64,000 nt of DNA, from contig NZ_CP136422.1 of assembly GCF_034355335.1 (NCBI RefSeq), forward strand, positions 747,001 to 811,000. Direction: 5' to 3'. The position numbers were made by a program, and so were the translations under genes. Below the pieces are notes generated by a model. It searched no databases, had not been told where the DNA came from, and saw only the letters and a program-made list of their open reading frames with translations. Below are positions 1-64,000 of the stretch, one piece after another (position 1 is the first letter of the stretch; each line of letters begins with the position of its first letter). Source of the DNA: Blautia coccoides. GTDB lineage: Bacteria > Bacillota > Clostridia > Lachnospirales > Lachnospiraceae.

Positions 1-491
1 TGATTATATATGTGACCAGTTATGATAAGTACACCATGGACAGCTTTGAGGTATCCCCATTTCGGTACCTGCTAAAACCAGTTGATTATGAAAGGATTGA
101 ACAGGTATTTTCGGCCGCTGTGGATGAGATTTTGAATAATCATGCCAGCCTGTTCTTCAAGCGCAATAATGAGCAGGTTCAAATAAACTGTGAAGAAATC
201 ATTTCTATCATTTCGGAGAATGGACGCATGCTCCGGGTAATTACCAGGGAGGAACAGCCAGAGGATTTATTTTACGCAAAGTTAAAGGATATTGAGAAAC
301 AGCTGAATCCTTTTGTTTTCGTTAAAGTAAACCAGGGGACGATAATAAACTTAAACTTTGTCCATATCATTTCAAGTGAAGAGGTTCATTTGACTAGCGG
401 AGAGATGGTTCCAATCAGCCGTGGGAGGAAGAAAGCAGTGAAGGAGGCATATAGCCTCTATGTGAAAAGGAAGGCTGGCATATGTCCATAA
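1..491 (+). CDS. LytTR-family response regulator, 3' part (AgrA/ComE type)
   Basis: The reading frame is open from the window edge, so the start lies upstream. The first residues match the end of a receiver domain (VTSYDKY..., then FRYLLKPVD with the conserved Lys). A LytTR DNA-binding domain of about 100 residues follows (KRNNEQVQINCEEIISI... to the C-terminus, with a typical VKVNQGTIINLNFV stretch). Such proteins bind paired 9-bp direct repeats and activate peptide or quorum-sensing operons. The stop overlaps the kinase start by 10 nt, so the two are co-translated. The likely target is the repeat pair at 1806-1838. A GTG at position 12 could be read as a start but would cut the receiver domain in half. 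Confidence 0.9.
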   Translation, partial: IIYVTSYDKYTMDSFEVSPFRYLLKPVDYERIEQVFSAAVDEILNNHASLFFKRNNEQVQINCEEIISIISENGRMLRVITREEQPEDLFYAKLKDIEKQLNPFVFVKVNQGTIINLNFVHIISSEEVHLTSGEMVPISRGRKKAVKEAYSLYVKRKAGICP

Positions 492-1765
492 TTGAAATTA
501 GTTTATTTTATTTTCTGGTTATTTTAATAACAATATTACAGAGTGCTACTGCTTATATATATTTCACAGGATTTTTCGGTTTCCGGCTGGGAAAAAGGCT
601 TTTTCTTGCGCTCACCGTTTTCTATATGCTTGCAATCAAATTTTTACCCGGGGAGATATTGGTTCGGATTGTAATGCTGCTTATTTTCCTCTTTATACTG
701 ACCGCAGCGGCTTTATTTGGTTCGATTGAGAAGAAGGTTTACCATGTTTTGTCTTTTACATTTAGCCTGACTCTGTGCGAGCTTACATTTTCGACTCTCA
801 ATGGCGAGGGTGGGATGGATATACAGACAGAGTATTTAAAATGGATGGCAGTTTATTTCCTGATCAACATCCTGTTCTGCCTCTTTGTCATTGTAATTAT
901 AAAGATCCTGATGTATTTCCGGGAAGAAAACAGCGAGGGCTTGACAGAAAAAGAATACCTGCTTTTGTCCATTATACCACTGGCGTCACTTATTATTATC
1001 TACGTTTCGGCAGATATGCCTTACCTGCCAAAGATCATGAGCTGTGTATGCCTTATTTTCATCAATCTGAGTTATATTGTCATATATGACAGGATTGCCA
1101 AGAAAAACTATGAAATACACAGGTTTTCTGTAATTGAGGAACAAAATCATTATTATCAGGAGCGGATTACGAATCAGCAGGAACTTGCAAGGATGAGGCA
1201 TGATTTGAAAAATATCCTGATTACCATTGATTCCTGTATAGTAAAGAACGACGTCCAGGCAGCCAAAGAACAGTTAAGTGCATTGCTGGAGACAAAGGCT
1301 CTTTGCCACGATGAATTTACTGGATGTGTGGCGGTAGATTCAATATTAAATGTTAAAATACAAAAAATCAAGGAACATGGCATCACATACAATCTTAACC
1401 TTCAAATTCCCAGTGATCTGAAGGTTAAGGATAACAATATACTGGATGTCAGCGCCATTTTAGGAAATCTGTTGGACAATGCAATCGAGGCTGTGCTCCG
1501 GATCGGGAAGGATAAGGAAAGAAAAATTGATATTGTGATACAGTATAATAATGGTAAGCTGATATTTAATCTTCAGAATACCTCGAACCAGATCCTGACG
1601 GATTTTACCCATATACTGATCAGATCAGAAAAGGGTAAGGAAAGATATGGCATAGGCATCAGCAGTATCAAGGAGCGTGTTGACCGTCTCAAAGGGTATT
1701 ATGATTTTGGCTATGAGGGAGGGCAGTATACCGCACTGATTGTAATTCCAATTGAAAATAGTTGA
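482..1765 (+). CDS. AgrC-like sensor histidine kinase (HPK10/GHKL type)
   Basis: A 427-aa protein. The first ~200 residues are hydrophobic, with about six membrane segments, as in AgrC-type receptors of peptide signals. A dimerisation helix follows with RMRHDLKN, where His240 is the likely phospho-acceptor. The GHKL ATPase has an N-box (ILGNLLDNAIEA) and a glycine box (RYGIGISSIKERV). It should phosphorylate the LytTR regulator encoded directly upstream. No agrD or agrB gene is visible, so the signal may be encoded left of the window, or it may be the downstream peptide. A terminator follows at 1771, so the two-component pair is transcribed apart from the biosynthetic genes. Confidence 0.9.
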   Translation: MSIIEISLFYFLVILITILQSATAYIYFTGFFGFRLGKRLFLALTVFYMLAIKFLPGEILVRIVMLLIFLFILTAAALFGSIEKKVYHVLSFTFSLTLCELTFSTLNGEGGMDIQTEYLKWMAVYFLINILFCLFVIVIIKILMYFREENSEGLTEKEYLLLSIIPLASLIIIYVSADMPYLPKIMSCVCLIFINLSYIVIYDRIAKKNYEIHRFSVIEEQNHYYQERITNQQELARMRHDLKNILITIDSCIVKNDVQAAKEQLSALLETKALCHDEFTGCVAVDSILNVKIQKIKEHGITYNLNLQIPSDLKVKDNNILDVSAILGNLLDNAIEAVLRIGKDKERKIDIVIQYNNGKLIFNLQNTSNQILTDFTHILIRSEKGKERYGIGISSIKERVDRLKGYYDFGYEGGQYTALIVIPIENS

Positions 1766-1770
1766 TTTTA

Positions 1771-1804
1771 GGCTTCCGAAATTTCATCGGGAGCTATTTT
1801 TTTA
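1771..1804 (+). terminator. Intrinsic terminator after the kinase gene
   Basis: Imperfect stem (GGCTTCCGA pairing with TCGGGAGCT, G-U pairs allowed) followed directly by ATTTTTTT. It separates the regulator pair from the next promoter. Confidence 0.7.
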
Positions 1805-1805
1805 T

Positions 1806-1872
1806 CAAATACTACATTGTTTTTTACCAAATACTACAACTTCAGGCACAGCAGCAGTTTTTAAGATATACT
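1806..1872 (+). promoter_or_regulatory. LytTR-type direct repeats plus -10 box driving the peptide operon
   Basis: The 11-mer CAAATACTACA occurs at 1806-1816 and again at 1828-1838, exactly 22 bp apart (two helical turns), which is the geometry of AgrA/LytTR operators. A partial third copy (ATACTACA) is at 1868-1875. A -10 box TATACT lies at 1867-1872. The -35 region near 1844 is poor, as expected for an activator-dependent promoter with the activator bound just upstream. The first gene starts at 1904. Assignment to the adjacent LytTR regulator is inference. Confidence 0.65.
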
Positions 1873-1903
1873 ACAAACATCTTAAGAGAGGAACACAAAA
1901 CAG

Positions 1904-2515
1904 ATGAATGAATCTTGGAAAAGAAAATATTCACTGCTGATTGCAATTGCTATTTCAGTGATTTCCGCATTTATGCTTCTCTTCCTGATGATATGCTTTG
2001 GATTCTTCCCTATTAGGATAATGGAAGGAAGCATGCTTGTGGGTTTGACGATGCCAACGGTTATTTCGCTCTACCTGTTTCCCAAGTTGTGCCAGAAAAC
2101 ACTGATGCCAGAGCGTAATAAGTCTCCAAAAGAGATGAAGCAAAGGTGGAAAGCAATTCTGTTCTTGGTTGGATTTGCAGTTTTATATGGCATAATCTGC
2201 AGGAAGGAATTTGAATCCATTCCCATGATGGCAGTCATTATATTACATTACACGGCAGTCAGTCTGGGAGAGGAATTTACTTATAGGAAGCTTATCCTGG
2301 GTCTTTTAAATACAAGGTATAAAACCTGGATTGCGGTTGTTGTAAATGCAATTATGTTCTCTTTTATTTTACATATAAACGAGGATTTGATAGCAAACCT
2401 GCTGATACGGTTTCCGATGGGCATCGTGCTTGGCTGCATTGCGGTGAAGACAAATACTATTGCATATACAATAGTATTACACACCATTTATAATTTGATA
2501 GTGTTGATTTTGTAG
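1904..2515 (+). CDS. CPBP-family intramembrane metalloprotease
   Basis: A 203-aa polytopic membrane protein with the CPBP (Abi/CAAX protease) motifs: GEEFTYRK (Glu123, Glu124, Arg128), a histidine in FSFILHINED and a later LHTIYN. Family members cleave peptides within the membrane and often sit in bacteriocin clusters as leader proteases or self-immunity proteins. It is the first gene after the LytTR-type promoter and is followed 10 nt later by a small membrane protein. It could process the 33-aa peptide encoded at 6571, or protect the cell from it; the sequence does not decide which. Confidence 0.85.
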   Translation: MNESWKRKYSLLIAIAISVISAFMLLFLMICFGFFPIRIMEGSMLVGLTMPTVISLYLFPKLCQKTLMPERNKSPKEMKQRWKAILFLVGFAVLYGIICRKEFESIPMMAVIILHYTAVSLGEEFTYRKLILGLLNTRYKTWIAVVVNAIMFSFILHINEDLIANLLIRFPMGIVLGCIAVKTNTIAYTIVLHTIYNLIVLIL

Positions 2516-2525
2516 GAGGATCGAA

Positions 2526-2987
2526 ATGAAGAAGGTTAGTAGGATTGCATTAATTATTTCGGGCGTTTTGTTGGCGGTAGATGTGATATACGTTATAAAC
2601 CATCTGCAGACGATGAACATTTTGAACTTTTTAGGGATGGTGGTTCTGCTCCCATGTGTGTTTATTTCCTTGATAATAGCAAGTTTGATTGCCGAAACTC
2701 ATTTCCGGGAAGTGAAGCAGCAGGGACTCATAGCAGGTATCTCAGGAGTGGTGATAGCTGTTCTTGCGTATGTAGTGGCGGGTCAGAATCAGAACTATAT
2801 TGAAAACATTATAGAAAATTCAAAAAAGATGACGGAATCATCAAACTTATCCGTATCCGATATCAGCATCAGCAGTGGAGTTTCCTCTTATGTTTTCGTT
2901 TTCATAATGATTTTTGTATTAAGCATGGGCTTCAGCATTCTGTTTAATGTTTTACGGGAGAGGAGAAAAGTAAATGTTTCTAAATGA
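2526..2987 (+). CDS. Four-TM membrane protein of the peptide operon, unknown function
   Basis: A 153-aa protein with about four hydrophobic helices (roughly residues 6-27, 31-58, 67-87 and 120-143) and a basic C-terminus (RERRKVNVSK). I do not recognise a family. The start has a strong GGAGG site, and the gene overlaps the radical SAM gene by 14 nt, so the two are translationally coupled. An immunity or export-accessory role would fit, but this is inference from position only. Confidence 0.75.
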   Translation: MKKVSRIALIISGVLLAVDVIYVINHLQTMNILNFLGMVVLLPCVFISLIIASLIAETHFREVKQQGLIAGISGVVIAVLAYVVAGQNQNYIENIIENSKKMTESSNLSVSDISISSGVSSYVFVFIMIFVLSMGFSILFNVLRERRKVNVSK

Positions 2988-4194
2988 GAATAATGTTGTA
3001 TGCGATGTCATGGGAATCCACATGATTATCAATACAGAAAATGGGGCAGTGGTCGGAGTAGATGAAGATGGTTTAGAACAGTACCAGCGATTATCAGAAG
3101 TATCGGCGTCGGTGCCGACGGATCAGGCGCTATATCAGTTTCTGATGGAAAATGAATTTATTTCAGATAGTCCCTTTGATAAGAACAGAGCAACTATAAT
3201 GACGGCATATATACATGTCACCAATAAGTGTAATTTGCATTGTCTGGGATGTTATTCAGATAATGAAGCAAGAAACAAAGGGGATGACCTTTCTACTGAA
3301 GAGATGATGAGGGTTTTGGATGAACTGCGGTCAGCTGGTGTAGAAAATCTTGTCATATCCGGAGGGGAACCATTATTCCGGAAGGATATTGTTGATTTAG
3401 TGAAACATGCAAAAGAAAGCTGTGGGATAGAGAGAATCACCTTAATTACAAATGGAACTGTTGGCGGCAGGGAGATTTATACTGGCCTTGCCCCATACTT
3501 AGATACAATGGCAGTTTCCTTGGATACATACGCTCCGGAATGCCATGCATATTTAAGAGACGAAGGGATTTTTGATAAGATTGTAGATCATATTAAACAG
3601 ATGCAGGAATCAGGGTTAAAGGTATCCATACTTCCAACTCTGCATCATAAAAATGCAGGGCGGATGTTGGATTATATAGAGCTATCGAAGCAGCTGGAGA
3701 CAGAAATCAGTTTCAGTATCTTTACAACCAGACGGGAGAAAATGTACGAAGGCTATACACTCTCAAATAAAGACTTGAAATATATTTCGGAGCATTTCTC
3801 AAACTATAATATAGATGATGTGCCAATAGACAATACGTTGGAAGGAAAAAAACACTGTGGAACCGGATGCAATATAATCTCTGTTGGAACAGATGGCAGC
3901 GTTTATCCCTGTCATATGCTGATGGAAGATAAATTCAAAATAGGAAACCTTACTGAAAAAGGAATAACAGCGATATTGAAAGTAAATAAGAGCCAGAAGC
4001 AATGTTGGGAGAATGACGTAAATGATATTGCGGAGTGCAGGGTATGTGAGTTCAAATTCCTTTGCGGTGGCGGATGCAGGGCCAGGGCATACCTTGTAGA
4101 TGGCAGTATCCAGTCACCAGATCCATTCTGCAGTATGTATAAAGAGTTCTATAAGGAGACATTTTCTGCAATGCTGGAGAAGGTCAGGAGGTAG
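2974..4194 (+). CDS. Radical SAM/SPASM peptide-modifying enzyme
   Basis: A 406-aa protein. Residues 1-75 look like a PqqD/RRE-type precursor-binding domain (MIINTENGAVVGVDEDG). The radical SAM core begins with CNLHCLGC (Cys86, Cys90, Cys93) that binds the SAM [4Fe-4S] cluster, followed by ISGGEPL. The C-terminal SPASM region has Cys295, Cys299, Cys313 and CRVCEFKFLCGGGC (Cys355, 358, 364, 368) for auxiliary clusters. Such enzymes install thioether or C-C crosslinks in ribosomal peptides. The likely substrate is the 33-aa Cys/Gly peptide encoded at 6571. The upstream overlap and the 4-nt gap to the next gene indicate one operon. Confidence 0.9.
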   Translation: MFLNENNVVCDVMGIHMIINTENGAVVGVDEDGLEQYQRLSEVSASVPTDQALYQFLMENEFISDSPFDKNRATIMTAYIHVTNKCNLHCLGCYSDNEARNKGDDLSTEEMMRVLDELRSAGVENLVISGGEPLFRKDIVDLVKHAKESCGIERITLITNGTVGGREIYTGLAPYLDTMAVSLDTYAPECHAYLRDEGIFDKIVDHIKQMQESGLKVSILPTLHHKNAGRMLDYIELSKQLETEISFSIFTTRREKMYEGYTLSNKDLKYISEHFSNYNIDDVPIDNTLEGKKHCGTGCNIISVGTDGSVYPCHMLMEDKFKIGNLTEKGITAILKVNKSQKQCWENDVNDIAECRVCEFKFLCGGGCRARAYLVDGSIQSPDPFCSMYKEFYKETFSAMLEKVRR

Positions 4195-4198
4195 TTGT

Positions 4199-4570
4199 AT
4201 GGATAAATTTTATGCAGGAACAAAGTCTGAAATACTGAGCTGTTCCAGGAGAGGAATGCAGCACTTCCATTTGAAATATTTGCTTGCCCATCAGGGAGAA
4301 TTCCACATTTTGGCGGATGGGATTATGCTGGGGGACTGGAGAACGGTAAACTGGGAGATGATACGCGAAGTCACCCTGGGAGATGATGAAGTCCTCTCGG
4401 CAAAGATGTTTGCGACACAAGCGCGCCTGTTTTTCTCAAAATCTGCAAAACCGATAAAACTGCTGTTAACGGACGGAGAAGTTATTTATCTGTATTTCAA
4501 CTGGAATTTTGGAACAGGACTCAGCGCAAACACAAAGATTTATGAACAAATAAAAAGGAATACAAGATAA
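4199..4570 (+). CDS. Small soluble accessory protein of the peptide operon (PH-like fold possible)
   Basis: A 123-aa protein. The start at 4199 is chosen because AGGAGG lies 7 nt upstream and it begins 4 nt after the radical SAM stop. A longer in-frame start at 4100 would lie inside the upstream gene. The sequence alternates strands and turns (GEFHILADGIMLGDWRTV, then DGEVIYLYFNWNFG and a final amphipathic helix), which resembles bacterial PH-like domains, but I do not recognise it with certainty. Its position between the modifying enzyme and the precursor (before the IS insertion) suggests a role in peptide maturation or immunity. Confidence 0.7.
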   Translation: MDKFYAGTKSEILSCSRRGMQHFHLKYLLAHQGEFHILADGIMLGDWRTVNWEMIREVTLGDDEVLSAKMFATQARLFFSKSAKPIKLLLTDGEVIYLYFNWNFGTGLSANTKIYEQIKRNTR

Positions 4571-4759
4571 AACATAGGTTTCTGGATTCATCCTTGCATA
4601 TGCTAAAAAATTCAAATACGAAAAAGAGGAGCTTCTTGTATAATTCAAATATAAGGAATTCCGAGAAAGAAGGTTGAGAAAAAAATACCTCAGAGTAAAA
4701 TAAGATTACTGACTTTGGACGGTTAGTAAAAAATCTTATTAAACAGTGAGGTACTTGAA

Positions 4760-6049
4760 ATGAATTATAACACACAGAACGCAAAAATTGCATCTATTAC
4801 GGAAAAGACTTTAATCGTTGGTATTGATGTGGGAAGTGAAACCCATTATGCAAGAGCTTTCGGCTGGCGCAATTATGAGTACTCAAAGAAACCGTTTGCC
4901 TTCAGCAACGATGAAGCTGGATTTTCCTCATTCAAAGACTGGATGGACGATATAGCAGAGAAACATGGGATGGAAGCTGTGATTCCGGGAATGGAACCAA
5001 CCGGTCACTACTGGCTGAACCTTGGAGCGTACCTGCAGGAACAGGGAATGAAGCCGGTACATGTGAATCCGCATCATGTCAAGAAGTCTAAAGAACTGGA
5101 TGACAATAATCCGAGTAAGAATGACCGTAAAGATCCAAAAACAATTGCAGGTCTGGTAAATGAAGGAAGATTTTCATATCCATATATTCCAACCGGGATT
5201 TATGCAGAAATTAGAAATTTGTCCAACCTTCGTATTCAGACACAGGAAGAGATTACAAGAATCAAAAACAGGATCGCCCGCTGGTTCAGCATCTATTTTC
5301 CAGAGATCAAAGACGTTTACAGGAATCCGGATGCAGTAAGCGGACTGATGGTAATCAAACAGGCACCATTGCCCTGCGATATCAAAGAGCTTGGCGTGGA
5401 TGGTGTTAATAAGATATGGAGAGATGCAAGGCTGAAAGGCGCTGGGATAAAGAGGGCAACGACCCTGGTAACCGCAGCGGAGCACAGCATCGGAAATACG
5501 GAAGCACCAAGAAGTGCCAGGAAAGAGATCCGAAACCTGTTGAATGACTACGAAATATATAAGAATCGTATGGATGAACTTATGGAAGAGATAGAGGAAA
5601 CACTTTCTGAGATTGCCTATATAGATAAGCTGATGGAGATCAATGGGATTGGAATAAAAACGGTAAGCTGCTTTATTGCAGAGGTTGGAGACATTGGACG
5701 TTTTGATAATCCAAAGCAGGTGCAGAAACTGGCAGGATATGCTATTGTCGCAGACAGCTCCGGAAAGCATAATGGAGAAAGTCGTATCAGCCACAGGGGA
5801 AGAAAGCGTTTGAGATATGCGCTGTATGAAGCTGCGATATCGGTGATTGGGAAAAATAAAGAATTTAAAGAGATCCATTGTTATTACAGGACGAGGGAAA
5901 AGAATCCCCTGAAGAAGATGCAGTCGGTGATAGCGGTGGCATGTAAACTGATCCGGATATTTTATACAATACTAACAAAAGGCATAGAGTATGACGGTCA
6001 GAAGATGTTAAGTGACATTGTAAGACCTAAAATGCAGCCAGCAGCATAA
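4760..6049 (+). CDS. IS110-family transposase (DEDD recombinase), copy 1
   Basis: A 429-aa protein. The N-terminal RuvC-like DEDD domain has VGIDVGSETHY, GMEPTGHYW and KNDRKDPKTIA, which carry the acidic residues. The C-terminal transposase-20 domain has INGIGIKTVSCFIAEVGDI and the GRKRLRYALYEAA helix that includes the serine/Tnp region. Full length and intact. It is about 75-80% identical to the product of 17109-18395, so the two copies are not recent duplicates. IS110 enzymes use a bridge RNA from a non-coding end of the element to choose the target. Confidence 0.95.
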   Translation: MNYNTQNAKIASITEKTLIVGIDVGSETHYARAFGWRNYEYSKKPFAFSNDEAGFSSFKDWMDDIAEKHGMEAVIPGMEPTGHYWLNLGAYLQEQGMKPVHVNPHHVKKSKELDDNNPSKNDRKDPKTIAGLVNEGRFSYPYIPTGIYAEIRNLSNLRIQTQEEITRIKNRIARWFSIYFPEIKDVYRNPDAVSGLMVIKQAPLPCDIKELGVDGVNKIWRDARLKGAGIKRATTLVTAAEHSIGNTEAPRSARKEIRNLLNDYEIYKNRMDELMEEIEETLSEIAYIDKLMEINGIGIKTVSCFIAEVGDIGRFDNPKQVQKLAGYAIVADSSGKHNGESRISHRGRKRLRYALYEAAISVIGKNKEFKEIHCYYRTREKNPLKKMQSVIAVACKLIRIFYTILTKGIEYDGQKMLSDIVRPKMQPAA

Positions 6050-6560
6050 AGAGAAAGAAACAGTGAATCATGGCCGGTCTGAGCCTTTGAAAGGAAAGAA
6101 TGGAAGGCTGAGGCCAGCCATGATAGCTGGAAGAAACAAGTAAATGGAATGTAACAGGAAAACGTCCACCGAGAGGTGCTGTTGCAGGAAAAAGTCAGTA
6201 ATAAAAAAACAAAGAATGGAGCCAGTAGTCGGCAGGAATATTCACCAGAGGGCATGACCCTGTAAAGGAGCTGAGCTGACACCCTGGTTATGGACAGGCG
6301 GGACGAGAGAAGTTAGGACTCAGCAATGGTCTGATGATCCTGGTAGACATGGGAGGTTCGCTGCCGTAGATGGATGGGTACACACAAGGCCATGTAGAAC
6401 GAAAAGAGAAGACGTTTTATTTTGTGCACCCAAAATCCACTACTTTCGTACCAGATACAGAGAAATGTCCATTCCAATGGTTCTTTCTTCTGAGATATTT
6501 ATTGATGAAACATTAAAAAATCCTTGATTTTCAAGGAAAAAAGACTTGACTATATAGGGA
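6050..6560 (+). ncRNA. Conserved non-coding right end of IS110 copy 1 (candidate bridge RNA)
   Basis: About 510 nt without a convincing gene, yet well conserved with 18396-18920 (blocks such as AACGTCCACCGA, AGCCAGTAGTCGGCAG, GTTAGGACTCA and ATGATCCTGGTAGACA). The 7-mer GGGAGGT, identical to the right insertion junction, occurs inside at 6351-6357 and at the matching place in copy 2. Known IS110/IS1111 elements express a structured bridge RNA from one non-coding end; assigning that role here is inference. Confidence 0.5.
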
Positions 6561-6570
6561 GGTAGTACAT

Positions 6571-6672
6571 ATGTTATTCTTTTCAAAAAAAGTGAACAAA
6601 GCTGGATGTGCATCCGTAGGCGTTGTTGTATGTGGAAGCATCGGATACAACGGAAAGAAATGGAGTGCATAA
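6571..6672 (+). CDS. Candidate RiPP precursor peptide (33 aa), Cys/Gly-rich
   Basis: A short ORF with a strong GGGAGG site 8 nt before ATG. The N-terminus MLFFSKKVNKAGC is basic and hydrophobic. The rest is small and polar, with Cys13 and Cys20, five glycines and a NGKKWSA tail containing Lys-Lys-Trp. It lies between the radical SAM gene (interrupted only by the IS110) and the ABC exporter, the normal place for a precursor. Two cysteines could form thioether (sactipeptide-like) links, and Lys-Trp could be a crosslink site; both are inference. The leader would be very short, which is unusual. IS110 insertion removed its link to the upstream operon promoter but rebuilt the ribosome site. Confidence 0.6.
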   Translation: MLFFSKKVNKAGCASVGVVVCGSIGYNGKKWSA

Positions 6673-6685
6673 GTAAAAAGGGTGT

Positions 6686-6715
6686 GGGTGTCCATGGTTA
6701 ATGTCATGGGCACCC
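6686..6715 (+). terminator. Hairpin between precursor and exporter genes (partial terminator/attenuator)
   Basis: An 11-bp stem (GGGTGTCCATG with CATGGGCACCC, one G-U pair, 8-nt loop) followed by TGCTTTT. It sits 13 nt after the peptide stop and 21 nt before the exporter start. Bacteriocin operons commonly have such a leaky terminator so that the precursor mRNA exceeds the transporter mRNA. Confidence 0.55.
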
Positions 6716-6736
6716 TGCTTTTGGGAGAACCTTACG

Positions 6737-8419
6737 ATGAAAAAATATATATGGAAACAAAAATACTCTTTACTAGGCTCTGTTTTGCTTGCATTGCTTT
6801 GCAGTTTATTAAGTGTCATGCTTATTTATATCGTACAGAATCTGGTTGATTCTATGACCACAGGGCAAGCCGGCCTCTTACAAAGGATGATTATGTTACT
6901 GGTAGGGTTATTGGCGGCAAACTTCATCTTTGGGTATTTTTCTGTTTTGTTGGAGGCAAAGATATCACGGAAACTGCATTTGGACATGAAAAAAGATTTG
7001 TTTCAAGCAATATTGAGCCAAAGATATAAAGATTTTAAAAAGACTTCTATTGGATCAAAACTCAGTGTTTTTGAGAATGATATTAATTTTGTAGAAGAAT
7101 ATTATTTTAATAACATATTCGTGTTGATTAGAAATGTAATCGTGCTGGCAGTGGCAGTCACTTATCTCTTTGTTCTGAATATTCCAATGGGTATTTTACT
7201 ACTCGTCTGTTCTGTGGTTATTTTGTTCGTTCCATTATTGCTGGGTAAAAATATTGATCCCATCAGCGAAGAGTATGCCCATGATAAAGGAGAGTTTATT
7301 GGGCAGTTAAAAGACTATTGTGAAGGGATGGACGTTATACATGCCTACAACATAGAAAAACATGTGCAGAAGAATTACTTCGCAGCCTTAAACAAACTGG
7401 AAAGTAAACTATTTCAGTTGAGGAAAAAGCTGGGATTGTATAACCAGACAATGGTTACTGGAAATTATCTTATTATTGCCATAAGTTTCTCCGTTGGCGG
7501 TTTTTTGGTAATTAAGAATGTTATCTCTGTAGGTGAGTTAATTGCAATCACACAAGTAATGAATATCATTATGCAGCCGATTGGGGAGGTGGCATCTGCA
7601 TTAGTCGAGATGAGTGGAAGCCTGGCAGTCAGACAGAAGCTAGAGCATATGACAGAAAGGGTGGTGCAGGAAAATAATCAGGAACCTGATATTTCAGAAC
7701 CAGTATTTTCTGGTATTGAGTGCAGAAGTATATCCTATGATACAGATGACGGAGCCTTTTCTTTAAATAAAATATCACTGAGTCTGGAGCCTAAAAAGAA
7801 GTATGTTGTGATAGGACCGAGCGGATGTGGAAAAACGACACTGCTGAAAATAATCGCAAATGTACTGGAACCACTTTCTGGCGATATATATATAAACGGC
7901 CTGAATTATACGGAGTGTGAGGAAATGGTGTCAAAGCTGGTATCTTTGGTTCACCAGGATACCTTTATTTTTAATGACACAATCGAAAATAATATACGGC
8001 TGTATCAGGATTATTCACCGGAAGCATTTGATCATGCGATATCAGCTACGGTGTTAAAAGAAAAGCTAAAGGAGCGGATACAATCGGACTGTTCAGAGGG
8101 GGGAAGCAGCTTGTCAGGAGGTGAGAAACAAAGATTATCGGTTGCAAGATCAATTCTTAGGAATTCCCCTGTTCTTTTGTTAGATGAAATAACCTCGGCG
8201 TTGGATCGGGAAACAGCTAAAACAATAGTAGGAAATCTGTTTGCTATGGAGGAGAAGACAATTATATTTGTTACTCATAAAATGGAAGCGGAATTTTTGA
8301 AAAAGGTAGACTGCATTCTATGCATGAACCAGGGAATGATTATTGAAAGCGGATCATGGGATGAGTTAATAGAGGAAAAGGGTTACTTTTATAAATTATA
8401 TGCTGCGGGACAGGAGTAG
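6737..8419 (+). CDS. ABC exporter with fused membrane and ATPase domains (peptide export)
   Basis: A 560-aa half-transporter. The ATG at 6737 is chosen over 6701 because GGGAG lies about 10 nt upstream and the protein then begins MKKYIWKQKYS at the first TM helix. Residues ~10-290 hold about six membrane helices. The NBD has Walker A GPSGCGKTTLLK (about residue 360), signature LSGGEKQRLSVARS and Walker B VLLLDEITSALD. There is no N-terminal C39 peptidase, so leader cleavage, if any, must come from another enzyme such as the CPBP protein. It likely works as a dimer that exports the mature peptide. Confidence 0.88.
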   Translation: MKKYIWKQKYSLLGSVLLALLCSLLSVMLIYIVQNLVDSMTTGQAGLLQRMIMLLVGLLAANFIFGYFSVLLEAKISRKLHLDMKKDLFQAILSQRYKDFKKTSIGSKLSVFENDINFVEEYYFNNIFVLIRNVIVLAVAVTYLFVLNIPMGILLLVCSVVILFVPLLLGKNIDPISEEYAHDKGEFIGQLKDYCEGMDVIHAYNIEKHVQKNYFAALNKLESKLFQLRKKLGLYNQTMVTGNYLIIAISFSVGGFLVIKNVISVGELIAITQVMNIIMQPIGEVASALVEMSGSLAVRQKLEHMTERVVQENNQEPDISEPVFSGIECRSISYDTDDGAFSLNKISLSLEPKKKYVVIGPSGCGKTTLLKIIANVLEPLSGDIYINGLNYTECEEMVSKLVSLVHQDTFIFNDTIENNIRLYQDYSPEAFDHAISATVLKEKLKERIQSDCSEGGSSLSGGEKQRLSVARSILRNSPVLLLDEITSALDRETAKTIVGNLFAMEEKTIIFVTHKMEAEFLKKVDCILCMNQGMIIESGSWDELIEEKGYFYKLYAAGQE

Positions 8420-8422
8420 AAA

Positions 8423-9310
8423 ATGAATTATTTATTAGAGGTAAAAAATATTAATAAAAGGTTTGGTGACCATACCGTATTAGAAAATGTGTCTTTCCAA
8501 ATCAGGCCAGGAGAGATTGTCGGGCTGGTAGGTAGAAACGGAATGGGAAAAACAACATTGATGAAATGCATTTTAGGGCTTATAAAGATAGACTCTGGAG
8601 AAATCTCTTTTAAAGGGAAAACAGGGTACCATACAGATAAAGCTATGATGGATGAGATTGGATATCTGTTGGACTGCAAGCTGTTCGAGAATTTGAATGC
8701 CTATGAAAATATTAAAATACAGGAATGGTACAAAGGTGAACGATATAGGAAAGAGGAAGAAAAAAAGGTGATTGAAGACATCCTGAATCTTGTAGATTTG
8801 AAAAATGACAAGAAAAAGGTGAAGCAGTATTCTTTCGGGATGAAACAGCGCCTGGGTCTTGCTTTGGCTTTGCTGGGAGATACAAAGCTCCTTATATTAG
8901 ACGAGCCATTTGTTGGTTTGGATCCGGTTGGAATTCAAACAATCCGTGAGTTTATTCTCAAGGTAAGCAGGGAACGGAAGATGGCGGTTCTTATCTCTTC
9001 GCACCAGCTTTCAGAGATAGAAGACATCTGTGAGAGATATTTATTTATTTCGGACAGACAGCTTACGAATTATAAAAATGATGACCGAAAAAAGGTAGTG
9101 ATTTATACAAAGAATCAAATTCCGAAAGAGATAAATAATATCCTGCCAGACATAGAGTGCAGTATGGATAATCAGACGTTAAGCTTTTGGTTTGATGAGC
9201 AACTATTTAATTCTGTAATGGAATATCTCGTAGAAAAGAAAGTCCGAATAAGAGATATTGAACTGCAGAAGATGACTTTAGATGTATTATTCAAGGGGGA
9301 AAGGGCATGA
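8423..9310 (+). CDS. ABC transporter ATP-binding protein, immunity type (LanF-like)
   Basis: A 295-aa protein with Walker A GRNGMGKTTLMK (about residue 37), signature YSFGMKQRLGLALAL and Walker B LLILDEPFVGLDPVG, with a short C-terminal extension. The sequence is like the BcrA/LanF group, which removes bacteriocins from the membrane of the producer. It starts 3 nt after the exporter gene and overlaps the permease gene by 4 nt. Together with that permease it should form the self-protection transporter of the cluster. Confidence 0.88.
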   Translation: MNYLLEVKNINKRFGDHTVLENVSFQIRPGEIVGLVGRNGMGKTTLMKCILGLIKIDSGEISFKGKTGYHTDKAMMDEIGYLLDCKLFENLNAYENIKIQEWYKGERYRKEEEKKVIEDILNLVDLKNDKKKVKQYSFGMKQRLGLALALLGDTKLLILDEPFVGLDPVGIQTIREFILKVSRERKMAVLISSHQLSEIEDICERYLFISDRQLTNYKNDDRKKVVIYTKNQIPKEINNILPDIECSMDNQTLSFWFDEQLFNSVMEYLVEKKVRIRDIELQKMTLDVLFKGERA

Positions 9311-10059
9311 GAGAATTAATTCAGGTAGAATTATATAAAATGCACAAAAGGAGGTGCTTCTTGATAGTCCTTATTTTTAATGGGATTTCATTGCTGTATG
9401 GATTGGGCATTTTATTAAATTGGAGCTGGGTTTCCTTCAATGGAACCTTTGATCTTATCCAGTATATTGGTGCCATTTGGCAGCTTTTGTTTTTGATAGG
9501 TTTGCCCCTTATCTTTTTTATGTATATCGGTTCCAGTATACTTGGCGGTGAAAAATCAGATGGGCAGATACTGTTGGAAATTACCAGGGTGGCTGACCGT
9601 AAGAGACTGGTTATGGCAAAAACTTTTGCATCGGTGATTTTGGTTTTGTTTTATTTTGCGACGAATATTATGATATCGATCATCAGCTATGCTTGTCTGG
9701 TACGACAGACGGCGTATGTCACACCGGAATGGGTGATACTAGACAGGGATAACATAAATCTATTAATCACCTGCCTGTCTGGCTGCATTTATATAATCAT
9801 TTCGGTTATTGTTACAATGTATGTGTCAATAAAATACGGTGCAGTGGCAGCTACAATCGCAGGAATCGCACTTTATGCGGCAATGTCAATGATAGCGAGG
9901 ATTTCCGTTGTCCGTATGTGTGTACCGGGATATTTTGCATTGACTGCAGAGGCAAGCATAGGGGCAGGAAGTATTGTGCAGCAAATCCTTTGGTTTGGAA
10001 TAATCATACTGGTGTTTCTACATTTGATGAAGAAAAAGATTAGTGGTATAGATTTATAG
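9307..10059 (+). CDS. ABC-2 type permease, partner of the LanF-like ATPase
   Basis: A 250-aa protein with about six hydrophobic segments and the amphipathic N-terminus typical of ABC-2 permeases (MRELIQVELYKMHKRR). ATGA overlap with the ATPase gene. It forms the membrane half of the immunity-type transporter. It is the last gene of the peptide cluster; no clear terminator follows within 100 nt. Confidence 0.85.
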   Translation: MRELIQVELYKMHKRRCFLIVLIFNGISLLYGLGILLNWSWVSFNGTFDLIQYIGAIWQLLFLIGLPLIFFMYIGSSILGGEKSDGQILLEITRVADRKRLVMAKTFASVILVLFYFATNIMISIISYACLVRQTAYVTPEWVILDRDNINLLITCLSGCIYIIISVIVTMYVSIKYGAVAATIAGIALYAAMSMIARISVVRMCVPGYFALTAEASIGAGSIVQQILWFGIIILVFLHLMKKKISGIDL

Positions 10060-10511
10060 TTAACAAGTTGAATAGAAAGTCCTAACAACTTTATAGAAGG
10101 GGATGAACTAGAGTATTGGTATACAGTGAGGAACTGGAACCCTTGATCTTTTTCGTTATTTTAAAAATATCAGGGTATAGAAGAGCATATTGTACATGAT
10201 AGTTTATAAATATTTAATAAATAAAAGAAATCTTTAGGAGACAAATGAGAGGAAAGTCAGAAAAGCGCGAATTGAGCATAAGTCTTTGGGGAATTGTTAG
10301 AGATACAGATTCCAAAGGATAAGTTTATCACTTAATTATATGGTAAAATATACCATTATTTCCAATTACCTAATAAATGGTTTCGGGGTAAAATCTTCAT
10401 ATATGGGGAATAGTTACGTCTGATTTTATTGGAGAAATATTCCTGCATAGTCAATTATCAAAAGTAATTTTAAAAGTTAAAATACTTATGATGGCAAATA
10501 AGGAGATACAT
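10060..10511. other. AT-rich intergenic stretch after the peptide cluster
   Basis: About 450 nt, notably AT-rich. The only coding candidate is a 25-codon ORF at 10245. The weak palindrome GGTAAAATATACC lies near 10341. Otherwise I see nothing definable; it marks the boundary between the peptide cluster and the next integrated module. Confidence 0.5.
10245..10322 (+). CDS. Possible 25-aa peptide with good ribosome site
   Basis: Starts MRGKSEKRELSISLWG and ends DTDSKG. TTTAGGAG lies 5 nt before ATG. No family recognised. It could be a short remnant of a larger gene or a real small peptide of the neighbouring cluster. Only the ribosome site supports it. Confidence 0.3.
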   Translation: MRGKSEKRELSISLWGIVRDTDSKG

Positions 10512-10874
10512 ATGAAGGAAGAATATTGGTGGATTGCAGATATGATTAAGCGGCTTAGACTTGAACGTGGACTGACCCAGGAGGAACTTGCGGAGTTGGC
10601 AGATATATCGGTATCACATTTAAGCAAGATAGAAGCCCACATTCGTATAGCAGGTATGGAGACATACTTACGCATTATGAAAAGCTTGGATGCACCGAAA
10701 GGAGAGCAGCTATTGAAGCTTGCTCCGGTTTCAGAACGCCGCATGTTGCGCCAGAGATTTTGGTATCTGATAGAAGACTGCAACACAAAAGAGATGAGGG
10801 CGTTGTTGAAATCAATGGAAGGTGTAAAAAAGGGTTTGAGAGAAATAAATATCAGTATTAAAGATGACTCCTGA
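10512..10874 (+). CDS. XRE-family transcriptional regulator
   Basis: A 120-aa protein. ATG at 10512 is chosen because AAGGAG ends 6 nt upstream; an earlier ATG at 10488 has no site. Residues ~9-63 form a Cro/C1 HTH (RLRLERGLTQEELAELADISVSHLSKIE). The C-terminal half is a basic helix with no known domain. It resembles the maintenance regulators placed at the left end of conjugative transposon modules, next to a sigma-like gene as here. Confidence 0.85.
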   Translation: MKEEYWWIADMIKRLRLERGLTQEELAELADISVSHLSKIEAHIRIAGMETYLRIMKSLDAPKGEQLLKLAPVSERRMLRQRFWYLIEDCNTKEMRALLKSMEGVKKGLREINISIKDDS

Positions 10875-11023
10875 TTTTGAAAAATTCTTTGAAAAGTAGG
10901 TATGCGAAGATGTTGCCATCCTGATTCAGAGACAGGAGGTTTTTTGGGTTTCAAGGTGTAGTCTTCAGTGCTGCAACCCCACCAAGGCTTTCCAGTATTG
11001 TGAAGATGTGAGGTGATGAAAAT

Positions 11024-11128
11024 ATGGAATGTAAAAAACATGCGTATAGTTTATCTACCACAAATAGCATTCGCTTAGGGCTGTATGCCTTTGAAATCAA
11101 AATTAGCGGTCTTGTACAAAGAGGCTGA
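11024..11128 (+). CDS. Possible 34-aa small ORF
   Basis: Begins MECKKHAYSLSTTNSIRLG and ends LVQRG. It lies between the XRE gene and the sigma-like gene, and a competing ORF starts at 11016 in another frame. The stop lies in the terminator stem that follows. Ribosome site weak (GAGGTG). Could be a leader peptide or chance. Confidence 0.25.
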   Translation: MECKKHAYSLSTTNSIRLGLYAFEIKISGLVQRG

Positions 11129-11165
11129 ATCGGGCTATGTTGGATTCGGTCTCTTGTTTTTTTAT
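11119..11165 (+). terminator. Intrinsic terminator
   Basis: Stem AAGAGGCTGAATC with GATTCGGTCTCTT (some G-U pairs) followed by GTTTTTTTATTT. It lies upstream of the sigma-like gene, so it ends the XRE transcript or attenuates the following genes. Confidence 0.75.
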
Positions 11166-11249
11166 TTATATGAATCAGTTAAATTTTGTCGGTGCCGCTC
11201 ACCGCCCTGTGCATTATTTCAGGATAATAAAAGATTCTGGAGGGTACAA

Positions 11250-11675
11250 ATGAGCGATGCATATACAAGAAGCAAAGTCGAAAATACTTTCGCAGCCTAT
11301 TTGGTCCGTTCCCTGGAACTGTTTCGGAAAAAATATTTGTATAAAAAGGAAAGGCGGGTGATTAACGAAAGCTACTTAGAGGAATTAGCGGGTAACGAAC
11401 CAAGTATCCTTTTTGAAGAACAGGTGGATAGCTTTTGCAGGGAAAACATGCAAGATGCTGGCTGGAATGCTGTTTGGGATAGTTTAGAGGATGATAGGTT
11501 AATCCGTTCTATCCGGAGACTCAGTGAAGAAGAACGCGAAGTTATTTATCTAAGAGTATTTGAGGAGCGGCCATTTAAAGAAATAAGTGATTGCACCGGT
11601 AAACCACTTGGACGGGTGAATGATATTTACTACTATGCAATCCGCAAAATCAAGGGGTGGATGGGAGGCAGGTAA
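11250..11675 (+). CDS. Sigma-70-like factor of an integrative element
   Basis: A 141-aa protein. ATG at 11250 is preceded by GGAGGG; an upstream in-frame start at 11085 would run through the terminator. The C-terminal region 4-like part (LSEEEREVIYLRVFEERPFKEISDCTGKPLGRVNDIYYYAIRKIK) has a helix-turn-helix. It resembles the Orf7-type sigma-like regulators of Tn916-related elements. The stop overlaps the next ATG (TAATG). Confidence 0.8.
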   Translation: MSDAYTRSKVENTFAAYLVRSLELFRKKYLYKKERRVINESYLEELAGNEPSILFEEQVDSFCRENMQDAGWNAVWDSLEDDRLIRSIRRLSEEEREVIYLRVFEERPFKEISDCTGKPLGRVNDIYYYAIRKIKGWMGGR

Positions 11676-11863
11676 TGGATTTTGCTACGCTATTAGAGCA
11701 GGCGCAAAATGGAGATCGAGAAGCGGAGCTTGTCATTATTCAGATGTATAAGCCTCTGATTATCAAAGAGGCACTGGTTTATGGAGTTTTCGATGAAGAT
11801 CTCTACCAGGAACTGATTGAACGGACGATTCTATGCATCCGGCGTTACCAGGAACCAAAATAA
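11675..11863 (+). CDS. Small helix-turn-helix protein (conjugative-transposon type)
   Basis: A 62-aa protein starting MDFATLLEQAQNGDREAE, rich in helices. It resembles the HTH_16-type partner gene that follows the sigma-like gene in Tn916-related modules. Start and stop overlap the upstream gene as TAATG. Confidence 0.7.
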   Translation: MDFATLLEQAQNGDREAELVIIQMYKPLIIKEALVYGVFDEDLYQELIERTILCIRRYQEPK

Positions 11864-11876
11864 CCGGTCATAGTTG

Positions 11877-11911
11877 CGGCAGTCTCTTCAGTGGAGGCTG
11901 CCGTTTTCTTT
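11877..11911 (+). terminator. Intrinsic terminator
   Basis: Strong stem CGGCAGTCTC ... GAGGCTGCCG followed by TTTTCTTT. It ends the sigma/HTH operon. Confidence 0.85.
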
Positions 11912-11926
11912 GCGCTTTTTGGCTCT

Positions 11927-12062
11927 TAAATCGTAACTATAGATATACCAAAAAGTATACTTTCTGGGCATTGGCAATCAGTAGCACTATTTTGTCCCGA
12001 AATGTCAGGTGGAAAACTTTTGGTATATCCCATTTTAGATGTGGACAATTCGGTACGATTTA
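11927..12062. repeat. Nested inverted repeats upstream of the serine recombinase (possible recombination site)
   Basis: Outer arms TAAATCGTA (11927-11935) and TACGATTTA (12054-12062). Inner arms GATATACCAAAAAGT (11942-11956) and ACTTTTGGTATATC (12016-12029). The block ends 13 nt before the recombinase start. Paired inverted repeats at this place are typical of resolvase/integrase binding sites or autoregulatory operators. Confidence 0.5.
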
Positions 12063-12075
12063 GGGAGGAATGTGA

Positions 12076-12750
12076 ATGAGTTACTACGGATATCACAGGA
12101 CCAGCTCCAAAGAGCAACATTTAGACAGGGGGATTATTGAGATCCGGCAATACTGTGAGGAGCATCAGTTGCCGCTCACTAATATTTTTACAGATAAGCA
12201 GACGGGAAAGAATTTCAACCGACCCCGTTATACTGTTTTGGTAGAAGATGTACTCCGCCCAGAGGATGTTTTGATTGTTACAGAGCTGGATCGGCTCGGC
12301 AGGAATAAGAACGACATCCTAAAACAGCTGCAGCGTTTGAGAGATATGGAAGTGCGGGTGATGGTCCTGGAACTGCCAACAACACTGATGGATATTTCCA
12401 AAATGGAAAATACCTTGGCGAAACTGATGCTGGAGACAATCAATAATATGATGCTGGAACTTTATGCTTCTATGGCACAGGCGGAAATGGAGAAAAAAGA
12501 GAAGCGTCAGCGGGAAGGCATTGAGGCGAAAAAACTGCGTGGGGAATGGGACGATTATGGCAGACCCGCAGCCATTGATACTGATACATTCAATCAGCAA
12601 TTTGAGCGGGTTATCAGAAAAGAGATTGGTCCTACAGCACTGCGGCGGGAGCTGAATCTTTCGCACACCACGTTTTATCGGTATCGGGATGAATACTATA
12701 AAACACATCCCAACGTTGCTGAAGAAGGAAGGCAGGAGAATTTTAAATAA
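12076..12750 (+). CDS. Serine recombinase (small resolvase/invertase type)
   Basis: A 224-aa protein. The N-terminal catalytic domain starts YYGYHRTSSKEQHLDRG with Ser10 as the likely nucleophile, then VLIVTELDRLGRN. A C-terminal HTH is visible (ALRRELNLSHTTFYRYRDEY). Length and layout fit the small resolvase/invertase class. GGGAGG lies before ATG. It probably acts on the inverted-repeat block directly upstream. Integrity looks good. Confidence 0.9.
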   Translation: MSYYGYHRTSSKEQHLDRGIIEIRQYCEEHQLPLTNIFTDKQTGKNFNRPRYTVLVEDVLRPEDVLIVTELDRLGRNKNDILKQLQRLRDMEVRVMVLELPTTLMDISKMENTLAKLMLETINNMMLELYASMAQAEMEKKEKRQREGIEAKKLRGEWDDYGRPAAIDTDTFNQQFERVIRKEIGPTALRRELNLSHTTFYRYRDEYYKTHPNVAEEGRQENFK

Positions 12751-12782
12751 ATTATGGAAGAAATTATGAGGAGGATTTTTAT

Positions 12783-13010
12783 ATGAGAGATGCAAGGGAA
12801 GGGGTATTGGTTTACAATACTGAAATCCAAAGGTTCGATATCCGTTTTGGTTTGGAAGAATACTATGGTGGTCTGCATTGTGGCGAGTGTTTTGAGATTC
12901 AGGCAAAGGGGATATGGATTCCTGTACGCATAGAGCTAAGTTATCCGGATGAGTGGTATCTGGTGGGATTACCTCATATAGATTTGAACGGGCTGCAGGT
13001 TAGGATTTAG
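12783..13010 (+). CDS. DUF5348-like small protein
   Basis: A 75-aa beta-rich protein (GLHCGECFEIQAKGIWIPVRIEL). It matches the small DUF5348 proteins often found beside recombinases in Firmicutes mobile elements. AGGAG site upstream. Function unknown. Confidence 0.65.
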   Translation: MRDAREGVLVYNTEIQRFDIRFGLEEYYGGLHCGECFEIQAKGIWIPVRIELSYPDEWYLVGLPHIDLNGLQVRI

Positions 13011-13022
13011 GAGGCATTATAT

Positions 13023-13331
13023 ATGGAAGCAATACAGAAAAAGAACTATATAAAACCTTTAGTACCAGGAGTGACAGACCTTGAAATTATGCTGGAATGT
13101 TTGCATGAGGTATATGAATCCGAGGGTAATTTGTTACAATCTGGCATATCCTTACGTTCCACTATGGCTTATCCATTTATCAAAATGATAGAATCACAGT
13201 GCCAAGGACTTCCGGCAAAAGAAATTCATCGGCTTCTATGGAGTAAATATTTGGCGGAAAAAGAAAGAACTGCATTTATTAAATTGTCTGAAAATCAGTT
13301 GACGGAATACAGGAAAAGAGCTGTAGTATAA
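13023..13331 (+). CDS. Small helical protein, unknown function
   Basis: A 102-aa protein, mainly helical, beginning MEAIQKKNYIKPLVPGVTDLE. Starts 13 nt after the DUF5348-like gene, with an AGGAGG site. No recognised motif. It seems to belong to the same operon as the recombinase. A 24-codon ORF starting at its stop codon is probably a remnant. Confidence 0.6.
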   Translation: MEAIQKKNYIKPLVPGVTDLEIMLECLHEVYESEGNLLQSGISLRSTMAYPFIKMIESQCQGLPAKEIHRLLWSKYLAEKERTAFIKLSENQLTEYRKRAVV

Positions 13332-13496
13332 TGATTATATCCAAAATTAAAAAGGCTTGCAGAAACGACGGCTATGAAATTATAGTGGTTTCCAGAGGGG
13401 CATGATACATGATATAATGTGCATAAAGACAAATTAGAAGTTGTAAATGCATAAAATAAAGAATTAAAATACGATACAGGAACTACGTCTGAAATA

Positions 13497-14366
13497 ATGA
13501 GGAAAAAAGATATGACAAAGAACAGAATAATTACAGTCCAAAATGTACCTATCGCTGTTTCTGCTGAAGAGTTGGATGATTATATCTGCATTACTAATAT
13601 AGCGGGAGCTAAATCAGACCAGTCAAGAGCAGCAGATATTATTAGAAACTGGCTAAGGAACCGAACAACCTTAGAATACTTGTCAGTATGGGAGCAATTA
13701 TATAATCCAAATTTTAAAGTGTTCGAATCTGAACACTTTAAAAAGCAAGCAGGATTACTTACATTCACGCCCAGCATATCAGAATGGGTAGAACAGACCG
13801 GGGCAATTGGATTATATGTAAAACGTGGCAAATATGGTGGAACATATGCCCATAAAGATATTGCATTTGAGTTTGCCAGCGCAATAAGCCCCACATTTAA
13901 ATTATATCTAATTAAAGAGTTTCAAAGATTAAAAGAGGAAGAAAATGATAAAAAGCAGATTGAGTGGGATGCAAAAAGATTTTTATCTAAGAATAATTAT
14001 CTGATCCAGACTGACGCTGTAAAAAATTACTTAATTCCACAAAATACTTACAAAGAAAACTTGGAATGGCTGGTTTATGCGGAGGAGGCGGATATTTTGA
14101 ATGTGGCTCTCTTCGGGTTTACAGCAAAGGCATGGAGAGAAGCAAATCCTGAGCTGGCAGGTAAAAATAATGTCCGGGATTACGCCACCGTTAATGAATT
14201 AACTGTTTTATCAAATTTAGAAACACATAATGCACATATGATACGGGAAGGAAAGGATAAAAAGGAACGATTTAAAGTATTAAAAGAAATAGCTGAATAT
14301 CAACTTGGAATTTTAAATGCAGCAGAACATATCAAAACAAATGATGAAAGTAAACATATTACCTGA
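13497..14366 (+). CDS. KilA-N domain protein
   Basis: A 289-aa protein. Residues ~20-115 match the KilA-N fold found in phage and mobile-element proteins (ICITNIAGAKSDQSRAADIIRNWLR, then GLYVKRGKYGGTYAHKDIAFEFASAISP). The C-terminal half is helical and charged (TAKAWREANPELAGKNNVRDYA...). KilA-N is a DNA-binding domain of phage anti-repressors and related proteins. ATG at 13497 has no good ribosome site; ATG at 13512 is an alternative. The region is distinctly AT-rich compared with the recombinase operon. Confidence 0.85.
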   Translation: MRKKDMTKNRIITVQNVPIAVSAEELDDYICITNIAGAKSDQSRAADIIRNWLRNRTTLEYLSVWEQLYNPNFKVFESEHFKKQAGLLTFTPSISEWVEQTGAIGLYVKRGKYGGTYAHKDIAFEFASAISPTFKLYLIKEFQRLKEEENDKKQIEWDAKRFLSKNNYLIQTDAVKNYLIPQNTYKENLEWLVYAEEADILNVALFGFTAKAWREANPELAGKNNVRDYATVNELTVLSNLETHNAHMIREGKDKKERFKVLKEIAEYQLGILNAAEHIKTNDESKHIT

Positions 14367-14426
14367 TTATATATCTAGTGTACTAACCAGATAGGAATTA
14401 TTAATCGGGTTTTAAATAAGGAGTAA

Positions 14427-15848
14427 ATGGTAGTGGGAGATGAAGGACAATTTAGATTTACAAATGGTACAGCTGTGGAGAAGGATTTAGGATCTGATAG
14501 AAAAAATGCTGTTGTTAACCATGAATTTGTACACAGTCAATTATATTCAATGACAACATACGGTCAAATTGTTTTAATGCTTGAGAAAAATTCATGGTTA
14601 CATAACAGAAGTAAAGAATTTCTAGAGGTTTTATTTAAATATATAAGAAGAATGCAAGAGAGAACGGCTGTAAATGTTGAGATTATATATGAGTGCATTG
14701 ATAATGGACTCAAAGCATATAATGACGCAATAGAAAAGTTGAAAAGCAGAAATAGAACCTATTATAATTATTTTAGAAAATTATGTTGTATTAATTGTAA
14801 GATTAATTCAGAAGATGAAGCAGAAATGATGCAGGGTGTAATAATAACCATAGCAAGGATTGCACTAAATGTAAATCCTGAGTTGATTCCTTTGAATGAA
14901 ATAAATGATGCAAAACGCTTGAAAATATATTTTGATAATCCGGAGAACAGTTCATTAATATCACCTAATAAGAGATTTGATATTTTGGTTAATTATTTAT
15001 TCAGGGAAAATGATAATAATAGTGATATTGAAAGTGTAATAAAGGGGAGCATAGATTTTGAGAAGATGGATGATTTTGATTATATACATAAAGTGGCTTT
15101 TCAAAAGGTATCAAATATTTTAAGTGATTCACAAATTTCATCTAGACTTATAGCAAGAATAACTACTATTGGAGTAATGAAAATTAAAATAGAGGAAGGA
15201 GGCGAATATTTAACCGCTAAACCAGCTCAAATTAATGTTAATAAAGAAATAACTATTAAACCAGTGGAGAATAAGAAGAAACTATATGAGTTGTTAAACA
15301 AACAGGATTATAAAGAGTTGTTTGTGCTTCATACTATCGGAGGATTTGAAGAGATACACGTAGTCTGTGTTTATGGACAAATAGGTGTGAAGAAGATGGT
15401 GTACCCACTTTATATAACAAATGAAGAGGATTTCTACAATATAATATCAAATACCGTGTGTAAGATGGTTTTTTATAAGACAAAGCTTATGGACAAAGAA
15501 GCCAAAAGAATTCGTAAGATGGTTAGACAATTACCTATATATATTTTTGAGGATACTCCAATAATAAATATAATTCAGTTTATTAAAAGTTTTTTCTTTA
15601 AGGGCAGATTTGGATTTATAGAATATGAAAATTATTATATATTTGCTGTAAGCAAAAAGAGTATAATATTATTTGCAGATGTTTTTAAGGAAGCTAAGAG
15701 TGTATTAATAAATGAGCTGTGTGCCAACGGTCTCAGTTATACAGAAAATGCAGATGAAATTTGCAATATAAACGAAGTAATAAGATTAAATAGAATTTGC
15801 AATGAGTATGAAGTTAATAGATTAGAAGATGCAAAATTTGAAAAATAA
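14427..15848 (+). CDS. Large AT-rich orphan protein, unknown function
   Basis: A 473-aa protein that I do not recognise. The N-terminal part has NHEFVHSQL, which resembles a metal-binding HExxH helix but could be chance. The middle is rich in Asn, Ile and Lys. The C-terminal part has several beta segments (ELFVLHTIGGFEEIHVVCVYG). AAGGAG at 14418 is only 3 nt from the ATG at 14427; GTG at 14433 has better spacing (9 nt) and may be the true start. Base composition (about 30% GC) suggests transfer from another source. Confidence 0.6.
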   Translation: MVVGDEGQFRFTNGTAVEKDLGSDRKNAVVNHEFVHSQLYSMTTYGQIVLMLEKNSWLHNRSKEFLEVLFKYIRRMQERTAVNVEIIYECIDNGLKAYNDAIEKLKSRNRTYYNYFRKLCCINCKINSEDEAEMMQGVIITIARIALNVNPELIPLNEINDAKRLKIYFDNPENSSLISPNKRFDILVNYLFRENDNNSDIESVIKGSIDFEKMDDFDYIHKVAFQKVSNILSDSQISSRLIARITTIGVMKIKIEEGGEYLTAKPAQINVNKEITIKPVENKKKLYELLNKQDYKELFVLHTIGGFEEIHVVCVYGQIGVKKMVYPLYITNEEDFYNIISNTVCKMVFYKTKLMDKEAKRIRKMVRQLPIYIFEDTPIINIIQFIKSFFFKGRFGFIEYENYYIFAVSKKSIILFADVFKEAKSVLINELCANGLSYTENADEICNINEVIRLNRICNEYEVNRLEDAKFEK

Positions 15849-15899
15849 AATTCCAGTTTGAGAGACAGACAAATTAGAAGGTGCAGAGGAGAAAATGTT

Positions 15900-16101
15900 A
15901 TGGGAAATAAAATAACTGTGATTTTATACTATATAGCTTCCGTGTTATTTTACATGGTTTCTGCTTCTAAGTTTTTCAATTCAGGCTTTTACATCTGCTG
16001 TAGTTTGGCTGTGTTTAGGCTCTGCTTGCCTTTGTTTTGGGGCAAGTGCCCAAAGCAAGCATAAGAGGTCTGATGATGAAGACATTTCCAACAAGAAGTA
16101 A
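15900..16101 (+). pseudogene. Frameshifted small membrane protein
   Basis: The first frame from ATG 15900 gives MGNKITVILYYIASVLFYMV...SKFFNSG and then runs into nonsense, ending at 16064. The other frame, entered near 15980, gives TSAVVWLCLGSACLCFGAS and a charged tail KHKRSDDEDISNKK ending at 16101. Joined, the two parts make a normal two-TM small protein of a family common in Clostridia. A one-base indel near 15975-15990 explains it. A programmed shift is possible but less likely. Confidence 0.6.
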
Positions 16102-16109
16102 TCTATCAA

Positions 16110-16349
16110 ATGGATAACTTATTGTATAAAATACAAGCGCATAATTTCTCACACGGACAGCGTAATCCGATTGCGGGCAGAAATATGAGGTATTGTGCGC
16201 AGTTCAACAGTGTACCTGTAATAAGAGAAAAACGTCAAACTCTCATAAATGTTATATTGACGGTTCGTGATAGTTATAATCAGATGCGGATGTATTTATC
16301 AAAGGAGGGCGTAAAAAATTCTGTGTCTACGGAAAATAAATTTTCCTGA
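16110..16349 (+). CDS. Doubtful 79-aa ORF
   Basis: Starts MDNLLYKIQAHNFSHG. No ribosome site before ATG and no recognised family. May be a fragment. A good terminator follows at 16377, the main reason to keep it. Confidence 0.2.
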   Translation: MDNLLYKIQAHNFSHGQRNPIAGRNMRYCAQFNSVPVIREKRQTLINVILTVRDSYNQMRMYLSKEGVKNSVSTENKFS

Positions 16350-16376
16350 TAAGAATTAGATATGTATAAGATATTT

Positions 16377-16413
16377 GTCGATAGCTGTTTTTTTGCTGTG
16401 TCGATTTTTTTTT
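16377..16413 (+). terminator. Intrinsic terminator
   Basis: Stem from GTCGATAGC and GCTGTGTCGA around a T-rich loop, followed by nine T. It ends the plus-strand module. Confidence 0.7.
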
Positions 16414-16487
16414 CTAATTATAGTATTCCCAGATTTATACTGTTTATACGTTTTTTTCTATTTTTTTGCATTACAATCAGGACATTA

Positions 16488-16629
16488 GCAGTGATTGTTA
16501 AAAACGTGGGCGCTGCCCACACCCGGCCTCTGGAATAAGAGTGGGGATTTTTGGCAATACTGCTAATGCCGAAGGAATAAGGCCGGGACGGTCAATACAT
16601 GTATGCGCTGCCGTTCCGGCTCTTTTTTC
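16488..16629. other. Dense inverted-repeat region, possibly structured RNA or an IS end
   Basis: Contains three nested or overlapping stems: CATTAGCAG near 16491 with CTGCTAATG near 16561; GTGGGC-GCT-GCCCAC at 16507-16521; and CCCGGCCT near 16523 with AGGCCGGG near 16579. A last stem GCCGGGACGG / CCGTTCCGGC is followed by TCTTTTTT (16582-16629), a plus-strand terminator. It lies just beyond the stop of the split IS256 transposase. The expected IS256 terminal repeat is not visible here. Confidence 0.4.
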
Positions 16630-16840
16630 TTATAGATACTGGCTGAGCCTTTCTCCATAAAGAACAATCAGCTGGTTCAGTACCTGGTCCCAGTTACGGT
16701 ATCTCTGGGTCCATTTTTTTATCACATTTTCACTTGCAAGATACAGCATTTTTTCCAGCGCTGTATCACTTGGGAACACACTTTTTGTTTTTGTCACTTT
16801 CCGGTACTGCCGGTTTAAACCCTCTATTATATTTGTCGTG
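16630..16840 (-). pseudogene. IS256-family transposase, C-terminal piece
   Basis: Encodes TTNIIEGLNRQYRKVTKTK, then ...FPSDTALEKMLYL and the end IVLYGERLSQYL, the standard C-terminus of Mutator/IS256 transposases that contains the last catalytic Glu. The reading continues the piece ending at 22223 after ...RRIMYT. The apparent start near 16863 is in inserted DNA. Confidence 0.88.
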
Positions 16841-16866
16841 CTATGCCGATATCGGCATAGCACGAC
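16835..16866. repeat. 32-bp perfect palindrome at the left junction of the RIT element
   Basis: GTCGTGCTATGCCGAT followed by its exact reverse complement. The outer six bases (GTCGTG) are target sequence, repeated at 22223-22228. The inner arm is the start of the left terminal repeat. It can form a 16-bp hairpin and probably reflects the strand-exchange joint of the element. Confidence 0.85.
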
Positions 16867-16908
16867 TTATACCGATAAAAAAACTATGCCGGTATTTTTC
16901 TGAAATCC
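16861..16908 (+). repeat. RIT left terminal inverted repeat (48 bp)
   Basis: Starts CACGACTTATACCGATAAAA and ends CTGAAATCC. It is the perfect reverse complement of 22181-22228. An inner partial repeat (ATCGGCATAGTTTTTTTATA near 16940) is a second likely recombinase-binding motif. Confidence 0.9.
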
Positions 16909-17108
16909 AAGCAATCAAAAGGATGGCAGAAAAAATTATCGGCATAGTTTTTTTATATAATGTATCATCCTCTTAAAGGAGCTTCCTGTATAATTCAAAT
17001 ATAGGGAATTCCAAGAAAGAAGGTTGAGAAAAAAATACCTCAGTGTAAAATAAGATTACTGACTTTGGCGGTTAGTATAAAATCTTATTAAACAGAGAGG
17101 TATCTAAA

Positions 17109-18395
17109 ATGAATTGTAACACACAGAACACAAAAATTGCATCCATAACTGAAAAAACTTTGATCGTTGGTATTGATGTCGGAAGCGAAACGCACTATGC
17201 GAGAGCATTTGACTGGAGAAATTTCGAGTTTACCAGAAAACCTTTGATTTTCAGCAATACACAAGCAGGGTTCCTTACATTTAAGGCATGGATCGAGGAA
17301 ATACAAGAAAAGAATGGTAAAACCGCTGTAATTCCCGGAATGGAGCCAACAGGACACTATTGGTTCGCTTTAGGAAAGTTCCTGCAGGACAACGGAATGA
17401 AACCTGTGCATGTAAATCCCCATCATGTCAAGAAATCCAAGGAACTGGATGATAACAATCCTAATAAAAATGACCGCAAAGATCCAAAGACGATTGCCGC
17501 ACTGGTGAATGAGGGACGTTTTTCCTACCCTTATATACCAACCGGGATTTATGCAGAGATGAGAAGCTTATCCAATCTACGCTTCCAGACACAGGAGGAA
17601 GTTACCCGGATCAAGAACCGCATTGCCAGATGGTTTGCCATTTACTTTCCTGAATACAAAGACGTTTATAGGGATTTAAAGGCAGTCAGCGGGCGGATGA
17701 TACTGAAGGCAGCGCCGCTGCCGGAGGACATCGGGAAGTTGGGCGTGGAAGGTGTAAACCAGATCTGGAGAGACGCAAAGCTGAGAGGGGCTGGAATGAA
17801 GAGGGCAAAGACCCTGGTATCAGCTGCAGAGCACAGCGTAGGCAGTAAGGAAGCACCGGAGGCAGCGAGAATGGAACTGAAAAATCTGCTGGACGACATG
17901 GATGTATATACATCAAGACTGGAAGAACTGGTGCAAAAGATAGAAGGTAAGCTGAAAGAAATACCATATATAGATAAGCTGCTGGAGATCAAAGGGATCG
18001 GTATGGTGACAGTAAGTGGATTTATTGCAGAGGTGGGCGACATTAGACGTTTTGACAACCCCAAACAGCTGCAAAAGCTTGCAGGCTATGCGATCGTGGC
18101 GAACGATTCAGGCAAGCATAATGGAGAGAGCCGTATCAGCTACCGAGGAAGAAAACGACTGAGATATGTACTGTATGAAGCGGCGATATCACTAGTCGGA
18201 AAGAATGCGGAATTTCGAGAGATCCATGAATACTATCGGACGAGAAAAGAGAATCCGCTGAAAAAGATGCAGTCAGTAGTGGCAGTGGCATGTAAGGTGA
18301 TCAGGGTGTTTTATACGATCCTGACAAAAGGAGTCGATTATGACGCTGCAAGGCTGCTGGGTGATATCAAGCATCCGCAGATGCAGACAGCATAA
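17109..18395 (+). CDS. IS110-family transposase, copy 2
   Basis: A 428-aa protein, intact, with the same motifs as copy 1: VGIDVGSETHY, GMEPTGHYW, KNDRKDPKTIA, then IKGIGMVTVSGFIAEVGDI and GRKRLRYVLYEAA. Some regions (residues ~60-75 and ~260-285) differ clearly from copy 1. AGAGAGGT lies before ATG. Translation of both copies starts at the same place relative to the element end. Confidence 0.95.
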   Translation: MNCNTQNTKIASITEKTLIVGIDVGSETHYARAFDWRNFEFTRKPLIFSNTQAGFLTFKAWIEEIQEKNGKTAVIPGMEPTGHYWFALGKFLQDNGMKPVHVNPHHVKKSKELDDNNPNKNDRKDPKTIAALVNEGRFSYPYIPTGIYAEMRSLSNLRFQTQEEVTRIKNRIARWFAIYFPEYKDVYRDLKAVSGRMILKAAPLPEDIGKLGVEGVNQIWRDAKLRGAGMKRAKTLVSAAEHSVGSKEAPEAARMELKNLLDDMDVYTSRLEELVQKIEGKLKEIPYIDKLLEIKGIGMVTVSGFIAEVGDIRRFDNPKQLQKLAGYAIVANDSGKHNGESRISYRGRKRLRYVLYEAAISLVGKNAEFREIHEYYRTRKENPLKKMQSVVAVACKVIRVFYTILTKGVDYDAARLLGDIKHPQMQTA

Positions 18396-18920
18396 CGAAA
18401 CCAAACGATCCAAGTACTAAAAGCACTGCTCTGTCATGGTTGGATTGAACTTTCAAAGAGGATTGAAAGCTGAATCCAGCTATGACAGAAAAGCTGGAAA
18501 TATCAGGGATGGACCGGAAAAACGTCCACCGAAAGGTGCCGGTACAGGAAGGATATTAACAGGTCAGTAAGACTTAAAATAAAGAATGAGCCAGTAGTCG
18601 GCAGAAATAAATACCATAGGGCAAGACCCTGCAAAGGAGCTAAGCTGACACCCTGGATATGGGCAGGCAGAACGAAGGAAGTTAGGACTCACACCGACAG
18701 GTGGGATGATCCTGGTAGACACGGGAGGTAAGCTGCCATAGATGGAGGGGCATACACAAGGCCATATAAAGCGGAATAATGAGACGTTTTATTTTGTATG
18801 CCCAAAATCAGCTATTTTCGTACCAGATACACAGAAATACCCATCTTCACGGCTCATTCATCTGAGATATGTAACTAAAAATTCCTTGAAAAATAAGGAA
18901 AAAACACTTGACTATATAGG
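18396..18920 (+). ncRNA. Conserved non-coding right end of IS110 copy 2 (candidate bridge RNA)
   Basis: Aligns along its whole length with 6050-6560. GGGAGGT recurs inside at 18723-18729 and at the junction 18919-18925. Conserved outside coding frames, with several differences placed as if compensatory (for example CCACCGAGAGGTG versus CCACCGAAAGGTG). The bridge-RNA role is inferred from the IS110 family. Confidence 0.5.
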
Positions 18921-18933
18921 GAGGTGCATTATC

Positions 18934-20161
18934 ATGCCAAAAGAAACTAAGTTAGAAGAAGTTTTACGCAGCACATTAGAATCGTTAAAGGAAAAAGACT
19001 ATAGTATCGAAACACTTCTGCGATATCAGGGAAAATTCCACGTTCTTATTTCAATCGCACAAAAAAAGGGGATTACAGAACCAACAGAGGAATTATTTCA
19101 AGAATACCTCGGTAATAACAAAAACAAGTATACTGGAAAGTATTCGCTTCTTAAAGAGCGTGAACGAATTAGGGTAATAAATCTTATAAAATCCTATATC
19201 ACTAATGGCGAGGTAGATATCTCAAGGAAAAAGGGGGAGTCCGCCAGTGACAGGATACAAGCAGAATCCTTTAAGAATGAACTTAACTGCTTCATTATGC
19301 TCTTAAAAGAAGACCTGCTCCAGCCTAATACTATCTGTACCTATAAAAGGATCGTCTCTTATCTATTAATCTATTGTGAAGAAAAATCATACTGCTCCGT
19401 TAACAAGATGGTCTCTGGTGATATCAGGGGATTTATCTTATACCTATATGGACACGGCTATTTTAAACCGAATACTATTACAAGTGCCCTGTCAGGTCTC
19501 AAAAGATTTCTTTCCCTCTATCCAGATATAAAACACCTTATAATGGAGCTTCCGACCAGGCTTCCACGTGAACGCAGGATAATAGAAATATATAATAGTC
19601 TGGAAACAGATGCCATAAATGAAATACTATCGGATGGCAGCCTTACCAAACGTAATAAAGCCATTTGTTTATTGCTGCTGGAAACAGGGCTTAGGGCCGT
19701 AGATGTCTGTAATATCAAGCTTTCCGATATTGATTGGGACAAAGATATCATCTATATAAAACAGCAGAAGACGGGAATAGCATTAAATATCCCGCTCCGT
19801 AATTCTTATGGCAATACCATCGTTGACTATCTATTAAATGAGCGCCCTGGATGTAATTCCGAACATCTTTTTGTCAGGGAACTGGCACCATTCACACGCT
19901 TAAGCGGAGAAGGCTCCTCTATCAGGGAGATACTTATAAAAAGAGGCATTAGCCGGTATATCTAGGGACAACAGGGTTACTGGAAGCCGGACAACAAGGC
20001 ACAATGCAGCTTCCGTCATGCTAAGGTCCGGAGTCCCTATGCCAAATATCTCTGCTGTCCTTGGACATACCGACCCGAATACTGTGTCTGTTTATCTATC
20101 TACAGACGAGGCCGCAATGGCCGCTTGTACGTTACCGCTTCCTAGAGGAGGGCACAAATGA
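18934..20161 (+). pseudogene. First tyrosine recombinase of the RIT trio, frameshifted
   Basis: From ATG 18934 the frame encodes the SAM-like N-domain and the catalytic domain up to KRGISRYI and a stop at 19963-19965 (Arg in LLLETGLRAVDVCNI, Lys in IYIKQQKTGIALNI). The +1 frame then continues from 19967 with RTTRHNAASVMLRSG and VLGHTDPNTVSVYLSTDEA, which holds the remaining catalytic residues including Tyr. It ends in a TGA that overlaps the next ATG as ATGA. A one-base deletion or duplication near 19950-19966 therefore disrupted the gene, unless a programmed +1 shift occurs. Confidence 0.8.
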
Positions 20162-21114
20162 ATAAAACACTATCCGATTTATTAAACGAGTTTATAGAAT
20201 ATAAAATCCAGAATGGGTATGCCTATACCACTGCAAAATATCATCTGAATAAATACCTTGTTTTCTCAACCAGCCATGCCCCTGATGAAAGCATTCCCAG
20301 CAAAGATACTGTAAATACCTTTTTAAACAGATATGCGGATACGCCGGGGAACCTATATAATATAGCCGCTTCCCTCCGGGAATTCTCAAGGTATCTTATT
20401 GGTTTAGCATACACGTCTGCATATATCATTCCTCCGGGAAAAGTATCTTTGCCAATGCCTGTTCAACCATATTTATTTACAGAGGATGAGCTGGATGCTT
20501 TTTTCGATGTATGCGACAGTATAAAGTACGACTGTCATGTCCCTAAAAGACATATGGTGCTGCCAGCAATGTATCGGTTACTCTACTGCTGCGGCCTTAG
20601 ATGCAAAGAAGTGCGGGTTCTGCAAAGTGAAAATGTACACCTGGCAGAAAACTACATAGATATCCTCCAATCAAAAGGCCCAAAGAGCAGACGGATTTTT
20701 ATTTCACAGGAATTGTCTGAATATTTCGGGAGCTATGACAGGAGTATGAATGCTGCTTTTCCAGGCCGGCTGTTCTTCTTTCCTTCCCGGAAAGATAGCC
20801 CTTACAGTGCAGATGGATTTCAGAAAAATTTCCTAAAAATCTGGTATACAGCTTTTCCGGAAAAGAAATGCGATGGTGTGAGCATAAGGGCTTATGATGT
20901 CAGGCATCATTTTGCCTATGCAAACATGAACCGCTGGCTTCAGGAGGGCAAGGACATAAATGTAATGCTGCCATATTTAATGAAATACATGGGACATCAG
21001 GAAATAGAAAATACCCTTTATTATTTCCACCTTGTCCCTGATATTTATGATGCAATCGTAAAGAAATCATCCTTGTTTGAGGGGTTATTACCGGAGGTGA
21101 ATACGTGTGAGTAA
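20158..21114 (+). CDS. Second tyrosine recombinase of the RIT trio
   Basis: A 318-aa protein. Catalytic Arg in LLYCCGLRCKEVRVL, Lys near LQSKGPKSRRIFI, then AYDVRHHFAYANMNRW and YMGHQEIENTLYYFH with the Tyr nucleophile. Start overlaps the previous gene (ATGA), and the stop overlaps the next start by 8 nt. Intact. Confidence 0.9.
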   Translation: MNKTLSDLLNEFIEYKIQNGYAYTTAKYHLNKYLVFSTSHAPDESIPSKDTVNTFLNRYADTPGNLYNIAASLREFSRYLIGLAYTSAYIIPPGKVSLPMPVQPYLFTEDELDAFFDVCDSIKYDCHVPKRHMVLPAMYRLLYCCGLRCKEVRVLQSENVHLAENYIDILQSKGPKSRRIFISQELSEYFGSYDRSMNAAFPGRLFFFPSRKDSPYSADGFQKNFLKIWYTAFPEKKCDGVSIRAYDVRHHFAYANMNRWLQEGKDINVMLPYLMKYMGHQEIENTLYYFHLVPDIYDAIVKKSSLFEGLLPEVNTCE

Positions 21115-22138
21115 GAAAGTAACCGCAGATAAAGACAGTTCTTTCTTCTGGAATAGTGCGTCAGAATACCTGAACAATGAACTTCCAAATATCCGTAAAA
21201 AAAGTTTAAATACGGTAGAAGCTTACCGCCGGTCGCTAAATAGATATATTGATTTCCTGGAGGAAGGGAAACAGGTGAAAAGAGTGGATATATGCTATCA
21301 AGATTTTAACAAAAGCAACCTGAAAGATTATCTGTTATTTATGAAGGATTGCCAGCACCTGAGCGAAAAGACATGTAACCTACGGCTGACTGCAATCAGG
21401 TCATTGCTCGCTTATGCATCTGAAGAATCAACGGATATGACTGCCATCTATGTAAATGCAAAAATGGTAAAAGGGCTCACTGTTTCAGGAAAGGCAATCG
21501 AATACTTTGAGGATGGGCAGACCAAGGCACTTCTTAAAGCACCACCTGTTGAAACAAAGATTGGCCGGAGAAACCAGATGATCATGGTACTCGGTTATGA
21601 TGCGGGATTACGTGTCAGTGAACTTATAGGATTGACACTATCATCACTCCATCTTGATGCAGAAGTCCCATATGTAACGATACTGGGAAAAGGTGTAAAG
21701 TATAGGAATGTGCCACTGATGGGCAAGACCATAGAACATCTGACGGCATACCTAAAAGAATTCCATACCATACAAAAAATGGATATGCCTTTGTTTTATG
21801 CAACAACACATGGGGTGAGGCATCCGCTTTCAGATGATACGATGCAAAATTTATTGAAGAAATATGCGGATATAAGCAGGAATACGATTAAGATGCCTGA
21901 AGAAATTCATTTTCATATGCTAAGAAAAACAAGGGCAATGGACTTGTATCAGGCCGGATGTCCCTTATCATATATTCAGCAGCTACTGGGGCATGAAAAT
22001 ATCTCAACTACTAGCGGATTCTATGCGTTTGCAACCTTGAAAACATTAGCTGATGCTATTGAAAAGGCCAATCCCTCGGGAGCGGACGAAAAGAAATGGA
22101 AAGATGAGTCAGTACTAAAACAACTTTATAAGCTATAA
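21107..22138 (+). CDS. Third tyrosine recombinase of the RIT trio
   Basis: A 343-aa XerC/D-like protein. Catalytic Arg in LGYDAGLRVSELIGL, Lys in TILGKGVKYRNVPL, HMLRKTRAMDLYQAG, then LLGHENISTTSGFYA with the Tyr nucleophile. Starts at GTG 21107 within the end of the second recombinase. Ends 2 nt before the inner repeat of the right end. Intact. Confidence 0.9.
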   Translation: MSKKVTADKDSSFFWNSASEYLNNELPNIRKKSLNTVEAYRRSLNRYIDFLEEGKQVKRVDICYQDFNKSNLKDYLLFMKDCQHLSEKTCNLRLTAIRSLLAYASEESTDMTAIYVNAKMVKGLTVSGKAIEYFEDGQTKALLKAPPVETKIGRRNQMIMVLGYDAGLRVSELIGLTLSSLHLDAEVPYVTILGKGVKYRNVPLMGKTIEHLTAYLKEFHTIQKMDMPLFYATTHGVRHPLSDDTMQNLLKKYADISRNTIKMPEEIHFHMLRKTRAMDLYQAGCPLSYIQQLLGHENISTTSGFYAFATLKTLADAIEKANPSGADEKKWKDESVLKQLYKL

Positions 22139-22180
22139 AAACTATGCCGATATCTTATCTGTCATCCCTTTTGGTTTTCA

Positions 22181-22228
22181 GGATTTCAGAAAAATACCGG
22201 CATAGTTTTTTTATCGGTATAAGTCGTG
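22181..22228 (-). repeat. RIT right terminal inverted repeat (48 bp)
   Basis: Exact reverse complement of 16861-16908. Followed directly by TACATGATACGCC, the resumed IS256 transposase gene. Confidence 0.9.
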
Positions 22229-23232
22229 TACATGATACGCCGGATGTCTCCGGAAAACTGGAAGAAAGAGCTGACATCCTCCCAGTTGTTTTCCCAGTTA
22301 CTGATCGCATAGGGGTATTTCTTTCCCCATTTCTCCTTTATGGTTTCCAGTTCAGAGAGTGCGGACGCTTCATTTGGGGCATTATACACTGCCTTAAGAT
22401 CGGAAGAAAACTTCTTCAGGTCATTGTAGTTCACATATTTAAAAGAATTGCGCAGCATGTGGATCACACACCTCTGTATCTCAGCCTGTGGATAGACAGC
22501 CTGGATCGCTTCTTTAAAGCCCGGGAGCCCATCCACACAGAAAAACAATACATCCCTTACACCCCGGTTTTTCAGATCATTCAGCATACCAAGCCAAAAC
22601 TTACTGGTTTCATTTGCCCCAACGGTAATGCTCAGGATGTCTTTATATCCCTCCACCGTCACGCCAAGCACTACATATGCCGCCCGGCTCAAAATCCTGC
22701 CGTCCTCCCGTACTTTGTAATGGATGCAGTCCATGAAGACAAATGGATATATGGGGTTCAGCGGGCGTGACTGCCATTCCTTGACTTCAGGAAGTATTTT
22801 ATCCGTGATCTTGCTGACCATCTCCGCTGACATTTCAATGCCATAGAGGTCCTGGAGCTGGTCATGGATATCCCTTGTGCTCATACCGCGGCCATAAAGA
22901 GAGATCACCTTTTCCTCTATGCCAGAGATGTCGCGCTGATATTTAGGTATGAGTTTCGGCTCAAATTCCCCTTTGCGGTCCCTGGGAATATCTACCTGGA
23001 ATTCTCCATACTGGCTTTTGAGAGTCTTTGGAGAATGTCCATTTCTCTTGTTGTCAGTAAGCAGCTCCCCTTTTTGGTTTTTCTCATATCCAAGTGTGGC
23101 ATCCAGCTCAGCTTCCATAAGCTCCTGAAGAATATCCTTAAAACTGTCTTTCAGGAGTGCATATACATCTGCAACGCTGTTAATGTTGTTTTCTGAAATA
23201 ATCTGTCGTATTTGTTCCTTTGCTACTGGCAT
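22223..23232 (-). pseudogene. IS256-family transposase, N-terminal piece
   Basis: Encodes the first ~336 residues of a Mutator-type transposase: MPVAKEQIRQIISENNINS, then YGRGMSTRDIHDQL, FVFMDCIHYKVREDG (catalytic Asp), LFFCVDGLPGFKEAI (second Asp) and RRIMYTT, after which the RIT end begins and translation runs into foreign DNA. The catalytic Glu is in the other piece at 16630. Ribosome site AAAGGAG lies before ATG. Confidence 0.9.
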
Positions 23233-23335
23233 AAAAAATACTCCTTTTCGATAAGAATTGTCATATCTTAATTCTTACCCAAAAGGAGCCATTTTTTACC
23301 AAAGACACAAACTAATTTACACTACCTATCAAAGA

Positions 23336-23361
23336 AGGAACTACTTAAACAAGCAGTTCCT
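23336..23361 (-). terminator. Hairpin after the DUF4143 fragment
   Basis: Stem AGGAACTGCTT / AAGTAGTTCCT on the minus strand, followed by TCTTTG. Weak U-tract. Confidence 0.45.
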
Positions 23362-23387
23362 AGAGCTTTATACTATTTAAAACTAAA

Positions 23388-23783
23388 TTATTCCAAAAGG
23401 TAAATTGGCAAGGTTTCTATCTTTCCATCCACACCGCCTATCGTATCACCTTTCAGGTAGAGCAGTCGGTCTGCTTTTCCCTGTTCCAGTGCTTTTAGGG
23501 AAGTGGTGGCTATTCCTTTCCCGGATTTTGCCTCAATCAGGTACCGGGTGCTTGATTGCAGGCTTTGTGCCACAAAGTCAATCTCTTCGCCTTTAAAGGT
23601 TGCAAAGGCTGGCGTCTTAAAAGCAATTTCTGCCGGAAAATCCAGCTGTTTTTTGAGATTGATATACACGTAATTTTCATTGAGTATACCCATAAGGGTA
23701 CGGGAATTTGTTCCCACACGGGTAAAATAGTAGTTCGCCACTTCCAAATCCTTAAAGTAACAGCCCAGTGTCCTTATCTTCAT
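23388..23783 (-). pseudogene. C-terminal fragment of a DUF4143-type AAA ATPase
   Basis: 131 residues match the C-terminal nuclease-like part of the ATPase/DUF4143 family (LGILNENYVYINLKK-type segment, then KGEEIDFVAQS and RYLIEAKSGKG, a PD-(D/E)xK-like signature). Full proteins have about 400 residues, so the ATPase part is missing. Truncated just before the 17-bp inverted repeat at 23784. Confidence 0.7.
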
Positions 23784-23832
23784 CGTAAGTGCTTAAATTT
23801 TAGGTATGATAGAAAAAATTTAAGCACTTACG
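23784..23832. repeat. Perfect 17-bp inverted repeat with 15-nt loop
   Basis: CGTAAGTGCTTAAATTT at 23784-23800 and its exact reverse complement at 23816-23832. It joins the truncated DUF4143 fragment to the end of the YkgJ-type gene, and the inner arm carries that gene's stop. It could be a terminator without U-tract or the scar of a recombination event. Confidence 0.6.
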
Positions 23833-24437
23833 TACAGTAAGCCAAAGACAATATCCCATAGATCCTGCATGATTTTTTCATTAAACTCTTTTTCTGCTCT
23901 TTGCAAAAGTGGTGTAAGTTTTGATATCACTTGGCTGCATTTAACGAAGAAAGTGTCCTCCAGAGAGATTCCAAATTTATAGAGCCATTCACGTGCAGTA
24001 TGTGTTTCTGTATCATCGCCGCATTCTGGGTTGACGAAAAGATATTCAATCTTCTGCTTCCTGCCATCGGTTCCCTCTGGATTAAGATTTAACATTCTTC
24101 CGATGGGAAACATGGCGCAGACAACGGGTTTACTATCATGAATGGAACATTTATTGTCCTTCAATAAAACACACTGTTGTAAAAGTCCTACAGTTTTTAA
24201 TCTTACGATAGGAAGCCTGGAGTCTCTACCTATGGAGGCAAGACCATACTTTTTAACAGTTTCTTCAGGGGTAAGACCCTGGCTTTTAGAAATATTAAAA
24301 ATATCTTTGCCTGTTATTAAAATTGCCTCTTTATTTCGATTGAAACAGCATTTCCCGCATTGCGTGCAATGAAACTTAAATGGTTCGTCTACTCCGATTT
24401 TCATTTTCATATATTCGTCAATCTCGTTTCTGTTCAT
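23820..24437 (-). CDS. YkgJ-family cysteine-cluster protein
   Basis: A 205-aa protein with CTQCGKCCFNRN and later CVLLKDNKCSIHDSKPVVC, the zinc/iron-chelating cysteine set of the YkgJ/UPF0153 family. The reaction is unknown. GGAGG before ATG. It is the last intact gene of the long minus-strand region. Its C-terminus overlaps the inverted repeat and may have been altered by it. Confidence 0.8.
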   Translation of the reverse strand: MNRNEIDEYMKMKIGVDEPFKFHCTQCGKCCFNRNKEAILITGKDIFNISKSQGLTPEETVKKYGLASIGRDSRLPIVRLKTVGLLQQCVLLKDNKCSIHDSKPVVCAMFPIGRMLNLNPEGTDGRKQKIEYLFVNPECGDDTETHTAREWLYKFGISLEDTFFVKCSQVISKLTPLLQRAEKEFNEKIMQDLWDIVFGLLYVSA

Positions 24438-24550
24438 AAATATCCTCCTAGTATTTCATGTATGCTGCTCTGCGATACATAGTAATTCATTTGCAAAAAG
24501 TCACAGGTGTCTTTCAATACCTGATCAGTTCGGGTGGGCTATTATTCAAA

Positions 24551-24787
24551 CTAATGTTTCGGACTATACTCTTCAAAATAGCAGTCTGCTATATATTCAG
24601 CTGATTCGGCCCAGAGTGTGTTTTCTATATCATGCAAAACCGTATAAGTTTTAGAATTATAAAATGCATATGCGGCGTCAGGAAAATTCATCCCGGTGGT
24701 GTTCATAATAATATTAATCACATCACGAATTTGGATGCACATATTCATGGTGATATCCTTGCCATAGAAAAAATATTTTCTAAACAT
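24551..24787 (-). CDS. DUF3791-type protein (TA-like module)
   Basis: A 78-aa protein whose core (FPDAAYAFYNSKTYTVLHD, then AESAEYIADCYFEE) is typical of DUF3791. Starts 2 nt after the DUF3990 gene, so the two are co-expressed. DUF3791 and DUF3990 genes are commonly paired. A toxin-antitoxin role for such pairs is suggested by context, not proven here. Confidence 0.75.
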   Translation of the reverse strand: MFRKYFFYGKDITMNMCIQIRDVINIIMNTTGMNFPDAAYAFYNSKTYTVLHDIENTLWAESAEYIADCYFEEYSPKH

Positions 24788-24789
24788 AC

Positions 24790-25257
24790 TTAAACCTCCT
24801 TGCAGTTTTCAAAGAAAAGATGCTTTAAGGCTTTTTCAGTATGAAAAGATACTTGATTACTAAACTTGTTATAACGAAGCTTGTAGGCTGCTTCGTATGC
24901 TTCTAAAGTTCCTGAGATATAAAGTTGAACTGTGTCCATCATATTGTTATCAACAACTGGTCCTATAACGACATCATAAGAGTGCTGGATGTCGTCTTTT
25001 GTACGATTATCTTTCATAAATTCCAACCAGTCTGTATCTAGTTCAGTGAAGTGTTTGATTTTCAGTTCTCCGGACTCATGGAAAATGTATTGGTAAACAT
25101 ATTGCTTCCCGGAGAAGTTTCGTATATACATACGCTTTGCCCATTCGGCAGCCTGCTCCTCCGAAATAGTGCAATAAAATCCTCGTCCGAAATCTCTTCG
25201 ATTGCGGGATTTAGAAAGAGAAATTTTGTCAAAAGCGATATTCGAACCATGATACAA
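24790..25257 (-). CDS. DUF3990 protein (ADP-ribosyltransferase-like fold, putative toxin)
   Basis: The homology begins at LYHGSNIAFDKISLSKSRN, then DFGRGFYCTISEEQAAEWA, and extends to about FFENCKEV. The start is set at TTG 25257, 8 nt after the preceding gene; the longer ORF from 25407 would overlap that gene for 140 nt in another frame. The family resembles ADP-ribosyltransferase-like domains (H-G and F-G-x-G-F-Y motifs) and may modify a target with NAD. It is flanked on both sides by DUF3791-like genes. Confidence 0.7.
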   Translation of the reverse strand: MYHGSNIAFDKISLSKSRNRRDFGRGFYCTISEEQAAEWAKRMYIRNFSGKQYVYQYIFHESGELKIKHFTELDTDWLEFMKDNRTKDDIQHSYDVVIGPVVDNNMMDTVQLYISGTLEAYEAAYKLRYNKFSNQVSFHTEKALKHLFFENCKEV

Positions 25258-25264
25258 TATATGC

Positions 25265-25471
25265 CTAAAAGCAGTTCCTTCTATAAATTGTGTCCACAAA
25301 TTGATTGGTTTGGTCGAAATCCAACTGTAGTTCGTGCTGTAAAGGTATTTTTTCAAAAACCTGATTTTTCTGGAATAGCTGAATAGCCTCTGCTCCAGTA
25401 AGTCCATGAGACGCGGCGTAACTTTCCAGTGTTTGAATAAACAGTTTTTCTGTATCAGATTGAATACTCAT
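25265..25471 (-). CDS. DUF3791-like small protein, first gene of the module
   Basis: A 68-aa protein. ATG at 25471 with GGAGG about 11 nt upstream. The core (LESYAASHGLTGAEAIQLF and QKNQVFEKI) fits the DUF3791-like small helical family. It lies 8 nt upstream of the DUF3990 gene. With 24551-24787 this makes a three-gene arrangement in which a putative toxin is bracketed by two related small proteins. Confidence 0.65.
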   Translation of the reverse strand: MSIQSDTEKLFIQTLESYAASHGLTGAEAIQLFQKNQVFEKIPLQHELQLDFDQTNQFVDTIYRRNCF

Positions 25472-25517
25472 AGAAATGTCATCCTCCAATATTTTTATTA
25501 AAAAGTATTTTATCTTC

Positions 25518-25555
25518 CTGACTATACTGGCAGATAGATCTGCCAATACAGTCAG
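25518..25555 (-). terminator. Strong hairpin downstream of the 105-aa gene
   Basis: Two-part stem: CTGACT with AGTCAG outside and TGGCAGA with TCTGCCA inside. A/T-rich sequence with TACTTTTT follows on the minus strand. Confidence 0.6.
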
Positions 25556-25563
25556 TGAATTAT

Positions 25564-25881
25564 TTAATCCAGATATTCAAGTGCATAGTGTAAAAATCGC
25601 TCATATTCTGTTTCTTTCCAATCATCGCTTATCATTTTCAGCAGAGCTAAAAAAATAGCGGTTTTGACAGAGGGCACATGGCGGTTGTTGAGCAAAGTAA
25701 CTAAAGCAAACTCATGCTCGTTTTTCTGGATTTGCTCGGTTATTACATTATGTATAGCTTGGACTGTTATTTCCTCTTCTTGATTTTGATTATTGAATAT
25801 AATCTGGAAATATCCAGGACATGCTATCATCCATTCTATGACCTGGTTTATTTGTAAGGTTCCGTTTTCAGTTTTTCGCAT
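25564..25881 (-). CDS. Helical 105-aa protein, unknown function
   Basis: Begins MRKTENGTLQINQVIEWM. Mostly helical (ITVQAIHNVITEQIQKNEHEF, then SVKTAIFLALLKMISDDWKE). AAGGAG lies before ATG. No family recognised. It stands alone between two hairpins. Confidence 0.6.
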   Translation of the reverse strand: MRKTENGTLQINQVIEWMIACPGYFQIIFNNQNQEEEITVQAIHNVITEQIQKNEHEFALVTLLNNRHVPSVKTAIFLALLKMISDDWKETEYERFLHYALEYLD

Positions 25882-25948
25882 GATAAACTCCTTTATCTAG
25901 TTGGTATATAAGTCATTTATGGTATGGGACTGCTTTGCGGAATCTGTT

Positions 25949-25996
25949 AAAATTCCTGCTGTTTTCAGTGTACTGAGTAAGTGGTGCAGGGATTTT
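25949..25996 (-). terminator. Hairpin after the 55-aa gene
   Basis: AAAATCCCTGC pairs with GCAGGAATTTT across a ~26-nt loop, starting at the gene's stop. No U-tract beyond the stem itself. Confidence 0.35.
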
Positions 25997-26162
25997 AATT
26001 CTCTTCGGATTCAAATTCTTTTATAACGATTTCAAAATCACAGCCAGTTTTATCTGATCTTAGAATGATGGAGTTATCGTCACCATCTAAAATTTTAAAA
26101 CCGCATATATTTGATTCGATGCAGTCTATGATATCCAGCACATCATCAGTGTCTTTTTTCAT
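25995..26162 (-). CDS. Small acidic protein (55 aa), unknown
   Basis: Begins MKKDTDDVLDIIDCIESN at 26162, where AAAGGAG is 7 nt upstream; a longer frame to 26216 lacks a site. Contains DGDDNSIILRSDKTGCDFEIV. Lies 55 nt after the ligase gene and is probably in the same operon. Confidence 0.6.
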   Translation of the reverse strand: MKKDTDDVLDIIDCIESNICGFKILDGDDNSIILRSDKTGCDFEIVIKEFESEEN

Positions 26163-26216
26163 CGATTTCTCCTTTCTGCATAAAAAACGTGCACCATTAT
26201 TAAAGTTTGAAAACAC

Positions 26217-28220
26217 TTACGCAATCATTTGAAGAAATTCATCTTCAGTAAGGATTTTTATTCCCAGATTCTGTGCTTTGGACAGCTTGCTTCCGGCTTT
26301 TTCACCAGCAATCAAATAGTCCGTTTTTTTAGAGACAGAATTGCTTGGTTTGGCTCCAAGCTCGAGGATTTTTGTGTTAATCTGGTCACGTGTAAAGTGT
26401 TCCAGTTTCCCTGTTGCAACGATGATTTTTCCTGTAAAGATAGTCTTTTCTTTCATAATATTTTGTTCCTTTCTTTCTTCAAATGTCATTTCAGTCTGTA
26501 ATTCTCGCCATAATTTCAGGTTTCGTTCATCTGCAAACCATATATGGAGGAAATTGTTAGATGCACAGCCGATTCCTTCAATCTGTGTGAAGTCATACCC
26601 ATGTAAAACTGCAGTTTCAAATGCGTTCAAGTCACTGTCGAAATGCGTATTCAGAATTTCACTTATGGTACGCCCGATAAGAGGAATATCCATTGCCACC
26701 AGATAGCGTGTAAATGTAGTATTTCGACTGTCATTAATAGATTTTTCCAGTTTTGTGTACGAAGCCTTCCTAAATCCATCCATCTGAATAATTTCATCTT
26801 TGTAGCGATCCAGATGATAAATATCCTGGAAGGATTTTATCCAGCCTTTTTCCAGAAATTTTTCCAATGTGGCAGAAGAGAGCCCCTGAATATTCATGGC
26901 TTTCTTTTCCACAAAATGTACCATGTTCCGCAGCTGTTGAGTTTCGCATGCTGGGTTATCACAGTGCAGTGTTTCAACCAGATGTCCATCTTGTGATTTA
27001 CGTGTATAAATCCGGGTCTTATGACCACAGCAGGAACAAAAGGCAGGAATAGATTCCTGATAATTGCCACGGTCCAGATTATCTTCTATGTGAGGGATAA
27101 TCATGTTGCGTTTTGACACTAAGATGCGACATCCCGGAACCAATTCTAAATTTTTTATAAAGGAAAGATTGTGCAGAGAAGCTCTTGACACTTCGCAGCC
27201 ATCAATATTGACTGTATCGAAAATTGCTACAGGAGATATGATACCGGACCGGGTTGGTGTCCATAAGATTTTACGCAGTACAGTTACATACGTTTCATCC
27301 TCAAACTTATATGCAATCCCATCTTTATAGAAGCGTCCGGTACGTCCACAGCTTTCTGAGTAGGAAATACTGTCATAACTTGCAACAATACCGTCTATTG
27401 GAAGGTGCTGCTGTTCAGAAAGTTCCTGGAGACTCTGGATATCATTTTTTAAATCCGATATTTGATAGTGCGGGTTTTCCACAAATATGTAAGGGCACAA
27501 ATCAAATCCTAACTGTTGAAGTTCCGATAATCGGAAGTGTTTAGAATCCTTACAATCAGAAGATTCATCCAGCCCTTCCAAGACTTTGAAAGCCAGAAAG
27601 TGTACATGGCGTTTAGCGCAGGTTTCCGGATTCAGACAGCGCACAGAGCCAGAGGCTAAATTTCTGGTATTACTATATTTCTTTCCGGTACTGTCAAGCA
27701 GAGTATCTTTGAGCAATTCAAAATCACTGTTTAGAATAAGCGCTTCACCACTGAGGCGGAGTTTTTTCTGGTACGGAATGGAGAGAGGGACGTTTTTAAA
27801 AGCAGGGATATTATGAGTGATGTCCTCACCTATCATCCCATCTCCTCTGGTACATGCTTGCACCAGTCGTCCATTCTCATAGTCAAGTTCCACAGTCAGT
27901 CCGTCCAACTTCAGCATAAGGAGTATCGCATGATTACCAATAAAATGATACAGCCTTTCTGTCTGTTTAGTCTTATCCAGTGACAGGAGAGGGGTCTTCA
28001 GTTTTACTTTCCCCAGTTCACTGACGGGCATATACCCGACACTTTGCGTGGGAGAATCGGATAATACAATTCCACTCTTCTTTTCAAGTTGTTCCAGCTC
28101 CTCAAATTTTTTGTCGTATTCATAATCCGATACGTTTGGGGAATCTGAGTTGTAATATGCATTTCTCTGGATGTTAAGCCAGGATACTAATTTTTTCATT
28201 GCTTTTATTTGTGATATCAA
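26217..28220 (-). CDS. ligA: NAD-dependent DNA ligase
   Basis: A 667-aa protein with the full LigA layout: Ia/NTase region (SDYEYDKKFEELEQLE), AMP-acceptor Lys104 in LMLKLDG, an OB fold, a Cys4 zinc finger (CSCCGHK ... CDNPAC), an HhH region (IQGLSSATLEKF and later GCASNN) and a C-terminal BRCT domain (GKIIVATGKLEHFTRDQIN to FLQMIA). It seals nicks using NAD. The first motifs are more divergent than in chromosomal LigA, so this is probably an ICE-borne extra copy used in replication or transfer repair. It follows the DUF5688 gene within 30 nt. Confidence 0.92.
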   Translation of the reverse strand: MISQIKAMKKLVSWLNIQRNAYYNSDSPNVSDYEYDKKFEELEQLEKKSGIVLSDSPTQSVGYMPVSELGKVKLKTPLLSLDKTKQTERLYHFIGNHAILLMLKLDGLTVELDYENGRLVQACTRGDGMIGEDITHNIPAFKNVPLSIPYQKKLRLSGEALILNSDFELLKDTLLDSTGKKYSNTRNLASGSVRCLNPETCAKRHVHFLAFKVLEGLDESSDCKDSKHFRLSELQQLGFDLCPYIFVENPHYQISDLKNDIQSLQELSEQQHLPIDGIVASYDSISYSESCGRTGRFYKDGIAYKFEDETYVTVLRKILWTPTRSGIISPVAIFDTVNIDGCEVSRASLHNLSFIKNLELVPGCRILVSKRNMIIPHIEDNLDRGNYQESIPAFCSCCGHKTRIYTRKSQDGHLVETLHCDNPACETQQLRNMVHFVEKKAMNIQGLSSATLEKFLEKGWIKSFQDIYHLDRYKDEIIQMDGFRKASYTKLEKSINDSRNTTFTRYLVAMDIPLIGRTISEILNTHFDSDLNAFETAVLHGYDFTQIEGIGCASNNFLHIWFADERNLKLWRELQTEMTFEERKEQNIMKEKTIFTGKIIVATGKLEHFTRDQINTKILELGAKPSNSVSKKTDYLIAGEKAGSKLSKAQNLGIKILTEDEFLQMIA

Positions 28221-28250
28221 TTGTTTTCTCCTTTTCTGTGTAATGTAAGG

Positions 28251-28898
28251 TTACGGAATTAACAGCTTGCCAAGACTCCGATCGTAATAATATGGATGGT
28301 CAGACAGACGCTCATCGGGGGCAACCAACTTTTCATTTACAAAGCAAATCGTTTCACGAAAGTAATCTTTATCCTTAGTGCCGTCATCAGGAAGAATAAG
28401 TAATTCATGGATACTGCTGGGAATTATAAAATAATTCTTTTTCAGTAGACCCCTGATTAGATGTAGAACACCATCATAAAGTATGGACGTTGCACCAAAA
28501 CAACGTGTTTCATTAGAGAGAATAAAACAAGGTAGATAATTCTCATTATCCTGTAATGATATTTCATCAGAATGTTCCTCTATCATAGAGTCCATTGACT
28601 CAAATGAGAGTGGAAACAGATTTGGGGTGTTTTTCTGTGCACAAGCCATAAGAGCTTTGGTATCTACATCCCATACCCGAAGCAAATCATTATTAATGGG
28701 AATACTTAAAAGTCCATCGTCTGTTATATCTAATGCAATGAAAAAGATAATTGCCAGATCAAGGTAAGGCATGTAGGGACGACCCGAAAATTCAGTTGCA
28801 TTTTTAGACACTAACTTATACAGAATTTGGTCTTTTACATCATCAAAATCAGTAAAGTGTGTCAAAGGGTTCTTTAATTTAGTTGTTTCAAGATTCAT
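28251..28898 (-). CDS. DUF5688 family protein
   Basis: A 215-aa protein. Matches DUF5688 proteins of Clostridial mobile elements (DFDDVKDQILYKLVSKNAT near the N-terminus, then NETRCFGATSILYDGVL, SIHELLILPDD and LSDHPYYYDRSLGKL). Function unknown. It is the first gene after attenuator leader A, with AAGGAG before ATG, and precedes ligA. Confidence 0.8.
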   Translation of the reverse strand: MNLETTKLKNPLTHFTDFDDVKDQILYKLVSKNATEFSGRPYMPYLDLAIIFFIALDITDDGLLSIPINNDLLRVWDVDTKALMACAQKNTPNLFPLSFESMDSMIEEHSDEISLQDNENYLPCFILSNETRCFGATSILYDGVLHLIRGLLKKNYFIIPSSIHELLILPDDGTKDKDYFRETICFVNEKLVAPDERLSDHPYYYDRSLGKLLIP

Positions 28899-28965
28899 GA
28901 TTTTTTTCTCCTTTCTTTGTTAAGCTGTGTATCCGTTGGATTCTCCATTTTCCCTCCTTTCGTGT

Positions 28966-29076
28966 TTAGGCACAAAAAAAGAGAATGGACACAATAGCGT
29001 TCATTCTCTCATTGCTGCAATAAATGCAAAATAAAAATGCCAGAGGTTCTGCATGGGCAGAATTATCCTCTGACAT
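28966..29076 (-). CDS. Upstream ORF in leader A (36 codons), runs through the terminator
   Basis: Starts MSEDNSAH like the ORF of leader B, but after a one-base difference it shifts frame, passes through the whole terminator stem and U-tract and ends at TAA 28966. The start context (TTTAGGTTTGTATTT before ATG) is conserved in both leaders. Whether it is translated is inference. Confidence 0.45.
   Translation of the reverse strand: MSEDNSAHAEPLAFLFCIYCSNERMNAIVSILFFCA
28974..29009 (-). terminator. Intrinsic terminator inside leader A (attenuator)
   Basis: Minus-strand stem AGAGAATG / CATTCTCT followed by seven U, located between promoter A and the DUF5688 start. Full-length mRNA needs read-through. 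Confidence 0.85.
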
Positions 29077-29170
29077 AAATACAAACCTAAACTGCATGTG
29101 AAATATCCAATCCGGATTACACAAATAATAATTACATCTTCAGTATAACACTATATGTTGTGGTAGTCAA
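28974..29170 (-). promoter_or_regulatory. Attenuator leader A (promoter, hairpin, upstream ORF, terminator)
   Basis: Promoter: TTGACT (29165-29170), 17-bp spacer, TATACT (29142-29147). Leader hairpin 29041-29072: CAGAGG and TTCTGC pair with GCAGAA and CCTCTG. Then the upstream ORF and the terminator. About 85-90% identical to leader B over ~245 nt. The plan matches ribosome- or ligand-controlled attenuation; downstream genes are DUF5688, ligA and a 55-aa protein. Confidence 0.8.
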
Positions 29171-29308
29171 ATGAAAAAAACGCTGTATAGTGTACATATA
29201 TCTTCTGTCATACACCATCAGTAAAGATGCTGGTCACTTCTATATTATAGTAGGGTATAGAGGTTAAGAGTTTACTTCGGATATATGCTTATGGGTATGC
29301 TTAAGGAA

Positions 29309-29794
29309 TTATCCCAGTTCTGTATTCAGCTTACTACGAATATCCATGAGGATGTTTCCTAAATGATTTTCACCGAAACCGTCAACACAACCCCAAAACC
29401 GGTCGCCCCATGTATTATCTTCAATCAATACTGAATCGCCCGTCGCAAGCAGTGCCTGCAACAGATTAGGATGCTGAAGGAATTTTGCAAAGCATATTTC
29501 GTACATATACCTTATTTTTACCTGATTCCAGTCTGGACGCAGTGTTAACTTACGTCCCAGTTGTTTTGCGACTGCAGGATTAGATAAGTGAGACATATAA
29601 AAATTTTGCTGTTCTTTTGTGTATATGGTTTTCTGTGCCTGAAAGGCAGCTTCATTGTTCGCATATCTGTGTCCCCGATAGGTTATTGGGGCATGATAAA
29701 AGTTACTGAGAAAAGCATATTTTCCTCGAAACTCAGTAATTGCTGGTATTCGTCTTAAATCAATGCATTGTATAGTTGTTTTACATTTTATCAT
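29309..29794 (-). CDS. NADAR (YbiA-like) family protein
   Basis: A 161-aa protein. ATG at 29794 is chosen because GGAGG lies 10 nt upstream; the open frame to 29938 adds 48 residues without homology. Core motifs FRGKYAFLSNFYHAPI, YANNEAAFQAQK, TLRPDWNQVKIRYM and EDNTWGDRFWGC are typical of NADAR. The family acts on N-glycosidic bonds of riboflavin intermediates or removes ADP-ribose from guanine in nucleic acids. Here, near a DUF3990 protein, a role in ADP-ribose reversal is possible but unproven. Confidence 0.85.
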   Translation of the reverse strand: MIKCKTTIQCIDLRRIPAITEFRGKYAFLSNFYHAPITYRGHRYANNEAAFQAQKTIYTKEQQNFYMSHLSNPAVAKQLGRKLTLRPDWNQVKIRYMYEICFAKFLQHPNLLQALLATGDSVLIEDNTWGDRFWGCVDGFGENHLGNILMDIRSKLNTELG

Positions 29795-29969
29795 TGTCAG
29801 TATACCTCCATAAAATATTGATTTTTGTGCCCCTTCCAATTTGTCGCAGTCACTTTTGTAAATAGGTGAAAGATAATTTCTCACATTAGGGCCTGGAAGG
29901 AGACCGCCGGCTTTATTTGTAAGAAAAAGCACCTCCATGCCATCCCAACCGTCAATTTAATACGTGCAT

Positions 29970-30191
29970 TTACCAGTTTCCTGTCATAAGTGAAATCAGA
30001 GAGTCGGTAGACCATCCGCAGATTGCGACTAATACAGCTTCTGTGTCCTTTTCTAAGAGTGCCTTGCAGAGTTGGTAGCCTATTTTATCCAGGGGTTCAT
30101 CATCTGTTGAGAGATGGTCAAATAATGTCTGTGCAAAATATTCGCAGGTTTCTGGATTCTCCATGATTTTCCTCAAACTTAGTTCGTTCAT
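29970..30191 (-). CDS. Small protein (73 aa), unknown
   Basis: Begins MNELSLRKIMENPETCEYF and ends STDSLISLMTGNW. GGAGG before ATG. The C-terminal segment recurs as TDSLISFMTQNR in the non-coding stretch near 33064-33110, so a paralogue was broken there. In the leader B operon. Confidence 0.6.
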   Translation of the reverse strand: MNELSLRKIMENPETCEYFAQTLFDHLSTDDEPLDKIGYQLCKALLEKDTEAVLVAICGWSTDSLISLMTGNW

Positions 30192-30221
30192 TTTTACAGC
30201 GCCTCCAATTAATAATACAGT

Positions 30222-30800
30222 TTAGATTCCATAAGGATTTTCAAAGGAATGAATATAAATATCCTGTTCTTCTAAGAGCATTTTCAGTTCATCAAAGGAG
30301 CTGGCATCATATCCTAGTCTCCCAAAGGTATCCAATATTTCTTGGCTTGAGCTGAAGAGAGACCAGTCTTCTAATACTTCACACACTTTGTTCCCTAAAG
30401 GAGTTAATTCGTTTTCATCGTTAATGCTGAGCATATATTCTTCAGGAAAAAAGCGCCCCTCTGTATCTGTATTAAAGTAGATACCTACTCCGGGCTCAAT
30501 ACTCCTACATACGAATGAGACCTTATAATGGCTTGCAATCGTTCGATACGCATCATAGAGAGGAGACCATGCGGTGCTTAATTCCAAAAGTATTCCGTCT
30601 ATATTGCGTTCTTTGTAAGTCACCGTTCCATAAAGGCAGATACCGGTAGTTGGAATCCCTTTACATTGAAATAAACGGCCTATCCAAGCATCAGTAGGAG
30701 AAGTATTAATTGAGGCTTCAATATCTTCCCAAAGGTTTTGCAATCCTTCGGGATTGCTGTCTGAATAAAAATAAAGATCATCGCTACATATATTTGCCAT
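30222..30800 (-). CDS. Api92/DUF1281-like protein (ferredoxin-like fold), leader B operon
   Basis: A 192-aa protein. The N-terminus MANICSDDLYFYSDSNPEG and the Trp/Tyr pattern (STAWSPLYDAYRTIASHYKV) resemble plasmid and ICE proteins of the YubB/Api92 type. Function unknown. GGAGG-like site before ATG. First gene after leader B. Confidence 0.6.
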   Translation of the reverse strand: MANICSDDLYFYSDSNPEGLQNLWEDIEASINTSPTDAWIGRLFQCKGIPTTGICLYGTVTYKERNIDGILLELSTAWSPLYDAYRTIASHYKVSFVCRSIEPGVGIYFNTDTEGRFFPEEYMLSINDENELTPLGNKVCEVLEDWSLFSSSQEILDTFGRLGYDASSFDELKMLLEEQDIYIHSFENPYGI

Positions 30801-30956
30801 TATTCACCTCCCCCCAATCCCATAATCTCATATGTGTAATTATGTTGATTGAGAATACTTTTAATTTTAAAATTTCCAATAATATTTATCTCCTTTCTTT
30901 AAATTCATGTGTGCATCCGTTGGATTTTCCCGTTTCCCTCCTTTCGTGTTTCGGCA

Positions 30957-30993
30957 CAAAAAAAGAGAATGGACACAATAGCGTTCATTCTCT
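30957..30993 (-). terminator. Intrinsic terminator inside leader B (attenuator)
   Basis: Same stem AGAGAATG / CATTCTCT followed by seven U as in leader A. Confidence 0.85.
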
Positions 30994-31062
30994 CATTGCT
31001 GCAATAAATGCAAAATATAAAATGCCAGAGATTCTGTCATGGGCAGAATTATCCTCTGACAT
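30985..31062 (-). CDS. Upstream ORF in leader B (25 codons)
   Basis: Starts MSEDNSAHDRISG and ends FIAAMRE, with its TGA in the terminator stem. The same peptide tail FIAAMRE exists in leader A in another frame, so leader B probably keeps the ancestral form. Start region TTTAGGTTTGTAATT is conserved but only weakly Shine-Dalgarno-like. Confidence 0.5.
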   Translation of the reverse strand: MSEDNSAHDRISGILYFAFIAAMRE

Positions 31063-31214
31063 AATTACAAACCTAAACTGCATGTGAAATATCCGATTCG
31101 GATTACACAAATAATGATTACATTTTTAGTATACCACCATATGTTGTGTTGGTCAAACGGAAAATGCCATATATAGCACATGCGGGGATGCAGAAAATCT
31201 GTTCCATAAGGGAA

Positions 31215-31382
31215 CTATTTATCTGATTCTTCAGGTAATCTTTTCAATATTTTACACTCATGGATATAGTTCCCTGCTTTGAGTTCAACAATCTCACCTT
31301 CAACATATTCTTTTGGCGAGTGGATCCGGATTTCTTCATTCCTGGTCAGGTCATATGCAGCGTAACCAATGTTTTCAGACAT
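31215..31382 (-). CDS. Small protein (55 aa), unknown
   Basis: Begins MSENIGYAAYDLTRNEEIR and ends KILKRLPEESDK; beta-rich middle (KEYVEGEIVELKAG). AGGAG lies 8 nt before ATG. Lies just upstream of promoter B and downstream of the third IS110, which may have cut its own promoter. Confidence 0.55.
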   Translation of the reverse strand: MSENIGYAAYDLTRNEEIRIHSPKEYVEGEIVELKAGNYIHECKILKRLPEESDK

Positions 31383-31642
31383 ATTATCAACTCCTACTAT
31401 TATATAAAGTCATAGTCTTTCTTTACCTTTTCTACAGGTTTGACTATGCTATTTTAAGATACTGTGGATTGGTTATCACCTCCTACCACTTGATGGTTTA
31501 AAAAAGGCTCCAACCACAGTCTCTTTGTTTATTTGTTAATCAGTTAGTTACCGCATGACGGTTTATCAAGAAGTAGGTTACGATTGCAAGGAGCCCTGTG
31601 GATCTTAAGACAGTATCAATACTTTATATCAGGAGGTCCTAT
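31383..31642. other. Left non-coding part of the third IS110 element
   Basis: No gene. The left end of the element must lie here but cannot be fixed without an empty-site comparison. Short inverted repeats (for example GGCTCC and GGAGCC around 31507 and 31588) are consistent with the bridge-RNA-bearing left end of classical IS110 elements. Confidence 0.4.
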
Positions 31643-32818
31643 ATGATTTACGTAGGAATTGATGTCGCAAAAGATAAGCATGATTGCTTTATCACAAACT
31701 CTGATGGCGAAGTCCTTTTCAAGGCTTTTACCATCAAAAACAATCTCGATGGGTTCGACGAGCTTTATCAGAAAATAGAATCCGTTATGGAAGATGCTTC
31801 TAAAGTAAAAGTAGGCCTAGAAGCCACTGGACACTATAGTTACAATCTTCTCGGATATCTGCTTGATAAAGGTCTGGCCACCTTTGTTATCAACCCGTTA
31901 CATACTAATCTGTACAGAAAAAGTCTAAGCCTTAGACAGACGAAAACGGATAAAGTTGATGCCCATACAATTGCTTCTATGCTAATGTCTGACGTGAACT
32001 TAAAGTCCTACTCAGACACATCGTATCACAACGAAGAGCTTAAGTCACTTACTCGCTATCGTTTTGATAAAGTTAAAGAACGCGCGAAGCTTAAAACATC
32101 TATATCCCGTCTTGTATGTATCCTTTTCCCTGAGTTAGAAAAGCTTGTTCCAACACTTCATCAGAATTCTGTTTATGAGTTACTCTACGAATTTCCTGGT
32201 GCAAAACAGGTAGCTAATGCACATCTCACAAGACTTTCAAATCTTCTTGAAACCGCATCTAAAGGCCACTACACAAAAGAAACCTCTATCGCTTTTAGAG
32301 AGGCTGCAAGAACCTCTATCGGTTCAAATATGCCAGCTAAATCGCTTGAATTAAAGCACACCATTAAGCTCATTAGAGAGCTAGATTCTGAAATCGAAGA
32401 GATTGAAAACGAGATTAAAGTCATCATGGATGAAATCAATTCTCCAATCCTTAGCATTCCTGGAATCAGCTATCGAATGGGTGCCATGATTATTGCTGAA
32501 ATAGGTGACTTTAGCCAATTCGACTCTCCAGATAAGATCCTTGCTTATGCAGGAATGTCGCCTTCTACCTATCAATCCGGCCAGTTAGATAACTGTTATG
32601 CCAGAATGGAAAAACGTGGTTCTAGATACCTTAGATATGCTCTGTTTAATGCAACCGCATATGTTTGTCTATGGGATCCAACCTACAAGGCTTATCTTGC
32701 CAAGAAACGAGCTGAAGGCAAGCATTACTATGTTGCAATGTCTCACGCGACCAAGAAACTAGTTCGGCTAATTTATCATCTCGAACGCACTGGACAGCAA
32801 TACCAAAAAGCAATCTAA
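31643..32818 (+). CDS. IS110-family transposase (distinct from the two other copies)
   Basis: A 391-aa protein. ATG 31643 is preceded by AGGAGG (31631-31636). DEDD motifs: YVGIDVAKDKHD, LEATGHYSYN and KTDKVDAHTIA. C-terminal part: ILSIPGISYRMGAMIIAEIGD and KRGSRYLRYALFNATAY. Intact. It is only distantly related to the copies at 4760 and 17109. It is the only plus-strand gene in the long minus-strand ICE region, a recent insertion between two ICE operons. Confidence 0.93.
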   Translation: MIYVGIDVAKDKHDCFITNSDGEVLFKAFTIKNNLDGFDELYQKIESVMEDASKVKVGLEATGHYSYNLLGYLLDKGLATFVINPLHTNLYRKSLSLRQTKTDKVDAHTIASMLMSDVNLKSYSDTSYHNEELKSLTRYRFDKVKERAKLKTSISRLVCILFPELEKLVPTLHQNSVYELLYEFPGAKQVANAHLTRLSNLLETASKGHYTKETSIAFREAARTSIGSNMPAKSLELKHTIKLIRELDSEIEEIENEIKVIMDEINSPILSIPGISYRMGAMIIAEIGDFSQFDSPDKILAYAGMSPSTYQSGQLDNCYARMEKRGSRYLRYALFNATAYVCLWDPTYKAYLAKKRAEGKHYYVAMSHATKKLVRLIYHLERTGQQYQKAI

Positions 32819-32844
32819 TTCTTCCAACATCATATCTTCTTGTC

Positions 32845-32870
32845 AGAGCATCATACTCGATGCTCTATTT
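32845..32870 (+). terminator. Hairpin after the IS110 transposase
   Basis: Eight-bp stem AGAGCATC / GATGCTCT followed by ATTTG. Probably within the IS right end. The rest of 32871-33021 is AT-rich with no gene seen. Confidence 0.5.
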
Positions 32871-33021
32871 GTCATGCAATTTTCAAGGTACTGATTGCGA
32901 TGAATAAGTCATCGCCACTATACTCAAAACATCTCTGTTTTTGAAACTATTTATTGACTTTCTTTAATAGTTAGTCTTATTTTATGATATAAAAATTATA
33001 TCGTATTAGTTAATCTTTTAC

Positions 33022-33050
33022 AATATAAAAGACCGCCCAAATGGACGGTC
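33022..33050 (-). terminator. Intrinsic terminator of an ICE operon
   Basis: GACCGTCC / GGCGGTC stem followed by TTTTATATTG on the minus strand, 35 nt after the 49-aa ORF. Between it and that ORF a scrap (TDSLISFMTQNR) of a gene like 29970-30191 is visible. Confidence 0.75.
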
Positions 33051-33084
33051 CAAGGTCATTAGCGGTTTTGGGTCATAAATGAAA

Positions 33085-33234
33085 TCAGAGAATCTGTAGT
33101 CTGATTCCATCTGTATAACGGATATGGTAGCGGTTTGCAAAATCCGTTTCAAATTTATTCTGTTTGCAAATCCCGTGTGCTTTTTGCACCTCAGTGTGTT
33201 TCAAAGCAATTTCTATTGGCTTCCTATTGCTCAT
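33085..33234 (-). CDS. Small basic protein (49 aa), unknown
   Basis: Begins MSNRKPIEIALKHTEVQKAH and ends TDGIRLQIL. The ATG overlaps the end of the upstream gene (ATGAGCAATAG), which favours translational coupling. The last residues overlap, in another frame, the paralogous fragment noted at 33064-33110. Confidence 0.45.
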   Translation of the reverse strand: MSNRKPIEIALKHTEVQKAHGICKQNKFETDFANRYHIRYTDGIRLQIL

Positions 33235-33790
33235 ATGATATACTATCATTTTCTTTTCCAACCAATGTTGATTTTGAGTAAATGAGCAGTTTTCCTTGTA
33301 AATCTATAGGGGAATCCGTCCAGGTGTCATTTTCATATATTCGCTGCGTCAGCGTATTATAGATGACTGGGTCTTTATCTAAATCAAATAGATCAACAAC
33401 TAGACAGGTCTGTAGATTAATGTATGGCCAGAGTGCCAGTTCCACCAGGCGGCGTAACTCTAGTGCCAGATGATGGATAGTTTCCACGTCATAAGTTCTG
33501 GAGAGGCTCTTCCCCATTTCTTTCAACAGCCCGGAATCGGCTATCGCTTGGTTTATGGCAGAAACCTGTTTCTCCAGGGAAATATCAGGATTGAGGATAA
33601 TTCCTTTTAGCACTACGTCCTTTGCAAATGCAGTAGCCGTTTGGCTGATTTTCAGCAGCAGCTCTTCATAAGCGTTCTTATACTGCGTCTTCAGGATGGC
33701 AGTCCCTACATATTCACGATTTTTCTTCAGAGTAGAGAGCAGTTTTTGCAAACTGCTCCCTAATTCATAAATATTTGATGTCAAGCGCAC
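33224..33790 (-). CDS. Helical 188-aa protein, unknown (ICE operon)
   Basis: Begins MRLTSNIYELGSSLQKLLS. Long helices, heptad-like in the first 130 residues. No motif recognised. Overlaps the upstream gene by 10 nt. Part of a six-gene operon with the methyltransferase. Confidence 0.65.
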   Translation of the reverse strand: MRLTSNIYELGSSLQKLLSTLKKNREYVGTAILKTQYKNAYEELLLKISQTATAFAKDVVLKGIILNPDISLEKQVSAINQAIADSGLLKEMGKSLSRTYDVETIHHLALELRRLVELALWPYINLQTCLVVDLFDLDKDPVIYNTLTQRIYENDTWTDSPIDLQGKLLIYSKSTLVGKENDSISYEQ

Positions 33791-34026
33791 ATCACCTCAG
33801 TATTTGCCTTAATAAAGTTTAATTGGTAAGTAGTGTTATATGTTTCAAACAGAATGCCGTCTGCTGAAACCGCCCAGATGCATTGGACAGGAGAAGTAGT
33901 GACAATCTGATTACCATAGCAAATCCATGCCCGGTCACCTAACTTTAAAGGCAGGGATAATGTACCCGTTATAATACGATGTTTCTTTTTTTTGCTCGTA
34001 ATTGATATAAATTTTTGGTTATTCAT
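33781..34026 (-). CDS. Small beta-rich protein (81 aa), unknown
   Basis: Begins MNNQKFISITSKKKKHRIITG, then alternates short strands (LSLPLKLGDRAWICYGNQIV), possibly an SH3-like barrel. ATGA overlap with the upstream gene. Confidence 0.6.
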   Translation of the reverse strand: MNNQKFISITSKKKKHRIITGTLSLPLKLGDRAWICYGNQIVTTSPVQCIWAVSADGILFETYNTTYQLNFIKANTEVMCA

Positions 34027-34259
34027 TTCATGACTCCTTTCTCAATAAGTTGTACACATACATCTGGATACCGATCCAGTGCTTGATTACAGGAGAGCCC
34101 TGTAATCAAATAAGTGTTGTAGATGGGACAAGTGTTACTGCAGTGATAATAATGCTTTGAGGGGCAGAATGCATCACGCATAGCTGCCAGTTCTTCTGAA
34201 ACATGTAAACCAAATACACGGTTTGAGAAAGCAATTAAGGATTCATTTGTTCTCTTCAT
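34023..34259 (-). CDS. Cys-containing small protein (78 aa), unknown
   Basis: Begins MKRTNESLIAFSNRVFGLH. Contains CPSKHYYHCSNTCPIYNTY, a His/Cys cluster that could bind metal. Lies 12 nt after the methyltransferase gene. Confidence 0.6.
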   Translation of the reverse strand: MKRTNESLIAFSNRVFGLHVSEELAAMRDAFCPSKHYYHCSNTCPIYNTYLITGLSCNQALDRYPDVCVQLIEKGVMK

Positions 34260-34271
34260 TATAAGCTCCTT

Positions 34272-35327
34272 TTAAGCAACCACATAGTTTAAACAGTAAC
34301 AGCCACGGGATACTAAAATATACTCCTCTGGGTGTTCGTATAAAGTTGCTCGGATCCGTTCTTGGAAATGCGCATTTCTCAGTGACTTTGGGTGATTTCT
34401 AAGTAACTGATACAAATCAGTAAGACTGGCGGTGCCGCCCACATTTTCCATAGTCATCCGGATTAAATGATGCCAGGTCAAAGACTCGATATCCACATTG
34501 CTTACAGAAAATTGGTTATCCACCTTCCAACTGAAGGGAATCGCAAGGGCATCTTGTTTGTGGTATATCAGCATATACTCCGTCACGATAGGTATGAAAG
34601 GTTTTCTATATGTCCGGTTATCAGAAACGCAGTTAAACTGCCCCTTTACTATAAAGGACTCAAAACTGCCCATCCGCATGATGTCATGCTGGATACTGTA
34701 AAAATTTCCTTTGGACCGTATATCACCAACTAATATTGCAAGGCGTCCGTCTTTCCTAAGCGCAAGGAATAATTTCCGGATACAAGAATTTAGCTTTTCC
34801 AGGAAGTCCTCATAGTTTTCACATCGGGATAAGTCGTCTGGATGAGGCTTTCCCCACATATTTCCGCTGTATTTGACAATGTCATGGTATGGTGGATGAA
34901 AGAAAATCAGATCTGCAGAGTCATCCACCTCATGTTTCAGTGCGTTCCAGTTTCCCCGACCTGCCGCAGGAGCAGGATTCAGATCATATAAAAGTGATCT
35001 TACATGATAGCGGTCTGCAACAGCTTTGGATGTGCCTGACCCGCTCATGGGATCCAGTAGCGTGAAGGAATTAATGTCTTTTCCATAATAGCGTTTATTT
35101 TCCAGAACATAGTTTAAGACGGAAGCAATAACCTCTGGGGAACAGTTGCCTCGCCAGTGGTTGTCGCCTCCTTCACCGCGTGTAGGAAACGCCATAAATG
35201 AAGTCAAATCTTTTCCAACACGTTTTCGTAGATCTGCAGTTCCGATTGTTTGTACAATGGATTGCCAATCTGAACCGAATTCCTGCTGTAAAAGCTGTAT
35301 AGCCTTTTGGACAGCCTGATTATCCAT
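34272..35327 (-). CDS. DNA methyltransferase-like protein with HPPY catalytic motif
   Basis: A 351-aa protein. SAM-binding motif I is LDPMSGSGTSKAVA (residues 91-104), and motif IV is FFHPPYHDIV (His144-Tyr147) instead of the usual D/N/S-PP-Y/F. A KDGRLAILVGD strand-turn follows. The C-terminus (residues ~275-351) looks like a winged helix (TSLTDLYQLLRNHPKSLRN...). It could be an N4-cytosine/N6-adenine DNA modifier or an RNA/nucleotide modifier. No restriction endonuclease is adjacent, so an orphan, possibly anti-restriction, role is plausible. Confidence 0.75.
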   Translation of the reverse strand: MDNQAVQKAIQLLQQEFGSDWQSIVQTIGTADLRKRVGKDLTSFMAFPTRGEGGDNHWRGNCSPEVIASVLNYVLENKRYYGKDINSFTLLDPMSGSGTSKAVADRYHVRSLLYDLNPAPAAGRGNWNALKHEVDDSADLIFFHPPYHDIVKYSGNMWGKPHPDDLSRCENYEDFLEKLNSCIRKLFLALRKDGRLAILVGDIRSKGNFYSIQHDIMRMGSFESFIVKGQFNCVSDNRTYRKPFIPIVTEYMLIYHKQDALAIPFSWKVDNQFSVSNVDIESLTWHHLIRMTMENVGGTASLTDLYQLLRNHPKSLRNAHFQERIRATLYEHPEEYILVSRGCYCLNYVVA

Positions 35328-35341
35328 ATATACCTCCTCTT

Positions 35342-35878
35342 TTATATCAGTGCAATTTCCCGGAGCCTTTTACGCATATTATAAAAACAGTGGTTTACTA
35401 CATAGGGAGTCATACTACATAATTTTGCGATTTCCCTGTATGTGTAGCCCTGTGCTTTTAAATGTACGATAGTTTTCTCCTTTGGTGATAAAAGAGCAAG
35501 CAGGTTGACAAGGAGTGTTTGATTATCCATTGTCTCTGCAATCATAGACATTCTGTCCGGAAGAAAAGTGTCCAACGAGTTTGATTCAAGATCCTCATGA
35601 TACTCAGCCATATTTGCTCTTCGTTTTGAACGATTCTGATAAATGTACTCTTGAATCACACAGTCTTTCATTTTACGCCATGCGATTGTAGAAAATTTGA
35701 AACGTGACAATTCTGGTTTTTCCAGGTATTCCCGCACGGCTTTCAGGTAGCCAAAAATCACAACATCATAAAACTCAGATTCATCTAAGCGGTTTAATCG
35801 CAAAAATCTGTAAACCAGATTGTGATGCTCAGCTGCATATTCCTTTTGTTCCATTGTTAGTGCACTTAAATGTATCAT
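35342..35878 (-). CDS. Sigma-70 family factor encoded by the ICE
   Basis: A 178-aa protein. The region-2-like N-terminal half (HHNLVYRFLRLNRL, DVVIFGYLKAVREYL, FSTIAWRKMKDCVIQEY) and region-4 HTH (LSPKEKTIVHLKAQGYTYREIAKLCSM) are clear. Starts 15 nt before the methyltransferase operon genes. Probably directs RNA polymerase to ICE promoters. Confidence 0.8.
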   Translation of the reverse strand: MIHLSALTMEQKEYAAEHHNLVYRFLRLNRLDESEFYDVVIFGYLKAVREYLEKPELSRFKFSTIAWRKMKDCVIQEYIYQNRSKRRANMAEYHEDLESNSLDTFLPDRMSMIAETMDNQTLLVNLLALLSPKEKTIVHLKAQGYTYREIAKLCSMTPYVVNHCFYNMRKRLREIALI

Positions 35879-35903
35879 ATGTTTTCTCCTTATTCTTCAG
35901 ATT

Positions 35904-36428
35904 TTAAATTAAACGATGGCTTAAAGTAGCAGCCACTAATTTAGCGCTTCCTAATTCCATAGCAGTCAGCACTTTTCTCTTGCGAGGAAAGAGAACCAGG
36001 GCTAAATTTGATAATCCTGAATCGGATCCCTTAATTGGGAATAAAGCGGCCATTGGTTCTTTGATCTGTGGAAATATATTTATATAGGAGTCTTCAGTGA
36101 GGATGATTTCTTCTCCTTTTCTCACATGTTCTGCCAGCAATTCCGGAATTGGGCAGCGAGTGGAAATACAAATACCTTTTACGCCAAGGATCATGCTGTC
36201 TGTACATACCAACGCTCCGCAGGGAACAACCTCGAAAAGAATATTGAGGAAAGCCTTAATTTCTTTATCATTTGGTTCAAAAGGGGAATATTTATAGAAC
36301 TGGATGTTTTGCCCATCTATTTCTATCCCCAGTGGGTCTCCCGGATTAATATTCATTGTGCTTCGGATTTCCGAGGGAATAACAATTCGCCCATGGGAAT
36401 CCACATGCCTTACGATTGCAGCTTTCAT
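35904..36428 (-). CDS. SpoVT/AbrB-like transcriptional regulator
   Basis: A 174-aa protein. The N-terminal swapped-hairpin AbrB domain (RHVDSHGRIVIPSEIRSTMN, then NPGDPLGIEIDGQNIQFYKY) is followed by a C-terminal GAF-like sensor region, the layout of SpoVT. Preceded by its own terminator, so it heads a transcript with the sigma-like factor. It may tie ICE gene expression to growth stage. Confidence 0.85.
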   Translation of the reverse strand: MKAAIVRHVDSHGRIVIPSEIRSTMNINPGDPLGIEIDGQNIQFYKYSPFEPNDKEIKAFLNILFEVVPCGALVCTDSMILGVKGICISTRCPIPELLAEHVRKGEEIILTEDSYINIFPQIKEPMAALFPIKGSDSGLSNLALVLFPRKRKVLTAMELGSAKLVAATLSHRLI

Positions 36429-36448
36429 TTTTATCCTTCTTTCTGATA

Positions 36449-36472
36449 CAAAAAGAAGCAGGGGACCCTGCT
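36449..36472 (-). terminator. Intrinsic terminator
   Basis: AGCAGG / CCTGCT stem with 4-nt loop followed by TCTTTTTG on the minus strand, between 36494 and the SpoVT-like gene. Confidence 0.8.
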
Positions 36473-36493
36473 CCTTTCGTACACATTTATTTT

Positions 36494-37171
36494 TTACGCA
36501 GCATTTTGATTAAGTGCAGACTGCTCGTTTTGTATTTGTGTTGCCAGCCGCTGCTTTCCAGGCGAAATCAGATTCTGTGCAATAATATGTTCCCATTCAT
36601 TAATATAAGAATCCACACGCTTCAGGAGGGAGAAAAGTCCCATGTCTGTCAGCATAATAGAAGCCGTTTTTTCAGGAACAAAAGAATTAGCCTGCAGGTA
36701 AGCACCGCCGGTCGAATTTGTAACACGTACACCTTTCCCGTTCACAATTTGGATACTCCAGGGATTATTCATCGGGCGGTTATTTGCATCAAAAGGTCTT
36801 CTGGCAATGGTGAATTTTCTTGCAATACTTAGCCCCTGTTCATCAGGTATGCCAAAAATTTTTGTGTCTGTCCAGAAATATTCCAGAAAACCCGCTGTTA
36901 TTCTGGTTAACAGAAACTGGATTTGTTCTGGTGCCAGATTATACTGGGTAATGATATTTTGGGCGCCTGTACCATTGGAGTAATCTTGGATACTCACTGA
37001 AATTAATGAATGTACCTTCCGGTTATTTTCTGTATACTCACCTGCAGCATGCAGCTGAGCGTAATGTGTATCAGATGCATAACGCAGGCGGTCATAAAAA
37101 GCAATAAGGTTTTTGCCGGTTTGGAGTTTACAAATCTGGTCGGTATACCTTTCTTGGTAATTCTGAGTCAT
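36494..37171 (-). CDS. ICE protein of 225 aa, unknown function
   Basis: Begins MTQNYQERYTDQICKLQTGK. Mixed alpha/beta, with FTIARRPFDANNRPMNNPW in the middle and a Gln/Asn-rich tail. No family recognised. It lies 18 nt after the VWA gene and is last in the MoxR/VWA operon, so it may be a co-factor or substrate of that pair. Confidence 0.65.
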   Translation of the reverse strand: MTQNYQERYTDQICKLQTGKNLIAFYDRLRYASDTHYAQLHAAGEYTENNRKVHSLISVSIQDYSNGTGAQNIITQYNLAPEQIQFLLTRITAGFLEYFWTDTKIFGIPDEQGLSIARKFTIARRPFDANNRPMNNPWSIQIVNGKGVRVTNSTGGAYLQANSFVPEKTASIMLTDMGLFSLLKRVDSYINEWEHIIAQNLISPGKQRLATQIQNEQSALNQNAA

Positions 37172-37189
37172 TCACGTATCCCTTCTTTC

Positions 37190-39268
37190 TCAAATAAGAT
37201 ATTGTTTTACAAGTTGTACCATGTTCTTTGGAAGGTCTTCTAAATTTGTAATATCCAAAAAATGATCACCATAAATCCGTTTGATATTATCTTTGTCATT
37301 ACCTATAGCTGCAGCAAAAATAGTGATCCTCTTCCTGGCGTATTCCTGCTTGATGGCTCTAAGGTCTGCTTCAGCTTCCGTTCCGCTGTAGCCTGCATCA
37401 GCAGGCTGACCGTCAGAGGAGATAATAAGCAGTTTTTGCTCTGCAGGCTGTGTCAGTAACCGTTCTGCCACAAATCTAAGAGCAGCTCCATCTCGGTTGC
37501 CATTTCTTGCGCTCATGTCCATGATGCGGAAGCAATCCTGATTATCTAAGGAATCAAATTCAGCATAGGAATAGAGTGCGACACCACGCTCATTTGTGCT
37601 GTGCCCATAAATTGTAATGGGAACACCGAGGTTTTTACAGAAATCCTCAAGAACGATAGCGGTTTTACAGGTATGGGTAATTCGGTTGTATCCTGCCATG
37701 GAACCACTTTCGTCAGCCAGAAAGGCGACTGCCAGTTTCATCCGGTCAGTGGGCAGATGGGTTCTGCTGAACAGAGCGCCGTCGATTCGGTGATAAGCCC
37801 TCATATCCAACCGTTTTCCCATAAGCAGGTATTTTTGCTTGCCGCCTTCAGCTTCAGAACGCAGGATAGGTGCCACCGTTTTTTGGAGACGTTTAGATAT
37901 CCGCAGAAGCTCTGGTGCTATGTGCTGGTAACCAGTTATCATATAGTCTGGTACATCAGTGATTCTGTTTATAGTCAGATGGATACCCTTATGGGCATTT
38001 CCATAGTGCAGCTTATCAGCTTCAGCCTGTAATTCGTCGGAGAGTTTTTGTTCGCTTTGTACGATGGCTTTTTTTTCAGCAACTTTATGCAGAATGGAAA
38101 AAAGGTCATCTGCAGCCTTTTTATATCCACTGCCGGCGTACTGTTGGTTATAGGTAATGCCAGGGTTTTTGCCATCTACAATAGAAGTAGTCTTGGCAAG
38201 CTGGATTCTTTCAGTTTCTTCTTGTAGCACTTCCTTGATTTCTTCTTTATCCTGTCGTATTTTTACTGGAGACAGAGCTTTGCCACCGGTGTTTTCATGA
38301 GCATTATTGCAGCATGTCTCAGGCAGCGGCAGACCATTTTGTATCTGGCTTTCAAGCGTATTCGCCAGACTACCGCTGGCAGAATTTTCGTCCTGATGCT
38401 TTAGAGCGTCTTCCATTTCCTCAACAAGAGGTTCGATATACTTCCACAAAATGACCAGGATATGATTGGTTGCCCTTAATCGCTCTTTTATGTCATCTTC
38501 ATAAACAGAGAAGTCAACGTGAGTCGTACAGGCTTCCAAATCCTCCAGGTAAGGTCCGGTGTAATCCGTTATGTTGTTGACCGTACCGGCCCTGCAGTAT
38601 TGAAGCAACAGATTACAAAGGACAGAAAAATCCTTGTATCCATCGTCCTGTTGCTTTTCAATAGGCGGCACCTGCTCACACATCCTTAAATTGTTTAGCT
38701 GGATTCCCCGTTTAAAGCTGCCGGGGAAGTCTGTGCACATCCGGTTCTCCACATATATATCTTCTAATATATTGTGGATGTACGCTGCGCATTGCGTGAG
38801 TGTTAAACAAACGGCCTTTTGCTTTTCTTCCATTGCCTCTGTGATTGCTGCCAGGTTTTTCTGATACTGCAGCTCGGTTATGGTGGGGGCATCTGGATAA
38901 AAAGTTCCATTTTGCAAAGAATTCAAATACATGTTTCTGGATACAAAATCAGTGTATAGAAGATGTCCAATTTCATGCCCATTAAGCCCTGTTAGGCTTT
39001 GGTCACGCAGAAACCGTGATGGAAAGCTTTGGGTAATCATGTTTGCAGCATTGATAAAAATTGAATTGTTGTCCGTATGCCCAATGTCTGCACTTTTTTC
39101 ATCCCAGGCAATTAAGACAGACAATCCCCACTTATAACGTTTGGTAGCTGCTTCCGCAAGTGATGTTTGATGTGACTGATAGAGGGAGGACGTAAATAAG
39201 TCCTCATCTGATATACTGTCCTCAAGTTCACGTATTTGCTTTTGGAGCAGTCGGTAATTACTTCTCAA
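37190..39268 (-). CDS. VWA-domain protein, partner of the MoxR-type ATPase
   Basis: A 692-aa protein. The first ~130 residues contain GHEIGHLLYTDF, a HExxH zinc-peptidase-like motif. The middle is helical and acidic. The C-terminal VWA domain has an intact MIDAS, DESGSM (Asp519) and later SSDGQP. The pattern resembles CobT/BatA-like VWA partners of AAA ATPases. It overlaps the XRE gene by 4 nt and follows the ATPase gene in one operon. MoxR-VWA pairs remodel or load metal into target complexes; the target here is unknown. Confidence 0.85.
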   Translation of the reverse strand: MRSNYRLLQKQIRELEDSISDEDLFTSSLYQSHQTSLAEAATKRYKWGLSVLIAWDEKSADIGHTDNNSIFINAANMITQSFPSRFLRDQSLTGLNGHEIGHLLYTDFVSRNMYLNSLQNGTFYPDAPTITELQYQKNLAAITEAMEEKQKAVCLTLTQCAAYIHNILEDIYVENRMCTDFPGSFKRGIQLNNLRMCEQVPPIEKQQDDGYKDFSVLCNLLLQYCRAGTVNNITDYTGPYLEDLEACTTHVDFSVYEDDIKERLRATNHILVILWKYIEPLVEEMEDALKHQDENSASGSLANTLESQIQNGLPLPETCCNNAHENTGGKALSPVKIRQDKEEIKEVLQEETERIQLAKTTSIVDGKNPGITYNQQYAGSGYKKAADDLFSILHKVAEKKAIVQSEQKLSDELQAEADKLHYGNAHKGIHLTINRITDVPDYMITGYQHIAPELLRISKRLQKTVAPILRSEAEGGKQKYLLMGKRLDMRAYHRIDGALFSRTHLPTDRMKLAVAFLADESGSMAGYNRITHTCKTAIVLEDFCKNLGVPITIYGHSTNERGVALYSYAEFDSLDNQDCFRIMDMSARNGNRDGAALRFVAERLLTQPAEQKLLIISSDGQPADAGYSGTEAEADLRAIKQEYARKRITIFAAAIGNDKDNIKRIYGDHFLDITNLEDLPKNMVQLVKQYLI

Positions 39269-39525
39269 AAATTATCCCTCCTTTTTCTTTCTAAATCTTT
39301 TGTTAACAGGTCTTCGACTGTGCAATGGAAGTACGCTGCAATGACATAAGCAGCATGAGCATTGGGGAATGTCCGCCCAAGCTCATAGTTTCTAATACTG
39401 TACGGTGGAAGATTCAAAATTCTTGCTAAAGATTTTTGGGACATTCGGTTTGACATGGATTTTCGGAGATATCGGAGATTTCTCATGAAAAAATCCTGAG
39501 TGGTTATTTCTGTGATTTTTTGCAT
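39265..39525 (-). CDS. XRE-family HTH protein between ATPase and VWA genes
   Basis: An 86-aa protein with a Cro/C1 HTH (NRMSQKSLARILNLPPYSIRNYELG) and a short C-terminal helix. Twelve nt after the ATPase gene, 4-nt overlap with the VWA gene. Its presence inside the operon suggests autoregulation or a DNA-targeted role for the pair. Confidence 0.8.
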   Translation of the reverse strand: MQKITEITTQDFFMRNLRYLRKSMSNRMSQKSLARILNLPPYSIRNYELGRTFPNAHAAYVIAAYFHCTVEDLLTKDLERKRRDNF

Positions 39526-39537
39526 CGTATGCCTCCT

Positions 39538-41355
39538 TTAAGCCGCTAGAAAGGTATCTATACAATTCTGACGAATCTCTTCTCGGCTGTCTACATCAGC
39601 AGAAACAGAGGAGAGAACAGTAATATTTGCCGCTGCCTCAATGTCCTTGCATATCATATAAGACTGTACCCATGAGATTAATTCCCGTACTCCGCAGCAG
39701 CCGTCTGTAATCAGGTTCTGTCTGCAGTATTCCGATATGGATTTTACAATCCTGGCCATCGTCACAACAGCTGATTTGTCAGTACAACCGGTGATTCCCA
39801 GAACCCTGGCTACCAACGTATCCTCATCTGGCTCATCTATATCCATAATCAGGTTCATTCTTGAAATCACAGATTGGTTTATTCCTTTACATCCGGCATA
39901 TTCAATATTTGTGGTAACAACAATAATTGTGTCCGGATGCCTTGTGATGATTTCACCGTTTGGCAGTGTCACACAGTTACAACGATCCAGAAGCGAGTTG
40001 AGTCCAACCAATACTCCGGGATTTGCAATAACTGTCGGTTCCTGGACCTCAACTACCCAGCCATTACGTATTGCTTCTACAAGAGGTGTATCAACATAAC
40101 GGAAACTGGGCGAGTAGGAGAGTGCTGCTACAGGATCGCCTATATGATTCATATAGATTTCCCAGAGCATCTGTAGGATTTTATCCTCTGTCGCTGTTTC
40201 ATCGTAGACACCGGTTAATCTCTCATAAACGGTGACCGGATCCAGTAAGAGTTCCTGGACGGTTGGATGGTATCTGAAATCCACCTTTGAACAATTTTCA
40301 TCCCCCAAGTCCGGAAGAATCTGTCCAAGCAGATCCAATATCTCCGTGTTTGCTGAACAGGTAAAGCAGCAATAGGGCAGGTGAAGTCCTGCAGCTATTG
40401 CTTTGGCACCTTCTGTCTTTCCAGTACCGGAAGGACCACGTAATAAAAAATTACGCATGGGCTGTTGGCTCAATGTTGTTGCTTTAGCGTGTTCGCAAAT
40501 TAATTTTATTTCTTCTGGGATGATGTACCAGTCTGCAATAGACGGCACCATTGACTCTTCAGAGGGGCTAAGAATCCGTGTTTCGGTAAGCGGATATTTG
40601 GCAATAAAATCTTCAGGCTTGATAATATATTGAGGTTTTATATGAGTTTTCGGAGTGAAAACCTGAAACCGCCCTGAGATAACATTGGTTGGGGCATAAG
40701 TTCCATTTTCCACATTCATTGTTTTCAAAGGGGATATGGCACCAGAGCCGCTAATTTCAGCCCGCAAAGCAATGCCGCTTGTCAGAGAATCTCCGTATCG
40801 GAGCCTGCGGTAAAGGTTATCACAAAATATAGCAGCGACTTCAGCAGCAGCACGCAGGTCTACGTACCCATTGAGACGGTGCACCTTTAGTTTCTGGTAA
40901 TACTCATTACACTCTTCATCCTCTAAAGCAGTGGGGAGTAGCGCAAAGAATAAAGCAGCACCACTGTTTCCATCCTCCTTCAAAATATATTTATTTGGGG
41001 AGTTACTTTGATCTACAGGCTTATCATATCTTCCGGCAATAAACTTCCCGGTGAGACGGTTATAAACAACTGCGTGCAGTTCGCCCATACGGCTTGGATA
41101 CTCTGCGACTGTATAATTGTTACTTTGGCTTCCGATAGCGCCTTCAGGTTCTGTACCGTTCAGCGGAGCCTCAATATCCATAAAAGCCAGGACAGCCCGC
41201 AGCATGGAAGCGTGCAGAGTGCATTGCTTTTTAAGTTGCGAACAATATTTTGAGGCAAGATTCGTGAATCTTGGTGAATCAGAATAATCCTGGAAGGGTT
41301 CCGGAAGTTTTCTTTTATTGAAAGTCCAATTGGAAATTAATTTAGATGCAGACAT
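39538..41355 (-). CDS. MoxR-type AAA ATPase
   Basis: A 605-aa protein. Walker A GPSGTGKTEGAKAIA (about residue 307), Walker B-like TIIVVTTNIEYAG region and sensor segment INQSVISRMNLIMDI, as in MoxR/dynein-like AAA modules (PTVIANPGVLVGLNSLLDRC is the insert that precedes Walker B). The N-terminal 270 residues are a poorly conserved extension. It probably drives conformational change of a target together with the VWA protein. Confidence 0.85.
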   Translation of the reverse strand: MSASKLISNWTFNKRKLPEPFQDYSDSPRFTNLASKYCSQLKKQCTLHASMLRAVLAFMDIEAPLNGTEPEGAIGSQSNNYTVAEYPSRMGELHAVVYNRLTGKFIAGRYDKPVDQSNSPNKYILKEDGNSGAALFFALLPTALEDEECNEYYQKLKVHRLNGYVDLRAAAEVAAIFCDNLYRRLRYGDSLTSGIALRAEISGSGAISPLKTMNVENGTYAPTNVISGRFQVFTPKTHIKPQYIIKPEDFIAKYPLTETRILSPSEESMVPSIADWYIIPEEIKLICEHAKATTLSQQPMRNFLLRGPSGTGKTEGAKAIAAGLHLPYCCFTCSANTEILDLLGQILPDLGDENCSKVDFRYHPTVQELLLDPVTVYERLTGVYDETATEDKILQMLWEIYMNHIGDPVAALSYSPSFRYVDTPLVEAIRNGWVVEVQEPTVIANPGVLVGLNSLLDRCNCVTLPNGEIITRHPDTIIVVTTNIEYAGCKGINQSVISRMNLIMDIDEPDEDTLVARVLGITGCTDKSAVVTMARIVKSISEYCRQNLITDGCCGVRELISWVQSYMICKDIEAAANITVLSSVSADVDSREEIRQNCIDTFLAA

Positions 41356-41375
41356 AACTCAATCCTCCTTTATTG

Positions 41376-42134
41376 TCACCAGTTGATTTCCAGTCCAAAG
41401 TCTGTTGCCGTGGCATTTAATTCGTCCTCGTTCAAAATAGAAGCGAGTATGGTCCAGTATGGTTTCGGAGGGAAATATTCAAAAATATCTTTTACGTCTT
41501 TTTGGTCACCTTTAGTAATATAAAGTTCTCCTTGGCTACTGATATATAGCTTCTGATAGCCTTTGGGGTATACGTCCTGAATAACTTTGTCTAAAAGTGG
41601 CTTTCCAATTAAGTCATACCAAGACTGGGGATCAATCGAATTTTCTGTATCTGCCATTGTTTGTTTTCCCAGGGTCTCGATCATCATCATCTGCATATGG
41701 AGCTGTCCATATTGATCTACGTACAGTTCGGCATGGTTGAAATTATTCGTGCCTTTTGTCACAATACGTAAAAGAGTTCCTTCAACGAAATCATGAACAG
41801 AGGGTGTTTGCTCCCAATCCCAGGTAGCTTCTGGATAAGCGGACTTCAGTTTCCCGGTAATCCGATGGCTTATTTGGCATAGGAGAAATGTTTCCATCTG
41901 TTCATCTGCAGTAATTGTGGAACGCTTAGGCTTTTTTAGCCTGATTTTTTTCTTTAGTCTTTTAAATGGCATTAAGCGGGGGAAGAACAGCACAATCGTT
42001 CCTAATACACCCACGATAATCAGGCATAGCATCCAATAGCGGTTTTGGGGAGCTGGTATAAAGATGGCTAATAAAAATAACAGTAAGATAACCAGCCGCA
42101 AAAATATCATTTCCTGACTTTTTTTTCTTTTCAT
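41376..42134 (-). CDS. Membrane-anchored ICE protein, unknown
   Basis: A 252-aa protein with two N-terminal TM helices (LVILLLFLLAIFIPA and MLCLIIVGVLGTIVLFF), a basic linker, then a cytosolic domain of ~180 residues (VHDFVEGTLLRIVTKG, YLDQ-like strands). No family recognised. It precedes the AAA ATPase gene by 20 nt and follows the SSB terminator. Confidence 0.7.
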   Translation of the reverse strand: MKRKKSQEMIFLRLVILLLFLLAIFIPAPQNRYWMLCLIIVGVLGTIVLFFPRLMPFKRLKKKIRLKKPKRSTITADEQMETFLLCQISHRITGKLKSAYPEATWDWEQTPSVHDFVEGTLLRIVTKGTNNFNHAELYVDQYGQLHMQMMMIETLGKQTMADTENSIDPQSWYDLIGKPLLDKVIQDVYPKGYQKLYISSQGELYITKGDQKDVKDIFEYFPPKPYWTILASILNEDELNATATDFGLEINW

Positions 42135-42152
42135 AATGGAATCCTTTCTTTA

Positions 42153-42195
42153 AGAAAAAAAGAGGAACTGCTGAAAGTGTCTTTAGCAATTCCTC
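42153..42195 (-). terminator. Intrinsic terminator after ssb
   Basis: GAGGAATTGCT / AGCAGTTCCTC stem followed by TTTTTTTC on the minus strand. Confidence 0.85.
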
Positions 42196-42219
42196 GACTT
42201 TGATTTTATTAGTAATTGA

Positions 42220-42876
42220 TTATTTGAATGGAAGCTGTTGCGCTCCAGTGGGGTAATTTTCTGATACATTATTAAAATTACCTTGAGCCGGGGCAACAGG
42301 AGGCTGGGGTGGTTCCCCGTTATAATAACCTGTGTACCCAGGATTTGCCGGTGCCGCCTGTGTCTGATAATTCTGATAGGCGGAGTTTTGCTGTGGAGGA
42401 GCGCTGTAATTAGGTGCGGTGCCTTGCTGAGGAGTAGAACCGTTGTTAGGCGGAGCCATCCCTGGATTTGATGCGGGCATACCACCTGCATTATAATTGC
42501 CAGCAGGGGGATTGGCATTGGGTGCTGCCGGATTATTTTCTGTACGATTTGCAATTACAAACTGCCAGTCAGATACAGAAATTTTGGCATTTATGCCTGC
42601 CTGACCTTGTTTTTGACCTTTTTGGTAGATAAAAGACTGTAATTCCAGTGGGCCATAAATCCATAAGCAGGTTCCGCTTTTGACCTTTGCATTCAGAAGA
42701 CGCTGTCCCTGAAACTTGTTGAAATAACAATTGTAAAAAATGGTTTCATTCTCTCCCTTTTGGTTCCTCTGGGTAACAGCAACATCTAACAAAACATATT
42801 CACTTCCTCCGTTTTGAGCTTGCTGCATGACGGGGTCCTTTGTTGGTCTCCCCATGATGTGAATGATTGATGACAT
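42220..42876 (-). CDS. ssb: Single-stranded DNA-binding protein
   Basis: A 218-aa protein starting MSSIIHIMGRPTKDPVM, where AAGGAG is 7 nt upstream; the longer frame to 42948 is not needed. The OB fold (residues 1-110: IFYNCYFNKFQGQRLLNAKV, LWIYGPLELQSFIYQKG) is followed by a Pro/Gly/Asn/Gln-rich tail. The end PTGAQQLPFK resembles the protein-interaction tip. It protects ssDNA during conjugative transfer and replication. Confidence 0.88.
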   Translation of the reverse strand: MSSIIHIMGRPTKDPVMQQAQNGGSEYVLLDVAVTQRNQKGENETIFYNCYFNKFQGQRLLNAKVKSGTCLWIYGPLELQSFIYQKGQKQGQAGINAKISVSDWQFVIANRTENNPAAPNANPPAGNYNAGGMPASNPGMAPPNNGSTPQQGTAPNYSAPPQQNSAYQNYQTQAAPANPGYTGYYNGEPPQPPVAPAQGNFNNVSENYPTGAQQLPFK

Positions 42877-42902
42877 ACATTTCTCCTTTCTGCCGCTTTG
42901 GG

Positions 42903-43058
42903 CTATAAAAAATTGTGAAATAAAAAAAGTGCCATTATGAAACCGCATAATACGGCTAACATAATGACACTAATTTCCAAACTTAAACTTCGTGTGTCCC
43001 GGATGAATGGTCCGGACTCCCGCATTGGGGATAACACAAATCTTATATACAGGTACAT
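42903..43058 (-). CDS. Possible small membrane protein (51 aa)
   Basis: Begins MYLYIRFVLSPMRESGPF; a single strong TM helix (ISVIMLAVLCGFIMALFLF) at the C-terminus. No ribosome site, so support is weak. Confidence 0.3.
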   Translation of the reverse strand: MYLYIRFVLSPMRESGPFIRDTRSLSLEISVIMLAVLCGFIMALFLFHNFL

Positions 43059-43105
43059 AATAACACAAGATATTGATATAGTCAAATAAAAAACACAATA
43101 TATAG

Positions 43106-44017
43106 TTAAAAGTATGATTTGTTGATAAAATCTTTCAGGCTGGTGCATACCTCATCATAAGAGACAGGTTGAAACAAAAGTCCTTTTGTAATGGTTTCAT
43201 AATCCTCTTTATAAATTTCTCTTTCCAATATTTCAGTTAATAACTTCAGGATTTCTATCCCTTCTTTGGCAGAGGGGCAGTTTGGAAGAGGTTCCCGCAG
43301 CTGCCGTACCTCCTTTACCAACGCTGGAAAAGAATCTGCTAGAGAAACGGTCTGTAAAATCTTGTGTATATCATATAAATGCCGGGAATGTCTTGAAATT
43401 TGACCATCCAAATAGTAATCACAAATAGCAAATATTTTATCGATCAGTGTGCGTTCAATTTCTTGGGTGATAATGGGAAAGGGTAACAGCTGGTATTCTT
43501 CAGCTACGTTATGAAGACCTTCATTATCAAGAAATTTATGTAAATAGCTGTCAACTGGGCGCTGACAGGTGGGAAAGGGGAGCAGGGCAACATAGGTTTC
43601 GATTACCAGCTCCGGTTTTAAAACTGTCTGGATACCGAACTGGCTGGAATAGGCTGCTTTGTAGCAATTATAATTACGCCGGCTTCGTGTCTCCTCAAGA
43701 TTGGATATACAAAAGCCAAGAGCCTCTATGGATTCTATAACCCCCTTCTTTAAACGGCGTTTCCTGCTCTCACCAGGGACACCGGATGAAGCAGTATAGG
43801 AAAGATCGATGTCTTCAGAAAATCGGTCGATTAGTTGATAACACTTGGAAAGTGAGGTGCCTCCTTTGAATACCATATCAGGAATACGGTTGGAGAGTTC
43901 ACGCAAGACCAGCGTAACATAATAATCTTTTTCTATGATATAAGCTGGTATGTGAAAAACATCTGAAGCTCCGCCGATTAGTTCTTCAAAAGTTTCTTTA
44001 TCCTCATGTAAAAGCAT
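43106..44017 (-). CDS. abiEii: AbiEii/AbiGii nucleotidyltransferase toxin
   Basis: A 303-aa protein. KGGTSLSKCY followed by FSEDIDLSY is the nucleotidyltransferase motif of type IV toxin AbiEii (GSx10DxD-like). Overlaps the antitoxin gene by 14 nt. The AbiE system gives phage defence by abortive infection and stabilises mobile elements. Confidence 0.88.
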   Translation of the reverse strand: MLLHEDKETFEELIGGASDVFHIPAYIIEKDYYVTLVLRELSNRIPDMVFKGGTSLSKCYQLIDRFSEDIDLSYTASSGVPGESRKRRLKKGVIESIEALGFCISNLEETRSRRNYNCYKAAYSSQFGIQTVLKPELVIETYVALLPFPTCQRPVDSYLHKFLDNEGLHNVAEEYQLLPFPIITQEIERTLIDKIFAICDYYLDGQISRHSRHLYDIHKILQTVSLADSFPALVKEVRQLREPLPNCPSAKEGIEILKLLTEILEREIYKEDYETITKGLLFQPVSYDEVCTSLKDFINKSYF

Positions 44018-44627
44018 AGATAATCCTCCATTCTATAAGTTTTTTGGCAGTATAGCCAGTCATCGCTGGTACAACAGAGGATAAATCCTCTTGTGTAAAG
44101 CCGCTTCCACGGACATAATTTATCAAAATCTGGATGGTTTCTTTCTGAGACAACTCGGAATATTTTTCCGCTTGGTTCACAGCATCCAAAAATTGTAATA
44201 CTGCAGCATTTTGCGGAGTTACAGTTATTGCTGGACGTTTGATCCGAACGGTCAGATTACCAATGGTGACTGTGCGGCCATTTGTAGATTCCTTATTGGT
44301 AACAATCTCAATAGTGGCAGGCATCTGCGTTGTAAGACCAAGCTGATTCGCAAAAATTGCCCCAGTAAAATAACCAAAGGTGTCTAAACTGTTTTGGATG
44401 TATTTTCGGGAAATTACTTTCTGGGGGTCCAAATAACTTTTTTTCAGTATTCTGGATTTTTTCGGAAAATAGTAGATACCTGTATCGTAGCGTACAAGCT
44501 GTCCATTCTTTACTAGACGAGTAATATATTGGCGCAGGGCATTGTCTGTCATTTTATCGAATTTCAATTCATTAACAAAAATAGGTTCATTGTAGCCATA
44601 GGTTTCCTTCAAATAATTTTCCAACAT
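44004..44627 (-). CDS. abiEi: AbiEi-type antitoxin (winged helix, DUF6088-like)
   Basis: A 207-aa protein starting MLENYLKETYGYNEPIF at 44627, the start with an AGGAG site 11 nt upstream; an upstream in-frame ATG at 44654 is possible. N-terminal winged helix (LRQYITRLVKNGQLVRYDTGIYY), then a C-terminal domain. It represses its own operon and neutralises AbiEii. Confidence 0.82.
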   Translation of the reverse strand: MLENYLKETYGYNEPIFVNELKFDKMTDNALRQYITRLVKNGQLVRYDTGIYYFPKKSRILKKSYLDPQKVISRKYIQNSLDTFGYFTGAIFANQLGLTTQMPATIEIVTNKESTNGRTVTIGNLTVRIKRPAITVTPQNAAVLQFLDAVNQAEKYSELSQKETIQILINYVRGSGFTQEDLSSVVPAMTGYTAKKLIEWRIIYAFT

Positions 44628-44726
44628 GATAGCATCCACTCCTTTCACCTCCATAATACAATATTTATATAAAGAATGTCAAATAATATTACATATTATG
44701 GACGGAAAAATTAGGATCTATACTAT

Positions 44727-45971
44727 CTATTTTGCCTTCAGGAAAGATTCAGGGTAGATAATATGCTCTGCCACCGGATCCAAATTGGCAAGTAATGGGT
44801 CCAGGAGCATGATTCCACGCTGAATAGAGAAATGACCGAATCGGTTTCGGATAATATCAATAGTACGTTCTAAATCTTCCTGTTTTTGACGTTTGACTGC
44901 TTCATCTAAGAAGGATAGCTGGCAGTATTCCTGGGTGATTAAATTAATAGCACGGACACCTAAGCTTCGTATGGGTTTCGCTGGTTTGTTTTTTTGAAAC
45001 AGGGAATAAGCTTTTGTAAAAATATCGTGTGCTGTACAGCTAGGAAGAGGCAGACGCCCCTGACGTTCAAAGGATAAGAGTGAATTATCACGTATTTGTA
45101 TTTGGACGCCCCGACAGTAAAATCGTTCCTGACGCATACGTTCAGCAACGCTTTCGGACAAGATATATAAAATAATCTTGACATCATCATCTGTAATCAG
45201 ATCACGGGGGGCTGTGGTACTATTACCTATGGTCTTAATCACACGGCGGGTACCTGCCTTGCTTACAGGAGACGAATCCATTCCATTAGCGAATGCCCAA
45301 ATCATTAATCCATTTTTGCCTAAAATCTGTTCCAGAAAAGCTGGGTTACATTTTGCGAGGTCACCGATGGTGCTGATGCCATAGTTTAAGAGTTTTTTGT
45401 AAGTTGCGTGTCCTACATATAGGAGCAAATTGGCAGGCAGATGCCAGATTTTTTGGCGAAAATCATCTCCTATTATCGTAGTAGCATCTGGCTTTTTTAA
45501 ATCACTTCCGAGTTTAGCAAAAACTTTATTGTAAGATACGCCTATGCTTACAGTCAGATTTAGTTCCTGTTTGATGCGCTCTCGAATTGTATTTGCTATC
45601 TGTTCGCCGCTGCCAAATAATCTATAGCTTTCGGAAACATCTAACCAACATTCATCTAATCCGAAGGATTCAATTTTGTCCGTGTAATCTTCATAGATTT
45701 CATGTGCCATTTGCGAATAGCGTATATAACGGTCATAGTGGGCTTCTGTAAAAATAATGTCCGGACATTTCTGCCTGGCCATCCACAAAGGATCCCCTGT
45801 TTTGATATTATAATGCTTCGCCTCATAATTCTTGGCGAGAATAATCCCATGTCTCGCTTCTGCATCGCCGACTACTGCCATGGGTTTTCCACGAAGGGCA
45901 GGGTTATACAGACATTCTACGGAAGCATAGAAATTATTCATATCAGAATGCAAAATGGTATTATGTGCCAT
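44727..45971 (-). CDS. dinB: Y-family DNA polymerase (DinB/UmuC type)
   Basis: A 414-aa protein with HSDMNNFYASVE (catalytic Asp), GIILAKNYEAKHYNI, ESFGLDECWLDVSES (catalytic D-E), an HhH region (LLNYGISTIGDLAKCNP) and a little-finger domain. No clear beta-clamp motif at the end. ICE-borne error-prone polymerases of this type are known in Firmicutes and may help repair during transfer. No SOS box was seen upstream. Confidence 0.88.
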   Translation of the reverse strand: MAHNTILHSDMNNFYASVECLYNPALRGKPMAVVGDAEARHGIILAKNYEAKHYNIKTGDPLWMARQKCPDIIFTEAHYDRYIRYSQMAHEIYEDYTDKIESFGLDECWLDVSESYRLFGSGEQIANTIRERIKQELNLTVSIGVSYNKVFAKLGSDLKKPDATTIIGDDFRQKIWHLPANLLLYVGHATYKKLLNYGISTIGDLAKCNPAFLEQILGKNGLMIWAFANGMDSSPVSKAGTRRVIKTIGNSTTAPRDLITDDDVKIILYILSESVAERMRQERFYCRGVQIQIRDNSLLSFERQGRLPLPSCTAHDIFTKAYSLFQKNKPAKPIRSLGVRAINLITQEYCQLSFLDEAVKRQKQEDLERTIDIIRNRFGHFSIQRGIMLLDPLLANLDPVAEHIIYPESFLKAK

Positions 45972-46066
45972 GCCAGTACCTTACCTTTGACCAGTATTTT
46001 ATAGTAGTATATGTGTTAATCAAAGGAATATAGATAAAAGACTTAAAAGCTTTATGATTTGAGAAT

Positions 46067-46097
46067 GGCGCTGCTGCAAAGCAAAAGCAGCAGCGCC
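46067..46097 (-). terminator. 11-bp GC-rich hairpin after the 146-aa gene
   Basis: GGCGCTGCTGC / GCAGCAGCGCC with 9-nt loop, 12 nt after the stop. Lacks a U-tract on either strand, so it may stabilise mRNA ends instead. Confidence 0.55.
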
Positions 46098-46109
46098 AGA
46101 AAATATAGT

Positions 46110-46550
46110 TTACTTCACAGGGATCGTGGAGGAAAGTTCCTCAATCCCCAAATAGTTTTGAAGCGATTGTGAGATGTCCTCTGTATTAGATGAGGTATGT
46201 GAGGGCAAGCGAAAATATAAGCGGTAACGATGTCCTATGAGTAATTTTACACGCTTATCTAACATAAATTGGTGTTCACATTCATTTTTATCCTTGAAGG
46301 TGACTTGTTGAGTTTTTTTTAGTAAGGAATAATTTCTTTTTATACAGAGACCCTCCAAGGTTTGATAAGAATTGGTGCGGATGAGGCGGTAAAGGAGAAA
46401 ACATCGGAGAAAGCAGCAGATTCCTATGATTACACTCATATATAATAAAAGCTTATCATGAAAATGCAGCCCAAAGGCTCCTCCCAATATGATGCAAAAA
46501 ACCCCGATTGCCCATTGGACAATCAGCTTTGACAATAATAATCCTGACAT
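46110..46550 (-). CDS. Membrane protein (146 aa), unknown
   Basis: Starts MSGLLLSKLIVQWAIG at 46550 with AAAGGAG 6 nt upstream. Two TM helices (LIVQWAIGVFCIILGGAFG and LLYMSVIIGICCFLRCFLLY), then a cytosolic tail of ~90 residues with a beta-rich stretch. No family recognised. Confidence 0.65.
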   Translation of the reverse strand: MSGLLLSKLIVQWAIGVFCIILGGAFGLHFHDKLLLYMSVIIGICCFLRCFLLYRLIRTNSYQTLEGLCIKRNYSLLKKTQQVTFKDKNECEHQFMLDKRVKLLIGHRYRLYFRLPSHTSSNTEDISQSLQNYLGIEELSSTIPVK

Positions 46551-46586
46551 GAAAACTCCTTTCTGGTTCAAGTGTGATATAGTTTG

Positions 46587-47276
46587 TTATTTGTGCTGGA
46601 ATAGAATTTGTCGGTTTAAATATAGATTTCCAATTGCTTGTAATACTGGCAGCTGCAAATGGTGAATTTGGGCATCTTCAGCCAACGTCCGGTAAGTGAC
46701 ACTTTCATTATTATAAAGCTCATCCAATGCATCTAAAAGTTTTCCCGGTTTATGAATCTTGTTATCAAAGCAGGAGAGCAGTTCTGCAGTTGATAGTGGT
46801 ACTCGTGCTGACAATTTGAGAACCATTTTTTCAAGTGGAGGAATCGCTCTCTTGTGAAAGCATCGAGGAAGGGCGGTGAGCGGCAGTTTGCCTGTAAAGG
46901 ATAATTTTAGACTTGTGAACAGGCGGATTATGCAGCTATCCTTTACAGGGTGGATATATAATTCTCCGAGAAGCTGATACAATGCATCAATACCGGTTAG
47001 CCCCGTTCCTTTAACAATTAATCCGCGGAGAAGCAGTCGATTCAAACTGCCTGCAAATGTCTGTGCATCCGGATGTTTCATACCTGACCTATACTTAGCA
47101 TATAGTTGTTCCAGCTCATGTGCATGCAGAATCTGGAAGGCGAGACAGCTCCAAATGGTAAGCTCATGTTCGGACAGCCGGTATTCCTGCCCATTATTTA
47201 TAATGGCTGGTGTAGGAATACCTTCTGCAGTTTTTGTCATTTTTAAATATCCTACGGTTGTGTATAATGTCAACAT
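46587..47276 (-). CDS. ICE protein of 229 aa, unknown
   Basis: Begins MLTLYTTVGYLKMTKTAEGI. The middle (LTIWSCLAFQILHAHELEQL) is helical, with winged-helix-like pieces (LPLTALPRCFHKRAIPP, VPLSTAELLSCFDNKIHKPG). It may be a regulator. Starts just downstream of the sigma-like gene. Confidence 0.6.
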   Translation of the reverse strand: MLTLYTTVGYLKMTKTAEGIPTPAIINNGQEYRLSEHELTIWSCLAFQILHAHELEQLYAKYRSGMKHPDAQTFAGSLNRLLLRGLIVKGTGLTGIDALYQLLGELYIHPVKDSCIIRLFTSLKLSFTGKLPLTALPRCFHKRAIPPLEKMVLKLSARVPLSTAELLSCFDNKIHKPGKLLDALDELYNNESVTYRTLAEDAQIHHLQLPVLQAIGNLYLNRQILFQHK

Positions 47277-47296
47277 ATCGTTCTCTCCTCACTTAT

Positions 47297-47875
47297 TCAA
47301 TTTAACAGGGCGTAAAGTTGTTTGTCACAACGCAGCTTGGCGGCAGCTTTACTCTTCCATGCACGTATGTGATTAGCAGGTACACCGAAATGCTGTGCAA
47401 TATCTGTACTGTTATATCCTTTTGCGGTCAACAATAAAGTGGCAATTCCTTTACTCATGATTCCAGTATTCTGCTTTTCCAGCATCATCAAATAGGCATC
47501 TGTCTCTGCTTCGCATATTTCAGATTCCGGGTTTCCTGTGCCTGAACGCAGTAAAGTTTCAAATGAGATTTCGTCTGTATCTGTCAAGGTTTCGGACAAG
47601 GAACAGGTTCGTTGGTGATAGCGCATTGCCAAACGATATTGATCCAGTAAAGCATTGCGTATGACTGTTTTTGCATATGGTTCAAATGGACGCCCATCGT
47701 CAAAACGCATCGCTGCTTTACATAGTGCTAGGCACCCTACTTGATAAAGTTCATCCGCATTCATCTCTGGCATAGATGAATTGCTTATAGACAATCCACG
47801 TATGACTTTAGTTACCAAGTGCAGATTCTTTTCGACAAGAGCTTGCCAAGTTGTAGGCACATACTCTGTTTTCAT
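47297..47875 (-). CDS. Sigma-70 family factor, second ICE copy
   Basis: A 192-aa protein starting MKTEYVPTTWQALVEKN. Region 2 (DELYQVGCLALCKAAMRFDD, then FEPYAKTVIRNALLDQYR) and region 4 HTH (GYNSTDIAQHFGVPANHIRAW) are visible. It lies 15 nt after the zinc-finger gene. A second ICE-encoded sigma-like factor besides 35342-35878. Confidence 0.8.
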   Translation of the reverse strand: MKTEYVPTTWQALVEKNLHLVTKVIRGLSISNSSMPEMNADELYQVGCLALCKAAMRFDDGRPFEPYAKTVIRNALLDQYRLAMRYHQRTCSLSETLTDTDEISFETLLRSGTGNPESEICEAETDAYLMMLEKQNTGIMSKGIATLLLTAKGYNSTDIAQHFGVPANHIRAWKSKAAAKLRCDKQLYALLN

Positions 47876-47890
47876 TTGCCACACCACCTT

Positions 47891-48304
47891 TCATCCTATT
47901 GCAGCGTGGAGCAGTTTGCGGTTATTCTTTAATACTTTTTTCGATTCCTGAATGAGCTGGTTACAACGGTATATGTCAAAGTTACCGATGTGCATCTCCT
48001 CCATAGGTATCCCCAGTTTATCGGATGCCCAGGAATAAGCTTGGTTACGGGAAAAAATACCATTTAACCAAATCTGATCGAAAACCTGGTGTGCCTGTAT
48101 ACGTTTTTGACGCAGGCTTTTATTAGCTAAAGTTCCATTTGGGCGTATTGTGCCGGGTTTTACGCCTACATGGGCATCACATGTGGGATACCTGGAACAG
48201 ACATAAACCTTACCCTGCCTTGCCCCAGGACCGTAAACATAGGAAGAATCTTTTAATATAGCTGCACTGCCACAGTAGGGACAGCGGATGGATTTGCTTT
48301 TCAA
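47891..48304 (-). CDS. DUF3268-type zinc-finger protein
   Basis: A 137-aa protein. N-terminal zinc ribbon CPYCGSA with CSRYPTCDAHVG, the DUF3268 zinc-finger layout, then a helical region. Such proteins are common in Firmicutes ICEs and phages next to sigma-like genes. Probably binds nucleic acid. Confidence 0.8.
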   Translation of the reverse strand: MKSKSIRCPYCGSAAILKDSSYVYGPGARQGKVYVCSRYPTCDAHVGVKPGTIRPNGTLANKSLRQKRIQAHQVFDQIWLNGIFSRNQAYSWASDKLGIPMEEMHIGNFDIYRCNQLIQESKKVLKNNRKLLHAAIG

Positions 48305-48450
48305 TATTCGTCACCTCTTTCTTAATATCTGCTGTACGTATTGGTTTACGTATTTTCTACTTACATTTTAAATAGTAAGACAGCGGCTGCACAGAGATTG
48401 AGGCGTAAAACCAATGCAGGATAAGTACCAAATCCTTTAAAATGTAAATT

Positions 48451-48690
48451 TTAGTATTCAGGATAAAAAATAGCCTTAATCAATGGAAACAGTATGCTGT
48501 CTGAAAAACGGCTGTAATTAATTCCTGTAAAAATGAACTTATCCAGGAAGTAACGAGTCATAAATAAAATAACCAAAGCTATACAAAAGCGGTAAATCAG
48601 TCGGTGTTTACGGGGATTTAACCGCCGGGGAAAAAGTTGCATGCCAGAATAAATGCCATAGGCAGAAATATGAAATTTTTTAGTATCCAA
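48451..48690 (-). CDS. Small membrane protein (79 aa), unknown
   Basis: Begins MDTKKFHISAYGIYSGMQ. One TM segment (FCIALVILFMTRYFLDKFIF). No strong ribosome site. The gap up to 48304 holds no other gene. Confidence 0.45.
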   Translation of the reverse strand: MDTKKFHISAYGIYSGMQLFPRRLNPRKHRLIYRFCIALVILFMTRYFLDKFIFTGINYSRFSDSILFPLIKAIFYPEY

Positions 48691-48771
48691 TCGATTATCA
48701 AAATTATTTTAATGAACATAGTTGACACCTCCTCATAGTATTCATTACGCCTTAATGCGGAAATGCGCAAC

Positions 48772-49134
48772 TTACCAGTCGTAACATGCGTCTATTTCCT
48801 GCTTCAACAGTTGCTTTATTGGGCAGCAGCTTTCTCCTTTTTTGATAGGTTCGAATAAATTTTTGTACATTAACAAAAAATCCCTCAATGTAATATGGAG
48901 AAGACATTCATCTGCTTCCGGGACACGTGCAAAGAGAAAATGTGCGGCGCTCATGGGAAAAATGCAAGGTCTTCCTTCAGCGTCCGGAAGAAAAAGAAAA
49001 TCTGCAGCTTCACAGGGATGCGCATAGGAACAGCATTGACAGTTCACATAAATACAGGCATGCCAATTCCCCTCACAGAGGGATAAAAAGCGATATGTGT
49101 GTTTGGCGTCTACTTTTATATGAGAATCCTGCAT
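48772..49134 (-). CDS. Cys/His-rich 120-aa protein, unknown
   Basis: Begins MQDSHIKVDAKHTYRFLSLC. Contains CQCCSYAHPCEAADF and a final SCCPIKQLL, suggesting metal binding. Lies between the adhesin terminator and the DUF3268 operon; AGGTG before ATG. Confidence 0.55.
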   Translation of the reverse strand: MQDSHIKVDAKHTYRFLSLCEGNWHACIYVNCQCCSYAHPCEAADFLFLPDAEGRPCIFPMSAAHFLFARVPEADECLLHITLRDFLLMYKNLFEPIKKGESCCPIKQLLKQEIDACYDW

Positions 49135-49146
49135 GATATTTCACCT

Positions 49147-49176
49147 CAAAAACGGTCCGGATACAGATCCGGACCG
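49147..49176 (-). terminator. Intrinsic terminator after the adhesin gene
   Basis: Perfect 9-bp stem CGGTCCGGA / TCCGGACCG followed by TTTTTG on the minus strand. Confidence 0.9.
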
Positions 49177-49193
49177 CATAGAAAAATTTTACG

Positions 49194-52100
49194 TTATGAT
49201 TTGTTTCTGCGTTTCTTATAAAACAGATAACCACCAGCTGAGATGAGAGCAAGGGAAGCAAAAGCCAGTATCAGGTAGAAAATAAAAGGAGTTTCGTCAC
49301 CCGTTTTTACTGGGCTTGATTTTGTTGTATTTTCTGATGGGGGTTCTGGTGGTGGCTCTTTGGGGAGTTCAGTAACTTTTACGGTTTGTCCCTTATCGTT
49401 TATATCCTCATGAGTGGCAATTAAGACTTCCGTTTTCCCATGAACGTAGAGAAGCTGTTCAAAGACGACAACTTCGTGTCCTGCAAGTGTCCTGGAGTCG
49501 AATGTAAAGCTCAATTCTACATTGCCGTCCGGCTTTTTGGGGATGAACTCTGTCTCAGACGTCACCTGCTTATTGTCGATCAGTAATGCCTTCCCGGTTT
49601 TTTTATCCATCAGGATACCTTTTATGCGGTAAGTATGTTTGCCGTCACTTATAAGATTTTTATAACTCACAGTATCCACAATAGTAACTTTTGTGTTTGT
49701 CGCCACTTCTTGATCACCATCTTCTCTATCCTTAGCAGAAGTCCTGATTTCCGGGAAGTAGATGGTCTGAGATTCATCCGTGATATCTGCATGGACAGCG
49801 ACCTCTTTCTTATTTACAGTGAGAGTCTCAAAAGCTACGATTGTTTTACCTTTTAGTTCACTACCGTCAAAGGTAAAGGTCAGCTCTATGCTGCCGGATG
49901 GTTCTTCGGGGATAAACTCTGCTTCGGCAGTAACCTGTTTGCCATTCACTTCCAAAACTTTTTTAGTTTCTTTATCCATCAAAACACCTGACAGATGATA
50001 GGTTCTGCCATCAGCAATCAGATTTTTGTATTCGACCATGTCTACAAGTGTTACTTCTTTATCTGCAGCAGCGTGATGGCTGTCGGTCTCTTTATCTGAG
50101 GCAGTAGTTGCAAGCTCCGGGAAAAGAATGGTCTGCCCGATATCCTCAAAATCTGCATGGGCTGCGACTTCCTTGTCCTTGTAAGTGACAGATTCAAATA
50201 CAACAACAGTTTTCCCACGCAGTTTGGAACCGATAAAGGTGAATGGGATGTCTACGGATCCAGAAGACTTTTTGGGCGTGAATTCCAATGTGGAGGTTAT
50301 CGGCTTTCCATCTGCTTCTACCGGTTTCCCAGTTTCCTTATCCATTAAAGTTCCGGTTACATGAAATGTCTCTCCAGGAACTAAATTTTTGTAAGTCATG
50401 GTGTCTATCAGGGTTACTTCCTCATCTGCGCAGGAAAGATTGCTGTCAGTATCTGCATCTTTGGCAGAGGTACTCACTTCTGGAAAGTAGACGGTCTGAT
50501 CCTCGTCAGTAATATCCGCATGGACTGCAAGTTTTAAATCTTCCTGATATAGCTCCTCAAATACAACCACTGTCTTGCCTTTTAAGGATGTGGCATCGAA
50601 AGTGAATTTTACTTTTACAGAGCCAGTAGATTTTTTTGCTTGAAAGGTAGTTTCTGCGGTCACTGGTTTTCCATCAATTTGGATTGGTTTTCCTGTTTCC
50701 TTATCCATGAGCGTACCTACCAATTTATATTCCTGCCCTTTTTTTAGCCCTTCAAATTCTACAGTATCCACTAACGTAATGGATTTTTCTGGTTTTGCCA
50801 TGTGAGAACCGCTTTCGTCATCCACTGCAGTGGTAGCGATGGTAATCTGGTCATCCGTCAGAGTCCCTAAGTCAACGGTAACCTTGTCCTTATAGACAGT
50901 TGCCTCGAACTTTAGGAGGTTCATACCCTCATTTACCTTGCATTTCTGTTCTTCTATGATATAGGTATCATAAATAAGGGCGCCTTTGGAATCATCCGGC
51001 GCAGAGCTGCCAAACCAGATTCCGTCTTCTGAAGTCTCGCCCCGATTGGTGTTTGCTGTATGTTTATTCCACTCTGCGGATGTGCTGGCATAGCCATTTT
51101 TGTCCGTTACCAGTGTATGGCTTTCACCGGTTGTTTTTGATGTGATGGAAAATGGAACATTGGCCAGGCGGTTTAAGTCTCCGTCGGACACTTTGACAAA
51201 TTCCAAATCACCCCGTATGACCTGATTGAGGATGGAATTGTCCTCAGAAGTCAGTTCCACGATTTTACCGTCTTCCACAATATCAAACTCAATGGATATT
51301 TTTCCGGTATTTAAGTATCCTTCAGGCGGTGCTATCTCATCAATACGGTAATGCCCAAAGGGGAGAGCATCTTTTTTCGTAGAGGCAATTCCTGCGGCAT
51401 TAGCTTTGAGGGTCATCACTACCTGGTTGGGTGCATAGGACTTCCCATTCACTAGAACCGGATTATTGTTTAGCGTGGTTATAGTAAATTCCGCATGTTC
51501 CAGGGATGTCCCACCCTGAGCCTCCGCTTTTTTTGTTTCCCAATCTCTTTTTTGTATCTTAACACCGCCCCGGAGGAGTTGTTCTTCAGCAATTATCACG
51601 TTGTATACAGAGATGGTTTCTTTCTTTCCATCGCCAACAATCTTTTGGACGAATACAGTATCATTGATTTTATATCCGCTGGGGGCTTTAGTCTCCTGGG
51701 CAGTAACAGTACCAATAGGGAAGCAGGCGGCTTTTCCATCATTATCGTAGTAGAACTCGTCACCAGAAACCAGATATTCCTTCGTAAAATGGATTTCTCC
51801 TTTGGCATCTGTTTTTAAAACCCAGGTACGTTTTGGTTTTTTTCCGCTGAGTGCAGGATCTGTATCAGATAATTCTTCATAAAACTTGAATGTAAATTCT
51901 GCATCTTTTAGAGTACCAGTCCCTTGGGGGAGATTTGTGCCAGTTTCTGCGTCCAGTTTTTGTAAAAGTAAGTCAACTGGGTTATTGGTCGGATTTTCTG
52001 GGACTTTCACGGTCTGAGTTTCTTCTGCGGTAACGGACACTTTATATTCCCGAGTGTCAATGGCGAAGCCAACGGGAGATTCCAGCTCTTTTAAAGTGTA

Positions 52101-52847
52101 ATTTCCTTCTTCAAGTTCTCCGGATTTTGCATAACCTTTTTCATCAGTTACTAAAGTTTCCACAAGCTTATCTTTTTTGTAGATACCATATTTGGCTCCC
52201 TTTAAGCTGTAATTTTCATTATCTTTGGAAACGGCATCATTGGAAGAAGACTTGCGTATTTCCAGAAATCCATTGGGGCGTTCGTACCAGCTTCCCGCTA
52301 TCGTTTGGCTGCCATAGCCTATTACAATAAAAGCTTTAAAAGATTTCGGGGGCGCTGGCAGTGATTCGATAGCGCTGGTGACAGCGATTGCCTTATCGAT
52401 GAAGCTCTGTGGTGCGCCATAGAAGGCGCCGCTGTTTGCATCTTTGCCAGCATATAAATACGCAACGACCAAATGACCAATCACATAGGCGTTATCGGTG
52501 CTCCAGTCATCCAAGTGTTGCTTTTTGATATTAGCGTCATAACCATATCCGCCAGGCAAATAATATAGTGCCTGGCGCACTATAGAATTTTTAGGAAGAT
52601 AATCGTATTCGTATTCTCCGGGAGCAGGTGTGCTTTTCATTGGCTCTAAGCAATAAGCTGTGTTATCTCCATCAAAGCTCATATGTGTGGTAAAGTAATC
52701 CCCATAAGGGATGGTAGGACCTGAATTAAAAGTCAAGGTTCCATCGGCTGCCTGAACCGGAATGCTGGCAAACGGTGACAAGGCTAAAAGGATAGCCATG
52801 AGATATGCGATTATCCTTGTATTATATCTTTTTGTTTCATTAATCAT
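49194..52847 (-). CDS. VaFE/SpaA-repeat surface adhesin with thioester-type N-domain
   Basis: A 1217-aa protein. ATG at 52847 is used because AGGAGG is 6 nt upstream (it touches the ATG at 52853). Signal peptide to about residue 35 (LALSPFASIPVQAADG). N-terminal TED-like domain with NTAYCLEPMKS and GAPQSFIDKA, which may form a Cys-Gln thioester. About three SpaA-type isopeptide domains, then four ~120-aa VaFE repeats each containing LMDKETGK and VVVFE motifs. C-terminal anchor SPVKTGD, TM helix, KKRR. Probably a mating-pair or host adhesin displayed by sortase. It is transcribed with the conjugation genes. Confidence 0.88.
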   Translation of the reverse strand: MINETKRYNTRIIAYLMAILLALSPFASIPVQAADGTLTFNSGPTIPYGDYFTTHMSFDGDNTAYCLEPMKSTPAPGEYEYDYLPKNSIVRQALYYLPGGYGYDANIKKQHLDDWSTDNAYVIGHLVVAYLYAGKDANSGAFYGAPQSFIDKAIAVTSAIESLPAPPKSFKAFIVIGYGSQTIAGSWYERPNGFLEIRKSSSNDAVSKDNENYSLKGAKYGIYKKDKLVETLVTDEKGYAKSGELEEGNYTLKELESPVGFAIDTREYKVSVTAEETQTVKVPENPTNNPVDLLLQKLDAETGTNLPQGTGTLKDAEFTFKFYEELSDTDPALSGKKPKRTWVLKTDAKGEIHFTKEYLVSGDEFYYDNDGKAACFPIGTVTAQETKAPSGYKINDTVFVQKIVGDGKKETISVYNVIIAEEQLLRGGVKIQKRDWETKKAEAQGGTSLEHAEFTITTLNNNPVLVNGKSYAPNQVVMTLKANAAGIASTKKDALPFGHYRIDEIAPPEGYLNTGKISIEFDIVEDGKIVELTSEDNSILNQVIRGDLEFVKVSDGDLNRLANVPFSITSKTTGESHTLVTDKNGYASTSAEWNKHTANTNRGETSEDGIWFGSSAPDDSKGALIYDTYIIEEQKCKVNEGMNLLKFEATVYKDKVTVDLGTLTDDQITIATTAVDDESGSHMAKPEKSITLVDTVEFEGLKKGQEYKLVGTLMDKETGKPIQIDGKPVTAETTFQAKKSTGSVKVKFTFDATSLKGKTVVVFEELYQEDLKLAVHADITDEDQTVYFPEVSTSAKDADTDSNLSCADEEVTLIDTMTYKNLVPGETFHVTGTLMDKETGKPVEADGKPITSTLEFTPKKSSGSVDIPFTFIGSKLRGKTVVVFESVTYKDKEVAAHADFEDIGQTILFPELATTASDKETDSHHAAADKEVTLVDMVEYKNLIADGRTYHLSGVLMDKETKKVLEVNGKQVTAEAEFIPEEPSGSIELTFTFDGSELKGKTIVAFETLTVNKKEVAVHADITDESQTIYFPEIRTSAKDREDGDQEVATNTKVTIVDTVSYKNLISDGKHTYRIKGILMDKKTGKALLIDNKQVTSETEFIPKKPDGNVELSFTFDSRTLAGHEVVVFEQLLYVHGKTEVLIATHEDINDKGQTVKVTELPKEPPPEPPSENTTKSSPVKTGDETPFIFYLILAFASLALISAGGYLFYKKRRNKS

Positions 52848-52865
52848 AAACATCCTCCTAAAGTT

Positions 52866-52897
52866 TGAAAAAATAAAAGACAGCGAAAGGTGCTGTC
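52866..52897 (-). terminator. Intrinsic terminator between VirB4 and adhesin genes
   Basis: GACAGC / GCTGTC stem followed by TTTTATTTTTT on the minus strand. It may let the adhesin be expressed at a lower level than the machinery, as no separate promoter is obvious. Confidence 0.7.
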
Positions 52898-52900
52898 CTG

Positions 52901-55900
52901 TTAACTTGCATATTGTTTTTGTCGTTCAATAATTTTAAGAAGCTCCTGGCGGTCTGTCGTAATCAACTCTTTTTCTAGGGTGGAAGCTTTAAACTCAACG
53001 GTAATATTGTTGTTATTAGTTGATATGAGTCCATTTCCTCTTTGGAAATGGGTAATGTTCATTACTTCAGTTTCTGACAGATGCAGGATGGATTGTACAC
53101 GTTGCGCCTCTTCGTCTTCCATATTGAGTACAATTTTTGTTTTGCAGTTGTTGATAATACCCTTTCCGTACTTGCCGTCATCCAGAGCAAAAAAGTCATT
53201 CAAGTCCTGTGTTGCAAAGATACCTGCTCCGGAGTAGGCTCTTATGATTTTAGCAATTTCCAAAACAAACTCTGCGGCAAGCCGGTTGCTGGAGGTGCCA
53301 ATTAGCTGCCAGACTTCATCTACAAAAATCGCTTTCTCTGCAGTCCGGTTTTCCTTCGCTTTATCCCAAACATAATCAAGAGCCACAAACATTCCGACTG
53401 TAAGCAGATCACTGGATCCGGTTAATTCGGAAATATCTAATATCGTGTATTTATTGGTCAGATCCACATTGGTTTGCTGGTTAAAAGAAGATGCAGAGCC
53501 ATGAACCAGTCGGTTCAAAATATGGGCAAGGCGTTTCGTGTCTTCACTTTTTATCAGAATGTTATATACATCCTCCAGAATTGGCATTTCTTTGTATTGC
53601 TCCGGATTGTCGGGGTCTAACAGGGTTTCGTTTTTATGTGATATGCCTTTTTGAGCATAAGTCTTTATCAGTGCTTCATCTAATAGCTGCTTCTCTTCAT
53701 GGCTCATATCAGGTATGAGCAAAGAGAAGAAAATATGGAGCTTTTGGATTTTTGCAGCCAAAGCTGAAGCATCCATGGTTGGTCCGTCCAACAGCTCATT
53801 CACGGAGTTGTCCACTTTCCGGATTTCCATGATATTGATACAGTTGCGGGAGGCGGGGGATATCTGGATAAATTCACCGCCTACATTTTGGCATGCCCTG
53901 TAGAACTCATGCCCCTTTAACGGCGCAATAATGAAAACCTGTATCCCTTTTCTGCGCATACGTAGTGCCATGGTCTGCATGGTAAACGTCTTGCCAGCTC
54001 CAGAGCACCCCAAGATACAGATATTACTGTTCTTGTATTGCTTGCTGTCAAAGATGTCTGCAATCACCAGCGAATTGTTGTGTTTGTTGACACCGAATAG
54101 AATTCCATTGTCATCACAGACAGAATAGCTGACAAAAGGGTAGCAGCTGGCAGCAGCTGAAGTCAGGACATTTCTTTTGGAAAGTTCAAACAGTTTTTTG
54201 TCCAGATTTGCCAGAGGTAAAGTGGATAAAAAGCCACGTTCCTGTAAAAAGTAGCAGGATTGCAGGTCCATATCCTGGGAGAGCAGTAGTTTTTTCATTT
54301 CCTGAATGCGCCACTGCAGTTCCTCCAGATGGGAAGCAGTAATGGTGATTAGGATATTAATGTAATAAAAGTCTTCGTTGTTTGCTAATCCCTGTTTTAA
54401 AAAATATCCTGCTCGTATAGCGGAATCCAAATCATCAAAATCTGAGTTTGTGTCGGAAGCATCCTTGATTTTCGAGCGGTTAATCCGGATTTGCTGTCCC
54501 AGTTGCTGCTGTATTTTATCCTTGGCCTGTTTATGCAGGTAAAAATCAATATCTATGCCTTCGCCGGCGTTGATCAGCAGTGACAACCAGCCAGGGACTG
54601 CCTTGTTTTTATAGCCGTTAGAAGGAACCAGCAGATATGCGTAATATATGCCATTAATGATTACATAATTAGGATGCTTGAAATCTACACTTTCTGGGGC
54701 AATAAATTCATTCATCCGGATGTGGTTCACTTCCTCTATCCGGTTCTGTGCTGCATACTGGCTGAGGACTTCATTAATACGCTTAGGTAACGGCTTTTCT
54801 GCACAGATGGTGCGGTTCAGGAGTGTGTACAGAACCTCGGTTGTAAATTCATCTTCATTATCATGAGTATTCACCTCATTACCACACTGATAAAGAAAGG
54901 TCTTTGCTGTCTGGGCAGCCGTTTCTAAAGCAGTTAGAATCTCTTTTTCTTCTACTTTCCGGTTGGCATTAAAAGGTTCATATTCAAAAATTAAAAAGAA
55001 CCTTCGGGATACCGCTTCCTTGGAACTCAGTTTTTTCACAAAGCGGATATAGTCTTCTTGTAGAATACGGCAATGGGGGTCAGTCTCACGGGAAAGCTCC
55101 AGTGCTGACTGTTCCAGATGCTTGTTGATATCCGCCTTTTTAGATATCATCTTAATCTGCAGCTTAACAGGGCTGATTTTCAGATAGGAGATGAAGCTAT
55201 AAATGATTCCTTGTTGTTCCCTGGCACTGCGCAGGAGAAAATTGATAGGCTCAACTTCCAGAATTTTAATATATCGGTGATCTGTGGTGTATACGATCCC
55301 ATTTGAAATTTTCTCAATTGGCAGATAATCTTCTAAAACCATCCGGCGTTTCTTTTTGCATGGCTTGGATACCGGAGGGGTATTTTGGGAAGGCGGATTT
55401 TTAAGACGGGCAGTTTTTAATGCTTCCTTTTCTTTGCACCTCGCTTTCTTTTGGGCTTGCCGGTATTTTTGCTTTTCCTTCTTTGCCTGAGCTTTTTCCC
55501 ATTTTTTTTCATATTTTAGAAATCGTATATCCTCTTTTGCCTGCAGGCGGATTCCCTGTTTTGTGGAAGTATCAAATTGTCTGCGCTCTTTTTTTTTAAT
55601 CTGTTTCTCAGGAAGCCTATCAGGGTCAATCCCTTGAGCGGTTTTCTCCTTCTGTGGTTCCTTAGGCTGATGCTTTTTTCCCCGTGCCTTATGTTCCTTA
55701 TTCCGGGGACGCCATTTATGGTTTTTATCCGGGGGGAGCATATCGGAACGGAAAAGGATTCTCCGGTTACACAAAAAGCGCAGGGCGTTGATGAAAAAGG
55801 CAGTCAGGCTTTCTCCGGCAACGCCAATGAGGGCTAACATGGAAGCTGGCAGTGCAGTCATACATAAAAGTATAATTTTGGCTGACAGTCCAGCAGGAAC

Positions 55901-56047
55901 AAAAGAGCAAATGGGGATACCGATACCAAGAGCCAGAACCAGTGCTTCAAGGAAATTTCTTATTTTGAAAGTTCCGCCAAAGATCGTTCCGCGTTCAATG
56001 AAATTACGGGGAAACAAAATAACCTGGTGTTCTTCTGGATTATTCAT
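52901..56047 (-). CDS. virB4: VirB4-type conjugation ATPase with N-terminal PrgI domain
   Basis: A 1048-aa protein. Residues ~1-110 match PrgI (VILFPRNFIERGTIFGG, then two TM helices IPICSFVPAGLSAKIIL and MLALIGVAGESLTAFF); a basic Lys/Gln-rich linker follows. The VirB4 ATPase has Walker A GCSGAGKTFTMQ (about residue 680), Walker B KAIFVDEVWQLIG and AIFATQDLNDFF. It powers pilin or DNA translocation in a Gram-positive type IV secretion channel. PrgI and VirB4 are usually separate genes, so this is a fusion. Confidence 0.92.
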   Translation of the reverse strand: MNNPEEHQVILFPRNFIERGTIFGGTFKIRNFLEALVLALGIGIPICSFVPAGLSAKIILLCMTALPASMLALIGVAGESLTAFFINALRFLCNRRILFRSDMLPPDKNHKWRPRNKEHKARGKKHQPKEPQKEKTAQGIDPDRLPEKQIKKKERRQFDTSTKQGIRLQAKEDIRFLKYEKKWEKAQAKKEKQKYRQAQKKARCKEKEALKTARLKNPPSQNTPPVSKPCKKKRRMVLEDYLPIEKISNGIVYTTDHRYIKILEVEPINFLLRSAREQQGIIYSFISYLKISPVKLQIKMISKKADINKHLEQSALELSRETDPHCRILQEDYIRFVKKLSSKEAVSRRFFLIFEYEPFNANRKVEEKEILTALETAAQTAKTFLYQCGNEVNTHDNEDEFTTEVLYTLLNRTICAEKPLPKRINEVLSQYAAQNRIEEVNHIRMNEFIAPESVDFKHPNYVIINGIYYAYLLVPSNGYKNKAVPGWLSLLINAGEGIDIDFYLHKQAKDKIQQQLGQQIRINRSKIKDASDTNSDFDDLDSAIRAGYFLKQGLANNEDFYYINILITITASHLEELQWRIQEMKKLLLSQDMDLQSCYFLQERGFLSTLPLANLDKKLFELSKRNVLTSAAASCYPFVSYSVCDDNGILFGVNKHNNSLVIADIFDSKQYKNSNICILGCSGAGKTFTMQTMALRMRRKGIQVFIIAPLKGHEFYRACQNVGGEFIQISPASRNCINIMEIRKVDNSVNELLDGPTMDASALAAKIQKLHIFFSLLIPDMSHEEKQLLDEALIKTYAQKGISHKNETLLDPDNPEQYKEMPILEDVYNILIKSEDTKRLAHILNRLVHGSASSFNQQTNVDLTNKYTILDISELTGSSDLLTVGMFVALDYVWDKAKENRTAEKAIFVDEVWQLIGTSSNRLAAEFVLEIAKIIRAYSGAGIFATQDLNDFFALDDGKYGKGIINNCKTKIVLNMEDEEAQRVQSILHLSETEVMNITHFQRGNGLISTNNNNITVEFKASTLEKELITTDRQELLKIIERQKQYAS

Positions 56048-56619
56048 GGGAGTACCTCCTCGTTAGCTTTGGTTTCTGTTCCCGCCTGGAATGGAACATC
56101 AGCATATCCGCCTTCCTTACGACTCTCAATGTCTTCGGTGGTAACTTTCGGAAGGGCGTCATCTGTGGGTTTGGCATAGGTAATCGTATCTGTTTGAACA
56201 GTCACCTGTTCCTTGCCAAAAGAAAAAGCGCCACTTGGTGCGCTATAATAAACAGTGAGGATATCCTCTTTCGTTAATTGAAAATAAAAACAGGTTGTAT
56301 TTTTGTCCGGATAATAGGTTTCCTCTGGCATAAATGTTACAGTTAGGTTTCCTTCATAACCTGCCTGCTTTAGATACTCCGGAAATTGTTCTTGCAGAGA
56401 GTCAATCTGGACTGATGCCAGAAAACTGTCAAACTTTTCAAAATCCTGAAAGGTTACCTTCAGGGAAGGTTTTTCCGGAAAGGACTCGGAACTTTTTTCA
56501 GGGGACGTGTCCTTTTTAAGACCATCTTTATCCATTCTCCAGATTGTGGGGAGGATGATACTCACTGTTATTAAAAGGATAAATAAAAAAATAGAAAGAA
56601 AAACTTTTTTTCTGCTCAT
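56044..56619 (-). CDS. Membrane-anchored extracytoplasmic conjugation protein (DUF6550-like)
   Basis: A 191-aa protein with one N-terminal TM helix (VFLSIFLFILLITVSIILP) and an exported domain (FDSFLASVQIDSLQEQFPEY, YAKPTDDALPKVTTEDIESR). Overlaps VirB4 by 4 nt. Role unknown; perhaps a VirB8-like or scaffold component. Confidence 0.7.
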   Translation of the reverse strand: MSRKKVFLSIFLFILLITVSIILPTIWRMDKDGLKKDTSPEKSSESFPEKPSLKVTFQDFEKFDSFLASVQIDSLQEQFPEYLKQAGYEGNLTVTFMPEETYYPDKNTTCFYFQLTKEDILTVYYSAPSGAFSFGKEQVTVQTDTITYAKPTDDALPKVTTEDIESRKEGGYADVPFQAGTETKANEEVLP

Positions 56620-56628
56620 AATATCTCC

Positions 56629-58443
56629 TTATTTTTTCTCAAAAATCCAGTAGGCATTTGCCGTACTGTGGATTTCACTCATCATATCGAATTCCCGGTT
56701 GATATAATTTTTTGAACGACTGTCATTGGGGTCGTTGACAAGAACCTTTCCGTTTGCAGTTACCCCTCTTAGGACGATAAAGTGTCCACCACTGGTAAAA
56801 AGCCCAGCTCGTTGTGAACTGATTACAGGATGCCCTTGGGACAATGCCTGTAGGACAGCGTTAGGGTCATTGGTCTGTGTGACGGAACCACAGCCAAAAT
56901 GGCTGGCAGCGGCAGCAAAATAGGACCAATATGTTCCAACATCAGGCATATAATAGGAATTTCCACACCAGGAAATGGCATCAATGGGTGTAATCGTTGT
57001 TCCGGTTAGATAACTGGCAATCATGGCGAAACTGGTAGGTCCACAGCCACTGGATGCGATGGAACCGCCACCATACGGTATATTGGAATAATCTGTCTGC
57101 AGGTAGTGCGGTATCTGCATTCCGTTTGCCGGATATGTACCATTTGTAGTGGTCACAGTATAATAGCGCAAGACGTGGTCCACATATTCCTTATCGCCAT
57201 AGATGCTGTAGTGCCAGTTGGGGCGTGCGCACATCATATCACTGTAGGCGATTGCATTTTCTTTTGTGTATCCGCCGTCACGGGCAATGGCCCAATCAAT
57301 ATAACCGGAGCCGTAATTATAAGCCTGAAGAGCCAGTTTTATACGGTCCAAATCTGTAGGACCGGTACAGCCTGCCTTATCCAGAGCATATTTTAGTTCC
57401 TGGATTCCACACTCAATGCTATATTCCGGGTCCGTTATGCCGTTAGGAACATGAGGATATTTTGTGTTAAATGCACCTTCCGCAGCCTGCATGACATCTA
57501 AGTAGCGACCGCCCGATTCTTGCATCATCACCGCTAGTATGAGTTCAACATAAGGACTCATGCCATACTTGGCGGCGATACGCTCCACTGCAGGACGGTA
57601 CGCCAGCACTTCATCTGAAACATTGGCGATAGCGATGCCCTCTGTTGTTGCACCGCCAAGGAAGGTAGTTAAATTTTCTGCATATGCCTCGGCAATTTTT
57701 TTCTGTTCATCGGTTAGGAAGAATATATGATCAGCAAAATAGGTATCACCGGCATATTTTACGGTATAGTTATGCCTTGTAAACGTGACCGTTTTTGTGG
57801 TGGATTCTCCAGCCATGTCCGGATTGCCTTCGGCGGCACCAGGATTCACCGTGACTTCCATAGTTACCGTTTCTGTAGTAATGTCATAAGTAAACAGGTC
57901 TTCTTCATAGTTACGAATTACTTTTTTTAACTCGGTGACATTGATTTCCTTGTAATCATTCCTGCTGGCGCAAAATTGAGAAATCAGAAGGTTGGCATTG
58001 ACAGATATATTGTATGCGTATGGATCCGTGATGGAAGCGACATCATCCTTCGGGATATTTGAAATTTTGGCATGTATGTCCGAAAGAGTCTGGTCATGGC
58101 ATTCTTTCAAAACTTCTATAATTGCTGTGTTAGCTGCCCGGATGTTTTCGTTGATAACCGTGTTGCTGTTAAAGGCACCGTTATCTTCTGTGAGACTTCC
58201 AAAAATCAAACCAGGAAGCATGACGATAAATAGCAACGGTAGCATGAGCAGGGCTATGAGAATGCAAAGCCCTTTTTTCAAGGAATGCCTGCATTCAATA
58301 GCAGTGCTGACAGCAGCACCAATTATCCCGCCAGTCGCGGCACCTTTTGCCAAGGCACCCGCAGCCTTTAGTTGCTTCGCCCCGGTGAGGGCAGATGTGC
58401 CTACCCCTACTGCCTCATCTAAACCGGAATGCTGTTCCGCCAT
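56629..58443 (-). CDS. Cell-wall hydrolase: lysozyme-like plus C39-like peptidase (CwlT/VirB1 role)
   Basis: A 604-aa protein. N-terminal TM helix (CILIALLMLPLLFIVMLPGL). The lytic transglycosylase/lysozyme-like domain has AVMMQESGGRY (catalytic Glu) and LALQAYNYGSGYIDWA. The C-terminal C39-like cysteine peptidase has SSGCGPTSFAMIAS (Cys), GGHFIVLRG (His) and VNDPND (Asp). It opens the peptidoglycan for the transfer channel, like Tn916 Orf14 or VirB1. Confidence 0.9.
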   Translation of the reverse strand: MAEQHSGLDEAVGVGTSALTGAKQLKAAGALAKGAATGGIIGAAVSTAIECRHSLKKGLCILIALLMLPLLFIVMLPGLIFGSLTEDNGAFNSNTVINENIRAANTAIIEVLKECHDQTLSDIHAKISNIPKDDVASITDPYAYNISVNANLLISQFCASRNDYKEINVTELKKVIRNYEEDLFTYDITTETVTMEVTVNPGAAEGNPDMAGESTTKTVTFTRHNYTVKYAGDTYFADHIFFLTDEQKKIAEAYAENLTTFLGGATTEGIAIANVSDEVLAYRPAVERIAAKYGMSPYVELILAVMMQESGGRYLDVMQAAEGAFNTKYPHVPNGITDPEYSIECGIQELKYALDKAGCTGPTDLDRIKLALQAYNYGSGYIDWAIARDGGYTKENAIAYSDMMCARPNWHYSIYGDKEYVDHVLRYYTVTTTNGTYPANGMQIPHYLQTDYSNIPYGGGSIASSGCGPTSFAMIASYLTGTTITPIDAISWCGNSYYMPDVGTYWSYFAAAASHFGCGSVTQTNDPNAVLQALSQGHPVISSQRAGLFTSGGHFIVLRGVTANGKVLVNDPNDSRSKNYINREFDMMSEIHSTANAYWIFEKK

Positions 58444-58446
58444 ATG

Positions 58447-59412
58447 TTAAATCCGATCCTTTCTGGGTGGTGTGGGCGGTAGTTTCTGCACAATGGATTC
58501 ATGGTAGGCGATTTTTCTATCCTCTTTTTCGTAAGGCGTCTTGGAAACAGTATCCTGTGCATATTGTTTATACCATGTTGCACCGTCCACAGATTGAAGT
58601 GTTTCATAATCCCCTTGTGTAGGAGCCATGTATTGGTCAGCATGATACATGGCAAAGTCCCGGATATTATCCTCTGATGTTTCCGTCCCGGTTATCCGAC
58701 CTCCTCCTATTTCTACATTATTATAGGAAGGAACTGGATGAGTCTGGCTGTTCGGATTTACAGATGAGCCATCGGAAGATTGTGGTCCATTAGACGGAGG
58801 AAGCCCCATGTAAGAGCGATATGCTTTTACAGCATCTTCGCCGGTAATGGAACCGACTTGCCCATAATTTCCTTTGGCTATGTTGCTGATGACGCTATTG
58901 GCAAAATCACCACCCTTATTTAAGGATGACTGATATAGGGTGTTGCCAATGCTGGAGTTCTCTGTGTGACCGGTTGCGGCGTTGACTGCGCTGCGTTCCG
59001 CTTGCCGTCCAACAGAACCCGCAAGTCCACCTGAAAGAAAATTTCCACCGACTGCCGCAGCGCCTGGGGAAGCGTTCGTGCGGTAATTGCCTCTTCCGCC
59101 ATGACCTCTAAGAGCGCCGGACAGACTCTTACTGGCAATCAGCAGTTCTGCCATCATGTTTCCACCAGTGTTCCCTACGTTTACTCCTAAGCTTGCCAAA
59201 AAAGAATCAATTTTTTGGCTGACCTTTAAAAAGGCGATAGCGCAGAGAAACCAAATAAATATATTGCCGGTTACGGTTTCCTGTCCTTGGCTGGCTACAG
59301 TTTGTTCCACATCAGCTTCTGTCAGTTCAGAGGCAAAGACGGGCATGGTCCATAGAAGGAACATCATGGACAATAAAAAGAGAGAAGGGAAAAAATATTT
59401 CCTGTATTTCAT
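58447..59412 (-). CDS. Conjugation membrane protein (TrsL/CD0411-like)
   Basis: A 321-aa protein with a signal-like N-terminus (FLLSMMFLLWTMPVFASE), one TM segment (GNIFIWFLCAIAFLKVSQKI), then a long Gly/Ser/Asn-rich part (GGNFLSGGLAGSVGRQAER). The layout and the neighbours match the low-complexity component that follows VirB6 in Firmicutes type IV secretion. Lies 3 nt before the lysozyme gene. Confidence 0.75.
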   Translation of the reverse strand: MKYRKYFFPSLFLLSMMFLLWTMPVFASELTEADVEQTVASQGQETVTGNIFIWFLCAIAFLKVSQKIDSFLASLGVNVGNTGGNMMAELLIASKSLSGALRGHGGRGNYRTNASPGAAAVGGNFLSGGLAGSVGRQAERSAVNAATGHTENSSIGNTLYQSSLNKGGDFANSVISNIAKGNYGQVGSITGEDAVKAYRSYMGLPPSNGPQSSDGSSVNPNSQTHPVPSYNNVEIGGGRITGTETSEDNIRDFAMYHADQYMAPTQGDYETLQSVDGATWYKQYAQDTVSKTPYEKEDRKIAYHESIVQKLPPTPPRKDRI

Positions 59413-59422
59413 ATTGCACCTC

Positions 59423-60133
59423 CTATAGTGAGAGCGGGTTAGCGAGGAATGTACCGACCATACTGGTAAACAGCCGGAGGCACCAGGCGTTCATAAGTAA
59501 CAAAAAAAACTGACCGCCTAACATCCGACACCAGCTTTTGAAAATATTTCCGGTTGCCTGGGAAGAACCTGTTGCAAAAGCGACAGGAGCGGTAAAAACC
59601 AATACACCAAGCAAAATATAACGTTCTGCCGCTTCAAAGAGCAGCTTGATATAATTCCAGGATAGAATCAGTACCAGAATTAAGGCAACGATTGCCACCA
59701 CACCATTGGCGCATACCCCTAAGATTACTGTTATAACAGAATTGAAATCTGAGAATTTCAATGGTGGAAGCTGTTCTGTCAGGATCCAGTTATACGGTGT
59801 ACCTGCAATACCAAGAATCAAATCTACAATATCCTTTGCATAGAAAGTTAAAAATAAAAAAATAAAGGTCCGCAAGGATAACTTCAAAGGATCTTCTGCT
59901 TCAATTCCGGCACCAATAAAATAATTTTTGAAAAGCTGCCAAACCCAGTTTAAAAGGATCAGTCCGATTGCTAGTGCCAAAAATATCTGATACATGGTTT
60001 CCGCAGCAGGAAAATACCGTAAAAAAGTATCCATGGAACAACCCAGGGCTCCAAGGACCGACGTAGTAATCAGGTCCAGCACTGCCATGACTTTTTCTGC
60101 TATCCATTCGACTATCCCATCCAGGATTCCCAT
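59423..60133 (-). CDS. VirB6/TrbL-like polytopic channel protein
   Basis: A 236-aa protein with about six TM helices (MYQIFLALAIGLILLNWVWQ, FIFLFLTFYAKDIVDLILGI, VAIVALILVLILSWNYIKLL, ILLGVLVFTAPVAFATG). Matches TrbL/VirB6 by topology and position. Forms the inner-membrane channel. Confidence 0.85.
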   Translation of the reverse strand: MGILDGIVEWIAEKVMAVLDLITTSVLGALGCSMDTFLRYFPAAETMYQIFLALAIGLILLNWVWQLFKNYFIGAGIEAEDPLKLSLRTFIFLFLTFYAKDIVDLILGIAGTPYNWILTEQLPPLKFSDFNSVITVILGVCANGVVAIVALILVLILSWNYIKLLFEAAERYILLGVLVFTAPVAFATGSSQATGNIFKSWCRMLGGQFFLLLMNAWCLRLFTSMVGTFLANPLSL

Positions 60134-60154
60134 AATGACTCCTCCTTTCCGGAA

Positions 60155-60532
60155 TTATCCGTTCCATTTACCGCCGGCAAAAAATGGTGTAATGTACGCC
60201 ATAATAAAACCTAACCCATTCAAGATAGCCCAGGTTATGACGATCCGTTTGAGCCATGCCCTTGATTCATCCACTGTTTTTCCCGATTTTGAAAAATTCA
60301 TTAATAATAAGGCTACTGAAGCAGTTACAACGGCAGCAATAGTAGAAATCAATACAATCTGGTTATAGACATCCTTCATGATTTCCTTTGCTTTGTCCCA
60401 AACAGTGGCAGCATAGAGAGGCTGCACATTTATAAGGAACAGTGTGATAAAAAGAAATGCACAGTACAGATATTTCCCATACGCAGGGGCTTTTTTCTTT
60501 GGGCATTTGGGTTTGCGCTTTATGATATTCAC
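60155..60532 (-). CDS. VirB2/TrbC-like pilin
   Basis: A 125-aa protein. GTG at 60532 is chosen since GGAGG lies 10 nt upstream; the longer frame starts before that site. Signal-type helix (LYCAFLFITLFLINVQPLYA), then two TM helices (LISTIAAVVTASVALLLMNF and VITWAILNGLGFIMAYITPF), the VirB2 topology. First gene of the conjugation operon. Confidence 0.75.
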   Translation of the reverse strand: MNIIKRKPKCPKKKAPAYGKYLYCAFLFITLFLINVQPLYAATVWDKAKEIMKDVYNQIVLISTIAAVVTASVALLLMNFSKSGKTVDESRAWLKRIVITWAILNGLGFIMAYITPFFAGGKWNG

Positions 60533-60720
60533 AAAAATATGTCCTCCTTTGATTTTAATAGGCACCCGCTGTGTTAGCCGGGTGCCTGTGCTTATAGTTT
60601 TCTTGCCTCAGCCGTTTCACGGCAAAAAAACAGCCTGGTCAATCAGACTGTTTTCCAAAGAAGCCATATGAAGTTTTAAAGGATTTCACCTCCTGCATAG
60701 AAAAACGCAGTATTTTGAGA
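60533..60720 (-). promoter_or_regulatory. Structured leader of the conjugation operon
   Basis: Two stems on the minus strand before the pilin gene: AACAG ... CTGTT followed by TTTTT (60624-60652, terminator-like) and GGCACCCG ... CGGGTGCC (60561-60586). A 19-codon ORF MQEVKSFKTSYGFFGKQSD starts near 60693 and ends in the first stem. The plan is again like an attenuator, but support is weaker than for leaders A and B. Confidence 0.4.
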
Positions 60721-61246
60721 ATTGAGGCGATTCCCAAAGTTACTGCGCTTTCTATTGCTTATAATTTTGACAATATCATTGTAGCAGGAATGGAATTACG
60801 CATCAATCGCAGAAGTGTGCCAGTTTTGAGCCAACATAGGACAAATAAATGCCAACGGAAATTTGGGCGCAAAAGCAGAACAATATTTATGTAATCATTT
60901 GAAGAGAGAAAAGAAGGAGATAATAAAGAGATAATTGGGAGAAGAATGAGAGAATTGTTTTTTAAATATAAAAAATAATTAAAATTATAAATTAAAATAT
61001 TGATAAATATTGTAATTGTGGTAAAATACAATAAAATTACTTATCATAAGATATATACTGGCAACCTCGACATCTATCTGGAAGCAGCTTAGAGGAGGCA
61101 AAACGGATTCAGAACGTAAATCATCATTTCCTGTGGAGATTGGATTGCCACATGGCATGGATGAGAATGACGTCATCTATGCAAACTCCGAGGATCAGAG
61201 GTGTTACAGGATAAAACTATTAACAGAGAGGACAAAGGTGGATACT
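60721..61246. other. Gap between divergent operons
   Basis: No gene with support. The plus strand from 61022 onward is open in frame with the HU-like gene but lacks a ribosome site. A possible plus-strand promoter (TTGATA at 61000, TAAAAT at 61022, 16-bp spacer) could serve that gene. Confidence 0.35.
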
Positions 61247-61564
61247 ATGAAAGATGAGCTGCAAATTAACAAATCCATAGAAGGAAAAGTTCAGATGCAG
61301 GAGATATTTGGGAAAATAGAAAAAAAATACGGATATCAAACTGAAGATATTGCATGTATTTGGAAATACATCAAACAAGAGATGTTAAATTGCTTCCAGA
61401 CAGGAGCAAGCATTGATTTAGGGGAGGGCTTTGGGGAGTTTCGGACAAGCCTTTTTATGCCTATGGAGACATACGGCACAAATAGAAAACCTAGGTACCA
61501 GGTTCGGTTTAAAGCTGGAACAAAATTGAAAAAACAATTGGAGATATGGTTGAGAACAAGATAA
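61247..61564 (+). CDS. HU/IHF-like DNA-binding protein
   Basis: A 105-aa protein. ATG at 61247 follows AAAGGTGG by 5 nt; the frame from 61133 has no site. The second half (IDLGEGFGEFRTSLFMPMET, YQVRFKAGTKLKKQL) matches the beta-arm region of HU-type proteins. The first 35 residues are an extra helical extension. It may organise DNA in or near the element end. Confidence 0.65.
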   Translation: MKDELQINKSIEGKVQMQEIFGKIEKKYGYQTEDIACIWKYIKQEMLNCFQTGASIDLGEGFGEFRTSLFMPMETYGTNRKPRYQVRFKAGTKLKKQLEIWLRTR

Positions 61565-61642
61565 TCGGAGTATATCCATTCCCGTGGGCATGTATAGAAA
61601 AACTGCCACAAATGGGAACGACATTCATGATATAATTGGCGA

Positions 61643-61783
61643 TATGGCTATGACGCCTTGGGAAGATTAAACGAGGTTGTGAAAGGTGGGAGCCAGCTTA
61701 GAAACTATCAGCATGATGCATTTGGGAACTGGACAAGAATGAAAGAGCAGGGAAAGACAACTTTAAAGGAAGCGGAACAGTAG
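61643..61783 (+). pseudogene. Rhs/YD-repeat fragment
   Basis: The frame encodes YGYDALGRLNEVVKGGSQLR then YQHDAFGNWTRM, a clear YD repeat of Rhs/polymorphic toxin proteins. It begins abruptly and ends at TAG 61781. No start codon, so a scrap of a deleted toxin gene. The rest of 61565-62087 shows no intact gene. Confidence 0.65.
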
Positions 61784-62087
61784 GAGCGATGAATAAAATC
61801 AATGTTACTGGTGATGAGGTAGAAGTGGTATGCCAGACTTTGAAGAGCACCAGGGGGATAGTGTCACCCACACAATAGGCACTTTTAGAAGACATTTTGG
61901 CGTGGCAACGTTGGTGTCCCTGCTACGCCAGGAATATCTGAATGCCGCTATAGATTACTGCAGCAGGAATATAGTTAGTTTTACAGATGGATAACATTGG
62001 ATCCGTATGTGGAGTTGAGGAGGCTTGGCTGCAGCAAGCAGAACAAACCGAACTAGCATGGAATAAAAGAAGAGAGGAATGTATACG

Positions 62088-62675
62088 ATGAAGATGAAAG
62101 AAAAGTGGAACAAAGGAAAGGATGTTTTTAAAAGTCTTAACTTAAAGGAGAGAGTAATCCTGATTTTTCTAGGGTTAGTTGTTTTAATCTGCCTGGTAGT
62201 AGCATATAAATCGACTTTAGGATTAATTAGGGAAATCAAAGAAACAGAAATGTATGTCCATATATGTATTATCCTTTTAGTCGCTTATATTTTTCCGATT
62301 CTGTATCCGTTGGTAAACGAGACCATCGATAAAAACCGTAATCTAAAGAAAGTACTGGTTAATAAGAATAAAGAGGAACTGGAGAATTTTGGGTTTATCT
62401 CCGTATTCTATTATATATCTCAGATATTGAAAAGTTTGGCTTCTGTAATCATAGTCTTATTTATCAACCAGATTCTTTTGCAAATACCAGAATTGGTTGA
62501 AGCGAATGTTCTTGCAAAATCCCAGGTGTATTGGTACTTTTTCAAGGCCGTATTCTGGTTTTCAATAAGTATCGTGCCGCTTGGGCTGGTGACTTCAAAG
62601 GCAGTGATTTTGGCTAATGTGCAGTTTGTAAAGAAATACAAATTAAAAAGCTTATATAAAAAATATTCCATTTGA
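62088..62675 (+). CDS. Four-TM membrane protein, unknown
   Basis: A 195-aa protein. ATG at 62088 has GAGAGG at a normal distance; an ATG at 62079 touches that site. TM helices near VILIFLGLVVLICLVVAY, VHICIILLVAYIFPILYPLV, LASVIIVLFINQILL and FKAVFWFSISIVPLGLV. Long basic middle loop. In toxin remnant neighbourhoods such proteins are often immunity proteins, but this is inference. Confidence 0.65.
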   Translation: MKMKEKWNKGKDVFKSLNLKERVILIFLGLVVLICLVVAYKSTLGLIREIKETEMYVHICIILLVAYIFPILYPLVNETIDKNRNLKKVLVNKNKEELENFGFISVFYYISQILKSLASVIIVLFINQILLQIPELVEANVLAKSQVYWYFFKAVFWFSISIVPLGLVTSKAVILANVQFVKKYKLKSLYKKYSI

Positions 62676-62707
62676 TTATTTTACAGAAGAAAGGAGATAA
62701 GAGATTT

Positions 62708-63643
62708 ATGAGAAAATGTATATTTTGTGGACTTACAGAAGAGGGCTTTAAGGATGGTAACTGTTGGACAGAAGAGCATATTATTCCAGAAGCACTCGGA
62801 AACAAGACCTTAAAAATATTTGATGTCTGCAAAGATTGCAACAGTGGGTTAGGTACATATGTTGATAGTTACTTTGTAGACAATATCCTTCTGAAAATGA
62901 AAAGACAAGAACTTGGGTTGAAAGCAAAGAATGGTGAAGTTCCGAACGCATTCAGGGAAGGAAGGGGTGAAGATGGACGACCAATTAGAGTGGATAAGAA
63001 ATTTCAACCAATGACCGTCCCGGATATTAAACAAGATGATTCTAATATCAGAATCATAGCTCCAACAAAAGAGGAAGCTAAAAAAATGTTACAAAAGAGA
63101 CTCTCCAGATTGAAAATGCCAGAAAAATTGATACAAGATGCCTTGAGCAAGGTTGAACAAGTAGAAAGTCAGGTTTATCAGCCAGTTATTCAGTATGATT
63201 TTATAATTGAAATTAAGCGTTTCTTTATGGAGGCAGTAAAGATTGCGTTTGAGTATGCAGTACATAAACTTGGAAATAATTATTTAAAAGATCCTCGTGC
63301 TATGCAAATTCAGCAATATCTAAAAAGTGCAATTGATGGAAAAATGAAAGACGAATGCACGGAATTTCCAGGGGTTGGTTTTATTCATAAAGAGATAAGT
63401 GATTTTTTGAAAGCTGTGAAAACGTTAAATAGAGATGAAAATCATCACCTGCTTATAATACATCCTGATCCTGATAATCAGTTAATTGCAGAGGTGATTT
63501 TATTTATGGAGCCTGCTCTCTCTTTCGGGGTGCTTCTTTCAGAAGATGCAGGGCATTATCGTATCCCTGAGATGACATTATCAGAATTAGTAGAAGTAAA
63601 AACAAATCCGAATCTGTCACCATTTTCTGGCAGTAATATTTGA
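62708..63643 (+). CDS. HNH endonuclease family protein
   Basis: A 311-aa protein starting MRKCIFCG at 62708 (AAAGGAG 11 nt upstream). Residues 4-60 have CIFCG, EEHIIPEALGNKTL and CKDCNSGLG, a zinc-bound HNH motif. The rest is helical (SKVEQVESQVYQPVIQYDFI) without a known domain. May be a defence nuclease or phage-type endonuclease. Its homing to mobile DNA fits the location. Confidence 0.8.
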   Translation: MRKCIFCGLTEEGFKDGNCWTEEHIIPEALGNKTLKIFDVCKDCNSGLGTYVDSYFVDNILLKMKRQELGLKAKNGEVPNAFREGRGEDGRPIRVDKKFQPMTVPDIKQDDSNIRIIAPTKEEAKKMLQKRLSRLKMPEKLIQDALSKVEQVESQVYQPVIQYDFIIEIKRFFMEAVKIAFEYAVHKLGNNYLKDPRAMQIQQYLKSAIDGKMKDECTEFPGVGFIHKEISDFLKAVKTLNRDENHHLLIIHPDPDNQLIAEVILFMEPALSFGVLLSEDAGHYRIPEMTLSELVEVKTNPNLSPFSGSNI

Positions 63644-63680
63644 GCGGTCTAGAAAAGCCTCATTCAATTTAATTACCAGT

Positions 63681-63755
63681 GTTAGACGGAACAAAATACA
63701 TGTAATTGTAGATTCCTATGGCAATCCGATATACCTAATGTTTAGTGAAGAATAG
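63681..63755 (+). pseudogene. IS5-like transposase scrap
   Basis: Encodes NKIHVIVDSYGNPIYLMF before TAG 63753, the typical segment of IS5/IS1182-type DDE transposases around the first catalytic Asp. No more of the gene remains. Confidence 0.5.
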
Positions 63756-63763
63756 CGCGATTT

Positions 63764-63797
63764 ATACAGCACACACTGGAACAATGGTGTGCTGTAT
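63764..63797. terminator. 11-bp hairpin between convergent genes
   Basis: ATACAGCACAC / GTGTGCTGTAT with 12-nt loop. Weak U-tracts on both sides. Likely terminator of the minus-strand gene to its right. Confidence 0.55.
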
Positions 63798-63812
63798 TTA
63801 ATTAAAAAATCA

Positions 63813-64000
63813 TTATAGATTCTGGCGTATTATTCTTGTGATGATTCCGACTGCGACATTACGTTCCTGGTCAATATGGGTAACCACAAAAGATACATCA
63901 TCCTTTTTGCCGACAGTGCGGTTATCATAGCAGGAATGTGCAATGGCGTTTACACCGATTGAGAGCCGGACAAAAACAGTACCTTTATGGATGTCTTCTA
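63813..64000 (-). CDS. C-terminal end of a minus-strand protein, unknown
   Basis: 61 residues open to the window edge, for example FVRLSIGVNAIAHSCYDN and KKDDVSFVVTHIDQERN, ending RQNL. No family recognised. Probably another ICE gene in the same orientation as the conjugation operon. Confidence 0.6.
   Translation of the reverse strand, partial: EDIHKGTVFVRLSIGVNAIAHSCYDNRTVGKKDDVSFVVTHIDQERNVAVGIITRIIRQNL

Follow-up and report, generated by a model that had tools for sequence, protein, structure and literature searches.

Two described systems, canT and conAn, appear by analogy to be nearest in logic to the leader RNAs reported here; conAn is reportedly widespread in conjugative elements. In lambda, Q binds near the promoter and N acts at an RNA site, and through N/nut and Q/qut operons across the element are opened by readthrough of promoter-proximal terminators. 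Both modes of action are also stated in PMC11658703, in the part of that source drawn on here, which describes canT of Tn916 as a cis-acting RNA antiterminator of a Gram-positive conjugative element. conAn of pLS20 combines a protein, ConAn1, with an RNA, conAn2, in promoter-linked processive antitermination of a conjugative element (PMC8955417, in the sections used), and the NusG paralog LoaP acts with the dfn and mln leaders, a leader hairpin and an intrinsic terminator recurring in several operons of its regulon (PMC12691694, likewise in part). The put RNA of phage HK022 and EAR are RNA structures that make polymerase resistant (portions of PMC8955417 and PMC11658703).

Here we describe a leader that precedes four operons (A to D) of Blautia coccoides, three of them in the window, by which we mean the whole stretch of 64,000 nt that was analysed (assembly GCF_034355335.1, contig NZ_CP136422.1, positions 747,001-811,000, forward strand). 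With canT it would share an antitermination RNA and terminators ahead of the element's operons; the two are set apart by description and not by Tn916 sequence, in that fragments of 341-452 bp from one region were studied there (PMC11658703, in the part consulted), whereas cassettes of ~100-170 nt stand here at four promoters. The features given above for conAn, LoaP and lambda, as for put and EAR, are those in which these systems would resemble the leaders; the lambda systems belong to different hosts. The core covariance model R2, made up of the closing helix of a domain P0, a single-strand motif and a hairpin P1, matched bases 1-50000 of pLS20 at chance level (E 0.35 and 0.39), and the first two proteins of the pLS20 operon, which may include ConAn1, gave best E values of 0.32 against 425 host ORFs and 0.21 against the stretches from relatives. 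No match to R2 at E ≤ 10 was found in bases 1-40000 of HK022. Since the host genome encodes one NusG-domain protein only (a single PF02357 match, at 321599) and no NusG paralog, a LoaP regulon does not fit. No Rfam family reached its gathering score in the window, or an E value of 1 over 28850-31450, and nine leader loci searched at E ≤ 0.5 gave one chance match, outside the leader, in agreement with an earlier note on this DNA that no named family fits. A literature search of titles and the starts of abstracts found the leader undescribed; the paper on the distribution of conAn lay beyond its reach and is the main gap as to novelty, and the proposed antitermination cassette is new as far as these searches extend.

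The earlier note had recognised leaders A and B. Leader B, on the minus strand, starts with its -35 box at 31156, finishes with a T run whose last base is 30958, and is a genuine sister of leader A (29170 to 28974, minus strand); its 17-nt promoter spacing (TTGACC 31156-31151, TATACT 31133-31128) and its intact ORF, ending in the last hairpin, are as that note had them (Table 1). The likeness of the two leaders also stands, at a figure slightly above the 85-90% first given: identity is 94% over 214 nt, and two ungapped blocks give 95% and 88%. Against dinucleotide shuffles both are the better folded, with z scores of -5.8 (A) and -4.5 (B), and none of 200 shuffles did as well. The first hairpin, P1, on which the note did not remark, is also terminator-like, and its T run is longer in most relatives. 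Just upstream of leader B lies an IS110-type gene (31598-32818), distinct from two other IS110-family transposase gene regions of the window (4627-6501 and 16977-18873), which are ~12.35 kb apart and 75-96% alike.

Table 1. Features of leaders A, B and C and of the genes that follow them, in window coordinates
Feature	Position	Strand	Remark
Leader A promoter	29142..29170	-	spacer motif 29160-29149
Leader A P0	29097..29123	-	
Leader A single-strand motif GTTTAGGTTTGTA	29080..29092	-	
Leader A P1 hairpin	29037..29076	-	
Leader A P3, second terminator hairpin and T run	28974..29010	-	
First gene after leader A, DUF5688	28251..28898	-	then NAD-dependent DNA ligase 28220-26217
Leader B promoter	31128..31156	-	TTGACC, 17-nt spacer, TG-extended TATACT; common spacer motif 31146-31135
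Leader B P0	31083..31109	-	closing helix UGUG/CACA, inner hairpin AUCC..GGAU
Leader B 32-codon ATG ORF	30985..31083	-	unconserved; judged non-functional
Leader B single-strand motif GTTTAGGTTTGTA	31066..31078	-	
Leader B P1 hairpin	31022..31062	-	terminator-like in relatives; T run weaker in B
Leader B P2, small hairpin	30999..31013	-	
Leader B P3, second terminator hairpin and T run	30958..30994	-	
First gene after leader B, 192 aa	30222..30800	-	no Pfam family; then NADAR gene 29938-29309
Leader C promoter	43057..43085	-	spacer motif 43075-43064
Leader C P0	42993..43038	-	larger domain, two inner hairpins
Leader C single-strand motif GTTTAAGTTTGGA	42976..42988	-	
Leader C P1 terminator hairpin	42922..42970	-	T7 run
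First gene after leader C, ssb-like	42220..42876	-	218 codons from ATG at 42876
Further terminator hairpin and T run	42154..42197	-	between ssb and next gene (start codon 42134)

A genome-wide search for more copies, which the earlier note had proposed, brought the number of R2 copies in the host to four by adding C and D. Leader C, found with the first covariance model, lies in the window ahead of an ssb-like gene (43085-42922, minus strand); a second terminator was looked for in it and none was found. An AbiEii toxin-like gene and an adjacent DUF6088 gene occupy 43106-44654, just upstream. Leader D lies outside the window, from genome position 690419 onward, with its R2 match at 690461-690611 on the opposite strand. 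Two divergent genes, for an HTH_17 protein and an integrase, lie 295 and 648 nt, respectively, from that match; the operon of D encodes, in order, an unknown protein of 376 aa, a nuclease (YqaJ), a helicase resembling RecD and a protein bearing a zinc ribbon of DnaG type. The layout in relatives, such as G053 with all four leaders within 48 kb, suggests a single element for D and the other three. The claim that one leader RNA is common to several operons is borne out. The D operon of relative L060 has a strong terminator-like hairpin between genes (17967-17989). A divergent gene for a Cro-like HTH protein of 105-138 aa adjoins six of the seven D-type leaders examined (rows L141, L142, L148, L059, L147 and L150). 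It is absent from the host's own D locus, and the host element region has weak matches only and no close copy, on which ground we rejected it as the common factor.

In the C operon, the terminator behind ssb stands 29 nt ahead of the next start codon. A hairpin of this kind was found 51-80 nt past the ssb stop in 13 of the 15 leaders tested, some of them weak, with energies from -9.6 to -32 kcal/mol. These 15 remain from a set of 19, the other four lacking an ORF of 100 codons within reach, and they include two near-duplicate pairs, L057/L154 and L151/L160. Two sigma-70-like genes (ECF superfamily) occur in the element, one in the C operon (35342-35878, above the TIGR02937 cut-off) and one at 47297-47887, with relatives in 11 and 8, respectively, of 16 compared groups; from the position of the former, genes under leader control may pass regulation on, in a cascade, to genes under sigma control. 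The proteins encoded at 41376-42134 and 33224-33790 match no Pfam or NCBIfam family and recur in 13 and 12 of the 16 compared leader-flanking groups; the latter, of 188 aa, has many homologues, none with a function given.

Model matches numbered 96, of which 93 were used after L030 (the same locus as L118), L093 (at a contig end) and L069 (the weakest) had been dropped; these comprise 79 distinct sequences in 33 clusters. The cassette occurs mainly in Lachnospiraceae, and the large mobile element that bears it is one of gut bacteria. A same-family sample gave 64 R2 matches in 26 of 397 genomes, 21 of the 26 carrying two to four copies, while a class-level sample gave matches in 3 of 391 genomes, the host counted. 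By blastn over 145 genomes, matches were found in five, that is, the host and four others with 72-76% identity, and one faecal scaffold matches the leader at 70%. The exact 21-nt motif pattern occurs in 40 stretches of a named genome collection, mostly titled as Lachnospiraceae genera or unnamed Clostridia, with one Gemmiger formicilis. R2 at E ≤ 1 matches all 40, one being cut by a contig end and one weak (E 0.0026), and several of these loci are themselves rows of R2. Two exact patterns, the second being the one with 40 stretches on genome contigs, had no match among viral contigs, and a phage origin was rejected on that count. The scaffold MT835792.1 (L005; 27,920 bases), which carries the leader followed by a ligase gene and is filed as 'Bacteriophage sp.', is an unannotated faecal sequence and probably a piece of such a conjugative element.

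A first ORF starting within 420 nt and preceded by a ribosome-binding-site-like sequence follows 75 of the 93 leaders, 18 having none by that test. It encodes DNA ligase in 28 cases, ssb in 15, DUF5688 in 10, the 376-aa protein in five, YqaJ in four, a 281-aa protein in three and a 67-aa ORF in two, with eight singletons; names derive from Pfam matches in the host and, for the ligase group, also from resemblance. Over the first 6 kb behind the leaders (44 stretches) there is no excess of sense-strand terminators (54 sense vs 58 antisense). In a midpoint-rooted tree of 44 leaders from 18 genomes, the leaders of each genome are scattered across the tree, D-type leaders form one clade of seven (100/99), ssb-type leaders form three clades (9, 2 and 4 rows), and A and B pair (99/90). 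This pattern indicates that the split between D-type leaders and the rest is old and the duplication that gave A and B recent.

The leaders share one order of parts, from 5' to 3': the promoter, P0, the single-strand motif, P1 with its T run, and often a second terminator. The closing helix of P0 varies (UGUGY/RCACA, or UUAUGC/GCAUAA in D-type leaders), and its inner hairpins number from three down to none in Gemmiger L099, whose bare hairpin indicates that the interior of P0 is dispensable. P0 folds better than shuffles, with a mean z of -2.1 and values below -1.5 in 22 of 33 clusters. The motif, GUUUARGUUUGUA or variants of it, is less paired than in shuffles in 26 of 33 clusters, and P1, whose base is conserved in sequence as well as in pairing, starts a few nucleotides past it. 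A second terminator hairpin follows within 170 nt of P1 in 24 of 33 clusters, against 2.7 expected from mononucleotide shuffles; a stricter scan, limited to one unbranched hairpin, finds at least one terminator in 52 of the 79 copies and at least two in 17 (7 of 33 clusters). The helices of P0 and P1 covary as judged from 81 distinct rows, in an alignment that was fitted to the structure and so leans towards pairing: 94.3% of pairs are standard, and 127 double-change cells compare with 40.5 in shuffles and with lower counts in every slid control. The nine close copies alone show slight covariation (2 of 39 pairs, covariation term +1.04).

The promoters are conserved beyond the usual hexamers. 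In 31 of the 33 clusters a promoter was found by a search that required a TTGAC-like start, and its spacer is 17 nt in 29 and TG-extended in 30 of these. Positions -26 to -15 read approximately CNATATMTTGTG; over the 30 clusters in this count, which also required a 17-nt spacer and weighted the TG, so that only the other spacer positions are independent, conservation reaches 28/30 for C at -26, 29/30 for A at -24, 28/30 for A at -22 and 29/30 for T at -21. In Gram-positive promoters the TGTG of the spacer motif is to some extent an expected feature. Around -57 to -47 stands a related but weaker motif, CTATATATAGT. A weight matrix, whose training clusters include A, C and D, picks out exactly A, B, C and D over 680-831 kb and nothing in shuffled sequence, and a degenerate pattern fitted to the four found no fifth site in the 6.1 Mb host genome (reversed control 0). 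Promoter motif and leader RNA thus occur together. A simple consensus scan listed the promoters of A, B and C and none of their hairpins. The common spacer motif and the weaker one upstream suggest that a DNA-binding regulator or a loading factor acts at the promoter, which makes doubtful the earlier view of control by RNA and not protein; a DNA-binding protein is suggested as well.

The cassette is real, conserved and wider than first reported, and its kind is most likely a promoter-linked antitermination cassette of an ICE family. Tentatively, as something quite possible though short of probable, we propose that each leader, as promoter plus RNA, opens the ICE operons by processive antitermination when the element is active. 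By default, polymerase starting at the common promoter would stop ~100-170 nt on, at one or two predicted intrinsic terminators. In the active element, on some signal, a putative factor, whose site may be the promoter-spacer motif or the nascent P0 and GUUUARGUUUGUA, would alter polymerase so that it reads through the terminators of the leader and later ones, and the ligase, ssb, DUF5688 and replication/recombination operons would be switched on together. The proposal draws on features that comparison of the copies shows, namely the conserved anatomy, the multi-copy regulon, the absence of a conserved ORF and of lineage-specific alternative pairing, and the further terminator inside the ssb operon. 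Because that terminator lies so close ahead of the next gene, the ~9 kb body of the operon appears to depend on readthrough, barring a hidden promoter within ssb. Also in favour are the joint occurrence of promoter motif and leader, the covarying helices, the hairpin between genes of the D operon in L060 and the dispensable interior of P0; against the proposal stand the lack of a general terminator excess behind the leaders, the lower yield of the stricter scan, the absence of the hairpins of A, B and C from the consensus scan and the slight covariation of the nine close copies. Where two hairpins with different stems stand behind one motif, a change to polymerase suits better than a local block.

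Such a local block is the essence of one unlikely but serious alternative, in which a protein or small ligand on P0 and the motif blocks or allows P1 and affects the leader's own terminators only. Riboswitches and BglG/LicT-type antiterminators work as local attenuators, and the closeness of P1 to the motif, the several helices of P0 in many copies and the conservation of the base of P1 beyond pairing would all suit such a device. In a classical attenuator some upstream segment has to compete with the terminator; here the upstream parts have no lineage-specific pairing with either arm of P1 across the 33 clusters, in a test blind to pairing between invariant segments. Duplex energies from the 3' side of P0 and the motif do not favour true over swapped partners (-7.05 vs -7.29 to the 5' arm of P1, -8.26 vs -8.68 to its 3' arm), whereas the controls are specific (P0 -6.07 vs -5.26, P1 -20.4 vs -12.9, true vs swapped); on this basis an antiterminator in which the 3' strand of P0 would pair with the base of P1 was rejected. 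Pairing of the motif with a conserved GCCURAAC past P3 was also rejected, by inspection and not by a formal count: it suits leader A along with several close relatives, leaves a mismatch in B and fails in C. Also against local attenuation are the frequent second terminator with its different stem, the bare P0 of L099 and the extra terminator after ssb.

The proposed antitermination could, alternatively, be the work of the RNA alone, as in canT, EAR or put, with a repressor or activator at the promoter motif controlling the element. We consider this rather improbable. The promoter motif common to the cassettes and the Cro-like gene beside most D-type leaders would agree with it, as would the description of canT as such a cis-acting RNA (PMC11658703, in part); against it, the host element has no close copy of that gene, and one may argue that, were every transcript resistant, terminators just behind the RNA would do little. 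A more specific version of the factor-dependent reading, on balance unlikely, is a lambda-like regulon of conjugative elements in which a single element-wide factor, loaded at the promoter spacer, would pass to the nascent P0/GUUUARGUUUGUA RNA and thereby let only those polymerases that began at the four promoters cross the tandem and internal terminators. If true, it would join promoter loading of Q type and RNA loading of N type in one Gram-positive system.

It is most improbable that the terminated leaders are trans-acting small RNAs, or their hairpins mere insulators against outside transcription with other promoters driving the genes: the strong units, promoter to terminator, of ~100-170 nt would favour such a reading, but the first gene lies close behind each leader, and within the window the three leaders themselves are the only sites with a mismatch-free complement of the motif, a result that also disposed of an antisense RNA.

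The earlier note had read the ORF of leader B as encoding a stalling peptide, with a ribosome on it preventing formation of the terminator, and had proposed a comparison of codons between copies. The TGA does lie, as stated, in the 5' arm of P3, the last hairpin, where that arm ends, and control by a ribosome finds no support in the comparison. At the place of its start codon the 79 distinct copies have ATG in 15, ACG in 52, AAG in seven and others in five, the last including two in which the motif search was misanchored (L145_6994 and L153_3820). The peptides from the 15 ATG copies range from 1 to 70 codons and are unrelated, one being common only among near-identical leaders, and A and B differ by two 1-nt indels that shift the frame. 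No upstream ORF with a conserved peptide or conserved control codons was found in the 79 copies. Other copies retain the terminator hairpins with an unrelated ORF or none, the very outcome that the earlier note had named as refuting its view. Leader-peptide attenuation, for which the ending of B's ORF in P3 speaks, is accordingly rejected as having next to no likelihood on these sequences.

Coordinated silencing and switching-on of the operons of integrated conjugative elements has been worked out in few elements. For such work the cassette offers a defined test site, a way to look for the factor and a covariance model with which further elements of this kind can be found, and, if the processive reading holds, it would be a compact antitermination system unlike in sequence to those compared here. 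Next to the conjugation genes of the window lies a gene for a 1219-aa surface protein (49194-52853) with a thioester domain, SpaA folds and T-Q ester domains.

Follow-up and report, generated by a model that had tools for sequence, protein, structure and literature searches.

A conserved leader RNA shared by several operons of a conjugative element in Blautia coccoides: a tentative case for antitermination

The nut sites of phage lambda, with boxA, boxB and the N protein, join a small hairpin to a nearby linear conserved motif and are reused in several operons. Phage HK022 carries two put RNAs, each of them downstream of an early promoter, and in phages of this kind most early genes are preceded by terminators (available text of PMC9378689). 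Antitermination mechanisms of Gram-positive bacteria are few, and the available text of PMC12691694 names three; LoaP, which in Bacillota acts where a hairpin in the leader precedes an intrinsic terminator, depends on a NusG paralogue and on a UNCG hairpin (PMC12691694, same text). Two further systems belong to Gram-positive conjugative elements: canT of Tn916, a cis-acting RNA antitermination element that is active as a fragment of 341 nt and inactive as one of 291 nt (available text of PMC11658703), and conAn of pLS20, in which a protein and an RNA act together where a single operon of more than 30 kb begins (available text of PMC8955417).

Here we describe a leader RNA in Blautia coccoides which in its logic comes closest to HK022 put, as a short cis RNA that follows promoters and has terminators ahead of the genes. 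It differs from put, which is about 70 nt long with two stem-loops and a triplex (available text of PMC9378689), in consisting of one hairpin and a linear motif, with adjoining terminators and later segments complementary to both. With canT and conAn it would share antitermination in a Gram-positive conjugative element; canT, however, is much longer, and conAn pairs a protein with its RNA at a single operon. Leader hairpin and intrinsic terminator recall LoaP. A LoaP regulon is without support: a search for NusG paralogues gave one PF02357 match in the genome, between genes that by eye read as secE and rplK, and no UNCG loop occurs among the P1 loops of 34 copies (see below).

The window, i.e., the whole 64,000-nt stretch of DNA analysed, holds two close copies of the leader, A and B, both on the minus strand and identical at 235 of 255 positions (92%, E 6e-103). 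An earlier reading of the same DNA, made from the letters alone (hereafter the sequence-only reading), had seen this similarity and put it slightly too low, at 85–90% over 250 nt. It had also counted two leaders in the element; that a conserved leader is common to several operons stands, and a third, diverged copy, leader C, was missed. It came to light with R1, a covariance model, at 42.8 bits and E 1.4e-5 in the window; beyond leaders A, B and C, matches of the model in the window reach at most 18.5 bits, which is chance level. The predicted fold of leader B lies 4.2 SD below those of dinucleotide shuffles (0 of 200 as good), and that of another copy, L008, 3.2 SD below its shuffles. The observation of a conserved RNA leader common to several operons of one element is thereby confirmed, and its anatomy of promoter, P1, motif and terminators is well supported. 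The three leaders, and the parts of leader B in the order in which they would be transcribed, are:

28969..29170, minus strand: leader A including its promoter (-35 from 29170, -10 to 29142; RNA model match 29126..28969, 146.7 bits).
42901..43085, minus strand: leader C, diverged, including its promoter (-35 from 43085, -10 to 43057; RNA model match 43041..42901).
31177..31166, minus strand: second palindrome-like element of leader B, GCTATATATGGC, seen by eye.
31128..31156, minus strand: promoter of leader B (-35 TTGACC at 31156..31151, 17-bp spacer, -10 TATACT at 31133..31128).
31134..31148, minus strand: spacer palindrome, a putative protein operator, from the spacer consensus across copies.
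31083..31109, minus strand: P1, the 5′ hairpin (UGUG/CACA outer, AUCCG/CGGAU inner helix), from folding.
31068..31078, minus strand: conserved motif GUUUAGGUUUG, RNA GUUUARGUUUG.
31022..31062, minus strand: T1, the first intrinsic terminator, then a T-rich tract, from folding and alignment.
30958..30993, minus strand: T2, the second intrinsic terminator (GAGAATGA ... CATTCTC, then T7; stem 30993..30965), from folding.
30985..31062, minus strand: 25-codon ORF, MSEDNSAHDRISGILYFAFIAAMRE (ATG at 31062, stop TGA at 30987..30985), judged not functional.
30948..30955, minus strand: P2′, complementary to the motif (GCCGAAAC against GUUUAGGU, 7 of 8 pairs).
30909..30925, minus strand: P0′, complementary to the 5′ arm of P1 (AUCCAACGGAUGCACAC; 4 of 200 shuffles as good).

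Relatives were sought at several depths. By BLAST, the leader matches 8 of 299 family genomes, its own included, with two matches in four of the eight; the distance between the paired matches is about 10 kb in G035, about 13.5 kb in G028 and about 26 kb in G104. With a DNA pattern built around the motif, 115 stretches were found in genome contigs. The covariance model, built from 16 sequences and run on 78 of these 115 loci and the window (record titles were the main ground for setting aside the other 37; one of these, L034, had passed the feature test and failed alignment), gave 41 matches at E<=0.5. Three belong to the window and 38 lie elsewhere, some of them at places that BLAST had also found; the search for further copies that had been proposed as a check thus yielded leader C and these 38. 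Those with a title (L093–L127 aside) come from Lachnospiraceae or similar gut bacteria, one being an untyped MAG (L036). The leader was found in 6 of 195 relatives and in 2 of 391 class genomes, its own and one in another family (L273). A shorter pattern matched 21 of 397 family genomes, of which 10 by inspection hold true leaders and 11 chance matches; a reversed control pattern matched nine genomes. Given these low tallies in family, relatives and class, the leader is sparse, in about 2–3% of family genomes. The comparisons below use a set of 34 copies, made up of the three window copies, 28 of the other 38 model matches, and L147, L151 and L273; the other 10 matches and L144, L145 and L152, which were left out by choice, are mostly near-duplicates or lie close to a locus end.

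None of the 72,556 records of a plasmid collection, which may or may not include pLS20, matched by blastn at E 1e-5; a relation to conAn or another plasmid antiterminator could lie beyond the reach of blastn, since RNA elements may diverge that far. The pattern GAATGAACGCNATNGTGTCCATTC had no match in genome contigs. Two pattern searches of viral contigs gave 13 and at least 120 matches, and none of these 133 loci fits the RNA model. A phage collection gave one match (68.8%), on the unannotated fecal record MT835792; this copy (L275, 15002..15232) lies on an unverified record labelled Bacteriophage, which may be a fragment of a conjugative element. Rfam 15 has no match in the window at gathering score, the only Rfam search to cover leader C; at E<=5 over 28880–31250 it gives two weak matches outside the leaders, both far short of the gathering scores, in agreement with the earlier remark that no named family fits. 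A literature search found no paper on this leader, most subscription papers being outside its reach. As far as Rfam and the literature search go, this is a real and conserved leader RNA of mobile elements that is apparently undescribed.

Leaders A and B each start behind a TTGAC-17-TATACT promoter, the 17-bp spacing being as the sequence-only reading had it. A promoter weight matrix scores 37.0, 34.4 (leader B) and 28.4 at the three leaders and 4.0 at the next site in the window, the matrix having been built from leader copies that include these three. A free promoter scan picked the 17-bp spacer in 29 of the 34 copies and another register in L040, L048, L065, L076 and L106; with a pattern that fixes the spacer at 17 bp, the leader-proximal site is present in all 34 copies (32 distinct), always upstream of the leader and in the same orientation. 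The spacers hold an imperfect palindrome (consensus TACTATATATAGTGT) which resembles a protein operator and may be one, to judge from its sequence. The earlier view that the leaders are controlled by RNA and not by protein is at odds with this operator-like palindrome. By eye, a palindrome-like element recurs about 33 bp further upstream in many copies, not all. Elsewhere in the window the best candidate operator scores 14.8, against 14.4 for the best site in one shuffled window.

After the transcription start come P1, GUUUAGGUUUG, T1, a small hairpin P3, and T2. Only one terminator had been described before; T2 is indeed present, and T1 (31062..31022), which lies ahead of it, had been overlooked. 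In alignment A1 (16 sequences, from which L065 and L124, with a long insert, are left out and to which the near-duplicates L002 and L120 are added), 96.0% of the 397 cells of T1, P3, T2 and P1 combined are paired, 45 of the 397 are G-U, and in slid controls pairing drops to 33–59%. Changes on both sides occur in 14 cells, all of them in T1 and P3; shuffles give 3.0, and none of 500 gets to 14. Counted by pair, four change on both sides, two in T1 (out of eight) and two in P3 (1.9 in shuffles, 5 of 500 as many), the shuffles ignoring the relatedness of the copies. The number of further pair types, 17, is at chance level (16.4 in shuffles; 242 of 500 reach 17). In T2, 94.6% of A1 cells are paired, and neither in T2 nor in P1 does any pair change on both sides; in the outer helix of P1, where 96.9% of cells pair, all changes are one-sided. 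By a script run with no shuffle control, T1 scored in 32 and T2 in 29 of the 34 copies; L103 and L120 fail the T-run rule of the script for T1, yet a T1 stem is visible in both. A simple scan for terminators picks up T1 or T2 in none of the leaders, as neither has the kind of stem and loop that it requires.

The loop of P1 is variable. It starts as a GNRA loop in 13 of 23 non-redundant copies by script and in 15 of 23 after two rows were corrected by eye, five rows having been misread by the script (these loops read GGAAA or GGGAU by eye); the loops of leaders A and B do not begin GNRA. A hairpin with a linear motif, use in several operons and some GNRA-like loops recall the lambda nut sites; the leader differs in its order, hairpin then linear motif, and in its varying loops, and no N-like protein was identified. 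The motif is invariant in alignments A1 and A2, where its string was fixed by the DNA pattern search; the copies found by BLAST keep it too.

Among the diverged copies, leader C and L151 have a T1 stem whose sequence has largely changed (GTGTCATTATG/CATAATGGCAC in leader C, against T1 of A and B), and in L147 and L273 it is the T2 stem that largely differs. P1-like pairing persists in all four, together with GUUUAAGUUUG (leader C, L147 and L273) or GUUUAUGAUUG; in leader C P1 is enlarged, and T2, P0 and P2 were looked for and none found. Since the motif is kept while T1 stems differ, it is unlikely to act by pairing with T1, and antitermination therefore fits better than classical attenuation; for a classical attenuator or riboswitch, in which an upstream element pairs with a terminator arm, this comparison covers pairing of the motif with T1.

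Attenuation by a leader peptide was the mechanism proposed by the sequence-only reading, in which a ribosome stalled on SEDNSAH...FIAAMRE would block the terminator. Leader B does carry an intact 25-codon ORF, and its stop, as claimed, lies inside the 5′ arm of a terminator, namely T2. Read upstream from the T2 stop, this ORF exists in one of the 34 copies, leader B itself. Leader A shares only its last residues, indels shifting the frame there and elsewhere, and in other copies the start is absent, a stop comes early or the residues are unrelated, so that the start codon is not conserved; the T2 stop is replaced by TGG in 8 of the 34, and 4 have no stem match by script. No strong ribosome-binding site is seen by eye ahead of the ATG in leader B. 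Further copies thus keep the terminators with unrelated or absent ORFs, and because a conserved short ORF ending at the terminator is absent from 33 of 34 copies we reject the stalling peptide, a reading that is now extremely improbable.

The leaders precede different operons, as had been stated: A serves DUF5688 and ligA, and B a 192-aa ORF, a 73-aa ORF and a NADAR gene, in this order. The genes concerned in the window are:

28251..28898, minus strand: DUF5688, first gene of leader A.
26217..28220, minus strand: NAD-dependent DNA ligase LigA, behind leader A.
30222..30800, minus strand: 192-aa ORF, first after leader B (weak DUF1281_C match below cut-off).
29309..29938, minus strand: NADAR gene behind leader B (anti-phage NADAR model score below cut-off).
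42220..42876, minus strand: single-strand binding protein (ssb, PF00436), first gene after leader C.

NADAR-like genes also follow the ligase behind leaders L048, L056 and L120. Across 46 leader places a downstream ORF is present in 44. The first recognisable gene is LigA-like in 15, DUF5688-like in 14 and a member of a ~280-aa family without Pfam match in 8, i.e., one of these three in 37 of 44 places; the remainder are a 404-aa family (2; followed by a YqaJ-domain ORF, tested in L151), SSB (1), the 192-aa ORF (1) and unclassified (3). The classes rest on blastp at 1e-5, with Pfam on window genes and a few others, and near-identical loci are in the list. A gap of 64–80 nt separates the leader from the start of the first ORF in 24 of 44 places, which would leave little room for a separate promoter.

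The element in the window is called conjugative because it holds a TraG/VirB4-type ATPase, with a VirD4-type coupling protein 0.8 kb and tyrosine integrases about 11 and 14 kb beyond the window. Other features of the region are noted in passing. An IS110 transposase (31646..32818) lies just upstream of leader B, and three IS110-family transposases have near-identical Pfam scores (4760..6049, 17109..18395 and, in L300, 3263..4549). Three tandem tyrosine recombinase genes on the plus strand (18742..22138; 407, 318 and 343 aa) form what we take to be a Tn554-like arrangement. The stretch 482..8419 (plus strand), with a GHKL-domain protein, a radical SAM/SPASM protein, an IS110 transposase and an ABC transporter, is possibly a peptide natural-product locus. 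Downstream of leader C (37190..41355, minus strand) an AAA ATPase, with a weak NCBIfam match to anti-phage IteA below cut-off, adjoins a CobT/VWA-type protein. Directly upstream of leader C (43106..44654, minus strand) an AbiEii-type nucleotidyltransferase and a DUF6088 gene are a possible type IV toxin–antitoxin pair, and inside the conjugation region (49194..52853, minus strand) there is a large surface protein with thioester, SpaA and T-Q ester domains.

These leaders may be read more simply, as a repressed promoter followed by two plain terminators that damp leaky transcription, with a fixed fraction of read-through and with P1 and the motif serving RNA stability or function, or as the source of a short RNA that is itself the product, a small trans-acting RNA. 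An operator-like palindrome and terminators could alone explain silence, and there is no known antitermination factor. On the other hand, P1 and the motif outlast large changes in T1 and T2, and the near-constant distance of the genes in 24 of 44 places suggests regulated read-through; we consider these plain readings rather unlikely.

Behind T2 many copies have two segments that are complementary to the start of the leader. P2′ adjoins T2 downstream, mostly reads GCCURAAC and is complementary to the motif at a single register in 28 of the 34 copies, with 8 of 8 pairs in 20 and 7 of 8 in 8; the fit fails in leader C, L147, L151 and L273, where the motif is diverged, and in L076 and L065. Because the motif was fixed by the search pattern, P2 has no support from covariation, and its fit is conserved complementarity rather than covariation. 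P0′ lies just ahead of the ribosome-binding site. Against 200 shuffles, which preserve base composition only, its complementarity to the 5′ arm of P1 is matched by at most 10 in 24 of 34 copies, by 13 and 14 in L095 and L151, and by at least 57 in leader C, L030, L036, L065, L088, L089, L147 and L273, where it fails.

Alignment A2 consists of 24 copies chosen for having P0′ and is, by eye, off by one in P0′ for some clades, for which reason P0 was judged by duplex energies and not by pair counting. In 16 non-redundant copies judged to bear P0 (L030 included) the energies of the own duplexes sum to -268.3, against -241.4 (SD 7.6) for permuted partners, and 32 of 100,000 permutations are as good; with all 23 non-redundant copies, a set that mixes copies with and without the segment, none of 20,000 is. 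Both tests ignore phylogeny, i.e., common descent. When the 5′ arms of the 23 copies are ranked for the P0′ of leader B, its own comes only 18th. The base after GUGU, which is unpaired in P1, pairs in P0 as C-G in L040, L090 and L066, as U-A in L074, L035 and L048 and as G-C in L120 and L103, and is unpaired in A, B and L030. As judged by predicted duplexes, P0 complementarity thus covaries across lineages. Ensemble prediction for 13 leaders that bear P0 favours pairing of the 5′ arm with the post-leader region over local pairing in 11 (at 0.66 or above in nine of the 13); L056 and L040 prefer P1.

That P0 and P1 use the same 5′ arm, with P0 covarying and the post-leader region preferred in those 11 ensembles, and that P2′ fits the motif so regularly, would suit a fold switch, in which the 5′ arm has the choice between P1 and P0′, the motif pairs with P2′, and a ligand, a protein or the terminated RNA acting in trans sets stability or translation of the read-through transcript. 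Such a switch could not decide termination in cis, however, since P0′ and P2′ are transcribed after both terminators; neither segment is seen in diverged copies, and the ensemble measure is not specific, reaching 0.60 for L147, which lacks a convincing P0. We hold this switch to be unlikely. The same inverted repeats, which in P0-bearing copies flank roughly 170 bp between promoter and gene, might instead act in DNA, as the ends of an invertible segment or in the fold-back of transferred single-stranded DNA; the promoter, however, lies upstream in the same orientation in every copy of the set, the repeats are imperfect, with bulges, and the G-U cells of A1 fit an RNA of this strand, all of which makes a role in DNA very improbable.

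Our preferred reading, held at a little under even confidence, is that these are put- or nut-like antitermination leaders that combine repression at the DNA level with a gate made of T1 and T2. It is favoured because P1 and the motif persist where terminator stems have changed, and because the spacing between terminators and genes is nearly constant. The parts shown here are the promoter with its palindrome, P1, the motif, the terminators, the covariation of P0 and the use of the leader ahead of several operons; from these we infer the antitermination step and any protein partner. During dormancy of the element a DNA-binding protein at the spacer palindrome of each near-consensus promoter would probably block initiation. 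Once transcription starts, the nascent RNA would fold P1 and expose GUUUARGUUUG, and RNA polymerase would meet one, in most copies two, intrinsic terminators in tandem. P1 and the motif, alone or with a factor, might modify the polymerase, which could then pass T1 and T2 into ligase, ssb and similar operons; the simple terminator scan, to which T1 and T2 are likewise invisible, showed none inside the operons. In the main lineage P2′ and P0′ in the read-through RNA could dismantle P1 and the motif after T2, and their pairing could confine antitermination to T1 and T2. The full form of this last idea, a self-limiting RNA antiterminator in which P1 and GUUUAGGUUUG convert the polymerase and P2′ and P0′ pull the element apart and reset it, strikes us as quite improbable; if true, a mobile element would give several operons a local pass each by means of a single RNA cassette.

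For antitermination, a short cassette that recurs in several operons of gut mobile elements would be a compact and testable example, and it would bear on how conjugative elements silence their DNA-handling genes in the host and then switch them on together. The apparently covarying P0 helix raises the further question of whether a transcript can disarm its own antiterminator.
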